Made by a program: the position numbers and the translations under genes | Shown: positions 1 to 64,000 of the stretch, in pieces | Layout of the letters: each line of letters opens with the position of its first letter | Numbering within the stretch: position 1 is the first letter of the stretch | Origin: Opitutus sp. GAS368 | Lineage (GTDB): Bacteria; Verrucomicrobiota; Verrucomicrobiia; Opitutales; Opitutaceae | NCBI GenBank assembly: GCA_945869845.1 | Contig: CAMBRG010000001.1 | Span: 36,478 to 100,477 of the forward strand | Direction: 5' to 3' | Length of the DNA: 64,000 bases | The notes under the pieces: generated by a model | Told to the model about the DNA's origin: nothing | What the model saw: the letters and a program-made list of their open reading frames with translations, nothing else | Database searches by the model: none

Positions 1-2313
1 TCCTACGATGCATCCCAAGCCAAGCGCCTGGTTGATGCCATACAGCACGCCAAAACCGGCGGCGGCTCTACCGGTCCACGATTTTTCGCGGATATTCGCC
101 CGCATGCATTTCAGGAGCGCATTCTCGACGCTCTTGCCGCCGCTCGCGGCTTAGGTCAGACGCGTAATCTAGTTGTCGCCGCCACCGGCACCGGCAAAAC
201 CGTAATAGCTGCCTTTGACTATGCCCGCTTCACCTTCCGTGCCGTAAGTGAATCGGTGGGCAACATGCGCCCGAATCTCCTCTTCGTTGCCCACCGGAAA
301 GAGATTTTGGAACAGGCCCGAGATTGTTTTAGGACGGTTTTGCGTGACGCCAATTTTGGTGAACTGCTCGTAGATGGGAGTCGTCCTGCCGCCTGGAATC
401 ACGTGTTTGCCTCCGTGCAAAGCCTGACCAACGCCGAGCCTTGGCTGACTTTTTCACCCGAGCACTACCCGTTTATCGTGATCGACGAGGCGCACCACAG
501 CACGGCCTCCAGTTATCGTCCGATGATGGAAAATTGCCGCCCGGCGGTGCTGCTAGGGCTCACTGCCACGCCTGAGCGCATGGACGGCAGCTCCATCTTG
601 CCTGATTTCGGTGGTGAATTTGCTGCCGAGATTCGACTCCCCGAGGCACTCGAAGAAAAACTCCTCTGCCCCTTTCACTACTTCGGAATTACCGATCCCG
701 TTTCGCTCACCGACGAGCGTTTCTGGCGCAACGGCCAATATGACATCACCGCCCTCACCGAGGCGTATACGGGCGACGACATCCGCGCCCGCCAGCGACT
801 CGATGTTATCCTCGCCAGCCTGCTCCGTTATCAACCCGATCTCAGCCGCACCCGCGCCGTCGGTTTTTGTGCGAGTGTCGCACACGCCCGCTACATGGCG
901 GCCGCGTTTAACCAAGCCGCCTATCGCGCCGCTGTTATCGTAGGTGAAACACCCACTGAAGAACGGGCCACCCTTATGGCGGAATTCCGCGCTGGACGCC
1001 TGCCCTTCGTCTTCACGGTTGATGTTTTTAGCGAGGGTGTGGACGTGCCGGAGATTAATCTAGTGATGTTCCTGCGCCCTACGGACAGCCTCACCGTCTT
1101 CCTTCAGCAACTCGGCCGCGGACTGCGTCACGCACCCGAAAAGGACTGCCTGACCGTCCTCGATTTTATCGGGCAAAATCATCGCCGCTACCGCATTGAC
1201 CGTAAGTTCGCTGCACTCCTCAACCGTGACCGTCAGCGCATGGACCAGGAAGTGGAAAAGGATTTTCCCCATCTGCCGCCCGGCTGTAACATCCAACTCG
1301 AGCGCGTCGCTCGCGAGTCCATCCTCAACAACATCCGCGAGAGCCTGCGCAACTTCAGCACACTGGTAACCGAGAGTTTGGCGACTTTTCAGCAAGATCA
1401 CGGCTGTGCCCCAACCTTTGGGAATTTCATTCGAATCACCGGTGTGTCGCCGCTCACTCTCCTCAAAAACAAAACGTGGTCCGAATGGCAGGCGCTTGCG
1501 CGTCATGGTATTCCCCCAACGGATCCGGACCTGGACGCCTGTCGTCAGGCACATCGGCGGATACTTCTGCGCACCGATCCGCAGGTGTTGCGTCAGCTGG
1601 CGCACTTCGCCGACGCCGACCGCGATTTCGACGTGAACCGAGACCTCGTTTGCGAGACCGACGGGATCGGCCTGCATTATCTGTTGTGGGGAAAAAAAGG
1701 CGCAGATGTCGGTGTCGCCACGGTCGAGGATTCTCTAAAAAAATGGCGGCGCAATCCGACCGCCGTGCGAGACCTCCGCGAACTTATTGAACACGTGCAG
1801 CGCCATCCTGCGTTTCCGGTCGCACCGCTTGGCCTGCCTTTCCCCTGCTCCCTGCAACTGCATGCAGCCTACGGATCGGCCGAGATAAAAGCCGCTCTGG
1901 GGTTTTGCAGCTTGGAGAAATCAGGTCCTGCCGGTGTGGGAGTGTTCCATGACGAAGAGCGTAAATGCTACGTGCATTTAGTGACCTTCCGGAAATCGGA
2001 GCAGGACTTCTCGCCCACTACCCAATATCGCGACTATCCGATAAGTCGCACGCAACTGCACTGGGAAAGCCAATCCACGACGACACAGCTCAGTGCGACG
2101 GGGCAGAATCTTCTGCACTTTCGTGAGCGGGGCTACACCATACTTTTCTTCGCCCGCTTGGAAAAACGCATCGGTGACGAAACCGCCCCGTTTATCTTTC
2201 TTGGTCCTGCGGATCGCCTGCTCAGTGCTGACGGCAACCGCCCTATCTCCATAGTTTGGGAGCTAGCCTATCCTATGCCCGCCGCACTGTTTGAAGAGGC
2301 AAAGACGACCTGA
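1..2313 (+). CDS. DEAD/DEAH-box superfamily II helicase with DUF3427-like C-terminus, 5' end outside window
   Basis: The frame of ORF 256..2313 is open back to base 1 and encodes ..FADIRPHAFQERILDALAAARGLGQTRNLVVAATGTGKTVIAAFDY (Walker A GTGKT) upstream of the called Met; then VIDEAHHS, LTATPERMDG, QQLGRGLRH; C-terminal ..VTFRKSEQDFSPTTQYRDYPISRTQLHWESQ.. typical of DUF3427. Confidence 0.9.
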   Translation, partial: SYDASQAKRLVDAIQHAKTGGGSTGPRFFADIRPHAFQERILDALAAARGLGQTRNLVVAATGTGKTVIAAFDYARFTFRAVSESVGNMRPNLLFVAHRKEILEQARDCFRTVLRDANFGELLVDGSRPAAWNHVFASVQSLTNAEPWLTFSPEHYPFIVIDEAHHSTASSYRPMMENCRPAVLLGLTATPERMDGSSILPDFGGEFAAEIRLPEALEEKLLCPFHYFGITDPVSLTDERFWRNGQYDITALTEAYTGDDIRARQRLDVILASLLRYQPDLSRTRAVGFCASVAHARYMAAAFNQAAYRAAVIVGETPTEERATLMAEFRAGRLPFVFTVDVFSEGVDVPEINLVMFLRPTDSLTVFLQQLGRGLRHAPEKDCLTVLDFIGQNHRRYRIDRKFAALLNRDRQRMDQEVEKDFPHLPPGCNIQLERVARESILNNIRESLRNFSTLVTESLATFQQDHGCAPTFGNFIRITGVSPLTLLKNKTWSEWQALARHGIPPTDPDLDACRQAHRRILLRTDPQVLRQLAHFADADRDFDVNRDLVCETDGIGLHYLLWGKKGADVGVATVEDSLKKWRRNPTAVRDLRELIEHVQRHPAFPVAPLGLPFPCSLQLHAAYGSAEIKAALGFCSLEKSGPAGVGVFHDEERKCYVHLVTFRKSEQDFSPTTQYRDYPISRTQLHWESQSTTTQLSATGQNLLHFRERGYTILFFARLEKRIGDETAPFIFLGPADRLLSADGNRPISIVWELAYPMPAALFEEAKTT

Positions 2314-2329
2314 GAAACTGGATACTATT

Positions 2330-3490
2330 TTGAGCCGCGCTCGCCGGAGTTTGACCGCAAGCACATTGTCGTCCGCTCAAAGCCGAGTTTCAGTTTAACC
2401 ACAAATTTCTCCGCAACGCCGACCACCGGAAAAACGGCGGTTGGACGCGGGGCGTGCAACCCGACTACACCATCAGCATCTGGCCCGCTGAGTTTGAGAA
2501 AGACGAGGCAGAGAAGTGCGAGGCTTTGGGGCATATTCACTTCGACGCCAAGTATCGGGTGGAGAATCTGGATGCGCTGTTTGGGAAGAAGGAGGAAGAG
2601 GACGAGAATATCAGCGACCGCTCTGAATCCGTCGCCGCCAAGCCTACCGCCGCCAAGTATTCCGACCTGCTCAAAATGCACGCCTACCGCGACGCCATCC
2701 GCCGCACAGCGTGTGCCTACGTGCTCTATCCCGGCAACGATGGGGACGATAAGCGATTTGAGGAGTTCGACCACCGGGGTTTCCACGAGGTGTTGCCGGG
2801 GCTGGGAGCCTTTGCGATCCGGCCAAAGCCGACGGCTCTGCCGATGGCATGGCGTCGCTTTCCATATTCCTCGATGAAGTGATCGAGCACCTATCCAACC
2901 GCACCACTGCCCGCGAGCGAAACACCTACCACCTCGCCGAGTCCTACGCCGTCGAAGAGGCGCCGGTTCCCTATGGCGATCTGGTGCTGAATGAACTCGA
3001 TGAGTTTTCGGCCACCCGGCGGGCGCTGCCCCCCGCCGAGCATCACATCGTTGTAGCGTGGTATAATGATGCTGAGCAGCTGAAATGGACGGAGGAGACA
3101 GGCAAGGTTCTGGTGCGCTTGGGCGACAGACCGGGCACTTGGCACGTGCCCCCGGAGTTTGCATCGGCCCGTCATGTGCTCCTCCACACCCGCAACGATG
3201 TCAGGCCGGGGCTGCTACGCCTCAAAGACGGTTATCCCGGCTACAAGATTTTCTCTGCGAAAGATGTGCTCGATTTAGGCTATCCGGGCGCGGCCAAGGG
3301 TGAAATCTACGCGATCTTTGAAGTGGAGAAGGACGCCAGTTATGCAGGACAAACGTGGGATGCGGTCAAATTGTGGAAGGCGCAAAAGACATTTGATCGC
3401 CGCACACGCTATCGCCCCAAACCTCACCCAAGACGGTCAGCTGATCCTCGTATCTTGAGTCTTCGCGAATTACTCACCGCCCGAAAATGA
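2330..3490 (+). pseudogene. PD-(D/E)XK nuclease-like protein (DUF2357/PDDEXK_7-like), frameshifted and lacking a clear start
   Basis: ORF 2454..2882 (..NHKFLRNADHRKNGGWTRGVQPDYTISIW..HIHFDAKYRVENL..VLYPGND..FHEVLPGLGAFAIRP) continues in another frame as ..KADGSADGMASLSIFLDEVIEHLSNRTT.. (ORF 2849..3490); one-base shift near 2825-2840. Confidence 0.65.
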
Positions 3491-3504
3491 CCATTCCCGC
3501 AGCG

Positions 3505-3790
3505 GATGGCGTGACGTGACGATTCCAGAATGAGGGGAACCCGGGTTCGCACCGATCGGTTTTTCAACACCACGATATCGGCGCGGCGGGTTTCGGGGGT
3601 TACGCTGAGCTCGTCGAGGCGGCCGGCCACAATGCGCCCTCGATGACGTTGGCTCGGGGGGCGTGGAGCTTGAATTCAGCGTTCCAATAAGGCGCGGTGG
3701 AGAAGCCCGGCCGGCGGTCGGGGTTATACTTTCCCTGAGGGCGGAGCGGGGGAGGGGCTGCGGTGATTGCGGCCGGGCGTTCCGCGACGG
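3505..3790 (-). pseudogene. Remnant of a secreted carbohydrate-active-like protein C-terminus (frameshifted)
   Basis: Minus frames give GKYNPDRRPGFSTAPYWNAEFKLHAPRANVIEGAL.. (ORF 3600..3863) and then AGRLDELSVTPETRRADIVVLKN (ORF 3424..3630) in a shifted frame; resembles C-termini of large secreted glycoside-hydrolase-like proteins; family uncertain. Confidence 0.35.
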
Positions 3791-3801
3791 GGGCGTCGCG
3801 G
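3782..3801. repeat. Palindromic repeat cgcgacgggggcgtcgcg, copy 1
   Basis: 18 bp identical to 35993..36010, both followed by [g/t]ctccag. Confidence 0.65.
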
Positions 3802-3860
3802 CTCCAGGTGGTCGGTCGGGGGCGGCCGACAAGCGTCGCCTCTATGCGGTCTCCCAACCC

Positions 3861-3879
3861 CACGGGCGGGACGCCCGTG
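3861..3879. repeat. Palindromic intergenic repeat (cacgggc-gggac-gcccgtg)
   Basis: Same family as copies at 12218 and 26311. Confidence 0.6.
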
Positions 3880-3897
3880 CCACACTCGACGAGTCGC

Positions 3898-4022
3898 TCA
3901 GAAGCTGAAGGTGAGCGTCACGCGGCGGTTGAGGCCGGGTTGGGCGAAATGTGGGAGGTCGGCGCGATGGCTGCGCGGCGGAGGAAAATGGCGGCCGTGA
4001 GCCCCCAGCCTGACCACCGAAG
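3898..4022 (-). pseudogene. C-terminal remnant of a TonB-dependent receptor
   Basis: Minus frame ends ..LPHFAQPGLNRRVTLTFSF* (stop 3898-3900), an outer-membrane beta-barrel-like terminus with final Phe; no upstream receptor body. Confidence 0.4.
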
Positions 4023-4055
4023 CTGGTCACCGCAGCGCGCCTTCAGGCTCTGCGA

Positions 4056-4367
4056 TCAGAGCGTCATTTGCCGGTTCCAAGTCTCGCGAACGGCGGCCAA
4101 ATCGGCGGCCCCCAACACCCCGAGGCGTCGCAGAAAAATAGTTTTCTCGGCGGTCACAAGTCGGTCGAGACGGGCGACGGAAGGCTTGAGCAGTCCAGCT
4201 GCCTTCCAGTCGTGGAGGGTGACATCGAGCGCCCTGGTGTGACTCACGGAGGTAATACGACAGATGACGGCATCCGGCTGAAGATCGAAAAGCACCAAAG
4301 CCGGACGAATCTTGCTTTCGGTGCCCGCCGTGAACGGGAACTGACAAATGAAGATCTCCCCGAACAT
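4056..4367 (-). CDS. PemK/MazF-like endoribonuclease toxin
   Basis: 103 aa MFGEIFICQFPFTAGTESKIRPALVLFD..RITSVSH..; start overlaps antitoxin stop (ATGA at 4365-4369). Confidence 0.75.
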   Translation of the reverse strand: MFGEIFICQFPFTAGTESKIRPALVLFDLQPDAVICRITSVSHTRALDVTLHDWKAAGLLKPSVARLDRLVTAEKTIFLRRLGVLGAADLAAVRETWNRQMTL

Positions 4368-4579
4368 CAGCGGCAGGAGTCGTAGATGGCGTCCTCGGGC
4401 GAGTCATCGCGGAGAAACTGCTGGTAAGCGCCCTTGCGCCATTCGGCATCTCCGGACGGTTCGTCGGTCAGAACGATGATGCGCACGCGTCCTTTTTTGG
4501 GCAACTGGTCGGCGACCTCCGGTGGGATCGGCAGCAGGCGTGAGTCGCTCAACTCCGTGGTAAATTCAATAGCGTGCAT
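4367..4579 (-). CDS. Putative antitoxin partner of the PemK/MazF-like toxin
   Basis: 70 aa MHAIEFTTELSDSRLLPIPPEVADQLPKKGRVRIIVLTDEPSGDAEWRKGAYQQFLRDDSPEDAIYDSCR, translationally coupled to the toxin. Confidence 0.65.
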   Translation of the reverse strand: MHAIEFTTELSDSRLLPIPPEVADQLPKKGRVRIIVLTDEPSGDAEWRKGAYQQFLRDDSPEDAIYDSCR

Positions 4580-4980
4580 GGGCGGAGGGTGTTGCTCAAG
4601 CAGCGGCGGGTCAATCCGCCCGTTGTCACGAGGCGCGTGATATCGCGCCGCCTAACTCGTGATTCCGGGCGATGATATCGGTGGGGCTTTGCAGACCGAG
4701 CTCGAAGCCCGGCTACATGGTTGTTCGAGCCGATGGGGTCACGTATTGACTCTTGACATACGGCGCAATCTCCGGGGCGTATGCAAGTCATGGCCGCAAA
4801 GTGGGGCTAGCCGAAGCTCGGCAAAGCACGCATTGAAGCCCGACTTGCGTTTGGCACTCGCACCATTGCGCCTCGCCCGGATTTGCCCCGCGATGCCCGG
4901 TCTCGCCCGACCCGCACCGGCCCCCGCGCCTTACCGGCTCACGCTTCGCCTTTCAGATTAAGCTCCGTCAGCTCACCAGA

Positions 4981-5232
4981 CGATCTCCACGCCTGACCAT
5001 CTTCGTCGACGGTTGCTTCTGGCACGGTTGCCCCCTCCATGGCACGCAGCCGAAGCACAACGCGAAATTCTGGCGCGAGAAGCTGGCTCGCAACCACGCG
5101 CGTGACCGGGAAGTGAATCGCGCGCTCCGCGCGAGGGTTGGCGGGTGCTGCGAATTTGGGAGCATGAATTACGGCGGAAGAACGAGAGGCGGCTGGCGGC
5201 GAAACTTGATTGCGCGGTCCAGCGCTTCGAGG
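4981..5232 (+). pseudogene. Vsr-type (very short patch repair-like) endonuclease relic, frameshifted
   Basis: Frame 1: RSPRLTIFVDGCFWHGCPLHGTQPKHNAKFWREKLARNHARDREVNRALRAR; shifts near 5133 to GWRVLRIWEHELRRKNERRLAAKL, the characteristic Vsr/DUF559-like core. Confidence 0.75.
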
Positions 5233-5264
5233 CGTTCGCCCGGTGGCGGGTTCGGGCTGGGGCG

Positions 5265-6764
5265 TCAGCGGTAGTCGGCGCCGGTGAGGCTTTCGAGGAC
5301 GGAGCGCTGCCAAGTTTGCAGGATGGCGGCAAGTTTCTCGGCTTCGGCGGGGTGCGTTGCGATGACGTTGGTTTTCTCGGCGGGATCGGTGCGGAGATCG
5401 AAGAGCTCGCGGCCGCTCCCATTGGTACCGTCGACGACGAGTTTGTAGCGGTTGCTCACGACGGCGCGTGGACCGGCGAAGTCTTGCGGGAGGATTTCGC
5501 GGTGCTGGAAGTTTTGAAAATCGCGCGTGGCGGTGCCGCCGGGGCCGAGCTTCACCAGCGGGGTGGTGCCTTTTTGCAATTCGGGATCGAGGTAGGGTTT
5601 CGCGCCGGGATGGCGGGCGATGGCGTCGTCCCAGAAACAGATCGGCGCGGCGCGTTCGGTCATCGTGCCGTCGAGGAGCGCGCGGAGCGAAAGGCCGTCG
5701 AGGGGGCGGCGCGGGAGGGGGTGGCCCGCGAGGTCGCAGAGCGTGGGCAGGATGTCGCTGGTGACGGCGTTGACGTCGGTCGTGCGCGGGCGGGAAATTT
5801 TCGCGGGCCACTCGATGATGCCGGGGACGCGAATGCCGCCCTCGTAGATGCTACCTTTTCGTTCGCGGAACGGAACGGTGGCGACGGCCTCCTCGGGGGT
5901 GCCGTTGTCGCCGCAATACCAGAGCAGGGTATTGGCGCGGAGGCCGGCGGCGCCGAGATGGTCGCGGAGTTGGCCGATGGAGCGATCCATCGCGGTGATC
6001 TCGGCGAAACGCTCGCGGAGCACGTCGCGTTGGAGGCGGGTGGTGTTGCGCCCGGTTTCGTTGGACGTGAGTTTTACCTGACGGTTACCAAAGGTGGCGG
6101 GGAGATCGTCGTAGAGCGCGAGATCTTTGGGGAGGGCTTGATACGGCTCGTGCGGTGAACCGAACCACACAACGACGAAGAACGGTTTACCGGCGCGGCG
6201 GGCGGCGTCGATGTAACGGATCGCCTCGGCGATGATGATCTCCGAGCTCTCGCCCTTGATGACGTGGGGCGGGCCGCCGTTGCGGGAGAGGGAAGGATCG
6301 AGTTCGAAAAAGTTATCGTGGGAGAGCCACGTATCGAAGCCCATGGCGCCGGGGTTGGTCGGCGAAGAGGCTTTTACGGGGCCGAGGTGCCATTTGCCAA
6401 AATGCCCGGTGGCGTAACCGGCGTCGCGCAGGAGTTGGGCGACCGTGATTTCCTGCGGTCGCGTCGACCAACCCGGGGCGAAGGTGCCGGAGCGATGGTG
6501 GTGGCGGCCGTTCATGACGGTGGCCCGAGTGGGTGAACAACTCGCGCCGCCGGAGTAGAAGCGGTCGAGCCGGAGGCCGGTGCGCGCCATCTCGTCGAGG
6601 ACGGGTGTCTTCAAGTAGGGATGGCCGTTGTAACCGGTTTCGTCCCAGCCGTGGTCGTCGCCCATGAGCAGGACGAGGTTGGGACGCTCGGCCGCGGCGA
6701 CGGAGAAGGCGGAGAGGGGGAGAAGGAGGGAAAGAGAGAGGGAGAGAAAGGGGCGGAGGTGCAT
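5265..6764 (-). CDS. Sulfatase (S1 type) 1
   Basis: RPNLVLLMGDDHGWDETGYNG; signature CSPTRATVMNG; GKWHLG; signal peptide LSLSLSLLLPLSAFSVAAA. Confidence 0.95.
   Translation of the reverse strand: MHLRPFLSLSLSLLLPLSAFSVAAAERPNLVLLMGDDHGWDETGYNGHPYLKTPVLDEMARTGLRLDRFYSGGASCSPTRATVMNGRHHHRSGTFAPGWSTRPQEITVAQLLRDAGYATGHFGKWHLGPVKASSPTNPGAMGFDTWLSHDNFFELDPSLSRNGGPPHVIKGESSEIIIAEAIRYIDAARRAGKPFFVVVWFGSPHEPYQALPKDLALYDDLPATFGNRQVKLTSNETGRNTTRLQRDVLRERFAEITAMDRSIGQLRDHLGAAGLRANTLLWYCGDNGTPEEAVATVPFRERKGSIYEGGIRVPGIIEWPAKISRPRTTDVNAVTSDILPTLCDLAGHPLPRRPLDGLSLRALLDGTMTERAAPICFWDDAIARHPGAKPYLDPELQKGTTPLVKLGPGGTATRDFQNFQHREILPQDFAGPRAVVSNRYKLVVDGTNGSGRELFDLRTDPAEKTNVIATHPAEAEKLAAILQTWQRSVLESLTGADYR
6708..6757. 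repeat. Polypurine (+)/polypyrimidine (-) signal-peptide coding tract, sulfatase 1
   Basis: ggcggagagggggagaaggagggaaagagagagggagagaaaggggcgga; 47/50 identical by eye to 52763..52812. Confidence 0.75.
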
Positions 6765-6769
6765 GGCTT

Positions 6770-7588
6770 TTAGCGGCGGGCGTGGGCGATCAGGAAGGCG
6801 AGGAGGGCGGGGTTTTCGAAGAAGCCGGGCCAGAGGTTGTGGCCTTGGCCTTCGGCGATGATGAGTTTCAGGTCGCCGCCGAGGGCGGCGTAACGGGATT
6901 TGAGCAGGGCGGAGTTGGCTTCGAGAGGGACGCGGGTATCGCGGTCGCCGTGAATCGCGAAGAGCGGGACGCGGGCGGCGGCGAGCGGGGCGAGGCGGTC
7001 GATAGGATTGTGGGCGGTGAGCTGCGCGGCAAGGGCGGCGGGCGTGAGTTGGTAGGCGGGGGCGGCGAGGGTGAGGCCGGGGTAGCTCGTGAGGTTGACC
7101 ACAGGATAAATGCCGGCGAAGGCGCCGACTTTTTCAGGGTGCTCGGCCGCCCAGGCCAGCAACATCAGACCGCCGCGACTGCGACCGAGCAGGAGTGGTT
7201 TGGCGGCGTAACCGCGCGTGCGCGTGAGCTCGGTGTGGAGGGCGGTGAACAACGCGCGGCCGGCGGGACTCCCGAAGGATTCGCCGACGTCGATGCCGGC
7301 GATGGAAATACCGGCGGCGAGCAGTTGGGAGAAAAGCCACAGCTCTTCCTTGCCCGGATACTTTTCGAGGGTCGGCGCATACCAGACCCACGGGCGTGGC
7401 GCGGTGGAGGTGGGGCCGGCCGGGGCGGCGATGAGGAAAGCCGGGCGACCGGCGACGGAAAACGTTTCGCCGGGAAGGGGGAGAATTTTTTCCGCGGCGA
7501 GGGATGCGACGACGGAAAGAAGGAAGAAAAGAGAAAGCGAAAGAGATCGGGCGAAGAACGGGAAGGAAGAGAAACTAAGGCAGGTCAT
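6770..7588 (-). CDS. Secreted alpha/beta hydrolase (prolyl oligopeptidase-like)
   Basis: GRSRGG nucleophile elbow, HGDRDTRVP, GQGHNLW; signal peptide. Confidence 0.8.
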   Translation of the reverse strand: MTCLSFSSFPFFARSLSLSLFFLLSVVASLAAEKILPLPGETFSVAGRPAFLIAAPAGPTSTAPRPWVWYAPTLEKYPGKEELWLFSQLLAAGISIAGIDVGESFGSPAGRALFTALHTELTRTRGYAAKPLLLGRSRGGLMLLAWAAEHPEKVGAFAGIYPVVNLTSYPGLTLAAPAYQLTPAALAAQLTAHNPIDRLAPLAAARVPLFAIHGDRDTRVPLEANSALLKSRYAALGGDLKLIIAEGQGHNLWPGFFENPALLAFLIAHARR

Positions 7589-7607
7589 TGCGGGAGAGGG
7601 TGGAGGC

Positions 7608-9014
7608 TTAAGGCTGCGCGGCTTTCGTTTTCTTTTCTCCCGTGCGGGCTCCGGCGAGCTCAGTCGCGCGAGCAGGGTCGTATTGGGGATTGGGTTGGGG
7701 CAGGCGGGCGCCGACGCGAGTGCGCCAGGCGGCGAGGGCCTCGCGGAGTTCGCGGGCGCGGGCGGGCTCTCGAGTTGCGAGGTTGGTGCGCTCCGACGGG
7801 TCAGCGGCGAGGTCGTAGAGTTCGAGGACCCCGTCCTCGAAGAATTCGATGAGCTTCCAATCGCCGCGGCGGATTGAGCTGGCGGGTGTGCTGTGATGGT
7901 AGTGCGGCAGGTGCCAGTGCAGCGTGTCGCGGGCGAGAGGCGTGATGGGATCGCGCAGCACGGCGGCGAGACTCACGCCGTCCTGCGGTTGCGTAGTTGG
8001 CAACGTGGCGCGGCCGATGTCGACGAAGGTCGGGTAGACATCGGTAGTGATCGCGGGCGTGGCGGATTCGCGCCCGGCGGGAATGGTGCCGGGCCAGCGT
8101 GCGATCGCGGGAATGCGGACGCCGCCCTCGTAGAGTGAGCCTTTTTCGCCGCGGAGAGGTTGGTTTGAAGTGACGATCCGGCCGCTCTGTTCGGTCTCGA
8201 GGCCGCCGTTGTCGGAGAGGAAAACGATGAGCGTGTGCTCGGCGAGGCCGGCCGCATCGACGGCGGCAGTGATGCGGCCGACCGAGGCGTCGAGTTCGGC
8301 GAGGAGGCCGGCGTAGAGCGGGTTGCAGGGGTAGCCGGGCATTTTGGATTTGGCGGAGAATTTTTTCTCGAACTCGGGCGTCGTGGAGAGCGGGATGTGG
8401 ACGGCGATGTGGGAGACCTGAAGGAGAAAAGGTTGAGTACTTTGCTGGGCGATGAAATCGACGGCGCGGTCGGTGAGGTATTCCGCCGTGCGCTGGGGCG
8501 CGGGACGGTCGGCCGTGGCGGACTGGTTGTGGCCCTGAGTTTCGTGCACGGTTTGCCAACCCTGTTGCGCGGGGCTGAAGCCGGCGCCGCCGAGATGCCA
8601 TTTGCCAAAGTAACCGGTGCGGTAGCCGGACGCGCCGAGGCGCTCGGCCAAGGTCTCGACCTCGAGCGGGAGCTGGCGGGGCACGACCGGATCGGTGAGT
8701 CGCGCATACGGCCGGCGATGGCCGGGGATGTGTTGCGTGATGCCGAAGCGCGCTTGGTCCTGGCCGCTCTGAAGATTCGTGCGCGTCGGCGAGCAGACGG
8801 GGCCGGCGTAGAATTGGGTGAAGCGGAGGCCCTCGCGCGCGAGGCGGTCGAGATGGGGCGTTTCGTTAAAAGTGTTCCCGTAACAACTGAGGTCGGCCCA
8901 GCCCAGATCGTCGGCGAGGATGATGATGAGGTTGGGCTTTGCCGTTTCGGCGAGCGCGCGAGGGCCCCAGAGGCACAAGCCCAGAACAACAGAGCGAAGG
9001 AGGAGAAATCTCAT
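7608..9014 (-). CDS. Sulfatase (S1 type) 2
   Basis: KPNLIIILADDLGWADLSCYG; CSPTRTNLQSG; GKWHLG; start at MRFLLLRSVV (called ORF extends to 9074); tail EKKTKAAQP. Confidence 0.95.
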   Translation of the reverse strand: MRFLLLRSVVLGLCLWGPRALAETAKPNLIIILADDLGWADLSCYGNTFNETPHLDRLAREGLRFTQFYAGPVCSPTRTNLQSGQDQARFGITQHIPGHRRPYARLTDPVVPRQLPLEVETLAERLGASGYRTGYFGKWHLGGAGFSPAQQGWQTVHETQGHNQSATADRPAPQRTAEYLTDRAVDFIAQQSTQPFLLQVSHIAVHIPLSTTPEFEKKFSAKSKMPGYPCNPLYAGLLAELDASVGRITAAVDAAGLAEHTLIVFLSDNGGLETEQSGRIVTSNQPLRGEKGSLYEGGVRIPAIARWPGTIPAGRESATPAITTDVYPTFVDIGRATLPTTQPQDGVSLAAVLRDPITPLARDTLHWHLPHYHHSTPASSIRRGDWKLIEFFEDGVLELYDLAADPSERTNLATREPARARELREALAAWRTRVGARLPQPNPQYDPARATELAGARTGEKKTKAAQP

Positions 9015-9086
9015 GGGCTGGAAGGAGCGGTGCGCGGACCAGTCGGTAAAGGGCGACTGAACGAACGACCGCAAGTCGAAGGCGAT

Positions 9087-10568
9087 TTATGGGGTCGAGG
9101 GGCTGGGGCTCGGCTGGGCCAGGTCGGTCTTGGGGGCGGCCTTGAGCACGCTCGCGTATTCCCAGCGGTCTTTCCAGGTGGCCAAGTAGGGCTGGTAGGC
9201 GGGGACGCGGTTCCACGCGATCGGCGTGGGATCGGCCGGGACCAACCGGCCCTCGGGGTAATCCTTGCCGGCAAAACTGGCGTCTACGCCGGCGTTCCAG
9301 GCGAGAAATTGTTCGCGGAGGCGTTGCGCGGCGGCGGGGTTTTCGGCGGTGACATCGCGGGTTTCCCGGGGGTCGGCGCTGAGGTCGAATAGTTCAAATT
9401 TCCCGGACTCAAGATTCTCGGTAGACAACTTGAAGCGGTCGTCGATGAACGCCCGTTTCTTTTCGAAACGGAATCCGATGGGGCGGTTGCGCGCCCCGGT
9501 CTCGCGCGCGAAGAGCGGCCGGAGGCTCTGGCCGTCGAGGGGTTGAATCAAGGAACCGGCGGGCAGGCCGACGATGTCGGCGACGGTGGGAAACAAATCC
9601 ATGACGGACGCAGGGGTGTCGGTCACGCGGGGCTTGATCACGGCGGGCCACTCGATGATGCCGGGGACGCGGAGGCCGCCTTCGAAGAGACTAGCTTTGA
9701 AACCGCGGAGGTGGCCGACGGTGGAAGGCTGGATCGCGGGCAGGCCACCGTTATCGCTGCAGAAGACGAGCAGCGTGTTTTCGGCGAGACCGAAGTCGCG
9801 GAGTTTCTGGCGCAGCGTGCCGACGCTGCGGTCCAGCGCGACGAGTTCGCCGTAGTGATTGGCGGAGTTTTCATCGAGCCCGGCGAATGCCGCTTTGTCG
9901 GCGGGGGCCGCTTTGAACGGGCTGTGGGGCGAGCCATCCCAGATGACGGCGAACATCGGGCGTCCGCCGGCGCGGTGCTTTTCCAGAAACTTGACCGCCT
10001 CGGCGACGGCGATGGCGGAGGAGTCGCCCTGAAACTCTTCGACTTTTCCACTTCGGCTGAGCAGGGGATTGAGGTCAAAAAAGTTCGAGACCGAGACCCA
10101 CTCGTCGAAACCGAATTTGCCCGGATTATAGGCGTCGCCGGCAAGAATCGGGACCCCGGGACCACGATGACCGTTGAGGTGCCATTTGCCGAAGTGGCCC
10201 GTGACGTAGCCCGCGCCCTTGAGCGCTTGGGCGATGGTTTTCTCCTGCAGGCGGAGGGCGTAACCGTGCTGCAACACCCCGGTACGGTCGGGGGAACGGC
10301 CGGTGAGCACGGCGGCGCGGGTGGGCGAACACACGGGGCCGCCGGCGTAGAAGCGATCGAAGCGCAGGCCGTTTGCCGCCATCGCATCGAGGTGCGGCGT
10401 CTTGAGGAGCGGGTGGCCGCGGTAGCCGGTCTGGCCCCAGCCCATGTCGTCGGCCATGACGAAAATGATGTGCGGCGGAGGCGGGGCGGCGCGGCTGGCG
10501 GAGAGGGGAAGAAGGAGAGATAGAGAGAGGGCGAGAAGGAGAGAGGAGGAGAGAAGGAACGGTTTCAT
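9087..10568 (-). CDS. Sulfatase (S1 type) 3
   Basis: HIIFVMADDMGWGQTGYRGHPLLKTPHLD; CSPTRAAVLTG; GKWHLNG. Confidence 0.95.
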   Translation of the reverse strand: MKPFLLSSSLLLALSLSLLLPLSASRAAPPPPHIIFVMADDMGWGQTGYRGHPLLKTPHLDAMAANGLRFDRFYAGGPVCSPTRAAVLTGRSPDRTGVLQHGYALRLQEKTIAQALKGAGYVTGHFGKWHLNGHRGPGVPILAGDAYNPGKFGFDEWVSVSNFFDLNPLLSRSGKVEEFQGDSSAIAVAEAVKFLEKHRAGGRPMFAVIWDGSPHSPFKAAPADKAAFAGLDENSANHYGELVALDRSVGTLRQKLRDFGLAENTLLVFCSDNGGLPAIQPSTVGHLRGFKASLFEGGLRVPGIIEWPAVIKPRVTDTPASVMDLFPTVADIVGLPAGSLIQPLDGQSLRPLFARETGARNRPIGFRFEKKRAFIDDRFKLSTENLESGKFELFDLSADPRETRDVTAENPAAAQRLREQFLAWNAGVDASFAGKDYPEGRLVPADPTPIAWNRVPAYQPYLATWKDRWEYASVLKAAPKTDLAQPSPSPSTP

Positions 10569-10635
10569 GGGGGTGATAAGGTGGCGGCGTCGCGAGCGAG
10601 CTCGCTCTCACATTGGGGTCTACGTGCGGATGGAG

Positions 10636-12174
10636 TTAGGGGCGAGTGCGTCCGGCGGCGATGAGGGTGGCGAGGCGGGACTTCATTTGCTCGAGGCGCC
10701 CGGGTTGCGCGGCGGCGAGGTCGTGCTGTTCGCCGGGATCAGTTGCGAGATCGAAGAGTTGGAATTGGGGCACGGGGGTGTTGGCGAGCGTCTTTTCGAC
10801 GACGACGTTGCGCGCGGATTTGGTGTCGTAGCGGACGAGTTTCCACGGGCCGACGCGGAAGCCGTAGTTGCCGGTGCCGCCGTTGTCCTGCTGCACGAGG
10901 TGCTCGCGGCCGCGGGCGCCGGGACGACCGAGCAGCGCGCCGGAGACATCGATGCTGTCGAGACAAGCGCCCTCGGGCAACGGCGTGCCGATCAACGCCG
11001 CGAAGCTCGCCGCGAGATCGATGGTGCTGACAATCTCGTCGGACACGGCGGGCTGGATCGTGCCTTTCCAGCGCGCGATGAACGGCGTGCGCGTGCCGCC
11101 CTCGAAGACGGAATACTTGCCGCCGCGAAACGGTCCGCCGGCACGGTGGTGGCCGAGTTTTTCGAGCGCGGAGTCCTGATAGCCGTCGTCCATCACGGGG
11201 CCGTTGTCGGAGCAGACGATGATGAGGGTCTTTTCGGCCAAGCCGAGGCGGTCGAGGGTTTTCATGACCTCGCCCACCTGCCAGTCGAACTGGAGAATTG
11301 CATCGGCCCGGAAGCCGAGGCCGCTTTTGCCCTGAAAGCGTTCGTGCGGCATGCGGGGCACGTGGGGATCGTGGGACGCGAGGAACAGGAAGAAGGGTGC
11401 GGCGCGGTGGGCCTCGATCCATGTGTCGGATTTTTTGGCCCAAGTGTCGGCGAGATCCTCGTCGCGGAAGCGCGCGGCGTGGCCGCCGGTGTAGAATCCG
11501 ATGCGGGAAATGCCGTTGTGGATCGTGGCGTTGTGGCCATGGGACCAGTCCATTTTCAACGTGGAGCGGTGGGAGATGCCGGTGGGGTGATCGCCGGCGG
11601 GAGCCTTGTCACCGACCCAGAGTGGGTCCTTGGGGTCGAGGTTCAGCACGCGGTCGTTTTCGACGTAAACCTGGGGAACGCGGTCGTTGGTGGTGGGCAG
11701 GAGAAAGTTGTAATCGAAGCCGATCTCACGAGGACCGGGGGCGATGACGCCGTTCCAGTCGGGGCCTCTGCCCTCGGCGCCGAGACCGAGATGCCATTTG
11801 CCGATGACGGCGGTTGTGTAGCCGGCGGTTTTTGCAAGGTCGGCGATGGTGACGGCGTCGGGCGGGACGACCATGTGCCCGTTGGGCGGGGCGATCCCGG
11901 TGCCCTTGCGGCGGAAGGCGTAGCTGCCCGTGAGGAACGAATAGCGCGTGGGCGTGCAGGTTGAGGCGGTGGTGTAGCCGCTGGTGAAGCGCCGGCCCTC
12001 GGCGGCAAGGCGGTCAAGATTGGGCGTCGGGAAAGAGGTTCCGCCGTAAGCCGACACATCGCCGAAGCCGAGATCGTCGGCCATGATGATGATCACGTTG
12101 GGTTTTTCGGCGGCTAGTGAGACCGAGAAGGAGAGAAGGAGAGGAAGAGAGAGGGGTAGAAGGAGGGATTTCAC
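10636..12174 (-). CDS. Sulfatase (S1 type) 4, arylsulfatase-like
   Basis: KPNVIIIMADDLGFGDVSAYGG; CTPTRYSFLTG; GKWHLGLG; likely GTG start at 12172-12174 (ORF to 12228). Confidence 0.93.
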   Translation of the reverse strand: MKSLLLPLSLPLLLSFSVSLAAEKPNVIIIMADDLGFGDVSAYGGTSFPTPNLDRLAAEGRRFTSGYTTASTCTPTRYSFLTGSYAFRRKGTGIAPPNGHMVVPPDAVTIADLAKTAGYTTAVIGKWHLGLGAEGRGPDWNGVIAPGPREIGFDYNFLLPTTNDRVPQVYVENDRVLNLDPKDPLWVGDKAPAGDHPTGISHRSTLKMDWSHGHNATIHNGISRIGFYTGGHAARFRDEDLADTWAKKSDTWIEAHRAAPFFLFLASHDPHVPRMPHERFQGKSGLGFRADAILQFDWQVGEVMKTLDRLGLAEKTLIIVCSDNGPVMDDGYQDSALEKLGHHRAGGPFRGGKYSVFEGGTRTPFIARWKGTIQPAVSDEIVSTIDLAASFAALIGTPLPEGACLDSIDVSGALLGRPGARGREHLVQQDNGGTGNYGFRVGPWKLVRYDTKSARNVVVEKTLANTPVPQFQLFDLATDPGEQHDLAAAQPGRLEQMKSRLATLIAAGRTRP

Positions 12175-12210
12175 GGAGGAAAGTTGGATGATCGGCGGTG
12201 GGGGTTTTCG

Positions 12211-12260
12211 AATCAAACCCACGGGCAAGATGCCCTTGTCACTTCGGAGGCGGAAGGCCG
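12211..12260. repeat. Palindromic intergenic repeat, acgggcaagatgccc family
   Basis: aatcaaacccacgggcaagatgcccttgtcacttcggaggcggaagg. Confidence 0.65.
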
Positions 12261-12271
12261 GGGAAGTGAGA

Positions 12272-13738
<1,467 letters not shown>

Positions 13739-13875
13739 TTTTTAAGGACAGATTAGAGGCTAGCGGAGGTGTGGAAATAGGAAAGGGACCGTTTGGGTCG
13801 GAGCTGCCGGTGAAGTGCCGCCCGCCGGCCGCAACGCGGTCGATGCAAGGCCAACGTCCCTTAATTTCTAGACGT

Positions 13876-13951
13876 TTGTCAGGGCGAGGAGCGCGAAGCG
13901 CACGGTGACAATCCAGTGGATTGCGTCGTTGCTGCGCTGCTCGCAATGACC
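13876..13951. repeat. Bipartite palindromic (REP-like) intergenic element
   Basis: ttgtca..tgacaa inverted repeat, atccagtggat, then gcgtcgttgctgcgctgctcgcaatgac. Confidence 0.55.
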
Positions 13952-14016
13952 GTTTGTTTTTCAACGGACTTTGGTAGTAGATCGAGGTCGGAAATGGGAT
14001 TCCACCGTGCGGTGAA

Positions 14017-15492
14017 TCATTTGTTTTTATTATTTTTTCCAGCCTGCGGTGGTGCGGTGGCGAGAGCGGGCCCGTTGTCGGGAGGCAGGGAATGATGCCA
14101 CGCGAGCACACGGGTGATAAGCCGGCGGACCAGATCCGGATTTTGCGTGGCGCGATTGGTAGACTCGCCGCGGTCTTGGGCGAGGTCGTAAAGTTCCGCG
14201 TTCGAGCCGTCGTAGTCGCACAGCAGTTTCCAATCGCCCTCCCGCATCGCGAGGTCGGGCTGCGGCGGAAGTCCATAGGGCGAGAATTTGCGATCAGGCG
14301 GCCGGCGCCAGAACAGGGGGGCCTGGCGCGACGCCGTGCTACGCCCCAGCAGAGTATCGAGGATATTTTCCCCGTCGAACCTCACGCTGGCCGGCGTGTG
14401 CGCCCGGGCGAAGTGCAGCAGCGAGGGCGCGAGATCGAACGCTGCGAAGACCGAGGTCTCGTTGTGATGACCGATCTTACTGGCCGGGATGAAGCCGGGG
14501 CCCCAGGCCACGAGCGGCGAACGGATGCCGCCCTCGAAGAGCGTGGCCTTGGCGCCCTTGAAGGGGCCGCCAGAGCCGGCTCCGGGCTCGTGGCCGTTAT
14601 CGGAACAGACGAGAATGAGCGTGTTATCCCGCAGCTCGGGCGTGGCGCGGATATGGTCGAAGAGTTTTCCGAGCTGCCGATCCATTTCGACGAGCACGGA
14701 GAGATAGAGCCCGCGTTTGCCGTCAGCCCACTGATCGACGGGCGGCCAGAACGGACTGTGCACATCATCAGGCCACAGATTGACGTAAAAAGGCTTTTTC
14801 GCGCGTGCGGCTTGGTCAATAAACGGAATCGCGGTGTCGACGAACCCGCTGGTGATTTTCGAGCGCGGCATCCAGGTGACGGGCTGGCCGAGGCGCGCGG
14901 CATCCGCCCAAATCCGGCCCGTCTTTTCTTCGCCGGGTTTGAGCGTGAGCGGGAGGAGCTTGGGGCCCATGCCCTCGAAATTGGTGAGCGAGGTGTCGAA
15001 GCCATACGCCGTGATCGCCGGTGCATCCGCGACGTCGCGCTGGCCGCCAAGGTGCCACTTACCGAAGTGCCCGGTCGCATAGCCGGCTTGCTGGAGGAAA
15101 CGCGCCAGCACCGGGGCTTTGGGGTCGAGCCATTGCGCCATGCCGCGCCGCTCGTTGTCGGCGCGGTTGTTGAGGAAGGAAGTGATGCGCCAACGTTGCG
15201 GATATTGTCCGGTTGTCAGGGCGGTGCGCGACGGCGAGCAAATCGGGGAGTTGACGTAGAACTGGGAGAAACGAATTCCCTCAGCGGCGAGGCGATCGAT
15301 GTGCGGTGTTTTCGCATCGGGGTTGCCGAAGCAGGAGAAGTCGCCCCAGCCCAGGTCATCGATGAACACCATGACGATGTTCGGTGGCCGCGATTCGGCC
15401 GAAACTGCCGGGAGATTCGTGAGGGAGATCAGGCCGAGTAGGGCTGCGAGCGGACGGAGAGATCGGCGCATCGAGGTTGAAAAATTAATCAT
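14017..15492 (-). CDS. Sulfatase (S1 type) 6
   Basis: PPNIVMVFIDDLGWGDFSCFGN; CSPSRTALTTG; GKWHLGG; start MINFSTSMRR (ORF to 15540). Confidence 0.95.
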   Translation of the reverse strand: MINFSTSMRRSLRPLAALLGLISLTNLPAVSAESRPPNIVMVFIDDLGWGDFSCFGNPDAKTPHIDRLAAEGIRFSQFYVNSPICSPSRTALTTGQYPQRWRITSFLNNRADNERRGMAQWLDPKAPVLARFLQQAGYATGHFGKWHLGGQRDVADAPAITAYGFDTSLTNFEGMGPKLLPLTLKPGEEKTGRIWADAARLGQPVTWMPRSKITSGFVDTAIPFIDQAARAKKPFYVNLWPDDVHSPFWPPVDQWADGKRGLYLSVLVEMDRQLGKLFDHIRATPELRDNTLILVCSDNGHEPGAGSGGPFKGAKATLFEGGIRSPLVAWGPGFIPASKIGHHNETSVFAAFDLAPSLLHFARAHTPASVRFDGENILDTLLGRSTASRQAPLFWRRPPDRKFSPYGLPPQPDLAMREGDWKLLCDYDGSNAELYDLAQDRGESTNRATQNPDLVRRLITRVLAWHHSLPPDNGPALATAPPQAGKNNKNK

Positions 15493-16933
15493 TGGATTTC
15501 TGTTTCTTTTTCTTGCCGTTTCGCGGTGCGACCGAGGCATCGGTCACAGCAGGTAGCGGCCCGACGATCCAGTCTTTCGGCGGCATGAAGCCCTCGCGGC
15601 CTTCGGTGTAGGGACCGACACCGGCCATCTGCCAGGTGCCGAACTCACGGAGCCGACGATGAAGTTGCGCGACGAGTCGGGGCTCGCGGGCGGCGAGGTC
15701 GACGTTCTCTGCCAGATCGGTGGCGAGATCGTATAGTTCTAAGACCGGCTGCGTGGCGGGCTGCTCCGCAAAAAAATCGCCGTGGGCGACGAGTTTCCAT
15801 TTGCCGAGATGCACGGACGCGTGGGCGTCCACGTTTTGGTGCATATAGGAGAACCACGCGCGTTCGGGCAGTGGCGAAGCTCCGCGCAAGGCCGGCAGGA
15901 AATTCACGCCGTCGAGATTCGCCGGCAACGGCGCTTCGGCGGCGGCGAGCACCGTCGGCAGTACATCGATGTAGCCGACCCGTCCGTCGAATTTTTTACC
16001 GCCGCCGACGCCGCCCGCGGGCCAGCGCATGGCGGCGCATACGCGGGTGCCGCCCTCATACACGGTGAGCTTCGCGCCGCGGTAGGGGCCGTTGCTGCCG
16101 ACCCGCGGAATGCCGCCGTTGTCACTGAAGAAGAGCACCAGCGTATTCGCCGCGTCAGGGTGAGCCTCGACGGCGGCGAGGATGCGGCCGATGGCCTGGT
16201 CCATCGAGTCGACCATGGCTGCATAGGTGCGGCGATCGCCGTCGAGGTGCGGGTATTTGGCGAGATCCTCCGCCTTGGCTTGAAAGGGACTATGCGGTGC
16301 GTTGAACGGCACGTAGAGCAGCCACGGCTGGCCGGCGGGCGCCTCGCGCACGAAGCGCGAAGCTTCGGTCGCGATGAGGTCCGTGGTGTAGCCCGGTTCC
16401 CGCACGGTGCGGTCGTCGTGGTGCCAGTCGGTTTCGCCGTCGCGCTCGTGCGTAAAATAGTCGAGCGCGCCATTGTAGTGTCCGTAGAAACGGGTGAAGC
16501 CGTTGGCCAGCGGGAGGAATTCCCGCCGCGCGTGGCCGAGGTGCCACTTACCCGCGATGCCACGTTGCGCGTAGCCGGCGCCGGCCAGCAGTTCCGGCAG
16601 GGTTTTTTCCTCTGCCGGTAAGCCGTAGCGGGACCACGGCGGCACGACGGCGCGCATCAGGCCGAAGCGCAGCGGCCAGCGGCCGGTCATTAACCCCGCG
16701 CGCGTCGGCGAGCACATGGGGCAGGCGCGGAAATCGGTGAGGGTCACGCCGCTGGCGGCAAGGCGGTCGAGATTGGGCGTCGCAATGACTTTTCCGCCGT
16801 TGAATCCCACGTCGGCATAGCCGAGATCGTCGGCGACGATAATCAGGACACTGGGCGGTGAGCCGGCCACGGCGGCGTTGGGCAGAAAAATGGTCGCGAG
16901 TGCGCCGAAGAGGTAAAGGGCTGGGATTCTCAT
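15485..16933 (-). CDS. Sulfatase (S1 type) 7
   Basis: PSVLIIVADDLGYADVGFNGG; CSPTRAGLMTG; GKWHLGH; tail GKKKKQKSND; start MRIPAL. Confidence 0.95.
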   Translation of the reverse strand: MRIPALYLFGALATIFLPNAAVAGSPPSVLIIVADDLGYADVGFNGGKVIATPNLDRLAASGVTLTDFRACPMCSPTRAGLMTGRWPLRFGLMRAVVPPWSRYGLPAEEKTLPELLAGAGYAQRGIAGKWHLGHARREFLPLANGFTRFYGHYNGALDYFTHERDGETDWHHDDRTVREPGYTTDLIATEASRFVREAPAGQPWLLYVPFNAPHSPFQAKAEDLAKYPHLDGDRRTYAAMVDSMDQAIGRILAAVEAHPDAANTLVLFFSDNGGIPRVGSNGPYRGAKLTVYEGGTRVCAAMRWPAGGVGGGKKFDGRVGYIDVLPTVLAAAEAPLPANLDGVNFLPALRGASPLPERAWFSYMHQNVDAHASVHLGKWKLVAHGDFFAEQPATQPVLELYDLATDLAENVDLAAREPRLVAQLHRRLREFGTWQMAGVGPYTEGREGFMPPKDWIVGPLPAVTDASVAPRNGKKKKQKSND

Positions 16934-16993
16934 AGGAGCGGATGAAGTTGGCACGCGAGGAGCGGCGTGGCTGCGGGCGCAGTGAAGCTGAAA

Positions 16994-18421
16994 TTATTTC
17001 TGGGATTTCTTTTTGGATCCCGGCTTGGCCTGGTCGGAAATTTCGCCGCCGGGGCCGTGGCTTTTGGGATCACTCAGGAGGCGAGGCTCGATGAGCACGG
17101 TCTGCTCGTCGCCTTGCGACTTCAGCCAAGCGTCTAGTTCGCCGCGCAGCGAGGCGAGCTTGGCGGAGGGTGGCGGAGCGGACGCGAGGTTGCGCTGTTC
17201 GTGCGGGTCGACGGCGAGGTCGTAAAGTTCCTCGGCGGGACGGGCGTGGTAACGCTGAACGATCGCGGCGGCCTGAGCATCGGTCTTGGCCGCTGTTTCC
17301 CAGGTGGAAAAAAACGCGCGTTGTCCGAGCGCGCCGGCCACGAGGTCGAGGTGCGAGGTGAACGCGAACTCGGGCTGCAGGTTGCGGATGTATTTCCAGC
17401 GCTCGTTGCGAACCGCGCGGCTGGGATAGATGTTCATTCGGTTGTCGTTGGTGTGCGTAGTGAAGATGTGGTCGCGGTGGGTGGGCGACGCGCCCCGCAG
17501 GACCGGGAGAAACGTCCGGCCATCAATGCCGGTCGGGGTTTTCCCGCCCGCGGCGTCGAGTAGCGTCGGCAGTAAGTCAACCCAGCTGACCATCGCGGTG
17601 GTGCGCGTGCTGGGCTCGATAATCCCGGGCCACGCGATGATCAGCGGCACCGCCACGCCCGCTTCGTAGAGGTTCCACTTGCCGAAGGGCCACTGGGCGC
17701 CGTGGTCGGCGCTGAAGAGAAACAGGGTCTCTTTGGGCAGGTGCGCGCGCGTGGCGTCAAGGATCGTGCCGAGGTCGTCATCGCCTTTTGTCACGGCCGC
17801 GGCGTAGCGGGCGCGCCATTGACGCGTCGCTGGGGTGTCGATGCTGCCGGCGGGTAACGGGAGCAGTTGCGGGTCGTAGCCAAGGTCCTGCTCCGGCCAC
17901 GGCACGTGCGGCCAGTTGCTGCCGACGAATAGGCAGAGCGGCTTTGCGGCTGAGCGCGGACGATTGCGCAAAAACTCCACGGCCGCCGGAATGCCGGCGT
18001 GATCATGAAACGTATCGTGCGCGAAATGATCGAAGCCGTAGTCGCCGGTGTGACGGTAGTGGGCGACCTTGCCAAAGGCGACGACCTCGTAGCCAAGCTC
18101 CTGAAAATAGGCCGGCCATTTCTTCAGCTCGGTGCGGGGCTTGGCGTGATTGGCCTGGGCACCGTTGCGCGCGGGCATCAGGCCGGTGAGCAGCGCCGCG
18201 CGGCTCGGCGCGCAGCTCGGAGAGGCCACGTAGGCTCGGGTGAAAGTCAGGCCCGCGTCGGCGAGCCGCTGGATGTGGGGGGTGCGGATGCCGTAACCTC
18301 CGTAGGGCGTGGAATCGAGCTGGCCGTGGTCGTCCGTCAGGAAAATGACCAGATCGGGACGGGCGGCGGCCTGGCTCAGCCACGGCACTACGAGCAGGAG
18401 AAGGGCGCGAAAACGTTTCAT
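16994..18421 (-). CDS. Sulfatase (S1 type) 8, heparan N-sulfatase-like
   Basis: RPDLVIFLTDDHGQLDSTPYGG; CAPSRAALLTG; ATGA overlap with sulfatase 9; tail GSKKKSQK. Confidence 0.93.
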   Translation of the reverse strand: MKRFRALLLLVVPWLSQAAARPDLVIFLTDDHGQLDSTPYGGYGIRTPHIQRLADAGLTFTRAYVASPSCAPSRAALLTGLMPARNGAQANHAKPRTELKKWPAYFQELGYEVVAFGKVAHYRHTGDYGFDHFAHDTFHDHAGIPAAVEFLRNRPRSAAKPLCLFVGSNWPHVPWPEQDLGYDPQLLPLPAGSIDTPATRQWRARYAAAVTKGDDDLGTILDATRAHLPKETLFLFSADHGAQWPFGKWNLYEAGVAVPLIIAWPGIIEPSTRTTAMVSWVDLLPTLLDAAGGKTPTGIDGRTFLPVLRGASPTHRDHIFTTHTNDNRMNIYPSRAVRNERWKYIRNLQPEFAFTSHLDLVAGALGQRAFFSTWETAAKTDAQAAAIVQRYHARPAEELYDLAVDPHEQRNLASAPPPSAKLASLRGELDAWLKSQGDEQTVLIEPRLLSDPKSHGPGGEISDQAKPGSKKKSQK

Positions 18422-19848
18422 TCCTTGGCTTTTTTCTTCTTCTTTTGCTTGGGCGCGTCGTCTTCGTTCCCGGTCGAGCGGGGCATGCGCTCGAGGGCTT
18501 TCAGCTCGGTGGCCTGCCCTTCGTCGCCCTGCTGCCTCATCCAGGCGTCGAGTTTACCGCGTAGTTCGGCGCGAACGCGGGCGAGTTTCTCGTCGGCGAT
18601 GAGATTGACGCGGTTCCATGGATCCGCCTGGCAATCGAACAGTTCTTCGGCCGGGCGGTGTTGGTAATCGCGCACGAGACGCTGGGCGTGAGCGTCGCCG
18701 GCGGTGGCCAGCTTCTGCCAAGTCTTGAACGTGGCGTCATTGGTGGCGGCGTTGGTGAACGTGACCTCGGGGGTGAGGTTGCGAACGTAGCGGTAGCGGG
18801 TGTCGCGCACGGTGCGGATGCCGTAGAAGTCGGAGCCCTGGTTGATGCCGCGGGTGGTTTGGAGGCCAAACACGTGGGACTTATGGGCGGCGGTGTGGCC
18901 CGTCAGCACGGGCAGGAACGAGCGCCCGTCGAGGACCTCGCGGAGCGGCAGGCCGGCGGCCTCTAGGAAGGTCGGCACGAGGTCGATGTATTCGACGAGC
19001 GCATCGCTGACGCTGCCCGGCTTGATGCGGCCGGGCCAGCGGACGAGGCAGGCGCTCTGTAGACCCGCGTCGTAGCAGGTCCATTTGGCAAACGGGAAGG
19101 AGTTGCCCTGCTCGCTCAACACGACGACCAAGGTGTTGTCCCGCTGAGGGGAGCGGTCGAGCAGCGCGAGTAGTTCGCCGACCTGCGAATCGAAGAAGGT
19201 GATCTCGGCGAGGTAACTGGCATAGCCCGCACGCGTATCCGGCGAATCGACGAGGACGGGTGGCAGTTTCAGCGACGCGGCCGGGTAGGCGGAGGGATTG
19301 CCCTGGTTCCACGGAGAGTGTGGCTCGTTAGATGCGGCGATAAAAAGGAAGGGCCTCGACGTGGCTGTGGTGGTGCGCAACACGGTCGCGAACGCCGCGG
19401 GGTCGGGGTTGTTGCTGCCGGCGAGTTTGGAATACTCAAACGGGAAGACGCCCTTCGGGTTGACGTGCGTTTTGCCGGAGAGGTGCGACGTATAGCCGGC
19501 CGGTGCGACGTAGTGGGCGATACTCTTCACCCAGTCGTGCGCGAAGGTGTGATTCGGATAGGCGCCGGACTTTACCGGGTAGAGTCCCGTGTAAAGACTG
19601 TGCCGGGTCGGTGAGCACATCGGTGCGGCTTGGAAGCAGTGCGTGAACTTCATGCCCTCAGCGGAGAGCCGGTTGAGGTGCGGCGTCTTCGCCTGCCCGC
19701 CATAGACCTCGAGGTCGCGGTAGGTGCAGTCGTCGGCGATGATGAGGAGAATATTAGGCGGCGCGGAGAAAGCGGCCGGCGCAACGACGAACGCCCACGC
19801 GATGCCCAGGCGGCGGAGGTTTTTAAAAAGGACGGCAACGAGGTTCAC
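18418..19848 (-). CDS. Sulfatase (S1 type) 9, heparan N-sulfatase-like
   Basis: PPNILLIIADDCTYRDLEVYGG; CSPTRHSLYTG; tail KQKKKKKAKE. Confidence 0.93.
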   Translation of the reverse strand: MNLVAVLFKNLRRLGIAWAFVVAPAAFSAPPNILLIIADDCTYRDLEVYGGQAKTPHLNRLSAEGMKFTHCFQAAPMCSPTRHSLYTGLYPVKSGAYPNHTFAHDWVKSIAHYVAPAGYTSHLSGKTHVNPKGVFPFEYSKLAGSNNPDPAAFATVLRTTTATSRPFLFIAASNEPHSPWNQGNPSAYPAASLKLPPVLVDSPDTRAGYASYLAEITFFDSQVGELLALLDRSPQRDNTLVVVLSEQGNSFPFAKWTCYDAGLQSACLVRWPGRIKPGSVSDALVEYIDLVPTFLEAAGLPLREVLDGRSFLPVLTGHTAAHKSHVFGLQTTRGINQGSDFYGIRTVRDTRYRYVRNLTPEVTFTNAATNDATFKTWQKLATAGDAHAQRLVRDYQHRPAEELFDCQADPWNRVNLIADEKLARVRAELRGKLDAWMRQQGDEGQATELKALERMPRSTGNEDDAPKQKKKKKAKE

Positions 19849-21605
19849 GGGTTCGCTTTATTTTTTCCCAGCTTGGCTGGCGGGTTGGCCGCGGCGAGCT
19901 GGCCGTAGGGTGGATTCCAGATCCAGGGAAGCACATCGGTCCGCCGGGCCCAGGCCTCCCACTGCGCCACCATGGTCTGCACGCGGGCGGTTTCCGTGGC
20001 CGCGAGATTGTGCGTTTCAGTCCGATCGGCTGCCATGTCGTAGAGTTCCCACGCGCCGGCGGGGCCCTTGGCGACGAGTTTCCACGGATCGTCGCGCACG
20101 GCACGGTTGCCCTCGTGTTCGAAGAAGATCGGTTCCTTGCGGACGACTGACTGGCCGGAGAAGGCCGGCCGCAGGCTCACGCCGGCAAGCGGATGCAGGT
20201 TCTCACTCGCTCGCTGCAGTGGATACGTCGCGCCGGCGAGGTCGATGCAGGTCGCCATGAGATCGATGAGATGGGCGGGCTGACGCTCGAGGGCGTTGCG
20301 CCGGGACGCCGGGATGCCCGCGGGCCAATGGGCGACGAGCGGCGAACTGATGCCGCCTTCATGCACCCAATGTTTGAATTCGCGGAAAGGGGTGTTGCTC
20401 ACGTTGGCCCAGCCCTCGCCATAGGCGACATAGGTGTCAGCCGCGCCCGGCATAACGCCGTAGCCCTGCCGCATGGGGAAGCCGTCCCGGGTCTGTTTGG
20501 GAATCATGTCTGGCTGAAGATAGTCCGCCGCGAGCGGTGGCAGCGTCGGGCTCGCGGCCCGGGGCGCCGGTGGTCGGGTGCGGGCGCGGCCGAGGTTTTC
20601 GGCACAGCCGCCGTTGTCCTGGAGAAACAGGATGAGGGTGTTCTCGTATTGCCCGGTGCGCTTCAATTCCGCCACTAGCCGGCCGATCCCTTGATCGAGG
20701 CAATCGATCATCGCAGCGTAAACTTCCATGCAGCGGATTTCGAAGGCGCGGTCCGACACGTCGCTCCAGGCGCCGCCGGCCTGGGGGGCGGTCTGCCAGC
20801 GTGGATCGAGCAGACCGAGTTGCTTCATCTTCGCCACGCGGGTCGCGCGGATCGCATCGTAACCGGCGTCATATTTTCCTTGGTATTTCGCGACGTCGGC
20901 TTCCTTCGCGTGCATCGGCCAATGGGGCGCGGTGTGGGCGACATACATGAAGAACGGCTCGGTGGTGTGGGCACGCGCATGATCGGCGACAAAGCTGGCC
21001 GCGTGATCGTTGATCGCGTCGGTATAGTAGAACTCCGCCGGCCGGTAGGCCGGATCGGCGAAAGGTGAGATCAGCGTATTATCGCGGGTGAGCGAGTTGG
21101 GGTCGTAGAAACTGCCGGCGCCGTGGATTGTGCCATAGAATCGGTCGAAGCCGCGTTGCAGGGGCCAGTTGTGTTTCTCTGATTCACCCGTGGGATTCAC
21201 CTTTTTGGTGACGTGCCACTTGCCGACCATGTAGCTGCGATACCCAGCCGGCTTCAGCGCTTCGGCGATGGTGAGGCTGCGACGATTCAGATCGCCGCGA
21301 TATCCCTCAAGTTTGCGGTCGTCCATCATGTGCCCGATGCCGGCTTGGTGCGGATACAAGCCCGTGAGTAGCGAGGCGCGGGTAGGGCAGCAGCGGGCCG
21401 TGTTGTAGAACTGAGTGAAACGCACGCCTTCGCGCGCCAGTGCGTCGAGATTGGGCGTGGCAATCTCGCCGCCGTAGCAGCCGAGGTCCGAGTAGCCCAT
21501 GTCATCGGCCATGATGACGATGATGTTGGGGCGGCGCGGCTCGGCGGCGAAAGCGACGTTCCAGCCAAGGAGCAGAAGGAAGAGGTAAATTTGAGGTGTT
21601 TTCAT
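19845..21605 (-). CDS. Sulfatase (S1 type) 10, arylsulfatase-like
   Basis: RPNIIVIMADDMGYSDLGCYGGEIATPNLD; NTARCCPTRASLLTGLYPHQAGIGHM; GKWHVT. Confidence 0.95.
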   Translation of the reverse strand: MKTPQIYLFLLLLGWNVAFAAEPRRPNIIVIMADDMGYSDLGCYGGEIATPNLDALAREGVRFTQFYNTARCCPTRASLLTGLYPHQAGIGHMMDDRKLEGYRGDLNRRSLTIAEALKPAGYRSYMVGKWHVTKKVNPTGESEKHNWPLQRGFDRFYGTIHGAGSFYDPNSLTRDNTLISPFADPAYRPAEFYYTDAINDHAASFVADHARAHTTEPFFMYVAHTAPHWPMHAKEADVAKYQGKYDAGYDAIRATRVAKMKQLGLLDPRWQTAPQAGGAWSDVSDRAFEIRCMEVYAAMIDCLDQGIGRLVAELKRTGQYENTLILFLQDNGGCAENLGRARTRPPAPRAASPTLPPLAADYLQPDMIPKQTRDGFPMRQGYGVMPGAADTYVAYGEGWANVSNTPFREFKHWVHEGGISSPLVAHWPAGIPASRRNALERQPAHLIDLMATCIDLAGATYPLQRASENLHPLAGVSLRPAFSGQSVVRKEPIFFEHEGNRAVRDDPWKLVAKGPAGAWELYDMAADRTETHNLAATETARVQTMVAQWEAWARRTDVLPWIWNPPYGQLAAANPPAKLGKNKANP

Positions 21606-23098
21606 GGGCCGGAAGATTCGTCGAAGCCGGGTTTGCGCAGGCCGCGGCCGGTAATTTTCTGCAACGAATCGCCGAGGTCACCTCGGGCGGCATCCGCGGC
21701 GGCGATCAGACGCTGCACGAGGTCGGGCTGGGCGGCGGCGACGTTGCGGCTCTCGCTGGGATCATCGTCGATGTTGTAAAGCGAAAGCTCGAGCTGCTCC
21801 ACCCGGTAGCCATGACGAGTGGCGATGCCCTCGACGCCGGATTGCGTGATGGAGGTGGGCGCGAGTTTGCCGAAATTGGACGGCTTGCCGGCGCGGCCAG
21901 GCTCGGCGGCGACGGTGATGTAGGGATGCGCGAAGTGCAGTTTCCACGGGCCGCTGCGCAGGGCGTGCAACGCGGTGCCGGAGTAGAAGAACATCGCGTC
22001 GTGTGGCGCGCGGGCGGCGGGTTCGCCGAGGAGCAGGGCTTTGGCCGAGCGTCCGTCGGTCTTGAGCGTCGGGGCCTTGCCGCCGATGAGCTCGGTAAAC
22101 GTCGGCAACCAATCGAGGGCCATGAAGGGTGTCGCGGAGACGCGCGCCGCGGGCACGCGGCCGGGCCAGCGCGCGAGGCACGGCACGCGCACGCCGCCTT
22201 CGAAGACGGTGAGCTTGCCCTCGCGGAGCGGTAGCGCGGAACCGGCGTGTTCGCCGTAGGAGAGAAACGGGCCGTTGTCCGACATGAAGATCACGAGCGT
22301 GCGCTCGTCGAGCCCGAGGCGTTTGAGCGTGGCGAACAGGTCGCCGACGGCGGCATCGAGTTCCTCCATGACATCGCCGTAAAGACCGGCGCCGGAGCGG
22401 CCCTTAAATTTTTCCGAGGCGAAGATCGGGACGTGGGGCATCACGTAGGGCAGATAGACAAAGAACGGACGGGCGGCGTTGCGCTCGATGAAGCTGATCG
22501 CGCGAGCGGTGCTGCGGGCGGTGAACTGCGATTGGTCGGGATCGAGCTCGATGATGGTTTCGCCGTCGTAGAGCGGGAGCGGCGGCATTTCTGGCGCGAG
22601 CGACGGGTGGTATTTGGAGTTGTCGTTGGAGTAGGGGATGCCGAGCCATTCGTCGAAGCCGTGGCGGAGCGGGTGGAACTTGAGGCGCGTGCCGAGGTGC
22701 CATTTACCGGCGCCGAGGGTGGTGTAACCGCGGGCCTTAAACATCTCGGGCATGGTCCACTCGGCCTCGGCGATGCCGTCGCGGCTGGTGTGATTGTAGG
22801 CGCCCTGCATGCCGAGACGGTTGGGGTAGACGCCGGTCATCAGTGCGGCGCGCGAGGCGGTGCACACGGCTTGGGCGACGTAGTGCTGGGTGAAACGCGT
22901 GCCCTCCGCGGCCATGCGGTCGAGGTGCGGGGTCTTGAAGCCCCGGGCACCCTGGGTGCCCATGTCGGCGTAGCCCATATCGTCGACGACGATCAGAATG
23001 ACGTTGGGCGGAGCGGGCTCGGCGGCGCGAGCGGTCGCGGCGGAACAAGCAAGAAGGAGAGAAAGAGAGAAGGTTAGAAGCAGGGTCGAATGGGGCAT
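21602..23098 (-). CDS. Sulfatase (S1 type) 11
   Basis: PPNVILIVVDDMGYADMGTQGARGFKTPHLD; CTASRAALMTG; GKWHLG; start MPHSTLLLTF (ORF to 23212). Confidence 0.95.
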   Translation of the reverse strand: MPHSTLLLTFSLSLLLACSAATARAAEPAPPNVILIVVDDMGYADMGTQGARGFKTPHLDRMAAEGTRFTQHYVAQAVCTASRAALMTGVYPNRLGMQGAYNHTSRDGIAEAEWTMPEMFKARGYTTLGAGKWHLGTRLKFHPLRHGFDEWLGIPYSNDNSKYHPSLAPEMPPLPLYDGETIIELDPDQSQFTARSTARAISFIERNAARPFFVYLPYVMPHVPIFASEKFKGRSGAGLYGDVMEELDAAVGDLFATLKRLGLDERTLVIFMSDNGPFLSYGEHAGSALPLREGKLTVFEGGVRVPCLARWPGRVPAARVSATPFMALDWLPTFTELIGGKAPTLKTDGRSAKALLLGEPAARAPHDAMFFYSGTALHALRSGPWKLHFAHPYITVAAEPGRAGKPSNFGKLAPTSITQSGVEGIATRHGYRVEQLELSLYNIDDDPSESRNVAAAQPDLVQRLIAAADAARGDLGDSLQKITGRGLRKPGFDESSGP

Positions 23099-23168
23099 AG
23101 GGGAGATAGTTTGAAAGGGACAGCCGAGGCGAGTTGAAGGAAGCGGTGCGTGAGAAAAAAGCCCGTGG

Positions 23169-24662
23169 TCAGCGGATTTTTTGGTCGGGTAACTCCTGTT
23201 TGATGCCGGCATCGAGCGGCATCCGATCGTTCTGCGACGTGAGGCCGACTTCGAGCATCACCTTGACGAGTTCCGCCTGCAGGTCGCGCAGGACCGCGGC
23301 GTAGTGTGGCCGGTCGATCAGGTTGTGCCGCTCCTCGGGATCGAATTCGATGTTGTAGAGCTCGGCCTTGTGGCGGTCGGGGCCGCCGTCGCCGTGGGGT
23401 GAGCGCGTGTATTTCCATGACTCGGTGCGCACGCTGCGGACGTTGGGGGTGTAGGGGAACTGCTTCTCGTAGTTGTAATGGTAGAGCCAGGATTTGCGCC
23501 AAGCGTCGTCGCCCTGTTGCACCAGCTTTTTCCACGACCGCCCGTGGATGCCGGTGAGCGCGGGCGCGCGGGCGAGGTCGAGCAGGCTCGGGGCGATATC
23601 GACGGTGAGCACCTGCTGGTCGACGATTTTCGGCGCGGTGACGGGCGTCAGGCCGGGGAAACGCACGATCTGCACGATGCGGATGCTGGGCTCGTGCGCG
23701 GTGCGCTTGTCCACCATGCCGTGCTCGCCGTTGAGGATGCCGTTGTCGCTCATGAAAACGATGATGGTGTTGTCCAGTTCGCCGCGCGCGCGGAGCAGCT
23801 CGTAGAGACGGCCCACGCTGTCATCGACCGAGAGAATTGTGCCCCAATAGGCGCGCGTCATCGCTTCGAAGTCCTTCACCGCGGCGGGCGAGTCGTCGGG
23901 GAATTTCTTCCGCCAATCGAAGAGCGGCCCGTAGATGCCGTGCCAGGTGTTGAGCCGCTCGCGGATCCACGAGGGTTTGTCATCGAGCATGAACGCGGTC
24001 TCCGGATAGGGCACGCGGACGGAGTCGAAGGCCTTTTCGTATTTCGGCTCGGGGAGGTAGAAACTGTGTGGGGCTTTGTGGCCGATCAGCATGAGCCAGG
24101 GCTTGCCGTCCCGCGGCCGGGAGAGCCACTCCTCAGCCATGTCGGTGACGACGGTGGTGTAGTAGCCTTTAACGACCTCGCGCTTCTGGCCGTGGAAATT
24201 GAATTCGGTGTCGAAGTATTTTCCCTGCCCTTTGTGGGTCACGAACCAGTTAAAGCCGGGGCGTGGATCATCGTTGTTCTCGCCCATGTGCCATTTGCCG
24301 AAATAGGCGGTGTCGTAGCCGGCGGCCTGCAGCACGGCAGGGAAGCTTTTCAGCCCGGCGGGATACTCTGTGAAGTTATTGGTCACGCCATGCGCGTGGG
24401 CGTAGAGCCCGCTCAGGATGCTCGCGCGGCTCGGCGAGCAGAGCGACGTCGTGCAAAACGCGTTTTTAAAATGCACGCCCTCCCGCCCGAGGCGATCGAT
24501 GTGCGGAGTCTTGAGGTGCTTGTTGCCGGCGAGGCCGAGCGCGTCCCAGCGCTGGTCGTCGGTCAGGATGAAAAGTATATTGGGCGAGCGGTCCGCGGCG
24601 GCGAAAGCGCTGGCGGCGAGGGCGACGGCGAGAACGCCGAGGAGTGATCGGATGGGGGGCAT
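23169..24662 (-). CDS. Sulfatase (S1 type) 12, N-acetylglucosamine-6-sulfatase-like
   Basis: [51 protein letters not shown]. Confidence 0.93.
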
Positions 24663-24691
24663 GGGAAGGGGTGAACGTGATGGGCTGGGGC

Positions 24692-26200
24692 TTAACGAAC
24701 CTGCCCTTGCTCGCGGACCTGCGCCAAGAGGCGGGTCAATTCCGCGACCTTATCGGGGTGGCTCGCGTAGAGATTTTTTTTCTGACCGAGGTCGCGGGCG
24801 AGGTCGTAGAGTTCGCCGGGTTGGTCGTTTTTCGCGTAGCCGTTTTCTTCGTTCACCCAATCGGGCACGCGGGAATGGGCGCCGGTTTTCGCGGCGATCA
24901 GGACCCAGTTCTCGTGGCGGATCGCATAGGCATCCTTGAAGGTGTTGTGCACGATCGTGCGGCGGGGGCCGGGCGCGTTGGCTTTCCAGACCGGTAGCAG
25001 GTTGTAGCTGTCGGGCGCGGCCCCGGCCGGCACGTCGGCTCCGGCTGCGGCTGCGAGCGTGGCCATGAGGTCTACCTGACCGACCAAGGCGTGACTCACG
25101 CTGGCCGCCGGCACGACCCCGGGCCATTTCACGATGAACGGCACGCGATGTCCGCCCTCGTAGAGGTCGCGTTTGAGTCCGCGCAACGGGCCGGAACTGC
25201 GGTGCTGGAACGCGCGGACGCGCTCATAGGCGTAGTGTTCGGCGCCGTTGTCGGCGGAGAAAATGACGATCGTGTTCTGGGCGAACCCGTGCTCCTCCAG
25301 CGCGCGCAAAATCCGGCCGACTGCGGCATCGGTCTGCACCATGAAATCCCCGTAGCCGCCGGCCTGCGACTTGCCGCGATACTCCTCGGTCGGGACGATC
25401 GGGGCGTGCGGTGAGTTGAAGGGCGCGTAGAGGAAGAACGGCTCACTCCGGCCCTTCTGCGCCGCGATCCAATCGACGGCCTTCTCGGTGAGGCGCGGGA
25501 CGACGGCGTAAAAGTCCCAGCCCGGTGTCATCGGTCCGGGCCGCGCCTCCCAATTACCCTCCGCGGTCTGGGGCGTGATTTTCAGCGGGACGCTGGGGTG
25601 GGTGATAACGCGGTCGTTTTCAAACCAAGCGTAGGGCGGGAAGTTCGGGACATCATCGCCGAAGTAATAGTCGAAGCCGTGCGCGAGCGGCCCGCCGGAG
25701 ATGGGTTTGGACCAGTCAAAATCTTCGGGCGCGTAGATTTTATCTGAACCCCTTTCGGCGGCTTTTGGTTTCGTGCCGGGCTTTAGGATGTCGTTCCAAT
25801 TCCAGCCCAAATGCCATTTGCCGATGCAGGCCGTGCGATAGCCCCGCGGCTTAAGAATTTCGGGCAGGGTAAGCTCGGCGGCGTCGAGGGCCGGCGGGCC
25901 GAAGGAATTCACGATGCCGTGAAACTTACGCCAGTGAAACCGCCCGGTCAGGAGCGCGTAGCGGCTCGGGGTGCAGACGCCCGAGGAACTGTGCGCGTCG
26001 GTGAAACGCATGCCCTCGCGCGCGAGCCGGTCGAGATTTGGGGTGGGGATCTTCGAATCGGGATTTTGGAGGCCGAGGTCGCCGTAGCCCATGTCGTCGG
26101 CGTAAAGGATGACGATGTTGGGCCGTTCGGCCGCGTGCGCACCGGCGATCGTAACGGCGAAGCAAAGCAACGTAGCGGGGATGCGCAAAAGACGGTTCAT
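24692..26200 (-). CDS. Sulfatase (S1 type) 13
   Basis: [55 protein letters not shown]; start [10 protein letters not shown]. Confidence 0.95.
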
Positions 26201-26303
26201 AGCGAAAGCGGGTTCAGGGAAATTGGGGTGAAAGGCGAAAATCGTCGGTGCCGATGATCGGGGCAACGGCGGGTTGAGTTATACCGGTATTTGTTGAGTT
26301 TTA

Positions 26304-26350
26304 GACCCAAACCTACGGGCAAGATGCCCGTGCCACCCCGGAAGCCGAAG
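26304..26350. repeat. Palindromic intergenic repeat, acgggcaagatgccc family
   Basis: gacccaaacctacgggcaagatgcccgtgccaccccggaagccgaag. Confidence 0.65.
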
Positions 26351-26374
26351 TCTGAAACTCAACCGCCATTGGTA

Positions 26375-27775
26375 TTAGTCGCGGTCGGGGCGGCGCGGGG
26401 CGAGCGGGAAATCGGGATTCTCGGTGCGGGCGGAAGTGAGCAGGGCGGTGAGGCGGGCGGCGATCTCGGGTTGGGCGGAGGCGAGGTTTTCTTTTTCGCC
26501 GATATCGTCGCGGAGCTGGTAGAGCTCGACCGGTCGGTTGGCGGCGGCGCGGTAGAGTTTCCAGTCGCCCTCGCGGACGGCCTGTTGCGGGGCGGCTTCC
26601 CAGTAGTGATGGCTGCGCCGAATCTGCCGAGCGGGCGGGCCGAGCAGCGTGGGAACAAGCGAAACGCCGTCGATGGCGGTGGGTGGATCGGCGCGGGCGA
26701 GTTCGGCAAAGGTCGGCGCCATATCGGCAAAATCCGAGACGAGATCGGAGGTGCGTCCGGGAGCGATGCGACCGGGCCAGCGGGCGATGAAAGGCACGCG
26801 AATGCCGCCTTCGTAGAGGGTGAACTTGAGGCCCCGCAACGGGCCGGCGCTTTGAAAAAACTCGGGGTCTTGGCCGCCGGCGGTGATCGGGCCGTTGTCG
26901 CTGGTGAAGATGATGAGGGTGTTTTCGGAGAGTTTGAGTTCGTCGAGTAAGTCGAGCAGTCGGCCGATATCGCGGTCGAGGCGGGTGATCATCGCAGCGC
27001 GGACGGCGCGGGGTTCGTGCTGGGGGGCGTAAGTTTTTCCGCCGGGAAACGGTTTGGGCTCGGGCCAACGGTCGCGATATTCGGCGAGCGAATCGGCGGG
27101 GACGGCGACCTCGGCATGCGGCGTCGTGAAGGCGCCGAAAAAGAAGAACGGGCGGTCTTGGTGGCGGCGGACGAAATCGAGCGTTTCGCGGATGAACAGG
27201 TCTTGCGAATACAGGGCGCGGCCGCCGGCGGTGTTTTCCGGGATTTCGACGCGCTGGCCGTTTTTCCAAAGGTGGTCGGGGTAGTGGGTGTGGGCGTGGG
27301 TCTGGTCGATGTAGCCAAAGAATTCGTCGATGCCCTGAGCGGCGGGCGCGCCCGTGCTTTCGAGCGTGCCGAGGCCCCACTTGCCCACGCCGCCGGTGGC
27401 GTAACCGGCGGCCTTAAGCGCGGAGGGGAACGTGCGGTCGGTGGCGCGGAGGGGAAGTTTGCTGTTGGCGCGGATGGGGGCGTGGCCGCCGTGCAGCCCG
27501 GTGAAGAGCACGGTGCGCGAAGGCTGGCACGAGGGCGCGCCGGCGTAGTGCTGGGTGAAGCGAATGCCCTCCTGCGCCATGCGATCGAGGCGGGGCGTGC
27601 GGATGAGTTTCTGGCCGTAGCTCCCGAGGTCGCCGTAGCCGAGATCGTCGGCCAGTAGGTAGATGATGTTGGGCGGACGGGCGGTGGCGGGGGAGGCCGG
27701 GGCGGAGAGGGAGATGGAGAGAAGGAGGGAAAGAGCGAGGGCGAGACGGAGCGGTTGAGGAGGGAGAGGCGACAT
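26375..27775 (-). CDS. Sulfatase (S1 type) 14
   Basis: PPNIIYLLADDLGYGDLGSYGQ; CQPSRTVLFTGLHGGHAPIRAN; GKWGLG. Confidence 0.95.
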   Translation of the reverse strand: MSPLPPQPLRLALALSLLLSISLSAPASPATARPPNIIYLLADDLGYGDLGSYGQKLIRTPRLDRMAQEGIRFTQHYAGAPSCQPSRTVLFTGLHGGHAPIRANSKLPLRATDRTFPSALKAAGYATGGVGKWGLGTLESTGAPAAQGIDEFFGYIDQTHAHTHYPDHLWKNGQRVEIPENTAGGRALYSQDLFIRETLDFVRRHQDRPFFFFGAFTTPHAEVAVPADSLAEYRDRWPEPKPFPGGKTYAPQHEPRAVRAAMITRLDRDIGRLLDLLDELKLSENTLIIFTSDNGPITAGGQDPEFFQSAGPLRGLKFTLYEGGIRVPFIARWPGRIAPGRTSDLVSDFADMAPTFAELARADPPTAIDGVSLVPTLLGPPARQIRRSHHYWEAAPQQAVREGDWKLYRAAANRPVELYQLRDDIGEKENLASAQPEIAARLTALLTSARTENPDFPLAPRRPDRD

Positions 27776-27780
27776 GGGGA

Positions 27781-28983
27781 TTATCGGCGGGAACTGCGGG
27801 CGAGCCCCGTAATTTTTTGTTTTTTGGCAACGGCCTTAGTCTCATCGGCCCAAGCGATAAGTTTTTGGCGGAGCAGTTCCTTTGAGGGGAGATAGAGCTG
27901 ATACTCTTTGGCGTGGATGTTGGCGTCTTTCGGGAGCGTGAGCTTCACGACGGCGTCTTTCTTTTCTTTGCAGATCAGCAGGCCGACGGTCGGGTTTTCG
28001 TCCGGCAGCCGCACTTCGCGGTCGTAGTGGTTCACATACATTTGCATCTGGCCGAGGTCCTGGTGCGTGAGTTTGTCGAGCTTGAGGTCGATCACGACGT
28101 AGCAGCGCAGGATCCGGTTGTAGAAAACGAGGTCGAGGAAGTAGTGGTCGCCATCGAAGGTGAACCGTTTCTGGCGGGCCTCGAAGAGGAAGCCCTTGCC
28201 GAGCTCGAGGAGGAATTTTTCGAGTTGGCCGATGAGCGCAGATTCGAGATCGGATTCAGAGAAGCGGGTCTGTTCGCCGAGGCCGAGAAATTCGAGGACG
28301 AGGGGTTCTTTGAAAAGGTCCTCTGGCTTCGTGATGAGTTGGCCCTCGCGGGCGAGACGCTTGATCCCCGCCCGGTCGCGGCTGAGGGCGAGACGTTCGT
28401 AGAGGCAGGAGATTTTTTGGCGGCGAAGTTCTGGCACGGACCAGCCGGAGTTGGTGGCTTCGATTTCGTAGAAACTGCGCTCGGCTGGGTCTTTGATCGA
28501 GAGGAGTTCGACGTAGTGAGTCCAACTGAGGGTGAAGGGCCGGCTGAATTTCCCAGCAGGCTGCTGGGAAATCTTGATCGCCGACTTTACCGACGGCTTC
28601 GGTTGAATCCGAGGCCGAGGCAATTTCCCAGTAGGCTGCTGGGAAATTGAGGCCACTCGATCCCGCCAAAGGAGGAAAAATTTCCGCATGTATTCGAGAT
28701 TGGACCGGGAGAAGCCCTTGCCGAATTCCTGTGTCAGCCGCGCGGACAGCTCGCCCAGTAGCTCCCCTCCATACTCCGCGCGCTTCGCGCCTTTTTGCTC
28801 GTGCTCCACGATGCGGCGGCCGATTTCGAAATTCGTCAGCACCTGAAGCGTATCCACCACTGAGGCCGCGCCGCGTCGCGCCAATTGAATGAGGTCGCGG
28901 ACTTCGACGATGAGCGGGGCAAGATCGCCGGGTTTCGTTTTCGCGGCGGCGGTTCGCCGGGTGGGAAGGTTTTTCTTTTTCAT
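27781..28983 (-). CDS. DUF1016/YhcG-type PDDEXK nuclease domain protein
   Basis: Start MKKKNLPTRRTAAAKTKPG at 28981-28983 (ORF to 29757 over-extends antisense into sulfatase 15); GKGFSRSNLEYMRKFFLLW, SWTHYVELLSIKDPAERSFYE, FYNRILRCYVVIDLKLDKLTHQDLGQMQMYVNHYD. Confidence 0.93.
   Translation of the reverse strand: MKKKNLPTRRTAAAKTKPGDLAPLIVEVRDLIQLARRGAASVVDTLQVLTNFEIGRRIVEHEQKGAKRAEYGGELLGELSARLTQEFGKGFSRSNLEYMRKFFLLWRDRVASISQQPTGKLPRPRIQPKPSVKSAIKISQQPAGKFSRPFTLSWTHYVELLSIKDPAERSFYEIEATNSGWSVPELRRQKISCLYERLALSRDRAGIKRLAREGQLITKPEDLFKEPLVLEFLGLGEQTRFSESDLESALIGQLEKFLLELGKGFLFEARQKRFTFDGDHYFLDLVFYNRILRCYVVIDLKLDKLTHQDLGQMQMYVNHYDREVRLPDENPTVGLLICKEKKDAVVKLTLPKDANIHAKEYQLYLPSKELLRQKLIAWADETKAVAKKQKITGLARSSRR
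28548..28572. repeat. Intragenic perfect palindrome atttcccagca-ggc-tgctgggaaat, copy 1
   Basis: 11-bp arms, inside DUF1016-type gene. Confidence 0.8.
28622..28648. repeat. Intragenic near-palindrome aatttcccagtaggctgctgggaaatt, copy 2
   Basis: Near-identical to 28548..28572, 74 bp away, inside same gene. Confidence 0.8.
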
Positions 28984-29030
28984 CGGCAGGTGACTCTCGG
29001 AGGAGAAAGCGCGCAGACCTCGGGGTATTT

Positions 29031-30848
29031 TTAGGGCAGCAGCGTCAGGGTGAGGCGACGGACATCCATCACGGATTGACCGGGGATTTCGAGGGCGCGG
29101 AGGACGAGCGGGCCCGCGCCGGCGGGGAGGGTGATTTCGCCGAGGGCGAGTGTGCGGAATTCCTTCATCTGCGATTCGCCGGGCGGGCGCGGGAGGGTGT
29201 CTTGATTGGTGTAGAGCGGTGGGTCCCAGCCGGGGGCGACCTTGCCGGTGAGGCGGGCGGCGTGGAGGGAGAGTTCGACGGTCGCGCCGGCGTCGGGGAG
29301 CGGGCAGGTGTAGTCGATCGCGACGGTGTAGCGGCCGGCGGTGACGACCTCGACATTCCAGACCATGCGGTCGTCGCGAGATTTCCAGTTTACGAAATAG
29401 GAACTGTTGGGCGCGTTGGCGCTGCGTTTGACGTCGCCCTGCGGCTCGCCGTCGCGGGCGGGGAGCATCGTGATGGGGAACTCGCGGTAGCCGACGTGGA
29501 GCGGGCGCGGATCGACGGCGTTGGCGGCGCCCGGTCGGGCACGGGCGGCGGGGCGTGCGGCGAGGACGTCGCGGCGGAAGGTTTGGACGGCGGCGGTGAG
29601 CTCGGCGGTGAGCGTGGGTTCGCGGGTGTTGAGCGGCGTGGTCTGACCGGGATCGGCGACGAGGTCGTAGAGTTGGCCCTGAGCGTCGAGGCGGTGGCGC
29701 TGGGTGCGCACGCTGACGTTGGCGTTCCAGGCATTGAAGATCATGCGCTCGGGCCACGGACGATTTTGTTTGAGGAGCAACGGGGAGAGATCGCGGCCGT
29801 CGAGCGGTTTAGTGCCGACGCGGGGAATGCCGGCGAGCGACGTGAGGGTCGGGAGCAGGTCGATGGCGCCGGCGATCTCGGGGATCGTGTGGCCGGCGGG
29901 AAGCTTGGCGGGCCAGCGAATCCAGAGCGGGGAGCGCACGCCGCCCTCGTCGGTGGAGGCTTTGCGGTTTTTCATGCCGCCGTTGTAGCGGAAAGAATTG
30001 GGGCCGTTGTCGGTGAAGTAGACGACGATGGTGTTTTCGGCGACGCCGAGTTCTTCGAGGCGGCGGAGAATGCGGCCGACGTTGGCGTCTTGGTTTTCTA
30101 TCATGGCGAGGGCGCAACGGGTTTCGTCGAGCTTTTCGCGGGCGGGGTCGGTGGCGGGCTGCGCAATGGGTTTATCCTTGAAGCGCGCCCAGTCGGCGGC
30201 GGGCGCGGCCCACGGGGAGTGGGGCGTGGTGAAGGGCACGTAGCAGAGAAACGGTTTCGCGCGATGGCGTTGGATAAAGTCGAGGGCGCGGTCGGTGCAG
30301 ACATCGACGATGTAGCCGGAGGTACGGACCATGCGGCCGTTTTCCTCGAGGGGCGCGTCGAAGTATTCGCCCCAATGGCCGGAGGAGTGGCCGAAGTATT
30401 CGTCGAAGCCGCGGGCTTTGGGGTGGTAGGGCCATTGGCTGCCGTTGTGCCATTTGCCGAAAGCGCCGGTGGCGTAGCCGGCGGCTTTGAACGCGTCGGC
30501 GAGAGTTTTTTCGTCGAGGTCGAGGCGCTCGAGACCGGTCGAGACGCCGCGCACGCCGGTGCGGGCATGGTAGCGGCCGGTGAGAAATTCGGCGCGGGTG
30601 GGAGCGCAGACGGGTTGGACAAAAAAGCGGTCGAAGCTCACGCCGCCGGTGGCGATGGAGTCGATGTGCGGCGTGCGGACAGAGGTGTTACCGTTGAAAC
30701 TGTAATCGCCCCAGCCGGCGTCATCGGCGAGAAAGATGACGACGTTGGGCGGGCGGGTCGGGCTCGTGGCGGCGAAGAGGGAGGCGGAGAGAAGGAGAGA
30801 AAGAGAGAGTGAGAGAAAGAGAGCGGCGGAGAAAGGAAGGAAGCGCAT
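29031..30848 (-). CDS. Sulfatase (S1 type) 15 with C-terminal accessory beta-sandwich-like domain
   Basis: PPNVVIFLADDAGWGDYSFNGN; CAPTRAEFLTGRYHARTGV; GKWHNGS; C-terminal ~150 aa with MVWNVEVVTAGRYTVAIDY. Confidence 0.95.
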   Translation of the reverse strand: MRFLPFSAALFLSLSLSLLLSASLFAATSPTRPPNVVIFLADDAGWGDYSFNGNTSVRTPHIDSIATGGVSFDRFFVQPVCAPTRAEFLTGRYHARTGVRGVSTGLERLDLDEKTLADAFKAAGYATGAFGKWHNGSQWPYHPKARGFDEYFGHSSGHWGEYFDAPLEENGRMVRTSGYIVDVCTDRALDFIQRHRAKPFLCYVPFTTPHSPWAAPAADWARFKDKPIAQPATDPAREKLDETRCALAMIENQDANVGRILRRLEELGVAENTIVVYFTDNGPNSFRYNGGMKNRKASTDEGGVRSPLWIRWPAKLPAGHTIPEIAGAIDLLPTLTSLAGIPRVGTKPLDGRDLSPLLLKQNRPWPERMIFNAWNANVSVRTQRHRLDAQGQLYDLVADPGQTTPLNTREPTLTAELTAAVQTFRRDVLAARPAARARPGAANAVDPRPLHVGYREFPITMLPARDGEPQGDVKRSANAPNSSYFVNWKSRDDRMVWNVEVVTAGRYTVAIDYTCPLPDAGATVELSLHAARLTGKVAPGWDPPLYTNQDTLPRPPGESQMKEFRTLALGEITLPAGAGPLVLRALEIPGQSVMDVRRLTLTLLP

Positions 30849-31025
30849 GGGGGGAAGCGGGACGGGATGGGGCTGTCGAGGAGCCGGGGTGGGCGGCGGA
30901 GTGGCAGCAGCGCAGAGGAGCGCGGGGCGCGACTCAATGCTGGAGTCTGGGGGATCGGTGAATTCTCTGCGGAGTGCCCGCCACGAGGCGTTCTGTTTTG
31001 CGGGGCGCGAGGCCGAACGGTCACG

Positions 31026-31470
31026 CGGGCCCGGTGGAGGGGTGGAAAAACCGGCGGGCGCGGTCGGTCTTGGGGGCGGTGATGACTTGTGCGGGCGGGC
31101 CGGTTTCGATCACGCGGCCCGCGTCCAGGAAGACGATCTCGGTGGCGGCCAGGCGGTTGAATTCCACGTTGTGCGACCCCACGACCATCGGAAGACCGGG
31201 GTGAAGCTGAGGCGGCGGCCGAGCTCGACGGCGACGGCGTAGTCCCAGCCCTCGGCGGCGCGGGTGTCGGTGCGGATGAAGTTGAAAGGGGAGTGGCCGT
31301 TCTCGACGGCGAACGCGACGTTGCGAGCAGGCGTTGGCGGAGTGGAGGCGTTGCCGGCCGGGGCTGATTCAGCGCCGGGACGCGGGGCGCACGCGGCGAG
31401 CAGGCCGGCGGCGAGCAACGGAATGAAGCGGAGCGTAGGAAGGACGGAGAGGCGCGACGCAGCGTGAGCA
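31026..31470 (-). pseudogene. Fused relic: N-terminus of an ABC-transporter substrate-binding lipoprotein joined to the C-terminus of an ABC ATPase
   Basis: IPLLAAGLLAACAPRPG..VENGHSPFNFIRTDTRAAEGWDYAVAVELGRRLSFTPVF then frame change to MVVGSHNVEFNRLAATEIVFLDAGRVIETGPPAQVITAPKTDRARRFFHPSTGPA*. Confidence 0.75.
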
Positions 31471-31715
31471 ATGCAAACCGCGGGCCGCAGGGCAAGCGGA
31501 CGAACACGGAGGGTGGGCGGTTAGAACGGAAACTGGAGCTGGGACATGACGACACGATTCTCGAGTTCGTCCCGTCGCGGCGCGTAACCCGCTTGTGGGG
31601 GATTTTGAAACTTTACCGACTCGACGGGGCGCCAAATCACCCGCAAGCGGGCTCCTGCCTCCGGCTCAATGAATCGCTCCGGTTTTGCCTGAGGCTGGAG
31701 CCGTAGATTTGTGGG

Positions 31716-32732
31716 CTACTGAACCGGGTTGATTGTGAAGGAGCGGGGAACCGGTGCCACGTCTTTCAGGAAAGTCTGATACAGTTCGGCGTGTTTTTTC
31801 GGGTCGCTCCCGAAATCATCGATGATCATCCGCATCTGAGTTCGCCGCCCCTCTCCGGGCTGGAAATCCTCACCGAAGAGCGACAAGTAGAGACTGCGGT
31901 GCCGCGCGACCCCGTCGGTGTCGGGATCGCCTTTGTAGGTGGCGCCCACCGCATAAACATCCTCGGGTCGGCCCATCAGCAGGACGTCGACGGGCCCTTG
32001 GTTAAAAAACGCCATGGGCAGGCCGTAGCGCCGACCGATGGCCATTCGCCAAGGGAAGCGGCCTTTCTGGTGCCGCCCGTCGGTCAGCAGGTTGGCCCCA
32101 GCTTCGTCGCGTGGGAAAAAGGGGTAGAGGCCGTGGATCATCGGTTGATCCTGGATGCGGATCTGTTCGGGCTCGTTCGGTCCGAATTCTTGCTTCGCCA
32201 CGTAGGCTCCACCGTCGAAGCCCGGCGCCATGTAGGCGGACAAAAGAATTTCGAAGCCGGGGTAGAACGCCAAGGTTTCCACCCGCAGGTCCAGATCGAT
32301 GATGTTGGGATCGCGGAACGTGAATTGGGCCGTGACTTTGGCCTGCCGGCGAAGCGTCGGCTCCCAGATAAAAGTAATCCCGTCCTGCGTGGGCTTTAGC
32401 GTGGCGGATTCTACCCGCAGCTCGGTGAGATACCCGCCGCGGGTCACCACGCGAAAATAATTGAGCAGGCCCGCCTTTACCATGCCGCCCACATCCGGGC
32501 TCACCAAAGTGTTCGAAGGCGTGTGCACGACTTTACTGAAGTGGTGGCTCTTTCCGTGAGAGGCCGACAGGTCGCAATTCAAGACGCCGGAGAGGCGGGA
32601 TAACGAAAAGGTCAGCTCCTTCTTCGCTGCATCCCAGCGACATATTTCCGAGGTTTGGCCGAAGGCCGAAGCCGCCAGCAGGAAGGCTGCGCCGACCCAG
32701 GCGAGGTAAGTCAAAGGCGTTGATTTCATCAT
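31716..32732 (-). CDS. Uncharacterised secreted protein, predicted beta-rich
   Basis: MMKSTPLTYLAWVGAAFLLAASAFGQ signal peptide; coherent ORF to ..YQTFLKDVAPVPRSFTINPVQ*; no family recognised with confidence. Confidence 0.75.
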   Translation of the reverse strand: MMKSTPLTYLAWVGAAFLLAASAFGQTSEICRWDAAKKELTFSLSRLSGVLNCDLSASHGKSHHFSKVVHTPSNTLVSPDVGGMVKAGLLNYFRVVTRGGYLTELRVESATLKPTQDGITFIWEPTLRRQAKVTAQFTFRDPNIIDLDLRVETLAFYPGFEILLSAYMAPGFDGGAYVAKQEFGPNEPEQIRIQDQPMIHGLYPFFPRDEAGANLLTDGRHQKGRFPWRMAIGRRYGLPMAFFNQGPVDVLLMGRPEDVYAVGATYKGDPDTDGVARHRSLYLSLFGEDFQPGEGRRTQMRMIIDDFGSDPKKHAELYQTFLKDVAPVPRSFTINPVQ

Positions 32733-32945
32733 TGTATTTATCAACCACGCGTAAGGGAGATCAAATCCTTTGCCGCGTCCGGTGCGGCGCGACGTTCGCT
32801 GGCTCGCTGGCTTGCTTGTTGGGGCTGGCGTCGATTGAGCGGTAGCTCCGCTTACCGGGCACGCGTTTTTCTTTCGCTCGCGTTGGAACGGTTTGAGCAG
32901 CGAGAGTTTTGCTCGCGCGGTCCGCACCGCCTACCCCTTTCACCC

Positions 32946-34733
32946 GTGATTTTCCAACGTTCTCTCCTGCGCGGTCGCGCTTTCATAATTTTCGGTGCGC
33001 TCGCCTCGGCAGGTTTTGCGGCCAAGGCGCCAGCCCCGGCTGCGGCCCCATTGCTCTCGCCCCCGCCGATTTATTCACGCGATGAGGCGACCCTCGGGCA
33101 GGGACGGACGCGGTTCACGCAGCTCTGCGCTGGATGTCATGGGCTGGACCGCGATGGCATCGGTCCGCCGCTCGGCGGCGTGACCCGCGTGCTCCCGCAG
33201 GACGAGCTCCTGCGGCACATGCGCAATCCGGCTGCGCTCATTGAGGCGGGCGATCCACGCGCGAACGCACTGTTTCGCCGCTACAAAGTCATCATGCCTC
33301 CGTTTGAGGTTTTGCCGGAAGAGCAACTCGTCGCAATTCTGGCCTACATCGACCGCGAGACGGAGAACTCAAAAATCATCCCGTTCGCGGTCGATCTCAC
33401 ATCGCCGACCGGAAAAGAGGTTCGGCTGATTCCGCCGGTGGAAAAATCTTCCCTTGTGATTGAGCTGGAGGAATGGGTGCGGATTCCGGTCGCGCCGAAT
33501 CGTCGGCCCGACAAGGGCATCGCCACGCTGCGCTCGAGCCCGCGCAAGGACGGGGCGGTGTTCATCAGCGATCAGATGGGCGTGATTTATCGCGTGAAGG
33601 ACCGGGAAGTCGCGGTGTTTCTGGACATCCGCGACCGGCTCCCGAGTTTCGTCTTCGAGCCGGGAATCGGCACGGGTTTGGGCAGCTTCGCGTTTCATCC
33701 CGATTTTCCGAGCAACGGCCGGTTCTACACGACGCACGCTGAGATCACGTCAAGCAAACCCGCGATCAATGAGGCGTGGTATGAAAAGGTCGTTATCCCG
33801 GACAAGGGCACGCCGCCGCTATATTGGATCGTCTCGGAGTGGCACGTGGACGACCCCGGGGCCAAACGCTTCACCGGAACCCGCCGCGAAGTGCTGCGGC
33901 TCAAAACACCCACCACGGCGCATGGCTGTCAGGACATCGCGTTTGCGCCGGTGACGGATCGCAGCGACCCGGACTACGGGCTCCTCTTTATCGGGGTGGG
34001 CGACGGCGGGTCGGTCAATTTGAAGATGCCGGATCTCGCGGGTAGCCCCCGGTCGCTGCTTGGCGCGCTCTTGCGCATCGATCCGCGAGGGACAAACGCC
34101 CCGGCGGGCGGCTATGGAATTCCGACGGACAATCCTTTCGCGCGCAGTGCGGACCCGTTGGCGCGGCCGGAGATCTGGGCTTACGGATTCCGCAATCCCC
34201 ACCGCCTGTGCTGGGACCTCTCGTTTGGGAAGCGGCTCTTCGTGGCCGATATCGGCGAGGCAAATGCCGAGGAGATCAACCTGATCGAGAAAGGCGGTGA
34301 CTATGGCTGGAACAGATTCGAGGGGCTTGCCCGCGTCGACGTGATGAAGGACGCCAAAGTGGTGCAGCCCGCGACGCCCGCCGAACTCGCGGCGCATCGT
34401 CTCCCCTTCGGCGCTTACGATCATACGGATGGTCGGGCGATCTCCGGCGGTTTCGTTTACCGCGGTCCGATTGAAGCCCTGCAGCACAACTATGTTTTTG
34501 GCGATATCGTGACCGGCCGGCTCTTCTTCATGCGCCTAGATGAAACGTTGTCGGATGCCAAAATCTACGAGCTAAATGTTGAGCAAGACGGCGTCGCCAC
34601 GAGCATCGCCGAGCTGTCGCGGGCGAAGCGGGCACACCTCCGCGTCGGCTACGACGAGCAGACGGGCGACCTATTTTTTATGACCAAGGAAGACGGCCGC
34701 GTGCGTCGCGTGACGAAAGCATTTTCTCGATGA
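32946..34733 (+). CDS. Cytochrome c fused to PQQ-dependent glucose/sorbosone dehydrogenase-like beta-propeller
   Basis: CAGCH heme motif (FTQLCAGCHGLDRDGIGPPLGG), propeller repeats (GTGLGSFAFHPDFPSNGRFY, ARPEIWAYGFRNPHRLCWD, GDYGWNRFEG); likely GTG start 32946. Confidence 0.85.
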   Translation: MIFQRSLLRGRAFIIFGALASAGFAAKAPAPAAAPLLSPPPIYSRDEATLGQGRTRFTQLCAGCHGLDRDGIGPPLGGVTRVLPQDELLRHMRNPAALIEAGDPRANALFRRYKVIMPPFEVLPEEQLVAILAYIDRETENSKIIPFAVDLTSPTGKEVRLIPPVEKSSLVIELEEWVRIPVAPNRRPDKGIATLRSSPRKDGAVFISDQMGVIYRVKDREVAVFLDIRDRLPSFVFEPGIGTGLGSFAFHPDFPSNGRFYTTHAEITSSKPAINEAWYEKVVIPDKGTPPLYWIVSEWHVDDPGAKRFTGTRREVLRLKTPTTAHGCQDIAFAPVTDRSDPDYGLLFIGVGDGGSVNLKMPDLAGSPRSLLGALLRIDPRGTNAPAGGYGIPTDNPFARSADPLARPEIWAYGFRNPHRLCWDLSFGKRLFVADIGEANAEEINLIEKGGDYGWNRFEGLARVDVMKDAKVVQPATPAELAAHRLPFGAYDHTDGRAISGGFVYRGPIEALQHNYVFGDIVTGRLFFMRLDETLSDAKIYELNVEQDGVATSIAELSRAKRAHLRVGYDEQTGDLFFMTKEDGRVRRVTKAFSR

Positions 34734-35803
34734 TCCGCGCACTTCGATTTGGCTTACGCTCGCTCGCGCTCGGCGCTGCCGTGGGTTCGGCCGCCGTGGC
34801 CGCCACGCCGCCGCGCTATTCGCTGCAGGAGACGACGACGGCGGAGAAGATCCCGCTTATCGTTCTGCGGGACGAAACGAGCCGCATCGAAGCCGCAGTT
34901 GCGCCGACGCAGGGTGGCGAGTTGTCCGGCGTGGCGGTTGAGTTCAACGGCCGCTGGGTCGAGTTGATCTATCGCGGGAGAGACTACCGGGCCGCCCCAG
35001 GATTTCGCGGTAAGGCCTCGATCCTCTGGCCGGCGGTCGGCTCGAGCATCCCAACGGAGGCGACTGCGGTGAACGGAAAAATCGAGAGCGCCTATGATTA
35101 CATGGGAAAACGCTACCCGATGCCGCAGCACGGCTTCGCGCGGCTCAAGACTTGGCGGGTGGTGCGAACGTGGACGAACGCAACGGAAGCTGCCGTCGAG
35201 TTGGTCCTGAACGATGATGAGGATACCCGCGCGCAGTATCCCTTCGGCTTCGCCGTGCACGTGATTTACCGCGTGACCGAAGGCCGCGTCGAGATTCAGC
35301 ACGAGGTGAAAGCGGCCGCGTCGAACACGGCGCCGATGTTTTTCTCCATGGGCAATCACATCGGCTTCGCCGTTCCGCTGCTCACCGGCTCGTCGGCCGC
35401 GACCTTCGCCGTCGAGAGCCCGTCCCGTTTCGAATATCTGCGCGGAAAGAACGGTGCCCCTGACGGCACGACGCGCGAGCGCAGCTTCACGGCTGCAACG
35501 CCCCTGGGAAAACTGAAATTCATGCCGGCGATGTCGGTCGGCGGTTACGAGTGCGATCCGTGGTTTCGCCTGACCGATGCGAGCGGACTCGGGGTGAAGG
35601 TGACCCATCACGCGTCCTCCACACCGGCTCCGCCCTTCGTCCAATTCAATCTCTACGGCGGGACGGCCGAGGGCTTTTTTTGTCCCGAGCCCTTCGTCGG
35701 CCTGCACAATTCGCTCAACACGCAGACCGGCCAAATCGACCTCGCTCCGGGGAAAAGTTGGACGTGGTTGATCCGCGTCGAACCGGAGCGGGCTTCTCCT
35801 TGA
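34730..35803 (+). CDS. Aldose 1-epimerase-like protein
   Basis: APTQGGELSGVAVEFNGRWVELIYRGRDY, PQHGFARLKTWRV, FSMGNHIGFAVPL; overlaps upstream stop by ATGA. Confidence 0.85.
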   Translation: MIRALRFGLRSLALGAAVGSAAVAATPPRYSLQETTTAEKIPLIVLRDETSRIEAAVAPTQGGELSGVAVEFNGRWVELIYRGRDYRAAPGFRGKASILWPAVGSSIPTEATAVNGKIESAYDYMGKRYPMPQHGFARLKTWRVVRTWTNATEAAVELVLNDDEDTRAQYPFGFAVHVIYRVTEGRVEIQHEVKAAASNTAPMFFSMGNHIGFAVPLLTGSSAATFAVESPSRFEYLRGKNGAPDGTTRERSFTAATPLGKLKFMPAMSVGGYECDPWFRLTDASGLGVKVTHHASSTPAPPFVQFNLYGGTAEGFFCPEPFVGLHNSLNTQTGQIDLAPGKSWTWLIRVEPERASP

Positions 35804-35992
35804 GCAAATTGAAGCGCGTAACGGCGGCCCACGTGACGAAAGCTCCGACGGCGATGAGCAGTGTGCCGAGGCCAATCAACTTGGCCGGCGGGAGAGGTGC
35901 TTGCATGGATTTAAATTTATTGGCGACGAGGGTCGATCATGGGCGTGATCGGAGTCGGCGGGTGACGAAGCGCAGATAAGGCGGCTACGGGA

Positions 35993-36010
35993 CGCGACGG
36001 GGGCGTCGCG
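35993..36010. repeat. Palindromic repeat cgcgacgggggcgtcgcg, copy 2
   Basis: 18 bp identical to 3783..3800. Confidence 0.65.
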
Positions 36011-36064
36011 TCTCCAGAGTTAAGCTTTGGAGAGAGAACGCTACGCTTCGTTGGCCGGGTCTTC

Positions 36065-37414
36065 CTAGTCGCCTTTTTTGCCGGGATTTTGGGCGCCTTG
36101 CTCTGCCACCTGTTTCGGGCGCGCTTGGGCGTATTGGTTGAGGACGGCTTGCAGTTTCTTGGCCTCGGTGGCGGCGGCGCCGGACAGCGAGGATTGGGGG
36201 AGGGGCTTCTGCTCAAAGCGGTCCGTGGTGAGGTCGTAGAATTTCCCGTCGCGGTGCAGTTTGTGCGTGGTGCTCTGGGCGTATTCGTGGGTCGCGGTTG
36301 GGCCGCCGTTGCGGGCATACCAGACGTAGTGGGCCTCGCGGGGCGCGCCGGGTTGGCCAAGCAGTTGCGGGAGGAAGCTGCGGCCGTCGATTTCGAGCGC
36401 GGCCGGGAGTTTGGCGCGGGCGACGTCGCAGAGCGTTGGGAAGAAATCCACGCTGGAGATCAGGTCGGCGTTGACGCGGCCGGGAGAAATTTTCGCGGGC
36501 CAGCTCGCGATCAAGGGCACATGATTACCGCGCACGGTGCCGGTGCCTTTGCCGCCGGGGTAGTCGGCACCTTTGAAGCGTGAGGTGACGCCCGTGCCGG
36601 TGCCGTTGTCCCCGATGAACAGGATGAGGGTGTTCTCGCGCAGGCCGAGTTCGTCGAGCTTGGCGACGAGCCGGCCGATCATTTTATCCATGTAGGCGAC
36701 CATGTCGGCGAAGTGTTTCACATCGCGCTTGGCCTGTTCGCCGGTCGTCGTCGGGGCCCATTCCGGACTGTCGGGCGTCGGCTGAAACGGGTCGTGCGTG
36801 AGGATCATCGGGTAGTAGAGGAGAAACGGCCGCTCGCGGTGGCGGGTGATGAAATCGAGCGCGAAGTCGTTGATGAGTTTCGGGCCGTATTCGCCTTGGG
36901 TGTAGTCGATTTCCTCGCCGTTGAGTTCGAGGCCGGGATTCGCGTAGCGCGGGGGGCGACGGGTCTGTTGCCAAAGAAACGATTCGTCGAAGCCGAAGTG
37001 CTGCGGCAGGCCTTTGGTTTTGTCCAACTGCAGCTGCCACTTGCCGGTGATACCGTTGGTGTAACCAGCTGATTTGAGCAGCTGGCTAAACGTGACGGCC
37101 GCGGGATCAAGCACGCCGAATTTGAGGTAATTTCGGACATTGTAGATGCCGGTCATGAGCTGCACGCGCGTGGGCGTGCAGAGCGGCTGCACGTAGCAGT
37201 GTTCGAAGCGCACGCCGGTGGCGGCGAGCCGGTCGAGGTGCGGCGTTTGGTAGGACTGGCCGCCGTTGGCCGTGACGCATTCGAAGCCGAAGTCGTCGGC
37301 CATGATGAGGACGACGTTGGGTTGGCGCTCGGCGGCAAAGGCGGCGGCGGCGAGCGTGAACGCGAAGGTGCAGAGAACGGCGACGAAGGAGCGACGGCGG
37401 AAGGGGCGATTCAT
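36065..37414 (-). CDS. Sulfatase (S1 type) 16
   Basis: QPNVVLIMADDFGFECVTANGGQSYQTPHLD; CTPTRVQLMTGIYNVRNY; GKWQLQ; start MNRPFRRR. Confidence 0.95.
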   Translation of the reverse strand: MNRPFRRRSFVAVLCTFAFTLAAAAFAAERQPNVVLIMADDFGFECVTANGGQSYQTPHLDRLAATGVRFEHCYVQPLCTPTRVQLMTGIYNVRNYLKFGVLDPAAVTFSQLLKSAGYTNGITGKWQLQLDKTKGLPQHFGFDESFLWQQTRRPPRYANPGLELNGEEIDYTQGEYGPKLINDFALDFITRHRERPFLLYYPMILTHDPFQPTPDSPEWAPTTTGEQAKRDVKHFADMVAYMDKMIGRLVAKLDELGLRENTLILFIGDNGTGTGVTSRFKGADYPGGKGTGTVRGNHVPLIASWPAKISPGRVNADLISSVDFFPTLCDVARAKLPAALEIDGRSFLPQLLGQPGAPREAHYVWYARNGGPTATHEYAQSTTHKLHRDGKFYDLTTDRFEQKPLPQSSLSGAAATEAKKLQAVLNQYAQARPKQVAEQGAQNPGKKGD

Positions 37415-37557
37415 GGGTGGAGGGGTAGAGTCGTTTTTGACGGGGCGATAGGGTGACTGGCCTGGCGGCGAGGGTGAGCGAGTGGTTTTCAAGCGCGGTC
37501 CACGCGCTCACGCTCGAGGCTACCCCAAGGGAAGTTCTTTGGACCGGCAGGTGAGGT

Positions 37558-39120
37558 TCACGGAGCCACGAGGATCGGTGGCCAAGTACTGTTGATAAAC
37601 TCGGGGACTTGGCCGGACGGGGGGAAGGTGGTTTTCACGGCGGCCTGAAGTTGGGTCGAAAGCGCCGCGACGGTGACGGTGTGTGCGGGCAAGGTAGCGA
37701 GATTGGTGAGTTCGCGCGGATCGGATTCGTGGTCGTAGAGCTCGCGGCCCTGTTTGCCTTCGTCCCATTCCGTGTAGCGCCAGCGGGGCGTGCGCAGGCT
37801 GTAGCCGGAGAAACGGCCGCCACCGGAGTCCACCTTTGCGGCCGCTCCCTTGCCTTTAGCCTTACCGGCTCCGCCACCACCGCCGCGCATCATTTGGGTG
37901 AGCGCCCAGCCACGACCGGTGGCGGACGGATCGCGCAGGAGCGGCACGAGGCTTTGGCCTTGGAGGTTGGCGGGGGCGGTGATGCCGGCGAGTTCGGCGA
38001 GGGTGGGGAAGAGGTCGAGGTGGCTGACTGGGGACGCGGCGGCGGTTTTGGCTTTGGCCACGCCGGGCGCGACGATGAGGAGCGGGACGCGGGCGCTCTC
38101 CTCGAACAGGCTTTGTTTCTGCCAGAGGCCGTGCTCGCCGGTGAGGTAGCCGTGGTCGCTGGTGAAGACGATGATGGTGCTCTCGGCGAGGCCGAGGCGA
38201 TCGAGGGCATCAATGACGCGGCCGACTTGTGCGTCCATGAAGGTGATGCTCGCGTAGTAGGCTTGGAGGGCGTCGCGGCGCTGGTCATCGGTCATGTTAT
38301 CTTGCTCGCGTTTGTAGCTGGCGAGGCCGGCGGCGGGGATGTCGGCCTGATCGGCTTTGATGGCGGGGACGATGCGCATTTTCTCGCGCGGGTAGTAGCC
38401 GAAGTAGGGATCTTTTGGCGCGACGTAGGGCGTGTGCGGGCGGAAGAAACCGACGGCGAGAAAGAAAGGGCGTTGGTTGGGTTTGGCGCTGCGCTCGAGC
38501 ACCCACTCGGCGTCGGCGGCGAGCATCGCATCGGTGTGATGTTCGTCGCTTTTTGGCGAAGCATACCAACTGAGCGTGCCGCCGAATTGGCCGGGAGTGA
38601 GGGTGGTGATCTTCGGGTGTTCCTCGGTGCGCTCCACGCCGGCCGGGTTGAGTTGGAGCTCCCAAGAGGCGGGATCGTCATGGCCGGAGGTGCCGACGGA
38701 GTTGGGCACGTTGTAGTGGTAAAGTTTGCCGATGCGGCCGGCGAAGTAGCCCTGTTGGCGGAAGGCTTGGGGGAGGCTCAGCTGATTCGGGATGGTTTCG
38801 CGGAAGATCTGCGAATTGTTGTGGATGCCGGTGCTGTTGGCGTAGAGACCGGTGAGCATCGAATTGCGACTGGGGCCGCAGAGCGGATACGTGCAGTAGG
38901 CGCGGTCGAAGCGGACGCCACGGGCGGCGAGCTTGTCGATGTTCGGCGTGCGCGCGAGGGGATCGCCGTAGGCGCCGAGCATGGTGTTAAGGTCGTCGGC
39001 GATGAGGAAGAGGACGTTTTTCTTGGGCGCGGCGACGGCGGAGATCGGAAGAAGGAGAGAGAGGAAGAGAAGGAGGGAGAGAGAGAGGGGGAGACGGAGG
39101 GACGGAGAGAGAGGGATCAT
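37558..39120 (-). CDS. Sulfatase (S1 type) 17, iduronate-2-sulfatase-like
   Basis: KNVLFLIADDLNTMLGAYGDPLARTPNID; CGPSRNSMLTGLYANSTGIHNN; GKLYHY. Confidence 0.95.
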   Translation of the reverse strand: MIPLSPSLRLPLSLSLLLFLSLLLPISAVAAPKKNVLFLIADDLNTMLGAYGDPLARTPNIDKLAARGVRFDRAYCTYPLCGPSRNSMLTGLYANSTGIHNNSQIFRETIPNQLSLPQAFRQQGYFAGRIGKLYHYNVPNSVGTSGHDDPASWELQLNPAGVERTEEHPKITTLTPGQFGGTLSWYASPKSDEHHTDAMLAADAEWVLERSAKPNQRPFFLAVGFFRPHTPYVAPKDPYFGYYPREKMRIVPAIKADQADIPAAGLASYKREQDNMTDDQRRDALQAYYASITFMDAQVGRVIDALDRLGLAESTIIVFTSDHGYLTGEHGLWQKQSLFEESARVPLLIVAPGVAKAKTAAASPVSHLDLFPTLAELAGITAPANLQGQSLVPLLRDPSATGRGWALTQMMRGGGGGAGKAKGKGAAAKVDSGGGRFSGYSLRTPRWRYTEWDEGKQGRELYDHESDPRELTNLATLPAHTVTVAALSTQLQAAVKTTFPPSGQVPEFINSTWPPILVAP

Positions 39121-39151
39121 AGGGATGGGGGGATTGAGATTTTGCGGGGCG

Positions 39152-40663
39152 TTAGTCTTGGCTCTGTTTCTTTTTTCCCTGCTTGCCGGTTGATGATGCG
39201 GCGGGGGTGGCGGCGAGTTCGGAAGCGGTTTTCAACGTGGGCATGGCGGCGCCGATCTGGGTGCGCCACGCAGCGAGTTTGGCGCGCAGCTCCTGGACTT
39301 TAGCGGGGGCCTGGGCGGCGAGGTTGCGGCTCTCGCCGAGGTCGGCGCGGAGGTTGTACAGCTCGACGGTGCCGGTCTCGAAAAATTCGAGGAGCTTAAA
39401 ATCGCCGGCGTGAATCGCGCCGACGGGCGCGGTGCGCCAGCCGCGCGGGTGGACGTAGGATTCGAGGTAGCCGGGGAAATGCCAGTAGATCGCCTCGCGT
39501 GGGAGCGTGGCGGACGGGTTGCGCAGTACGGGGGCGAAGCTCACGCCGTCGAGGGTGTAGCCGGCGCGCGGAGTGCCGCCGGCGAGGTCCAGCAACGTCG
39601 GATACACGTCGACGTGGGCCACTGGGACTTCGCTCGTGCGGCCGGCCGGGACGACGCCGGGCCAGCGGACGATAAACGGGACGCGCGTGCCCCCTTCATA
39701 GAGGGTGCCCTTGCCGCCGCGGAGAGGGGAATTGTCGGTGAATCCTTTTTTCTCGGAAGGCGCTTCGGTGCTTTGGTAACCGCCGAGGCCGCCGTTGTCG
39801 GAGGAGAAAATGATGACGGTGTTGTCGGCGAGTTTGAGTTCTTCGAGGCGCGCCACGATGCGGCCGACGCTTTCGTCGACGCTTTGAATCATGGCGGCGT
39901 AGGTGGGATTCCAATGCGTGCCCTGGGGTCGCTTTTTTTCCCACGCGGCGATGTAGTCAGGCTTGGCCTGAATCGGCGTGTGCACGGCGAAATGCGGCAC
40001 GTAGAGGAAGAAGGGTTGGTCGCGGTGGCGACCGATGAAGTCCACGGCGCGGTCGGTGACGAAGTCGGCGAAATACTGGCCGGCCGGATAGGCGGCGGGC
40101 GGCGTGGTGGTGAAATCAAAATGTTTGCTGTCGGAAACGAGCGCTTCGTCGAAGCCGCGACGACTCGGATGGTAGTCGCCGGCGTTACCGAGGTGCCATT
40201 TGCCGAACATGCCCGTGGCATAGCCGGCGGCTTTGAGTGCTTGGGGCAAAATGAATTTGTCGAGCGGGAGCTGATTGACGTTGGCCGGCACCTTCATGCG
40301 GCGGTCGGCGGGCTCGCCGCGTTCGAGCGTGTTGACCGTGTAGATGCCGGTGCGGGGGGCATACTGACCGCTCATCAACGCGGCGCGGGTGGGGGCGCAG
40401 TTCTGTGAGTTGTAATAGCGCAGCATGCGCACGCCCTGGGCGGCGAGCCGGTCGAGGTGGGGCGTCGCGTAGTAGCTGGAGCCTTGGCAGGCGAGGTCGG
40501 TCCAGCCGAGGTCGTCGGCGAGGATGTAGACGATGTTGGGCTTGGTGGGCGGAGGCGGGGCGGCGCGGGCGGCGGCCGAGATCAGAAGAGTGAGAGACAG
40601 AGCGAGGGAGAGAGGGAGGAAACGGGAGAGGGGGAGTGGGGGAGAGGGAGAGAAGGGGATCAT
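39152..40663 (-). CDS. Sulfatase (S1 type) 18
   Basis: KPNIVYILADDLGWTDLACQGSSYYATPHLD; CAPTRAALMSGQYAPRTGIYTV; GKWHLGN; start MIPFSPSPPLPL (ORF to 40867); tail GKKKQSQD. Confidence 0.95.
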   Translation of the reverse strand: MIPFSPSPPLPLSRFLPLSLALSLTLLISAAARAAPPPPTKPNIVYILADDLGWTDLACQGSSYYATPHLDRLAAQGVRMLRYYNSQNCAPTRAALMSGQYAPRTGIYTVNTLERGEPADRRMKVPANVNQLPLDKFILPQALKAAGYATGMFGKWHLGNAGDYHPSRRGFDEALVSDSKHFDFTTTPPAAYPAGQYFADFVTDRAVDFIGRHRDQPFFLYVPHFAVHTPIQAKPDYIAAWEKKRPQGTHWNPTYAAMIQSVDESVGRIVARLEELKLADNTVIIFSSDNGGLGGYQSTEAPSEKKGFTDNSPLRGGKGTLYEGGTRVPFIVRWPGVVPAGRTSEVPVAHVDVYPTLLDLAGGTPRAGYTLDGVSFAPVLRNPSATLPREAIYWHFPGYLESYVHPRGWRTAPVGAIHAGDFKLLEFFETGTVELYNLRADLGESRNLAAQAPAKVQELRAKLAAWRTQIGAAMPTLKTASELAATPAASSTGKQGKKKQSQD

Positions 40664-42180
40664 GGTTGGGGGACCGTAGATGATTTCTTCTTGGCAGAGG
40701 ATTTTTGGGCGGGGAGCTCGGGGCGTTGAGCGAGTTGGGCCAGGAGGTCGCGGATGACTTCGGGGTGGGCGGAGGCGACGTTGCGGGTCTCGAGCGGGTC
40801 GTTCGCGTAATCGAAGAGCTCGAACTGCGGGGAGCCGTCGGCGGCGCGGGCGGCGATGAGACGCCAACGCTCGGTGCGAATCGTGCGTTGGCCGTCGGTC
40901 CAGAAACCGCGGGCGGGTTTCGCGGCGGGGGTGGCGGGACGGTCGAGTTGGGGGCGGAGGCTGCGGCCGTCGAGGGTGGCGGGCGCGCTCAGGCCGCAGA
41001 GATCGGCGAGCGTGGGGAAGATGTCGATGGTCTCGACGAGGGCGGCACTGGTCACGCCGGGTTGGGCGAGGCCGGGAGCGCGAATCATGAGCGGGGAACG
41101 CAAAGAGTGCTCGTAGAGGCAGTGTTTGCCCCAGATGCCGTGTTCGCCGAGGAGGAGACCATGGTCGCTCCAGACGACGACGATGGTGTTGCCTGCGGGA
41201 TCGAGGGTTTTTAAAGCGTCAAGCACGCGGCCGATCTGGGCATCGACGTAGCTGGCGGCGGCGGCGTAGGCCCGGCGAACCTCGCGGGTGTAGGCCGGAT
41301 CGGTGTCGGGGTCGCGGCCGGCGTGGCCGTAGTTTTTTCGGAATTCGTTGCTAGCATGCCACGTCGAAGGCCAGGCGGGTTTGGCGGCGGCGGCGGGCTC
41401 GAGGGCGGAAATTTTCTCGGGATCGTGCAGGTCGAAATATCGTTTCGGCGCGGCGAATGGGAGATGCGGCTTAAAGAAGCCGACGGCAAAAAACCACGGC
41501 TCGGACGAAGCGGAGAGGTCGCGGAGATTTTTAACGGCCTCGTCTGCAATCCAGGCGTCGGGGTAGGCGGAGTCGGGGCCAGCGTGGGCCTCAAGGGGCG
41601 GGGTTTTTCCGGGGGTGCGGGCGACGCCGTTGGCGTAACCGTGCATGATGTTCTCGGCTTCGTTCCACGGGGTTTGAGGAATCCATGAACGCGTCCAAGC
41701 GCCGGGGAGTTCCTCGGGACCGTCGTGCCAGAGCTGGCCGGTGCGGCCGCCGGGGTGGTGGGTGATTTTGCCGAGCGCGTAGGTGCGGTAGCCGTTGCGA
41801 AGAAACCAGGCGGGAAGATTCGCATCGCCCCACGTGGAGTGGGTGGTGGCGATGCCACCGTTGCCGACGTGGGCGGCCTCGGAAGGATAGCGACCCCGGA
41901 GCAGGGCAGTGCGCGAGGCGCCGCAGGTGGGGACCTGGACGTAGTGGTGCGAAAAAATGCGAGCGGTGGCGGCGAAGGCGTCGAGTTGCGGGGTGCGGGC
42001 GTGGGCAGCGCCGAGAGCGCCGAGGTCGTTGCGCAGGTCGTCGACGGCGATGAAGAGGACGTTGGGGCGTTTGGGCGCGGCGGGCGAGGTGGCGGCGGAG
42101 GCGGAGAGCGGGAGAAGGAGAGAAAGAGAGAAGGAGAGAAGAAGGGAGGGAGAGAAGTAGAGAGAGCGCGAGACGGTCAT
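40660..42180 (-). CDS. Sulfatase (S1 type) 19, iduronate-2-sulfatase-like
   Basis: RPNVLFIAVDDLRNDLGALGAAHARTPQLD; CGASRTALLRGRYPSE; GKITHHPGG. Confidence 0.95.
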   Translation of the reverse strand: MTVSRSLYFSPSLLLSFSLSLLLPLSASAATSPAAPKRPNVLFIAVDDLRNDLGALGAAHARTPQLDAFAATARIFSHHYVQVPTCGASRTALLRGRYPSEAAHVGNGGIATTHSTWGDANLPAWFLRNGYRTYALGKITHHPGGRTGQLWHDGPEELPGAWTRSWIPQTPWNEAENIMHGYANGVARTPGKTPPLEAHAGPDSAYPDAWIADEAVKNLRDLSASSEPWFFAVGFFKPHLPFAAPKRYFDLHDPEKISALEPAAAAKPAWPSTWHASNEFRKNYGHAGRDPDTDPAYTREVRRAYAAAASYVDAQIGRVLDALKTLDPAGNTIVVVWSDHGLLLGEHGIWGKHCLYEHSLRSPLMIRAPGLAQPGVTSAALVETIDIFPTLADLCGLSAPATLDGRSLRPQLDRPATPAAKPARGFWTDGQRTIRTERWRLIAARAADGSPQFELFDYANDPLETRNVASAHPEVIRDLLAQLAQRPELPAQKSSAKKKSSTVPQP

Positions 42181-44090
42181 GGGGTGGCGGATTTTTTCTT
42201 ATTCTTGGTTTTGGCGGCGGCGGTGTCGCCGGTGAGGTTCACGATGAGGCGCGGGACGTAGGAGGCGAAACGAGGATCGGGCGAGCCGGCTCCGCCGTTG
42301 AGTCCGCGCACCAGGGGGAGCAGCGGAGCGGCTTTGGGGCCGAGGGCTTCGATCGCGCTGAGTGCGGCCATGGCGGTGAAGACACCGTTTTTATCGGGCG
42401 CGGCGAGTTCGCTGAGGACGGTGAGGACCGGCGCAAGTTCGGCGGCCGGGCCGTAGGTGCCGAGCGCTTCGGCGGCGACGATGCGGACGAGCGGCGACGA
42501 GTCGCTGAGGGCGCGGCGGAGTAGTGGAAGATCGCCCGCGACGGCGGAAGTGCCGCGCATGAGCAAGCCGATCACGCCCCAATAGCGCGCGGCGGCATCG
42601 GGATCGGTGGCGAGGGTGCGCAACTGCGGGAGGACGGCGGGATCGAGGCCGGAGGCGAGATCGGCGGCGGCGTAGAGGCGCGCGAACGGGTATTTCTTTT
42701 CATCGCGCGCGAGGTCGTAAGGCGCGAGCCCGGCGGCGCGGGCGTGCATCTCGCCCTCGGGGAGAAAGCCGAGGTCGCGCACGCGGGTGAGGTGGGCGCG
42801 TTGGGCGGCGCGGAGTTTTTCAAGGACCGCGCGGTGGGCGGGCGAGGCGACGAGGTTGACGACCTCGTCGCGGTCGGTCGCGAGATCGTAAAGCTCCTCG
42901 GGCGCCTTGGGTGTGCGCCAGAAGACGGACTGCGCGTCGTTGGTTTTGCCGGCGTCGAAGGCGGCGCGCCACACGCGGGTCGTGGGCGTCTCGAATTGAT
43001 ACGCGACTCGTTGGGCCGGCGAGACGTGGGGGAAGAAATTCCGCAGGTAAACGTAGCGGCCGTCGGTGACGGAGCGGACAAAATCCTGGCGTTCATCCAT
43101 GCGGCCGCGGGCGCCGTAAAGGTAGGGCTGGGGCTCGGTCTGAAACGGGCCGGCGAAAGCGTGGCCCTGCATCGCGGCGGGCGGCTTGATCCCCGCGAGA
43201 CTCAGCACGGTGGGCGCGAGATCGACGAAGCTGACGAGGCGGTCGGACTTGCCGCCGGGTTGATATTCTTTCGGGGCGAGGTGCCGCCACTTTTGCGGGA
43301 AGTAGACGACCATGGGGACGTGCAGGCCGGAGTTGGAGGGCCAACGCTTGCTGCGGGGCATGCCGCTGCCGTGGTCGCCGTAGTAAAAGACGATCGTGTC
43401 CTCGGCGAGGCCGGCGGCGGCGAGTTCTTTGAGGCGGGCTCCGGCGTCGGCGTCGGCGGCGGAGACCTTGTCGTAGTATTGCGCCCAATCTTGGCGAACC
43501 TCGGGTAGATCGGGATGGTAGGCGGGGATCCGCATCTTCGCCGGATCGGCGATGGCGTTGTGGGGACGGGTGCGAATCTGGCTCTCGTGGCTTTTTTCGG
43601 AATTGAACACGGCGAAGAACGGCTGGCCGGCGGCGCGATCTTTCCAGTGCGCTTGTTTGGAGGAAACGTGCCACGTCTGCGCGGACTTGGGGACGTTGTA
43701 ATCCTCCTTGGCGTTGTTGGTGGTGTAGTAGCCGGCCTCGCGAAGGTGGTCCGGGTAAAGCTTTGCGCCGTTGGCGAGCGGCACCATGGAGCGCATGTGA
43801 ATCGCACCGGAACTCTCGCCATAGAAGCCGGTGGCGATGGTGGTGCGGGCGGGAGCGCACACGGGGTGGTTGGACCAAGCTTTTTTGAAGATCATGCCCT
43901 GCGCGGCGAGGGCATCGATGTTGGGCGTGCGGGCGTTGGCGTCGCCGTAGCAACCCATCTCGGGCCCGTGTTCTTCGCTCGTGAGCCAGAGAATATTGGG
44001 GCGGGCGGCGGCCGAGGCGGAGAGGGAAATCAGGAGTGAAAGTGAGAGCGCGAGCAGGCGAGCCGGGGCGGAAAATAGGAGGGAGGGCAT
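42177..44090 (-). CDS. Sulfatase (S1 type) 20, heparan N-sulfatase-like, with C-terminal HEAT-like repeats
   Basis: RPNILWLTSEEHGPEMGCYGDANARTPNID; CAPARTTIATG; YYGDHGSGMPRSKRWPSNSGLHVPM; C-term LPQLRTLATDPDAAARYWGVIGLLMRG..LVRIVAAEALGTYG; start MPSLLFSAPA (ORF to 44468). Confidence 0.93.
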   Translation of the reverse strand: MPSLLFSAPARLLALSLSLLISLSASAAARPNILWLTSEEHGPEMGCYGDANARTPNIDALAAQGMIFKKAWSNHPVCAPARTTIATGFYGESSGAIHMRSMVPLANGAKLYPDHLREAGYYTTNNAKEDYNVPKSAQTWHVSSKQAHWKDRAAGQPFFAVFNSEKSHESQIRTRPHNAIADPAKMRIPAYHPDLPEVRQDWAQYYDKVSAADADAGARLKELAAAGLAEDTIVFYYGDHGSGMPRSKRWPSNSGLHVPMVVYFPQKWRHLAPKEYQPGGKSDRLVSFVDLAPTVLSLAGIKPPAAMQGHAFAGPFQTEPQPYLYGARGRMDERQDFVRSVTDGRYVYLRNFFPHVSPAQRVAYQFETPTTRVWRAAFDAGKTNDAQSVFWRTPKAPEELYDLATDRDEVVNLVASPAHRAVLEKLRAAQRAHLTRVRDLGFLPEGEMHARAAGLAPYDLARDEKKYPFARLYAAADLASGLDPAVLPQLRTLATDPDAAARYWGVIGLLMRGTSAVAGDLPLLRRALSDSSPLVRIVAAEALGTYGPAAELAPVLTVLSELAAPDKNGVFTAMAALSAIEALGPKAAPLLPLVRGLNGGAGSPDPRFASYVPRLIVNLTGDTAAAKTKNKKKSATP

Positions 44091-44484
44091 GGGTGGGGCG
44101 AGACGGGCGGGGTGGGTGGAGGTTGCAACAAAGTGGACGCAGAGCGACTTGCCGGGAGATTTCGGGTCGGTCAAGCGGGACGGTTGGGCAGGCGGGGTTT
44201 GCGCACGTCGGGCGTGGAGTTGGCGGACGTCGAGGTTGGGTGCCGCCGAGGGCAACAGAGTCGGATGGAGGTGGCCGGAGACTTTGGCAAAGTGGCGCGT
44301 GGCGAAGACGGGGTTGTCACTGACGAGCCCTTGGCCGGCGATGGGAAAGGCGCCGAGGCCGTGCGCCAAAGGCAGGCCGCTGCGTAAACGTGAATCGAGA
44401 GGCGGGGGTCGAGCTGCTTGAGCATCGCGCCGACCTAAAAATCGACAGCCATGGGTGTCATCGCTCAAAAACCGAACCGCAGGG

Positions 44485-44510
44485 GAGACGTTCCTGAATC
44501 GAAACGTCTC
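44485..44510. promoter_or_regulatory. Inverted repeat gagacgtt-N10-aacgtctc in a long intergenic gap; operator or attenuator candidate
   Basis: Perfect 8-bp arms in the ~480-bp gap between sulfatases 21 and 20. Confidence 0.3.
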
Positions 44511-44570
44511 ACTGCCGAAAAAGCGGCGGATTGGTTTTAATTGGCGGACGTCCCCGTTCCGAGGCAGGCC

Positions 44571-46463
44571 TCAGGGAAGTTTCGTGACGACCGTGTAGTA
44601 GGCGCCGACTTCGTGGCCGTCGGCGGTCTGGAAGACCGGGGCGAGTTGGTGGGAACCGGCGGTGAGCGTGGTCGTGAAGGCGATGGCAGTGTCGGTGCGG
44701 CGCACGGGCGACGAAGCGAGGTCGCGTCCGCCGAGGCGCAGCGTCGCGGTGGTGGCGGGGATCGCGATGCCGGGGCGGGCGCGGAAGGCGACGCTGGCGC
44801 CGGGGACTTTTTCACCCGGGGGCAACGCGGCGGTGATCGGGTGGTTCGCCTCGACGGGCCAGCGGCGCACGCTGATTTCGTAGCGGCCGGCGGTGACGAC
44901 TTTCACGGCCCAGTGGCCGGCGTGCCGGGATTTTTCGGCGGTTGCGGCGGGCGTGGCGGACGACGCGGCGGCTTTCGCGTTTTTGCCTTGGCCGGCGTTG
45001 GTGCGCGCGGGAGCGAAACCATCGGCGACGCGGATGTGCTGCTGGTTCCACGGCGGGAGCGCTTCCTGAATCCAGTCGTGGCCGGTGAGACTCACGACGG
45101 GATGCTCGGGATGACCGAGGTAAATCTCGGTGGTCTGCGCGAAGGTCGGCTCCAGCTCGGCCCACCACGCTTCGTAGAACGCACGCATTTTAGCGGCGCG
45201 CGCGGATTGTTCGGCGAAGACGTTCCGCTGCTGGCCGGGATCGGTTTTGATATCGTAAAGTTCCTGGCCGTTGATGAGCCGCCACGGGCCGGACATGACG
45301 GCGGACTGTTTCCACTTCACCGGATCGCGCTCGCGCTGGGAATCAGTGACGAGCATGCGCTCGTGCGGCCACGCGGTGGTGTCCGCGACGGGATCGAGGA
45401 GCGGACGAATGGAACGGCCGTCGAACTTGAGGCCGGCGGGAGTGGGTGCGCCGGTGACGTCGAGGAGCGTGGGCACGATGTCGACGGCGTGGCTGAGAGT
45501 GTCGTTGACGTGCGGTTTCGTCCAACCGGCGGCGGGCCAGTGGGCGAGGAGCGGCACGCGGTGGCCGCCCTCGTATTCGCTGCCTTTTTTGCCGCGCATA
45601 CCGGCGTTGAAGATTTTTTCGCCGGTGGCGGTGCCGTTGTCGGTAGTGAAAATGAAGAGCGTGTTGTCGGCGATACCGAGCTCACGCAGGAGCGCGCGGG
45701 TGGTGCCGACGTTGTCGTCGATGTTGGTGATCATGCCGAAGAACGCGGCGAGTTCGGGGGTCTGCTGCGGATAGAGGTCGAGATAGTTTTGCGGAGCGTG
45801 AAACGGACTGTGCGGGGCGTTGAGCGAGATGTAGGCGAGGAAGGGTTTTTTGGCGGCGGCTTGCTCGCGGATGAAGCGGTGGGCCTCGGCAAAAAAAACG
45901 TCGGTGCAAAAACCCTTGGCGGCGACGACGCGGCCGCTGTGAAAATAACTGCCGTCGAAGTAGGAGTTATCCCAGAGATCGGGCGTCTGGCCAACTCCGC
46001 CGCCGCCGTGATAATAGACCTCGGTGAATCCGCGGTCCTGCGGACGGTAGGGGTAGTTGTCGCCGAGGTGCCACTTGCCGAACAGGCCGGTGGCGTAGCC
46101 GTGGGCTTTGAGCAACTGGCCGACGGTGAGCTCGTTTTCGCGCAGCATGGAGCGGCCGTTGACGGTGTGCCACACGCCGGTGCGGTTGGTCCAGTGGCCG
46201 GTGAGCAGCGCGGAGCGCGTGGGCGAGCAGGTGGGCGCGACGTGGTAGTCTTTGAGTTGCGAAGACTCGGTGGCGAGCCGGTCAAGGTGAGGCGTCTTGA
46301 CGATGGGATTGCCCGTGAAGCCGAGATCGCCGTAGCCCTGATCGTCTGTGATGACGAAGACGATGTTGGGCTTTGTCGTAGGCGCGGCTGCCGCCGCGAC
46401 GGCCGCGGAGAGGGAGAGCAGGAGGCAAAGAGAGACGGCGAAAAGGGAGCGGAGTTGGGGCAT
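44571..46463 (-). CDS. Sulfatase (S1 type) 21 with C-terminal accessory domain
   Basis: KPNIVFVITDDQGYGDLGFTGNPIVKTPHLD; CSPTRSALLTG; GKWHLGD; C-term RHAGHWAVKVVTAGRYEISVRRW. Confidence 0.95.
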   Translation of the reverse strand: MPQLRSLFAVSLCLLLSLSAAVAAAAAPTTKPNIVFVITDDQGYGDLGFTGNPIVKTPHLDRLATESSQLKDYHVAPTCSPTRSALLTGHWTNRTGVWHTVNGRSMLRENELTVGQLLKAHGYATGLFGKWHLGDNYPYRPQDRGFTEVYYHGGGGVGQTPDLWDNSYFDGSYFHSGRVVAAKGFCTDVFFAEAHRFIREQAAAKKPFLAYISLNAPHSPFHAPQNYLDLYPQQTPELAAFFGMITNIDDNVGTTRALLRELGIADNTLFIFTTDNGTATGEKIFNAGMRGKKGSEYEGGHRVPLLAHWPAAGWTKPHVNDTLSHAVDIVPTLLDVTGAPTPAGLKFDGRSIRPLLDPVADTTAWPHERMLVTDSQRERDPVKWKQSAVMSGPWRLINGQELYDIKTDPGQQRNVFAEQSARAAKMRAFYEAWWAELEPTFAQTTEIYLGHPEHPVVSLTGHDWIQEALPPWNQQHIRVADGFAPARTNAGQGKNAKAAASSATPAATAEKSRHAGHWAVKVVTAGRYEISVRRWPVEANHPITAALPPGEKVPGASVAFRARPGIAIPATTATLRLGGRDLASSPVRRTDTAIAFTTTLTAGSHQLAPVFQTADGHEVGAYYTVVTKLP

Positions 46464-46508
46464 GGGGAAAACGGGAGTAACGGGTGGGCGCGCTCGCGGC
46501 TGGGGGGG

Positions 46509-48044
46509 TTATTGTTTTTTCTTGCCGGCTTTCGGCACGCCAAAGGTAAGTGCGCCCTTGGGGTCCATCTTTGCGAGGGCTTCGGGCGTCGGGCTGCCGC
46601 CGAACTGGCGGTAGTAGATTTCCTGGAAGGGATTGATCGCTGGCCCCATCGCTTTTTCGTTCACCATTAGTGGTAGGCACTCGGACCACCACTGGTCAAA
46701 CGCGGCGCTGAGCTCCTTCGCCACTTTGGGGTGCTGCGCGATGACGTTGTTCTTTTGGGCGTAGTCGACGCTGAGGTCGAAGAGCTGCCAATTCGGGGTG
46801 CGGCCGCCGTTCTCGCTGACCATCGCCCAACGCGTGTTGCGCACGGCGGCCACTTTGAACTTGGCCTCATTGGGATCGCTGAGTTTCGGCCAGCGGCCTT
46901 GGTGCGTGAATTGGTAGCGGTCGGGCAATTTTGCGGCGGGATTCTGGAGCACGGGCACGAGGCTGCGGCCTTCGATTTGGGCCTGCGCGACGGCGGCGGG
47001 AACCTTGGCGCCGGCGATGGCGGCGATCGTGGGGAAAAAATCGATGTGGGCGGCGAGCACGCCGCAATCGGCGGGTGAGAGCGTGCCGGGCCAGCGCCAG
47101 AACGAACTCGCGCGCGTGCCGCCGAGCCAGGCGGTGCCCTTTTGCCCGCGCATATCGGCGTTGAATACCTTCACGCCGGCGGTGCCGCCGTTGTCGTTCA
47201 TGAAGATGACGAGGGTGTTTTGGGCGATGCCCCACTCGTCGAGTTTGGCGAGGAGCCGGCCGATGTTTTGGTCGATATTATGGATCATGCCGAAGAAGTT
47301 TTCGGTGGCGGGCTCGAGGCCCTTGCCTGCGTAGAGCGCGCGGTCCTCAGGACGGGCGATGTAGGGGCCGTGGGGGGTGTTGGACGGGATGTAGGCGAAG
47401 AAAGGTTTTTTCGCGCGGCGCTGGGCGTCGATCCACTGCGTGGCCTGGGCGTAGAAGAGATCGGTGCAGTAGCCCGATGTTTTCTCGAACTTTCCGTTGT
47501 GGAGCAGGGTGGGATTAAAATACGTGTTGCCGGGAGCATCGCCGCAGGAGCCGGGATAAATCTGACCGATGCCGCCGCCGCCGTGGATGTAGACCTCGTC
47601 GAAGCCGCGGCTTTCGGGTCGATACTCCGCTTCGTCGCCGAGGTGCCACTTGCCGAAAATCCCCGTGGTGTAACCGGCCGACTGCAGCACCTGCGGCAGC
47701 GTGGTGGCGGCGAGGGTCATACGCTCGCGTTCGAGAATCGTGTGGGTGATGCCGTTCTTGAATTCGTGGCGACCGGTGAAGAGAGCGCTGCGCGTCGGCG
47801 AGCACGTGGGGCTGACATGGAAATCGGTGAAACGCACGCCCTCGGCGCGGAGCCGGTCGAGGTTAGGAGTTTTCAGGATGGGATTTCCGTGGGCGGAGAT
47901 GTCGCCGTAGCCCTGATCGTCGGTGAGAATGAAAAGGATGTTCGGCTGGGCCCCGGCGATGGGTTTGGCGGGAGCGGCGGCTGTGGCCGAGACGGAGAGA
48001 AGGAGAGACAGAGCGACGGAGAGAACGGAGCGGAGGGGATTCAT
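46509..48044 (-). CDS. Sulfatase (S1 type) 22
   Basis: [59 protein letters not shown]; tail AGKKKQ. Confidence 0.95.
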   Translation of the reverse strand: MNPLRSVLSVALSLLLSVSATAAAPAKPIAGAQPNILFILTDDQGYGDISAHGNPILKTPNLDRLRAEGVRFTDFHVSPTCSPTRSALFTGRHEFKNGITHTILERERMTLAATTLPQVLQSAGYTTGIFGKWHLGDEAEYRPESRGFDEVYIHGGGGIGQIYPGSCGDAPGNTYFNPTLLHNGKFEKTSGYCTDLFYAQATQWIDAQRRAKKPFFAYIPSNTPHGPYIARPEDRALYAGKGLEPATENFFGMIHNIDQNIGRLLAKLDEWGIAQNTLVIFMNDNGGTAGVKVFNADMRGQKGTAWLGGTRASSFWRWPGTLSPADCGVLAAHIDFFPTIAAIAGAKVPAAVAQAQIEGRSLVPVLQNPAAKLPDRYQFTHQGRWPKLSDPNEAKFKVAAVRNTRWAMVSENGGRTPNWQLFDLSVDYAQKNNVIAQHPKVAKELSAAFDQWWSECLPLMVNEKAMGPAINPFQEIYYRQFGGSPTPEALAKMDPKGALTFGVPKAGKKKQ

Positions 48045-48086
48045 AGGAGGAGAAGATTTGTGGTCCGGAGGCGGGGAGGATGCGGC

Positions 48087-51000
48087 TCAGAACGTGCCTT
48101 TGAGGCCGAAGGTCCACAGTGACCCGAAGTCGAGGCGCGAGCGGAATTGCGCGTGCGCGGGTGTGTTCGGTCCGGAGATTTCGGTGTCCTCGGTGGCGTC
48201 GCCGATGTTGCGTAGATTGGTGAAGAGCGCGATCCGCCGCGTGATCGAGTATTCGGCGGAGACGTCGATGTAGAGGCGCTTGGAGCCCCAATTGTAGGTG
48301 CCCGGTTCGATGCTCGGACCGGTGGCGACGATGCCTCGGCGCTGGCGGCCGCGATAGTTCCAGTTGATGCGGAGATTGTAGTTCGGTCGCGTGAGGCTCA
48401 CGCCCCAGCTGCCGCTGCGCGGAATGTAGCCAGCGAAATTGGCGGTTGCGGTGTCATCGCCGGTGACGCGTTGCGCACTGGCATTGGCGAAGACCTGCAC
48501 GCCGCGCGCCCACGACGGCAGACCGGTGAGCGCCTGCTTGTAGCTGAAGTCGATGCCGGTGAGGCGGACTTTACCGGGGAGATTATACTGGGTCGTGACG
48601 TCGAATTTTTTGTAGAGCGCGGGATCGAGGCCGTAGAGATTGAGGAACTCGGGGGTCGCGTCGAAGACAGTGCCGCCGAAGAAATTTGTGATGTCGCGGC
48701 GAAAACCGCCGACGGAAATCTGGCCGACGCCCGCGAAATAATATTCGAAGCGCGCGTTGGTGGTCTCCGCGCTCCACGCCTTGATGCCAGCGTTGTTGAC
48801 GACGATGCGGTTGGCGGGATTGGACGCATCGCTGTCGGGATCGGGGAGGGTGAGGCCGCCGGCGTATTGGTTCAGGTTGGGCCGGCCGACGGAGGAATAA
48901 CGCGCGGCGCGGACGATGAGATTTTCCCGGAGGTTGAAGGAGGCGTTGAGGCTGGGGAAGAGGCGGAGGTATTCCTTTTCGACTTGGGTGCCTCGTTGCA
49001 GAAACGTGAGCTGGGAGACGGCGAGGGCGTTCGTCGTGGGGAATAGGAGGAGCGGCGTGCCGTTGGCGGCTCGGAGCACCCGTCCGCTGGCGTCGCGCTG
49101 ATAGTTGCGCGTGGCGTCGGTGAGCGGACCGTCGGCCTCGATGTTGGTCTGCTCGGCGCGGAGGCCACCGACGAGTTTGAGGCGGCGCTCGAACAACGCG
49201 ACATCACCGCGCAGGAACGCGGACGATACGGCTTCCTCGGTGTGCTTGGAGTTGGTGACGGCGGCGCGGTAGCGGGCGTTTTCGTCGAAAGTGAGATGGG
49301 TGGGGTTGGCGCGATAGTAGTCGAGCAGCCGGCTGGTGCCGACCCATTGGATGCTCGGGAAACCGTAGGGATGGGCGCGCTCGGACAATTCGGGCGCCCA
49401 GAACGGCGCCGCCGCGTCATCGCTGCCGATGGGAGTCGTGCTGGCGCGGCCGTCTCGGCCGACGAAACTGTAGGTGCGGTTGTCGTCCGCGCGGAGATCA
49501 CGCACGCCTTCGCGGCGGTCGAGCCCGGCCTTGAGGGTGACGGGCACGCGCCACAGGAAGTCGCGCTGCACGTTGGCGAAGAGGGTGCGTTGCTGGTCGT
49601 TATTTTCGGGCTGGCCGCTGCCGGCGCCGGTCACCGCGTAGTGGTTGAGGCTGTACGGATCGAGCGGGGTGCCGGTCGCACCATCGGTCACGGTGATGCG
49701 ATTAGGCCGCAGGTAGAAAATATCGTCGAAGGCCACGGTCACGCCCGTGCGCCGCGCGCTGGTGTTGGCAAAGTAGCCACGCTCGAGATCGCCGCCGTTG
49801 TAGCGGGCGCGAGAATAGCCGGCGCCGGCCTCGGCTTTCCACACCGGTCCGTCGTGCCGCCAGCGGAGCGTGGGCAGGTAGGTTTGGTTTTTGCGGTAGC
49901 CGCCGGCGTTGCCACTGACGAGGTCGCCCAAGGCCGTGGTGCCGCGGGTCGAGAAGGGCGTGAAGTTCCCGGGCAGCACGCCGCCGACATTGAAGGTGAG
50001 GGTCTGGCTCAGATAATCCTCCTCGAAGCGTGACGCTTGGACCGAGAGCGAAAGCGTGTCGTAGCGAGCGAATTTGAAATCGAGCGTGGCGGCGAGGGAG
50101 TGGCGGGTGGTTTCCTTGAGGCCACCGCGCACAGCGAAGGTGGATAGGTAGGGTTGATCGGGTGTGGTGTGAGGAAAGGTGGTGCCATTGGTGACCGTCC
50201 CGGCTCCGCGCCACGTGTTGGTGACCTGATCTTGGCCCGCGAACTGGCTCGTGCGGCCACCTGAAAGCGTGAAGCCGAAGCGCTTGTTTATCGGCACCAC
50301 CCACGAGAAGTCGAAGCCTGGGGGCGCCTTGGTCCGGCGATCCTCGCGCGGACCGGGGGTGGCGTGGAGCTCCTTGCGATGGTCGCGCATCATCACGTAG
50401 ACGCTGCCATTGAAGACCGGCCGCGAGCGCTCGAAGGCGCTGCGCGGAATCATGTTTACCGAGCCGGCGAGGGCTGCGCCGGAGGTGTCGGGGGTCGGCG
50501 AGAAGGAAACCTCAACGCGCGAGATGCCGTTGATGGAAACCATGTCGACGGCGGAGGCGCGGGAAATGCCGCTGATCGCGGTGGCGAGGCTGAAGCCGTC
50601 GAGCGTGACGGGGACGTTGTCGGCGGGCGCGCCGTTGATGGAGATCTCGCGGGCGTTGCCGCCGGCGTAGTCCATCGTGACGCCGGGCAAGAATTTCAAA
50701 AATTCGCCCACGTGCCCTTCGGCGACGGTGCCGAACTCATCGGTGGCCACGACGGTCTTTAGGTTGGAGGCGAAACGCTGTTCGTTAATCGCGATGGCGG
50801 AGGCCTCCATTTCCTTGGAGGTGGATACAACGAATGTGGCGAGCTTCACGCGGTCCGCTGTTGGGTTGCTCTGCCCGGCGGCCGTGAGCGTGACGTCGTG
50901 GAGGGCGGATTGCCCGGCGGCGACGGCGACGGAAGTGGTGACGGGCGTCATGCCGGTGTAGAAGAGTTTCACCCGCGCCGTGCCGACGGGGACGCTCTCG

Positions 51001-51230
51001 ATGCGGTAGGCGCCCGCGGCATCGGTGAAGGTTTCGAGCGAGGTGCCTTCGACGGTGACGCGGACGCGTTTCAGGAAATTATCCGTGCCAGCGGCCAAGA
51101 CCCGACCGGAGATCGAGCCGGTGGCGTTGGCGGAGGTCTGCGCCGAGCCGACGGAGACGGTCGCGGCGACGGCGGAGAGTGAGAGAAGGAGGGAAAGAGA
51201 GAGGCAGCGAAGAGGGCGCGGTAGGGGCAT
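48087..51230 (-). CDS. TonB-dependent receptor with N-terminal carboxypeptidase-regulatory-like domain
   Basis: MPLPRPLRCLSLSLLLSLSAVAATV; GSISGRVLAAGTDNFLKRVRVTVEG..TDAAGAYRIESVPVG; plug region FLKFLPGVTMDYAGGNAREISINGAPADNVPVTLDG; C-terminal barrel ending TFGLKGTF. Confidence 0.93.
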   Translation of the reverse strand: MPLPRPLRCLSLSLLLSLSAVAATVSVGSAQTSANATGSISGRVLAAGTDNFLKRVRVTVEGTSLETFTDAAGAYRIESVPVGTARVKLFYTGMTPVTTSVAVAAGQSALHDVTLTAAGQSNPTADRVKLATFVVSTSKEMEASAIAINEQRFASNLKTVVATDEFGTVAEGHVGEFLKFLPGVTMDYAGGNAREISINGAPADNVPVTLDGFSLATAISGISRASAVDMVSINGISRVEVSFSPTPDTSGAALAGSVNMIPRSAFERSRPVFNGSVYVMMRDHRKELHATPGPREDRRTKAPPGFDFSWVVPINKRFGFTLSGGRTSQFAGQDQVTNTWRGAGTVTNGTTFPHTTPDQPYLSTFAVRGGLKETTRHSLAATLDFKFARYDTLSLSVQASRFEEDYLSQTLTFNVGGVLPGNFTPFSTRGTTALGDLVSGNAGGYRKNQTYLPTLRWRHDGPVWKAEAGAGYSRARYNGGDLERGYFANTSARRTGVTVAFDDIFYLRPNRITVTDGATGTPLDPYSLNHYAVTGAGSGQPENNDQQRTLFANVQRDFLWRVPVTLKAGLDRREGVRDLRADDNRTYSFVGRDGRASTTPIGSDDAAAPFWAPELSERAHPYGFPSIQWVGTSRLLDYYRANPTHLTFDENARYRAAVTNSKHTEEAVSSAFLRGDVALFERRLKLVGGLRAEQTNIEADGPLTDATRNYQRDASGRVLRAANGTPLLLFPTTNALAVSQLTFLQRGTQVEKEYLRLFPSLNASFNLRENLIVRAARYSSVGRPNLNQYAGGLTLPDPDSDASNPANRIVVNNAGIKAWSAETTNARFEYYFAGVGQISVGGFRRDITNFFGGTVFDATPEFLNLYGLDPALYKKFDVTTQYNLPGKVRLTGIDFSYKQALTGLPSWARGVQVFANASAQRVTGDDTATANFAGYIPRSGSWGVSLTRPNYNLRINWNYRGRQRRGIVATGPSIEPGTYNWGSKRLYIDVSAEYSITRRIALFTNLRNIGDATEDTEISGPNTPAHAQFRSRLDFGSLWTFGLKGTF

Positions 51231-51277
51231 GGGGGAGGGTGGGAAGGTTGAGGCCGGGGCGAGGACGCCTGAGAGCA

Positions 51278-52822
51278 TCAGTTTGGCGCGCTTTTCTTCG
51301 CCGCAGGGGCGGGGGGCTGACGCGGCGGGGTCAGGCCGTCTTGGGGTTGGTTCCAGAGGCGCCACGGGTCGTCGAGGCGGCGCATCTCGGCCAGAAGTAA
51401 GGCCTCCATTTCGGCGAGCTTGGCGGCGTGGCGGGGATCGGCGGCGAGGTTGCGCTGGTGCGCGGCGGGTTTGACGCCGGTGAGCGCGACGACCGCGGGG
51501 TCGTGGTGCTGCTCGAGAAATTCGTGCGGGTTCTCCCGGAGGTTGAAAAGCTGGGTCTCCCGCACACTGCCGCCGAGCACGTCGAATTTGACCAGCTTCC
51601 AGTCGCCGTGCTTGACGCTGCGCAGGCCGGGCTTGGTACCGCCGTTGTAGACGCCGTAGAGCGTGTCTCGCAGGATGGGTAGCTTGCCTTCGAGCACGGG
51701 GCGGAGGCTGAGGCCTTCGTTGCTCGCGGGGGCAGCGATGCCAGCGAAATCGCAGAGGGTGGCGAGCACATCGCCTAAGTAGGCGTTACCCTCGGCGCGC
51801 GTGCCGGGTGTGATACCGGGGCCCTTCGCGATAAAAGGAACGCGCCAGGTGTGCTGGTAGAGATTTTGTTTCCCCTGCAGCCCATGCCGTCCGATGGCCA
51901 TGCCGTGATCGGCCGTGTAGACGATGTAGGTATGGTCGAGCTCGCCCATGGCTTCGAGTTTGGCGAGGACGCGCCCGATCTCGACGTCGATGGCTTCGGA
52001 GCAGGCGAACTGCCGGCCGATTTCGTTGCGGATCGTGCGCTCGTCGCGCCGCTCCCAGACGCCGCTCACCGCGACCTCATCGCGCAGGTCGGGATGGCCG
52101 TGCGCAAAGGGATGGGTGGGCAGGTAGTTCTCGGGCAACGCCGGTTGCCTGGGGTGGGCGGGCGGGGGCGTGGTGCGATCGGTGTGATTGGTCGCGCCGT
52201 ATTTCGCGAGCAGCTCGGGCTTACCGTCGCGGGTGTCGTGCGGATGGGAGAAACCGAAATGGATCAGAAACGGCCTGCGGTTCGCCGCGGGCGTGCGGTC
52301 GCGCTGCGCGAGATACGCGAGCACCTGTTCGCCGTGCCAGGCGCTGCCGGTCTCGTCGGTGCCGCCGCGTTTGTTGGCATCCTTGCGCACGGTGAAGAGC
52401 TTGTTCGCGGCCTCGTAGCTGTTGCCCATTTTGCAGGTGCGCATGGTGTCGTAGCCGGCGCGATTGAAGACGGCGGGGATCGTCTGCTGCGCAATATCGG
52501 GCGGACAGGTCGCGGACCCGGGACCGATCGGCAGGTGCCAGACGGAGCGCCCGCTCATGATCATGTGCCGGGATGGCGTGCAGACTGCGCCGTTGAACGA
52601 GCCCATGTGATACGCGCCATCGAGCACCATGCCCTGCGCGGCGAGGCGATCGAGGTGGGGCGAGTGCAGGGCGGACTTCGGATTGTAAACCTTCAGATCG
52701 AACGGCGACTGATCGTCGACGAGGATGAAGAGGATGTTGGGCCGGCGTGGCTCCGCCGCAGCGGCGGAGAGGGAGAGAAGGAGGGAAAGAGAGAGGGAGA
52801 GAAGGGAGCGGATGGGGAACAT
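51278..52822 (-). CDS. Sulfatase (S1 type) 23
   Basis: RPNILFILVDDQSPFDLKVYNPKSALHSPHLD; CTPSRHMIMSGRSVWHLP; start MFPIRSLLSLSLSLLLSLSAAAA (ORF to 52981). Confidence 0.95.
   Translation of the reverse strand: MFPIRSLLSLSLSLLLSLSAAAAEPRRPNILFILVDDQSPFDLKVYNPKSALHSPHLDRLAAQGMVLDGAYHMGSFNGAVCTPSRHMIMSGRSVWHLPIGPGSATCPPDIAQQTIPAVFNRAGYDTMRTCKMGNSYEAANKLFTVRKDANKRGGTDETGSAWHGEQVLAYLAQRDRTPAANRRPFLIHFGFSHPHDTRDGKPELLAKYGATNHTDRTTPPPAHPRQPALPENYLPTHPFAHGHPDLRDEVAVSGVWERRDERTIRNEIGRQFACSEAIDVEIGRVLAKLEAMGELDHTYIVYTADHGMAIGRHGLQGKQNLYQHTWRVPFIAKGPGITPGTRAEGNAYLGDVLATLCDFAGIAAPASNEGLSLRPVLEGKLPILRDTLYGVYNGGTKPGLRSVKHGDWKLVKFDVLGGSVRETQLFNLRENPHEFLEQHHDPAVVALTGVKPAAHQRNLAADPRHAAKLAEMEALLLAEMRRLDDPWRLWNQPQDGLTPPRQPPAPAAKKSAPN
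52763..52812. repeat. Polypurine (+)/polypyrimidine (-) signal-peptide coding tract, sulfatase 23
   Basis: ggcggagagggagagaaggagggaaagagagagggagagaagggagcgga. Confidence 0.75.
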
Positions 52823-52844
52823 AGAAAACGGCGGTAACGGTGGA

Positions 52845-55124
52845 TCAGTGCCAGTCGATCCGGGCTTGCTTGGTCGTGAGGTCGACGGTGACGGAGGCGT
52901 GGGCGAATTCGCGAGTGGCGGTGAGGCCGACCCATTTTGCGTCGGCTTTGGGTGGGCCGAGGGGGCGGTCGAACTCGGCATAGGCGTCGAGCATCCCGTG
53001 GGTATCGGTATAGCCCCACGAGTAGCAAAAATGCGAGCCGGGTTGGGCGGCGACGAGGAAGCAGGCGAGCGGAAACGTGAGGCGCTCGCGGGCGAGTTGG
53101 AGGAGCTCAGCGTAGGGGCGCTGCATCATCTCTTTATCGAGCCAATTGAAACCGGGCCAACCCTTGATCACGACGAACTTTCCTTTGGCGGCAGCGAGCG
53201 CGATGGAGTCGAGATCGGCTTTGATGTCGGTGGGTGTGTCAGTTTTGAACGCGCCGAAGTGTTCGATCATCACGCCGTCGATGCCCTCCCAATCGAGGAT
53301 CTCGCGAAAATCCGTCGTGCGCAGGCCGTTGACGAGGACGATGCGGTCGGGGCCGAGTTTGCGTTTGGTGAGGGCCAGCATCTCGCGCAGCCCGGCCACG
53401 ATGGCGCGGGCTTTGGCGTCGCCGACCTGTTTGGCGAGGCCGGGGGAGAGTGCCTGCGGCAGCGCATCGACGAAGACGCCGCCGAGGGGGGCGGTCCGGT
53501 TTGCGTGGGCGACGACTTCTGACCACCACTCGCGGAATTCGGCGTTCGACGGATCGGGGCGCGGCGTGCCGGACGGGTGCGTCACGATCTCGCCGCTCGC
53601 GGTGCGGAGCGTCCACTCGGGGCGGTAGGTTTTGAAGGCGTCGTAGCCGGGCCAGTTGATGAAGGCGTTGAGGTAGAAGAGAACTTTGGCGTCCGGGTTG
53701 CGCTGCGTGATCCGCCGTGCGGAGTCCGCGATGCCGGCCTCGGTGCTGCCGTGGGGGGTGACGCCGTGGCTTTTTTCGAGGGCGATCAACGCGCTGCGAC
53801 GTGCGATGAAATCGATTTCGGCGTCGGTGAGATCGGCGGTGCGCTTGCCGAAGTGGAGGTTGAGCGGCACGCGGTCCCAGTTGAAGCCGGGTAAAGTGGC
53901 TGTCACGCGAGGCGGCGCGGCGGGATTAATGGTTTGGAGTTCTGAGCTGAGCGTGAGTCCGTCGGCATCAAGGTTGAAATAGTAGGCGGTGGTGCCGGCC
54001 GGGATGGATGCGGAGGCGGTGGTGCGGCCGGACGCGGTTGCGAGTTGAGCCGGGAGTTTCTCCCAGTCGGCGTCACGTTTGAAAACGAGGGTCGCCCCGC
54101 TTACTTGGCGGGTAGTTTCGAATGCGACGCGGGCGGTAGCGTAATGGCTTTCCTGCGATACCTCGCGCGCCCAAGGGAGGCCGGTTTCGACGACAGCTTG
54201 CGCGAACGCGTAGCTGTCGGGTGGATTCCAGCCGGCTGCATGGCCGTGCCTCAGGTCGAACGGAACTGAAACCAGGCGCGGGCCGGGGGCGGCGCGGTAG
54301 CTGGCCTGTTGCGCGTCGAGGGGAAAATGGGCGTCGCGCGGGCCGGTGAGCCAAAGCAGCGGCATCGTGGCGCGCGGCAGGCGGAGCAAGGGTTCCCACA
54401 CCTCGCGATAGAGCGCGAGATCGCCGAGGGCGCGGCCGTATTGGTTGGGAATGCGATCGAGCGCGCCACAGCCATAAATTGGGATCCCGAAGGCGAAGCG
54501 CGGGTCGATGCCGACCACCGTCGAGGTAATAATGCCGCCCCACGAGATGCCGCAGACACCGACGCGCGCGGCGTCCACTTCGGGCAAGGAGCGGAGCAAG
54601 GAATTGGCGAGCACGACGTCGGCGACGGCGTGATACATCCACTGATCGGTGAGCGGCTCGGCGGAGTCGCCGTAGATGCCGGTGCGCGCGGGTCCGGCGG
54701 TGGCGTGGCGTTTCCACTGGGCGCCCGGCAGCGCGCCGGGGATGCGTTCATCGGTCTGGCCTTCGACGGCGATGGCGATCGCGGCGAAGCCCCGATCGTT
54801 CCACTTCTGCACCCATTCCTTGAATGCCGTGCCGCCGCCGCCGTGCACGAGCACGACACCGGGAACTTTGCCCGGGCGCGCGGTGGGAAGACCGAGCCAA
54901 GCGAAAACGCGCGTGGGTTTTCCCCGATACGGCAGGCTCTCGAAGAAGAGAGGTTTGATTGCTCCGGTGGTGGCGAAACCCTCGGCCGGGTGGACGGCGG
55001 GCGGCGAGGTCAGAGCGCCGAGGCTGGCGATTTGTGCGCGCAGCGGTGCGAAGTCGGTGCTCGGTCCGGCCGCGTAGCTTGCGGTGGTGGCGAGCGCGGC
55101 CAGAAGAACGCGGTAGGATTTCAT
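52845..55124 (-). CDS. Bimodular secreted enzyme: N-terminal alpha/beta-hydrolase esterase + C-terminal putative glycoside hydrolase-like TIM barrel (GHL-type)
   Basis: N-term VVLVHGGGGTAFKEW, GISWGGIITSTVVG, WLTGPRDAHFP, LRHGHAAGW; C-term LPGFNWDRVPLNLHFGKRTADLTDAEIDFIARRSALIALEKSHG..VLFYLNAFINWPGY..GGVFVDALPQAL..GVMIEHFGAF..VVIKGWPGFNW; start MKSYRVLLAAL. Confidence 0.75.
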   Translation of the reverse strand: MKSYRVLLAALATTASYAAGPSTDFAPLRAQIASLGALTSPPAVHPAEGFATTGAIKPLFFESLPYRGKPTRVFAWLGLPTARPGKVPGVVLVHGGGGTAFKEWVQKWNDRGFAAIAIAVEGQTDERIPGALPGAQWKRHATAGPARTGIYGDSAEPLTDQWMYHAVADVVLANSLLRSLPEVDAARVGVCGISWGGIITSTVVGIDPRFAFGIPIYGCGALDRIPNQYGRALGDLALYREVWEPLLRLPRATMPLLWLTGPRDAHFPLDAQQASYRAAPGPRLVSVPFDLRHGHAAGWNPPDSYAFAQAVVETGLPWAREVSQESHYATARVAFETTRQVSGATLVFKRDADWEKLPAQLATASGRTTASASIPAGTTAYYFNLDADGLTLSSELQTINPAAPPRVTATLPGFNWDRVPLNLHFGKRTADLTDAEIDFIARRSALIALEKSHGVTPHGSTEAGIADSARRITQRNPDAKVLFYLNAFINWPGYDAFKTYRPEWTLRTASGEIVTHPSGTPRPDPSNAEFREWWSEVVAHANRTAPLGGVFVDALPQALSPGLAKQVGDAKARAIVAGLREMLALTKRKLGPDRIVLVNGLRTTDFREILDWEGIDGVMIEHFGAFKTDTPTDIKADLDSIALAAAKGKFVVIKGWPGFNWLDKEMMQRPYAELLQLARERLTFPLACFLVAAQPGSHFCYSWGYTDTHGMLDAYAEFDRPLGPPKADAKWVGLTATREFAHASVTVDLTTKQARIDWH

Positions 55125-56929
55125 TCGACGGGGCTCAGGCGGATTGCTTGGAGGCTGGCTTTGTCGGCCGGGCCGTCGACGAGAGAAACGGCGATGGTGT
55201 GGCGGCCGGTGGTCTTGAAGGTGAGCAAGCCGAAGGTGTGTGAGTGATAAATGGGCGACGAGTTCTGCTGGTTTTGGAGCGTCACGCCCTCGTCGGTTTC
55301 GATGCGCCAGACCAGCTTGCCCTCGCCCTTGTAGGTGAGGTCGAGGCGATAGTCGCCGGCCTCGGCGACATCGACGGTCCAGATCGCTCGGCCACTGGAT
55401 TTCCAGTCGCTGACTTGGTTGGCGGCTTTCCACTCGCCGAATTTCTCCATCCAGCGAATTTCTTTTTTCGTGGCGTCGGTCACCGCGGCAAATTCGAGCA
55501 AGAGCGGGGTAGGGACATTCGGATGCACGCCGATCGTTTGGTCGACCTTGGGCACGCCGTGCAACTTGACCGCGATCACGGATGCGGGGCGATCGGGTGG
55601 GGCGGGTGGGAGCTGAAGTTCAGTCCACGCGCCGTTTTTCTGCCAGGTGACGGGAAGCAGTTTTCCGCCGGAGACAAGGCCGGCGGCGGCGATGGCGGTT
55701 TGCAGGCCGGGGAGCATGAGGCGGCCGTTTTTCGGCCAATCGAAGACGACGAGGTTGAGCGTGTGGCCGCTCGTGGTGACATCGCCCCACGGTTGCGCGT
55801 GGTCCCACGGCGAGGCGCCGGCGGAGTAAACCACCTGGGGGTAGCGTTGGAGCCACTCGCCGGCTTGCAGGAGATATTTGGTCGCTTGCGCGGGGATGCG
55901 GCCGGAACCATCGGGGCCGACGTTAAGCAAGTAGGTGCCGCCGCGACCGACTGTGGAGACGAGACGGTGGAGGATCTCTTTCTGGTCCTTCCAATTTTGA
56001 TCATACCACGCATAGGCCCAGGAATCGTTGGTCGTGTCGCAGGTTTCCCAAAGGCCATCCAATCGGCGGGGAGGGACTTCCATGTCGCCCTTGCTCAGGT
56101 AGTCACCGAGGCCGTAACCGACGCGACTGCAGAGCAACGCGCCGGGCTGCGTCTCGCGCACGAGCGCAGCGAGTTTTTCCGCGTGCTCCTTGGGCAGATT
56201 GTCGGGGGTGTCGAACCACACGTAGTTCAACGGGCCATAGTTCGTGCAGATTTCCTTCACCTGCGGGTAACATTTTTCGCGGAAGTATTGGTCGAACGAA
56301 GCGGCCGAGCCGTCGGCGTTTTGTGGCGGCCCGTTGTTCCCGCCGGGGGCGGTCCAGTCTTGGTTGTGCGAGTAGTAGAAACCGAAACCGAGGCCGGCCT
56401 CGCGGGTCGCGTCGGCGAGTTCCTTCATCGGATCGCGGGCAAACGGGGAGGCATCGACGATGTTGAAGGGATGGGCGGATTTGAACATCGCGAAGCCGTC
56501 GTGGTGCTTCGAGGTGATGATGATCCACTTCATGCCGGCGGCTTTGGCGACGCGGACGATCTCGCGGGCGTCGAAGGCGGTCGGGTTGAAGTTCTTCGCC
56601 TCCGCCATGTAGTCGGGCTCGGAGATTTTCATCTGCCGTTTGATCCACTCGCCGATGCCGTAAAAGTTCTGACCCTTCCACTGGCCGCCGAGGTGGGAGT
56701 AGATGCCCCAGTGGATAAACATGCCGTAGTTGCCGTCGCGGAAGAGGGCGGCTCGGTCAGAAGATCCTAGGCCCGGTATGACCGTCGTGGCGCCCCACAT
56801 TTGGTCCATCGACAACTCGGCGGTGGGCGCGGTGGATTTCGCGGGAGCCGTGGCGGCGTGGGCGGGAGTCGTCGTGAGCGCGGTGAGAGCGAGCAGGAGG
56901 CCGGTGAGGCGGGAGGATGAACGATTCAT
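55121..56929 (-). CDS. GH29 alpha-L-fucosidase with C-terminal accessory domain
   Basis: GNYGMFIHWGIYSHLGGQWKG, WIIITSKHHDGFAMFKS, YYSHNQDWTAPG, YVWFDTPDN, GRGGTYLLNVGPDGSG. Confidence 0.95.
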   Translation of the reverse strand: MNRSSSRLTGLLLALTALTTTPAHAATAPAKSTAPTAELSMDQMWGATTVIPGLGSSDRAALFRDGNYGMFIHWGIYSHLGGQWKGQNFYGIGEWIKRQMKISEPDYMAEAKNFNPTAFDAREIVRVAKAAGMKWIIITSKHHDGFAMFKSAHPFNIVDASPFARDPMKELADATREAGLGFGFYYSHNQDWTAPGGNNGPPQNADGSAASFDQYFREKCYPQVKEICTNYGPLNYVWFDTPDNLPKEHAEKLAALVRETQPGALLCSRVGYGLGDYLSKGDMEVPPRRLDGLWETCDTTNDSWAYAWYDQNWKDQKEILHRLVSTVGRGGTYLLNVGPDGSGRIPAQATKYLLQAGEWLQRYPQVVYSAGASPWDHAQPWGDVTTSGHTLNLVVFDWPKNGRLMLPGLQTAIAAAGLVSGGKLLPVTWQKNGAWTELQLPPAPPDRPASVIAVKLHGVPKVDQTIGVHPNVPTPLLLEFAAVTDATKKEIRWMEKFGEWKAANQVSDWKSSGRAIWTVDVAEAGDYRLDLTYKGEGKLVWRIETDEGVTLQNQQNSSPIYHSHTFGLLTFKTTGRHTIAVSLVDGPADKASLQAIRLSPVE

Positions 56930-56957
56930 GATCGAGGGGTGCGGGCGGGTCCGGGGG

Positions 56958-58577
56958 CTATCGTCCGGCCGGGGTGATAAATTCTTCGCGGCTCAGTTTC
57001 CCGTCGCCGTTTTGGTCGAAATTCTTGAAACGCGATTCGACGTTAGCCGCGCCCTTTTGGCCGGCGACGTATTCGTCGGCCGTAAGGAGGCCGTCGCGAT
57101 TGGTGTCCATGCGCGTGAAGGCGGCAGCGCGGTCGGGCGTGGCTTTTTTGGCGGGCGCGTTGGGTGCAGCGGGGGCGGGGAAAGGCGCGGGTACGGCGGC
57201 GCGATCCGCCACGCTGATGCACGAAGGATCGACGGTGGTGGGGAGAGTGGCTTTCCACGCGAGCGCGAGCTGGGTGAGGCGGGCGACGATCTCCGGGTGG
57301 TCTTTTGCAACGTCGATGGCTTCGGCGCGGTCGGTGGTGAGGCGGTGCAAGGCGACGCGCTGGGCGTCGGCGGTGAGGAGGAGTTTCCAATCGCCGTCGC
57401 GGACGGCGAGGCGGGGCCACCAGTGGGGATCGGCGGCTTTGCCGGTCCAGTCCCAAAAGATGGGTTTCGTGCGTTTGACGAGCTGGCCCTTGAGTGCGGC
57501 GAGCAAATCTTCGCCGTCGCCGCGGTAGTCGGAGGGCAACGTGATGCCGGCCGCGGCGGAGAGCGTGGGCAGGAGATCGACCGCGGTGAAGGCGGTCGTG
57601 TCGTTGATCGCGCCGGCGGGCGTGCGGCCGGGCCAGCGCACGAGGAAGGGCACGCGCACGCCGCCTTCGAAGAGGCTGCGTTTCTCGCCGCGCAGGCCGC
57701 CGCTCGAACCGACGCTGTAGTAGCCGCCATAGCCGGCGGCCTTCGCGTCGTTGTCGCGGGACTCGCGTTGCGCGGCCGGTGCGGTGGTCTCGGGGCCGTT
57801 GTCGCTCGAGAAGATCACGATCGTATTTTGGGCAATTCCGGCGGAATCGAGGGCTTCGAGCACGCGACCGACGGCATTGTCACCATCGGTGATGACGGCG
57901 GCGTAGACGCGCTTTTGTTCGTCGAGGTGCGACCATTTTTCGAGCGACGCCTTGGTGGGCACGTGGGGCAGGTGGCTCTCGTGGAGCCAGACGTTGAGGT
58001 AGAACGGGCGGTCTTGGTTGGCGGCGATAAACTTCGCGGCGTTTTCGGGGGTGGCGTGCAGATCGGCGGAGGCGGTTTCGGCGCCGCCGTTGAAGATGGC
58101 GAATTCATCGAAGCCGTAGGCGGTGGGTTCCGGGGCGCCGTGGGTGTTGCGATTGGTGAGATGCCACTTGCCGAAATGCGCGGTGCGGTAGCCGGCTTGC
58201 TGGAAAAAACGCGCGACGCTGGGCGCGCGGACGTCGAGCCAGTCGGGCATGTTGCGGGCCAAATTTTGCGCGGGCGCCGCGAAGTGCTGAGAAATGCCGA
58301 AGCGGGACGGAAATATCCCGGTTATCGCGGCCGTGCGGCTCGGCGAGCACACGGGATTGAGGACATTGAACTGATGAAAGTCCGTGCCCTCGCGGGCGAG
58401 CCGGTCGAGGTGTGGGGTCTTCAGATACGGATGGCCGTGGGAGGCGAGATCGCCCCAGCCCCAGTCGTCGGCGAAGATGAAGACAATGTTGGGGCGAGGG
58501 GCGGGGGTAGCGGCGGTGAGCGACGATGGCCGTGGAGCGAACAGCAGGCCGGCGATAAGCAGAAGAAAAAATCTCAT
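56958..58577 (-). CDS. Sulfatase (S1 type) 24 with C-terminal EF-hand pair
   Basis: RPNIVFIFADDWGWGDLASHGHPYLKTPHLD; CSPSRTAAITGIFPSRFGISQ; C-term DTNRDGLLTADEY..DQNGDGKLSREEF. Confidence 0.95.
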   Translation of the reverse strand: MRFFLLLIAGLLFAPRPSSLTAATPAPRPNIVFIFADDWGWGDLASHGHPYLKTPHLDRLAREGTDFHQFNVLNPVCSPSRTAAITGIFPSRFGISQHFAAPAQNLARNMPDWLDVRAPSVARFFQQAGYRTAHFGKWHLTNRNTHGAPEPTAYGFDEFAIFNGGAETASADLHATPENAAKFIAANQDRPFYLNVWLHESHLPHVPTKASLEKWSHLDEQKRVYAAVITDGDNAVGRVLEALDSAGIAQNTIVIFSSDNGPETTAPAAQRESRDNDAKAAGYGGYYSVGSSGGLRGEKRSLFEGGVRVPFLVRWPGRTPAGAINDTTAFTAVDLLPTLSAAAGITLPSDYRGDGEDLLAALKGQLVKRTKPIFWDWTGKAADPHWWPRLAVRDGDWKLLLTADAQRVALHRLTTDRAEAIDVAKDHPEIVARLTQLALAWKATLPTTVDPSCISVADRAAVPAPFPAPAAPNAPAKKATPDRAAAFTRMDTNRDGLLTADEYVAGQKGAANVESRFKNFDQNGDGKLSREEFITPAGR

Positions 58578-58616
58578 GGCGATTAGGTGGGAACGAACTC
58601 GCCAGGGCGGTTCTGA

Positions 58617-61600
58617 TTAAAATTCGAACGTGTTCGAAAGCACGAATTCACGAGGCGGGGGAATCTGGGCGCGCGCGGGCGAACCATCGGGTTGGACTTG
58701 GACGATAATGGGGTCGGTGTCAGCGAGGACGTTGCGGACATTCAATTGGATTCGCCACGTGATCTTATTGCGGAAGAGTTTTTGTCTATAGCCGACCCAG
58801 AGATCGATGAATTCCGAGCCCTGGTCGAAGAATGGGCGGGTGACGGCTTTGATTGGAACGGTCGCATTAGTGCCGGTGATGGTTCGGCGGGCGACGGGAT
58901 ATCCGATCGCGGCCTGATCTTGCCAGCGGAAGGCGGTGCCGAGGTTGGCGCCTTTTAACGGGCCTCGGGAAAAGGAGTAATTACCGAGAACGTTCACCCG
59001 ATATTTGCGGACTTCCGGACTGTCGGAGCCCGACAGCGCCTCCAGGGTGTAGTAGGCTTGGCCAGCGCCGCCCCGCAGGGTATCCCCCGCGCCTGTGCCC
59101 GTGGCCAGTGGGGCCGCGAGGGGGGTGGTGAGCGGGTCGTTGACTGCGATGCGGGTGCCGTTCGGAACGACGGAATAGTTGGCGATCGCTTCTTCAAGCA
59201 ATCGACCTAACCGCGGACCGACGTTGGAACGCACCGAGCTTTGTTGGGCGGCATTAAACGAGAGACGCAGGTCTCGGGTTGGGTTGTAGGTCAGCTCGAA
59301 TTCATAACCCTCCGCGACGAGATCGACCGTGTCGGTCAGGACCGACGACAACCCGCCGCCGCTTTGAGCGGCCGCCGGAGCGGTCTCGGTTTTCGGGGTC
59401 AAAATCATCTCGGCTTTCTCCCGCGCGAAGGCGTTCCAATATTTGTCCCAGGCGTCGTAGACTTTTCGGTAGTCGGCGAGCGACATGTATTGCGCTCCGG
59501 GGACGAAGTTGGGGCCGCCGGCCTCGTGGCTGTCGAGGAAGCCGTTTTTGTTGCGATCGGGATCGGTCAAGGCACTGGGATTGCTCGGATCGGCCACGAG
59601 GTCGAAGACGCCGTCGCGGTTCGCGTCGTAGTCCTGCATATCAACAAACATGGTGCCGAAGAAGCGGGCGAGAGTGTTGACGTAAACGCCGACGGGCCGG
59701 GTCACGCCGGAGAAATTCTCGTTCTCGACGGCACCGCGGTAGCGGTTGAGCCGGGCGACGACTTTGTTGTTCATCAGGCTGATGGTAACGCCGTAGTCGG
59801 TCGTCGAGCCCGACGCACTCGGCACGGAATTGCCGTAGAAATCGAAGCCGCCGGGATTGGCGACAAAGTTTGAGGAGGAGCCGTAGTGCAACGAGACGCC
59901 CATGCGGTCGCGCAACCAAAGGTCCGGCACCTTGAGGACGATGCCATAGCCGAAATTTTTGTCGCGCTTTACGCGTGGTTTGACGTCGTTCAGGTTGAAG
60001 ACATCGGGCGTTAAGATCGCGATGGATTCGGAGCCACGCGGCGGCGTTGTGTTGCGATAGAGGCTGACCTCGTCGCTGCGCCAGCCCAGATTGGCAATGA
60101 GGTGGTCCTTGAGGAAGTAGCTCTGGGTGTTGAACGCCATCGAGGTGGTTACGGTTTTCGTCAATGTGCCGCCGAAGGCTCGAAAGGCTGGAGTGTATTG
60201 ACCGATCTGGGTGGTTTCATCGCCGCGCACCGTCGTCGCGGAGGCTTGGGTGGCGGGGTTGCCCACGTTGAGATAAGCGAGGGGGATTTGAAAGCCGTTC
60301 GGGAACTCGACTTGAGTGTTCGGCCGGGCGCCGTTGGTGCTGAAGTCGGACAATTTGAAGTTGGGGTTTTCAAAGGCCTGAAGGTAGGGATCGCTGATGT
60401 AGAAGATGCCCGACCATTGGCGCTGGAAGATGGTGGCGTCGTTGTTTTGTAAATGAAAACCCGCGTCGTTGCCGAAAACATACGGCTTGGTAATCGCGCG
60501 GTTGGTATTGATGTCGTTGCGATCGACGAGGGCGGAGAGATTGTGCCGTCCCAACCACTTGAGCGCGGAGCCGCGAAATTTTTCTCCGAAATCAAACTTG
60601 GCGAAAGCCGTCCCGCGCATCGCCGCGCGTTCGTCGTTGTTTACCTGCCGTTCCGACGACGCGGCGTAGTAATAGAGCCGGCCGAAATTGGGATTAGTCG
60701 CGCCGAAGAGAGAGTTAGGGCCGATCGGAAAGGTGTAGTTCACGTCGATATCGATGGCCGGAAGGCTCTCGGCAACGAAGCTATCCCGCTGCCAAGTCTC
60801 TTTGGCGTAGCCTAGTTCCAAACCAAAATTTCCGCTCTTTGAAACTGCTTCGAGCGAATAAATCTCGCGCCGAAACCGGTTGCGGGCGTGATCGCTGGAA
60901 CCGGTGAGGAGGTGTCGGCTGTAGTCGAAGACGTCGTAGTCCAGCAGGCCTTGGCGGGTGAAGCCGTCAAAGGCCGGCAGGGGAATTTCGGTGAAATAGA
61001 GATTACGCGAGATCACGGCCTGACTCACGCCCGACAGATTCCGATCTGGGTCAAAGGTCGGGCTGCCCAAGGCAACTCTCCCGCCGTTCCACCCCGTATG
61101 GACCGCCCGGCCCGGGAGCCCGTCGGCGGTCATAGTTGCGTCGTAGACGGAGGCCCAGCCGTTGCGTTTGAGAAATTTATCGTAGGGGTTCTCGGGGATG
61201 ATCGTGCCGTTGGCGAAGCGCCCGAGGTAGCCTGCCGCTCCACCGATATTGTTCTGAAAAACCGTTCGGAATGGGTCTTGGACGCGGCGACCGGCGGCGT
61301 TGACGACGCCGGGCACGCCTTGGAACGAATTCACCCCGCCCCATTTGTTGCCGTAGGGATCCTGCAGAAAAGTATCGAGAGTGGTCAAAGGCCCAAGTCG
61401 ATCGACGGGAATCGAGGAGATTTTGCCCGCCTCAAGGTTGGCGTTGAAGGTGATCTGGTGAGCGACGAAAGGCTTGAACTTGATCGCCCCGTAGTGGCGG
61501 GACGTATCGGTGCGAGCGGGCTGCTGCCTGAACTCTTTTTTGTCGTCCATCAGGGCGACCCGGAAGCCGAGTTTTTTGGGAACGATTACTTTGTTGAGAG

Positions 61601-62294
61601 CGAGGGAGCCGCGCTTCGAGATATTGTTTTCAAAGTTCTCGGTTGAGAGGCGGTATTCGATCTTAACGGAGTCCTTGTTCAGCTCGGCCGTGGCTAGGCT
61701 GTTATTGACGATGCCACCGGGCGAACCGAGGCCGAAGAGGAAGGAGTTGGCTCCGCGGTTGATGTCGATGCGGCCGGAGTTGTAGCTGTCGAAGGGGATG
61801 GCCGACTCGAAGTAGTTGGTCGTGCGGGTGGGTGCAGCCAAGCCGCGCACGCGGTTGGCCGAGGCTGGATCCTGGCGCGCCGCCGATTGGTCGAGCGAGC
61901 CGTCGCCGAAGCTGTCGGACGCCGTCGTGAAGGTGCTCATCGAACCGACGGCGTCAGTATTGGTGGTGTAGGCGAGGACGTCGTTGAGATTGGTTGCTCC
62001 AAGATCCTCCAACATCAGCTCGGTCACGATCTGCACGGAAGTGGCCACGTCTTTAAGCTCCGAACGGATGCGCCCGCCGGCGAGGGTTTGGGCGGAAAAG
62101 TAACCCTGGTCGGCCGCCTCGCTCACCAAGAACGGCGATAGTGCGACGACCTCGGATGGCGAAGCAGGTTTGGCGGGGGTTTCCGGGGTAGGTGGAGGTT
62201 GGGTGGGCGCGTTTTGGGCGTGAAGCGATGCCGCAAGCAACGCGGTGCAAAAGAGCGTCGCTAGGCGGTGGGGCGGGTGGCGATGGAGGGACAA
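58617..62294 (-). CDS. TonB-dependent receptor (large, Opitutaceae-like)
   Basis: Signal peptide; VVALSPFLVSEAADQGYFSAQTLAGGRIRSELKDVATSVQIVTELMLEDLGATNLNDVL plug; C-term REFVLSNTFEF*. Confidence 0.93.
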   Translation of the reverse strand: MSLHRHPPHRLATLFCTALLAASLHAQNAPTQPPPTPETPAKPASPSEVVALSPFLVSEAADQGYFSAQTLAGGRIRSELKDVATSVQIVTELMLEDLGATNLNDVLAYTTNTDAVGSMSTFTTASDSFGDGSLDQSAARQDPASANRVRGLAAPTRTTNYFESAIPFDSYNSGRIDINRGANSFLFGLGSPGGIVNNSLATAELNKDSVKIEYRLSTENFENNISKRGSLALNKVIVPKKLGFRVALMDDKKEFRQQPARTDTSRHYGAIKFKPFVAHQITFNANLEAGKISSIPVDRLGPLTTLDTFLQDPYGNKWGGVNSFQGVPGVVNAAGRRVQDPFRTVFQNNIGGAAGYLGRFANGTIIPENPYDKFLKRNGWASVYDATMTADGLPGRAVHTGWNGGRVALGSPTFDPDRNLSGVSQAVISRNLYFTEIPLPAFDGFTRQGLLDYDVFDYSRHLLTGSSDHARNRFRREIYSLEAVSKSGNFGLELGYAKETWQRDSFVAESLPAIDIDVNYTFPIGPNSLFGATNPNFGRLYYYAASSERQVNNDERAAMRGTAFAKFDFGEKFRGSALKWLGRHNLSALVDRNDINTNRAITKPYVFGNDAGFHLQNNDATIFQRQWSGIFYISDPYLQAFENPNFKLSDFSTNGARPNTQVEFPNGFQIPLAYLNVGNPATQASATTVRGDETTQIGQYTPAFRAFGGTLTKTVTTSMAFNTQSYFLKDHLIANLGWRSDEVSLYRNTTPPRGSESIAILTPDVFNLNDVKPRVKRDKNFGYGIVLKVPDLWLRDRMGVSLHYGSSSNFVANPGGFDFYGNSVPSASGSTTDYGVTISLMNNKVVARLNRYRGAVENENFSGVTRPVGVYVNTLARFFGTMFVDMQDYDANRDGVFDLVADPSNPSALTDPDRNKNGFLDSHEAGGPNFVPGAQYMSLADYRKVYDAWDKYWNAFAREKAEMILTPKTETAPAAAQSGGGLSSVLTDTVDLVAEGYEFELTYNPTRDLRLSFNAAQQSSVRSNVGPRLGRLLEEAIANYSVVPNGTRIAVNDPLTTPLAAPLATGTGAGDTLRGGAGQAYYTLEALSGSDSPEVRKYRVNVLGNYSFSRGPLKGANLGTAFRWQDQAAIGYPVARRTITGTNATVPIKAVTRPFFDQGSEFIDLWVGYRQKLFRNKITWRIQLNVRNVLADTDPIIVQVQPDGSPARAQIPPPREFVLSNTFEF

Positions 62295-62370
62295 GGTTTT
62301 TCGGGGTTGTTGGCGGAGGCTAGAAAGCGCTGGGGCGCGGGCTGGGGGAGGCCCCGTTCTTCGAGGGCGT

Positions 62371-62398
62371 GGGAGGGCGGGTCGGAGACCTGCCCTAC
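62371..62398. repeat. Palindromic intergenic element agggcgggtcggagacctgccct
   Basis: Imperfect inverted repeat (one mismatch) between two TonB receptor genes. Confidence 0.5.
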
Positions 62399-62405
62399 TT
62401 AGGAA

Positions 62406-64000
62406 TTAGAATTCAAACGTGGACGTCAGGATGAAGTTTCGGGGCCGGCGGAGCTGCCAGTTGGTTCCGACCAGCGCGTTCGTGGTGCCGTAGATCGCGT
62501 TGGTGTCGTAGCCGGTCCGTACGAGCTGAGGGGTTTGCCAGTTCGGCAGATTCTGAATGTTGAGCTGCAGCCGCAAGTTGACGTTGCCGAAAATGCGGCG
62601 CGTGTGGGCGATCATCGCCCCGACATCCCAGGACTCTTTCCCGTTAAGCGGGCGGGTCACATCAAGGTTGCCGACGGGCGCACCGGCCGCGTTTTTGATT
62701 CGCTCGTAGCCGATGTTGCCGGGACTGCGCCAGCGGAAGTTGACGCCGGTGCTCCAGCCTTTGAAGCGTCCCTCAAAAAAAGACCGCGTGATAAGGCCGT
62801 TGAACGCGTATTTGCCTGCGCGTGACGTCGTCACGCCGTTGAGGGCCTGGTCATCGAGATAAGACCCCTCTTGAGCGGCGATCTGTTGTTCGAGGAAAAG
62901 CGCGTCGGCGGCGGCCAGCGTGACATCGGCCGGGAGGGTCGGATTGAGCGAGAAGATCGAGGAGCGCTGGCCGGCCTCGATCTTGCGGAGCTCCGCCGCG
63001 AATTTTTTCCACGTGCCCAGACCCTGATATTTCGAGTCGGTAAAAAGGTAGGCGCCCACGGCTAGCAGGTGATCGCCCAGCACGTTTTGATTCTCGCTGC
63101 CAGAAAGGGAAATGCGCCAGTTTCGGGAAGGGTTGAAGACGATATTCATCTCGTAGCCCGTGGCCACATAGCTCCACGTGTCCGAGACGTTACCGGTATC
63201 GACGGGATAATCGCCCGCCGCTGCTAGGTCGGTGAAGTAGGGATCGCCGGCGAGTTTGTAGGTCCGCAAGCGCGTAAGGATACTGCGGGTGGGGCCCACG
63301 CTGGCGTTGGCGTTGCGCGCCTGATTGGCGGCGGAGGTCTCGAATTTACTCAAGCCCACGGACAATTTGTTCTGCAAGAGGGCCAGCCGGAAGCCGTAAT
63401 CTACCGTTTTGCCCGCCGAATTCGGAGCGGGCTGGCCCAGGGCGTTGACCCATGAGGCATTGGTGACCGGCAAGAAATTGCTCGAGCGGCTGTAGGTGAG
63501 CGATAGCCAGGACAACGCATGATAAACGCCGCCGTAAGTGCGCGTGAGGCCGCTTGAGACGATCGAGGGGTTGGGATTATATTCCACGGCGCTGGAAGGG
63601 GAGAAACTCCGCTTCAGCAGGTCGGTGGCCGAGCCGGGGATTTCGGGGTGGACGACATTGCGCACCGTCGGCACGCCGAAACTCTTGGTTTTGTCCTGCC
63701 GATAGCCCGCGACCGTGACGAGGCGGTTGTCGAACCAGCGGGCCTGCCAGCCGAGCGAGATCGCATCGTCGAGGAATTTACTTTTGAGCACATTCAGTCT
63801 GGTCATGGCGCGGAGATTGATCGGCGCCTGTTCGTTCGCGCTATAGCCCACGAGCTTGCCGTAGCTGTTGAGCAGCGGGATGTTGTTCTTGGCCTGGATC
63901 AGGTCGGGGAGGATGGGCATGTTGCCATTCACAAAATACGCCCGAAAGCCGACGGCGTTCGCACCGTTCAAGACATCGCCCGACCAACCGGTCGCAGCCG
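62406..64000 (-). CDS. TonB-dependent receptor, N-terminal part outside window
   Basis: Frame open to window end; beta-barrel-like sequence with C-term RRPRNFILTSTFEF*. Confidence 0.88.
   Translation of the reverse strand, partial: AATGWSGDVLNGANAVGFRAYFVNGNMPILPDLIQAKNNIPLLNSYGKLVGYSANEQAPINLRAMTRLNVLKSKFLDDAISLGWQARWFDNRLVTVAGYRQDKTKSFGVPTVRNVVHPEIPGSATDLLKRSFSPSSAVEYNPNPSIVSSGLTRTYGGVYHALSWLSLTYSRSSNFLPVTNASWVNALGQPAPNSAGKTVDYGFRLALLQNKLSVGLSKFETSAANQARNANASVGPTRSILTRLRTYKLAGDPYFTDLAAAGDYPVDTGNVSDTWSYVATGYEMNIVFNPSRNWRISLSGSENQNVLGDHLLAVGAYLFTDSKYQGLGTWKKFAAELRKIEAGQRSSIFSLNPTLPADVTLAAADALFLEQQIAAQEGSYLDDQALNGVTTSRAGKYAFNGLITRSFFEGRFKGWSTGVNFRWRSPGNIGYERIKNAAGAPVGNLDVTRPLNGKESWDVGAMIAHTRRIFGNVNLRLQLNIQNLPNWQTPQLVRTGYDTNAIYGTTNALVGTNWQLRRPRNFILTSTFEF

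Follow-up and report, generated by a model that had tools for sequence, protein, structure and literature searches.

Does the gene at 52845-55124 of this locus encode an undescribed type of enzyme, as a first-pass annotation made from the sequence had proposed, or does it join enzymes that are already known? Sulfated fucans resist degradation and help lock away carbon and, to our knowledge, little has been described of the enzymes that deacylate them. A natural pairing of an esterase with a fucanase in one chain would indicate which esterase family to test.

One reading frame for two predicted enzymes

We analysed a stretch of 64,000 nucleotides from Opitutus sp. GAS368, called here the window. 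The gene is on its minus strand and forms an uninterrupted frame of 759 residues; a plus-strand gene at the same position was rejected because of stops within the plus-strand frame. Its ATG overlaps the stop codon of a GH29 gene (the plus strand reads TCAT at 55121-55124, i.e. ATGA on the gene strand), and the overlap noted previously is real and lies on the minus strand. With Pfam, the N-terminal half matched AXE1 (37.5 bits, cut-off 21) and DLH (28.4 bits, above cut-off), while the C-terminal half matched GHL15 (106.8 bits, cut-off 27), a hit of the GHL type for which a search had been advised. Because both halves have Pfam matches and the same in-frame fusion is present in five other assemblies, this is not a chance open reading frame. 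The features of the gene and its neighbours are as follows.

52845..55124, minus strand: gene of the esterase-GH168 fusion, 759 aa and a stop codon (open frame; Pfam AXE1 and GHL15; same fusion in L022-L026)
55065..55124, minus strand: signal-peptide-like N-terminus, residues 1-20, MKSYRVLLAALATTASYAAG (from the sequence; model pLDDT < 50 for residues 1-21, unstructured)
54171..55052, minus strand: predicted alpha/beta-hydrolase domain, residues 25-318, CE7-related (Pfam AXE1/DLH; AF2 pLDDT 93.7; Foldseek)
54543..54545, minus strand: Ser194, candidate nucleophile in G-I-S-W-G-G (29/29 conserved; aligned to CE7 GxSQG)
54333..54335, minus strand: Asp264, candidate acid of the triad, following strand beta7 (Asp 26/29, Glu 3/29; CE7 alignment)
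54246..54248, minus strand: His293, candidate histidine of the triad, following strand beta8 (29/29; aligned to the His in 'HE' of CE7)
53925..54170, minus strand: predicted beta-sandwich, residues 319-400, belonging to the esterase module (model strands; present in free-standing homologues, which end there)
53895..53924, minus strand: linker, residues 401-410, NPAAPPRVTA region (pLDDT < 50 at 401-409; Pro-containing linkers in fused relatives)
52848..53894, minus strand: predicted GH168 TIM barrel and C-terminal beta-sheet, residues 411-759 (GHL15; matches to 8rg3, 9nhf and 9jom; Foldseek; tree)
53466..53468, minus strand: Asp553, predicted nucleophile (24/24 conserved; aligns with FunA D206 and MeGH168 D167)
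53262..53264, minus strand: Glu621, predicted acid/base (24/24 conserved; aligns with FunA E264 and MeGH168 E237)
55121..55124, minus strand: ATGA, in which the GH29 stop overlaps the start of the fusion gene (sequence)
55121..56929, minus strand: GH29 alpha-L-fucosidase gene, directly upstream (Pfam Alpha_L_fucos, 1.9e-73)
51278..52981, minus strand: gene for a sulfatase, immediately downstream, which probably starts near 52822 (Pfam Sulfatase)
48087..51365, minus strand: TonB-dependent receptor of the same locus (Pfam Plug and CarboxypepD_reg)
58617..62294, minus strand: second TonB-dependent receptor (Pfam Plug)

Judged from its sequence and from structural models, the protein is a fusion of two enzymes, a predicted esterase and a predicted GH168 fucanase, with a start resembling a secretion signal. 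The first-pass annotation was thus right in describing a secreted-looking esterase joined to a TIM barrel, as indicated by the 759-aa frame, Pfam, the models and Foldseek, and the strings that it quoted are all present (GISWG, with Ser194; YLNAFINWPGY; GGVFVDALPQ, with Asp553; GVMIEHFGAF, with Glu621).

The C-terminal half is a GH168 module

Searches of the PDB with phmmer and hmmsearch gave full-length matches of the C-terminal half to solved GH168 enzymes, the identity being 43% with PbFucA (8rg3), 41% with MeGH168 (9nhf) and 40% with Fun168E (39-43% for the four nearest, 29-43% for all solved members). The AF2 model of this half showed the (beta/alpha)8 barrel followed by a C-terminal beta-sheet that characterises GH168, with Foldseek TM-scores (target) of 0.92-0.94 against PbFucA, MeGH168 and Fun168E, and the TIM-barrel fold that had been anticipated was therefore recovered. 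In a maximum-likelihood tree, the sequence was nested among FunA, Fun168D, Fun168E, MeGH168 and PbFucA; its clade, made up of sequences from Opitutaceae and Planctomycetota, holds no solved member, and the branch joining this clade to the Fun168E group had a support of 91/80.

Family GH168 was founded on FunA in 2020, D206 and E264 being critical in that enzyme (PMC7401878), while D167 and E237 are the catalytic residues of MeGH168 (PMC12210190). Asp553 and Glu621, which had been picked out as candidate acids in FVDA and MIEHF, align with both pairs and are invariant in 24/24 relatives. A structure in the PDB (9jp3) shows the D-to-A mutant of another GH168 enzyme, altered at the site equivalent to Asp553, in complex with fucotetraose. 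Among the positive-subsite residues named for MeGH168, three are conserved (R216, Q171 and N213, here R602, Q557 and N599), and K130 is replaced by H516; the +1 residues Arg170, Gln207 and Tyr266 of FunA were absent at the aligned positions. The predicted activity is limited by these partly changed subsites and by an identity of only about 40% with the nearest characterised GH168 enzyme; the exact bond that the module would cut cannot be called.

The sequence and the model agree that the C-terminal half belongs to GH168. Its Pfam name, 'Hypothetical glycosyl hydrolase 15', is out of date in this case, given the matches to solved GH168 enzymes along the entire half. An undescribed TIM-barrel family was rejected on the strength of the sequence matches, Foldseek and the tree. 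The domain had been called an uncharacterised hydrolase; GH168 fucanases have been characterised since 2020 (PMC7401878) and several crystal structures exist in the PDB, so that the idea of an undescribed enzyme type fails for this half. With the known members (FunA/Fun168A, Fun168D, Fun168E and FWf5, and the structures of MeGH168 and PbFucA) it shares the full-length barrel, the C-terminal beta-sheet and the catalytic Asp and Glu, and the locus of MeGH168 likewise contains sulfatases and glycoside hydrolases. The window protein differs from them by its N-terminal esterase module, its separate clade and its freshwater relatives.

The GH168 domains of several Planctomycetota (L034, L038, L044-L046 and L073) are 76-84% identical to that of the window, which suggests, from sequence comparison, gene transfer between phyla. 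Tandem GH168 genes were observed in L035, L037 and L048, one being near that of the window and the other nearer to Fun168D.

The N-terminal half is a predicted, CE7-related esterase module

The esterase module was modelled with AlphaFold (AF2) from an alignment of 29 relatives. The model (mean pLDDT 93.7) consisted of an alpha/beta hydrolase with a beta-sandwich behind it (about residues 319-400). In Foldseek its best solved matches, among them the CE7 enzyme TM0077 and acetyl xylan esterases, were about 19% identical to it, with a TM-score of 0.57 (query) to 0.66 (target). Ser194, Asp264 and His293 aligned with the catalytic positions of CE7 and were located after the strands expected for an alpha/beta-hydrolase triad; Ser194 and His293 were invariant in 29/29 rows, while position 264 was Asp in 26 and Glu in three of the 29. 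The AF2 model, Foldseek and the alignment thus agreed on a fold with the Ser-Asp-His order of CE7, as found in the CE7/AXE1 enzymes (TM0077 acetyl esterase, cephalosporin C deacetylase). In contrast with these, the module has altered motifs, an extra beta-sandwich and the low identity just mentioned. The CE7 signature consists of RGQ, GxSQG and HE, none of which was present in any of the 29 rows, where EGQ (once EGE), G[IVF]SWG and HG or HS were found instead. Because of these changes we call the module CE7-related rather than CE7, strict membership not being accepted. NCBIfam returned no usable family name.

We also considered a bolder reading, in which the module (EGQ, GxSWGG and HG/HS motifs, about 400 aa with the beta-sandwich) would found an undescribed carbohydrate-esterase family specific to the acyl substituents of sulfated fucose polymers; in this reading the fusion would be truly bifunctional, deacylating and cutting the same stretch of chain. 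We put this forward tentatively, as a proposal that may well prove wrong. The esterase family also adjoins sulfatases without GH168 in the stretches examined, and its substrate therefore need not be a fucan. In L054 (7881-10763) and L115 (3561-6470), a region of about 500 residues that matches PQQ_2 (BamB-like) comes after the module; the esterase therefore has other fusion partners.

Fused and separate genes in relatives

The same in-frame fusion was found in L022, L023, L024, L025 and L026, all freshwater Opitutaceae, i.e. in six assemblies with the window. All fused relatives have Pro-containing linkers (e.g. NPAAPPRVTA), and L027 breaks off inside the linker at a contig end. Other Opitutaceae have two separate genes on one locus or contig (L028, L031, L032/L052, L033/L054), each GH168 having its own signal-peptide-like start, a stretch that the fused GH168 lacks internally. 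In L041 the separate genes overlap by ATGA, and more distant separate pairs share a locus or contig in L068, L069 and G020. Relatives with separate genes often keep both in the same sulfatase/GH29/TonB locus. The order GH29-esterase is kept with and without fusion, GH29 adjoining the esterase gene in L022, L023, L027, L028, L031, L041, L051 and L055, and a TonB-dependent receptor is also found downstream of the fusion in L022 and L024.

One clean origin of the fusion is not shown by the trees: the GH168 tree requires three changes and the esterase tree four, counts in which L027 and L055 were scored as separate, yet both are cut by contig ends. Fission or gene exchange would fit these changes as well as repeated fusion would. 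No relative was found in plasmid records.

FunA and FWf5 are described as a signal sequence and a catalytic domain only (PMC10778895), and no esterase-GH168 fusion turned up in our search of the open literature. On this basis, the fusion appears to give the known GH168 family an architecture not described before. The original claim was to be refuted by a match to a characterised family with the same fusion; the family match was found, and the same fusion was not, in the literature searched, so that the refutation is only partial. The GH168 family and the CE7-like fold are known and their joining is apparently new, which adds no new kind of enzyme.

Another GH168 fusion was seen in L111 (2197-5556, 1120 aa), from a genome of the same bacterial family, where a right-handed beta-helix with a weak match to a GH141 insertion domain precedes a FunA-like GH168. 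This gene adjoins a sulfatase gene.

Proposed function and alternatives

We think it probable that the protein is a secreted, bifunctional, deacylating endo-fucanase, both modules of which serve the same acylated, sulfated fucose polymer. The anatomy is what our analysis shows; in this proposal we infer both activities, the substrate, the acetyl leaving group, cutting from within the chain and any benefit of the joining. A single polypeptide with two catalytic modules would be exported. The CE7-related module, with its Ser194-Asp264-His293 triad, would strip O-acyl groups from a sulfated fucose polysaccharide; acetyl is the likely leaving group, because fucoidans are at times acetylated (PMC12210190). 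The GH168 module would make internal cuts of backbone alpha-L-fucosyl bonds by a two-step retaining mechanism, Asp553 acting as nucleophile and Glu621 as acid/base, and the short flexible linker may allow deacylation beside the bond to be cut. The products would then be desulfated by the sulfatases of the locus, release fucose through GH29 and be taken up through the TonB receptors. The fusion may have arisen by joining two genes of the same locus. Brown-algal fucoidan is unlikely as the natural substrate, because the record names of several relatives point to lakes and reservoirs; a polymer of diatoms, green algae or cyanobacteria is possible. The fusion also places GH168 genes in lake bacteria.

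It is a substantial possibility, though not the reading that we would choose, that the fused enzymes act at different steps of degradation without cooperating, their joining providing only equal amounts and shared export. The short disordered linker and the pTM of the full-length model (0.56, despite well-folded halves) predict no fixed arrangement of the modules, close relatives use separate esterase and GH168 genes, and in L054 and L115 the esterase module has the PQQ_2-type region as its partner. Against this, six assemblies carry the same pair as a fusion, and where the two genes are separate they are often linked.

Less probably, the polymer might be another sulfated polysaccharide of deoxy-sugars, made by freshwater algae or cyanobacteria, the GH168 half having a new bond or sugar specificity. 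This would agree with the position of the window clade apart from all solved GH168 enzymes, with the differing subsites and with the lake and reservoir names. Neither a FucI-type fucose isomerase nor a microcompartment shell protein, which would have supported the use of fucose, was found in the genome, which is 83% complete, and eight GH168 homologues expressed by Shen et al. showed no activity on the fucan that they tested (PMC7401878). However, the GH29 gene overlaps the fusion gene and GH29 is conserved beside the esterase; furthermore, the characterised GH168 activities in the literature covered were all on fucans.

It is similarly doubtful that the GH168 half has an exo mode of action, or that the bonds it cuts are alpha-1,4 and not alpha-1,3. 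An alpha-1,4-cutting member, FWf5, has been reported (PMC10778895), and possible exo action was raised by the authors for MeGH168 (PMC12210190), which is 41% identical to this module, but Fun168E, which is 40% identical and falls in the neighbouring clade, was deposited under the name of an endo-1,3-fucanase. Finally, a sequencing or assembly error that erased a stop between two genes, as the separate genes of close relatives might suggest, is extremely improbable and was rejected, the open frame being shared by six assemblies and the fused GH168 having no internal signal-peptide-like stretch.

The surrounding locus

The deacylating endo-fucanase that we favour would act within a locus rich in sulfatases. 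The window contains 24 sulfatase-family genes, all on the minus strand, between 5265 and 58577 (about 53 kb). With a simple pattern, the Cys-type active-site motif was recognised in 20 of the 24; it was weak only at 39155 and not matched at 12275, 42180 and 51281. Loci of Verrucomicrobiota with GH29 and sulfatases have been described before (PMC8857213, PMC5615132), and like this one they are clusters rich in sulfatases, with GH29 and putative genes for uptake, directed at polymers that contain fucose. No mention of GH168 or of an esterase is made for the loci of PMC8857213, and no such fusion was seen described in either paper.

Two RbsD/FucU-type genes are present in the genome, one of them inside a sugar-oxidising cluster. 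On the plus strand of the window, 32835-35803 encodes a cytochrome c and glucose/sorbosone dehydrogenase-like protein and then an aldose-epimerase-like protein, in overlapping frames. Among the sulfatases there is also a frame for a YhcG/DUF1016-type PDDEXK nuclease (27781-29757), with a lower third-position GC (0.65 vs about 0.8); its mechanically called ORF overlaps the sulfatase at 29031-30848.
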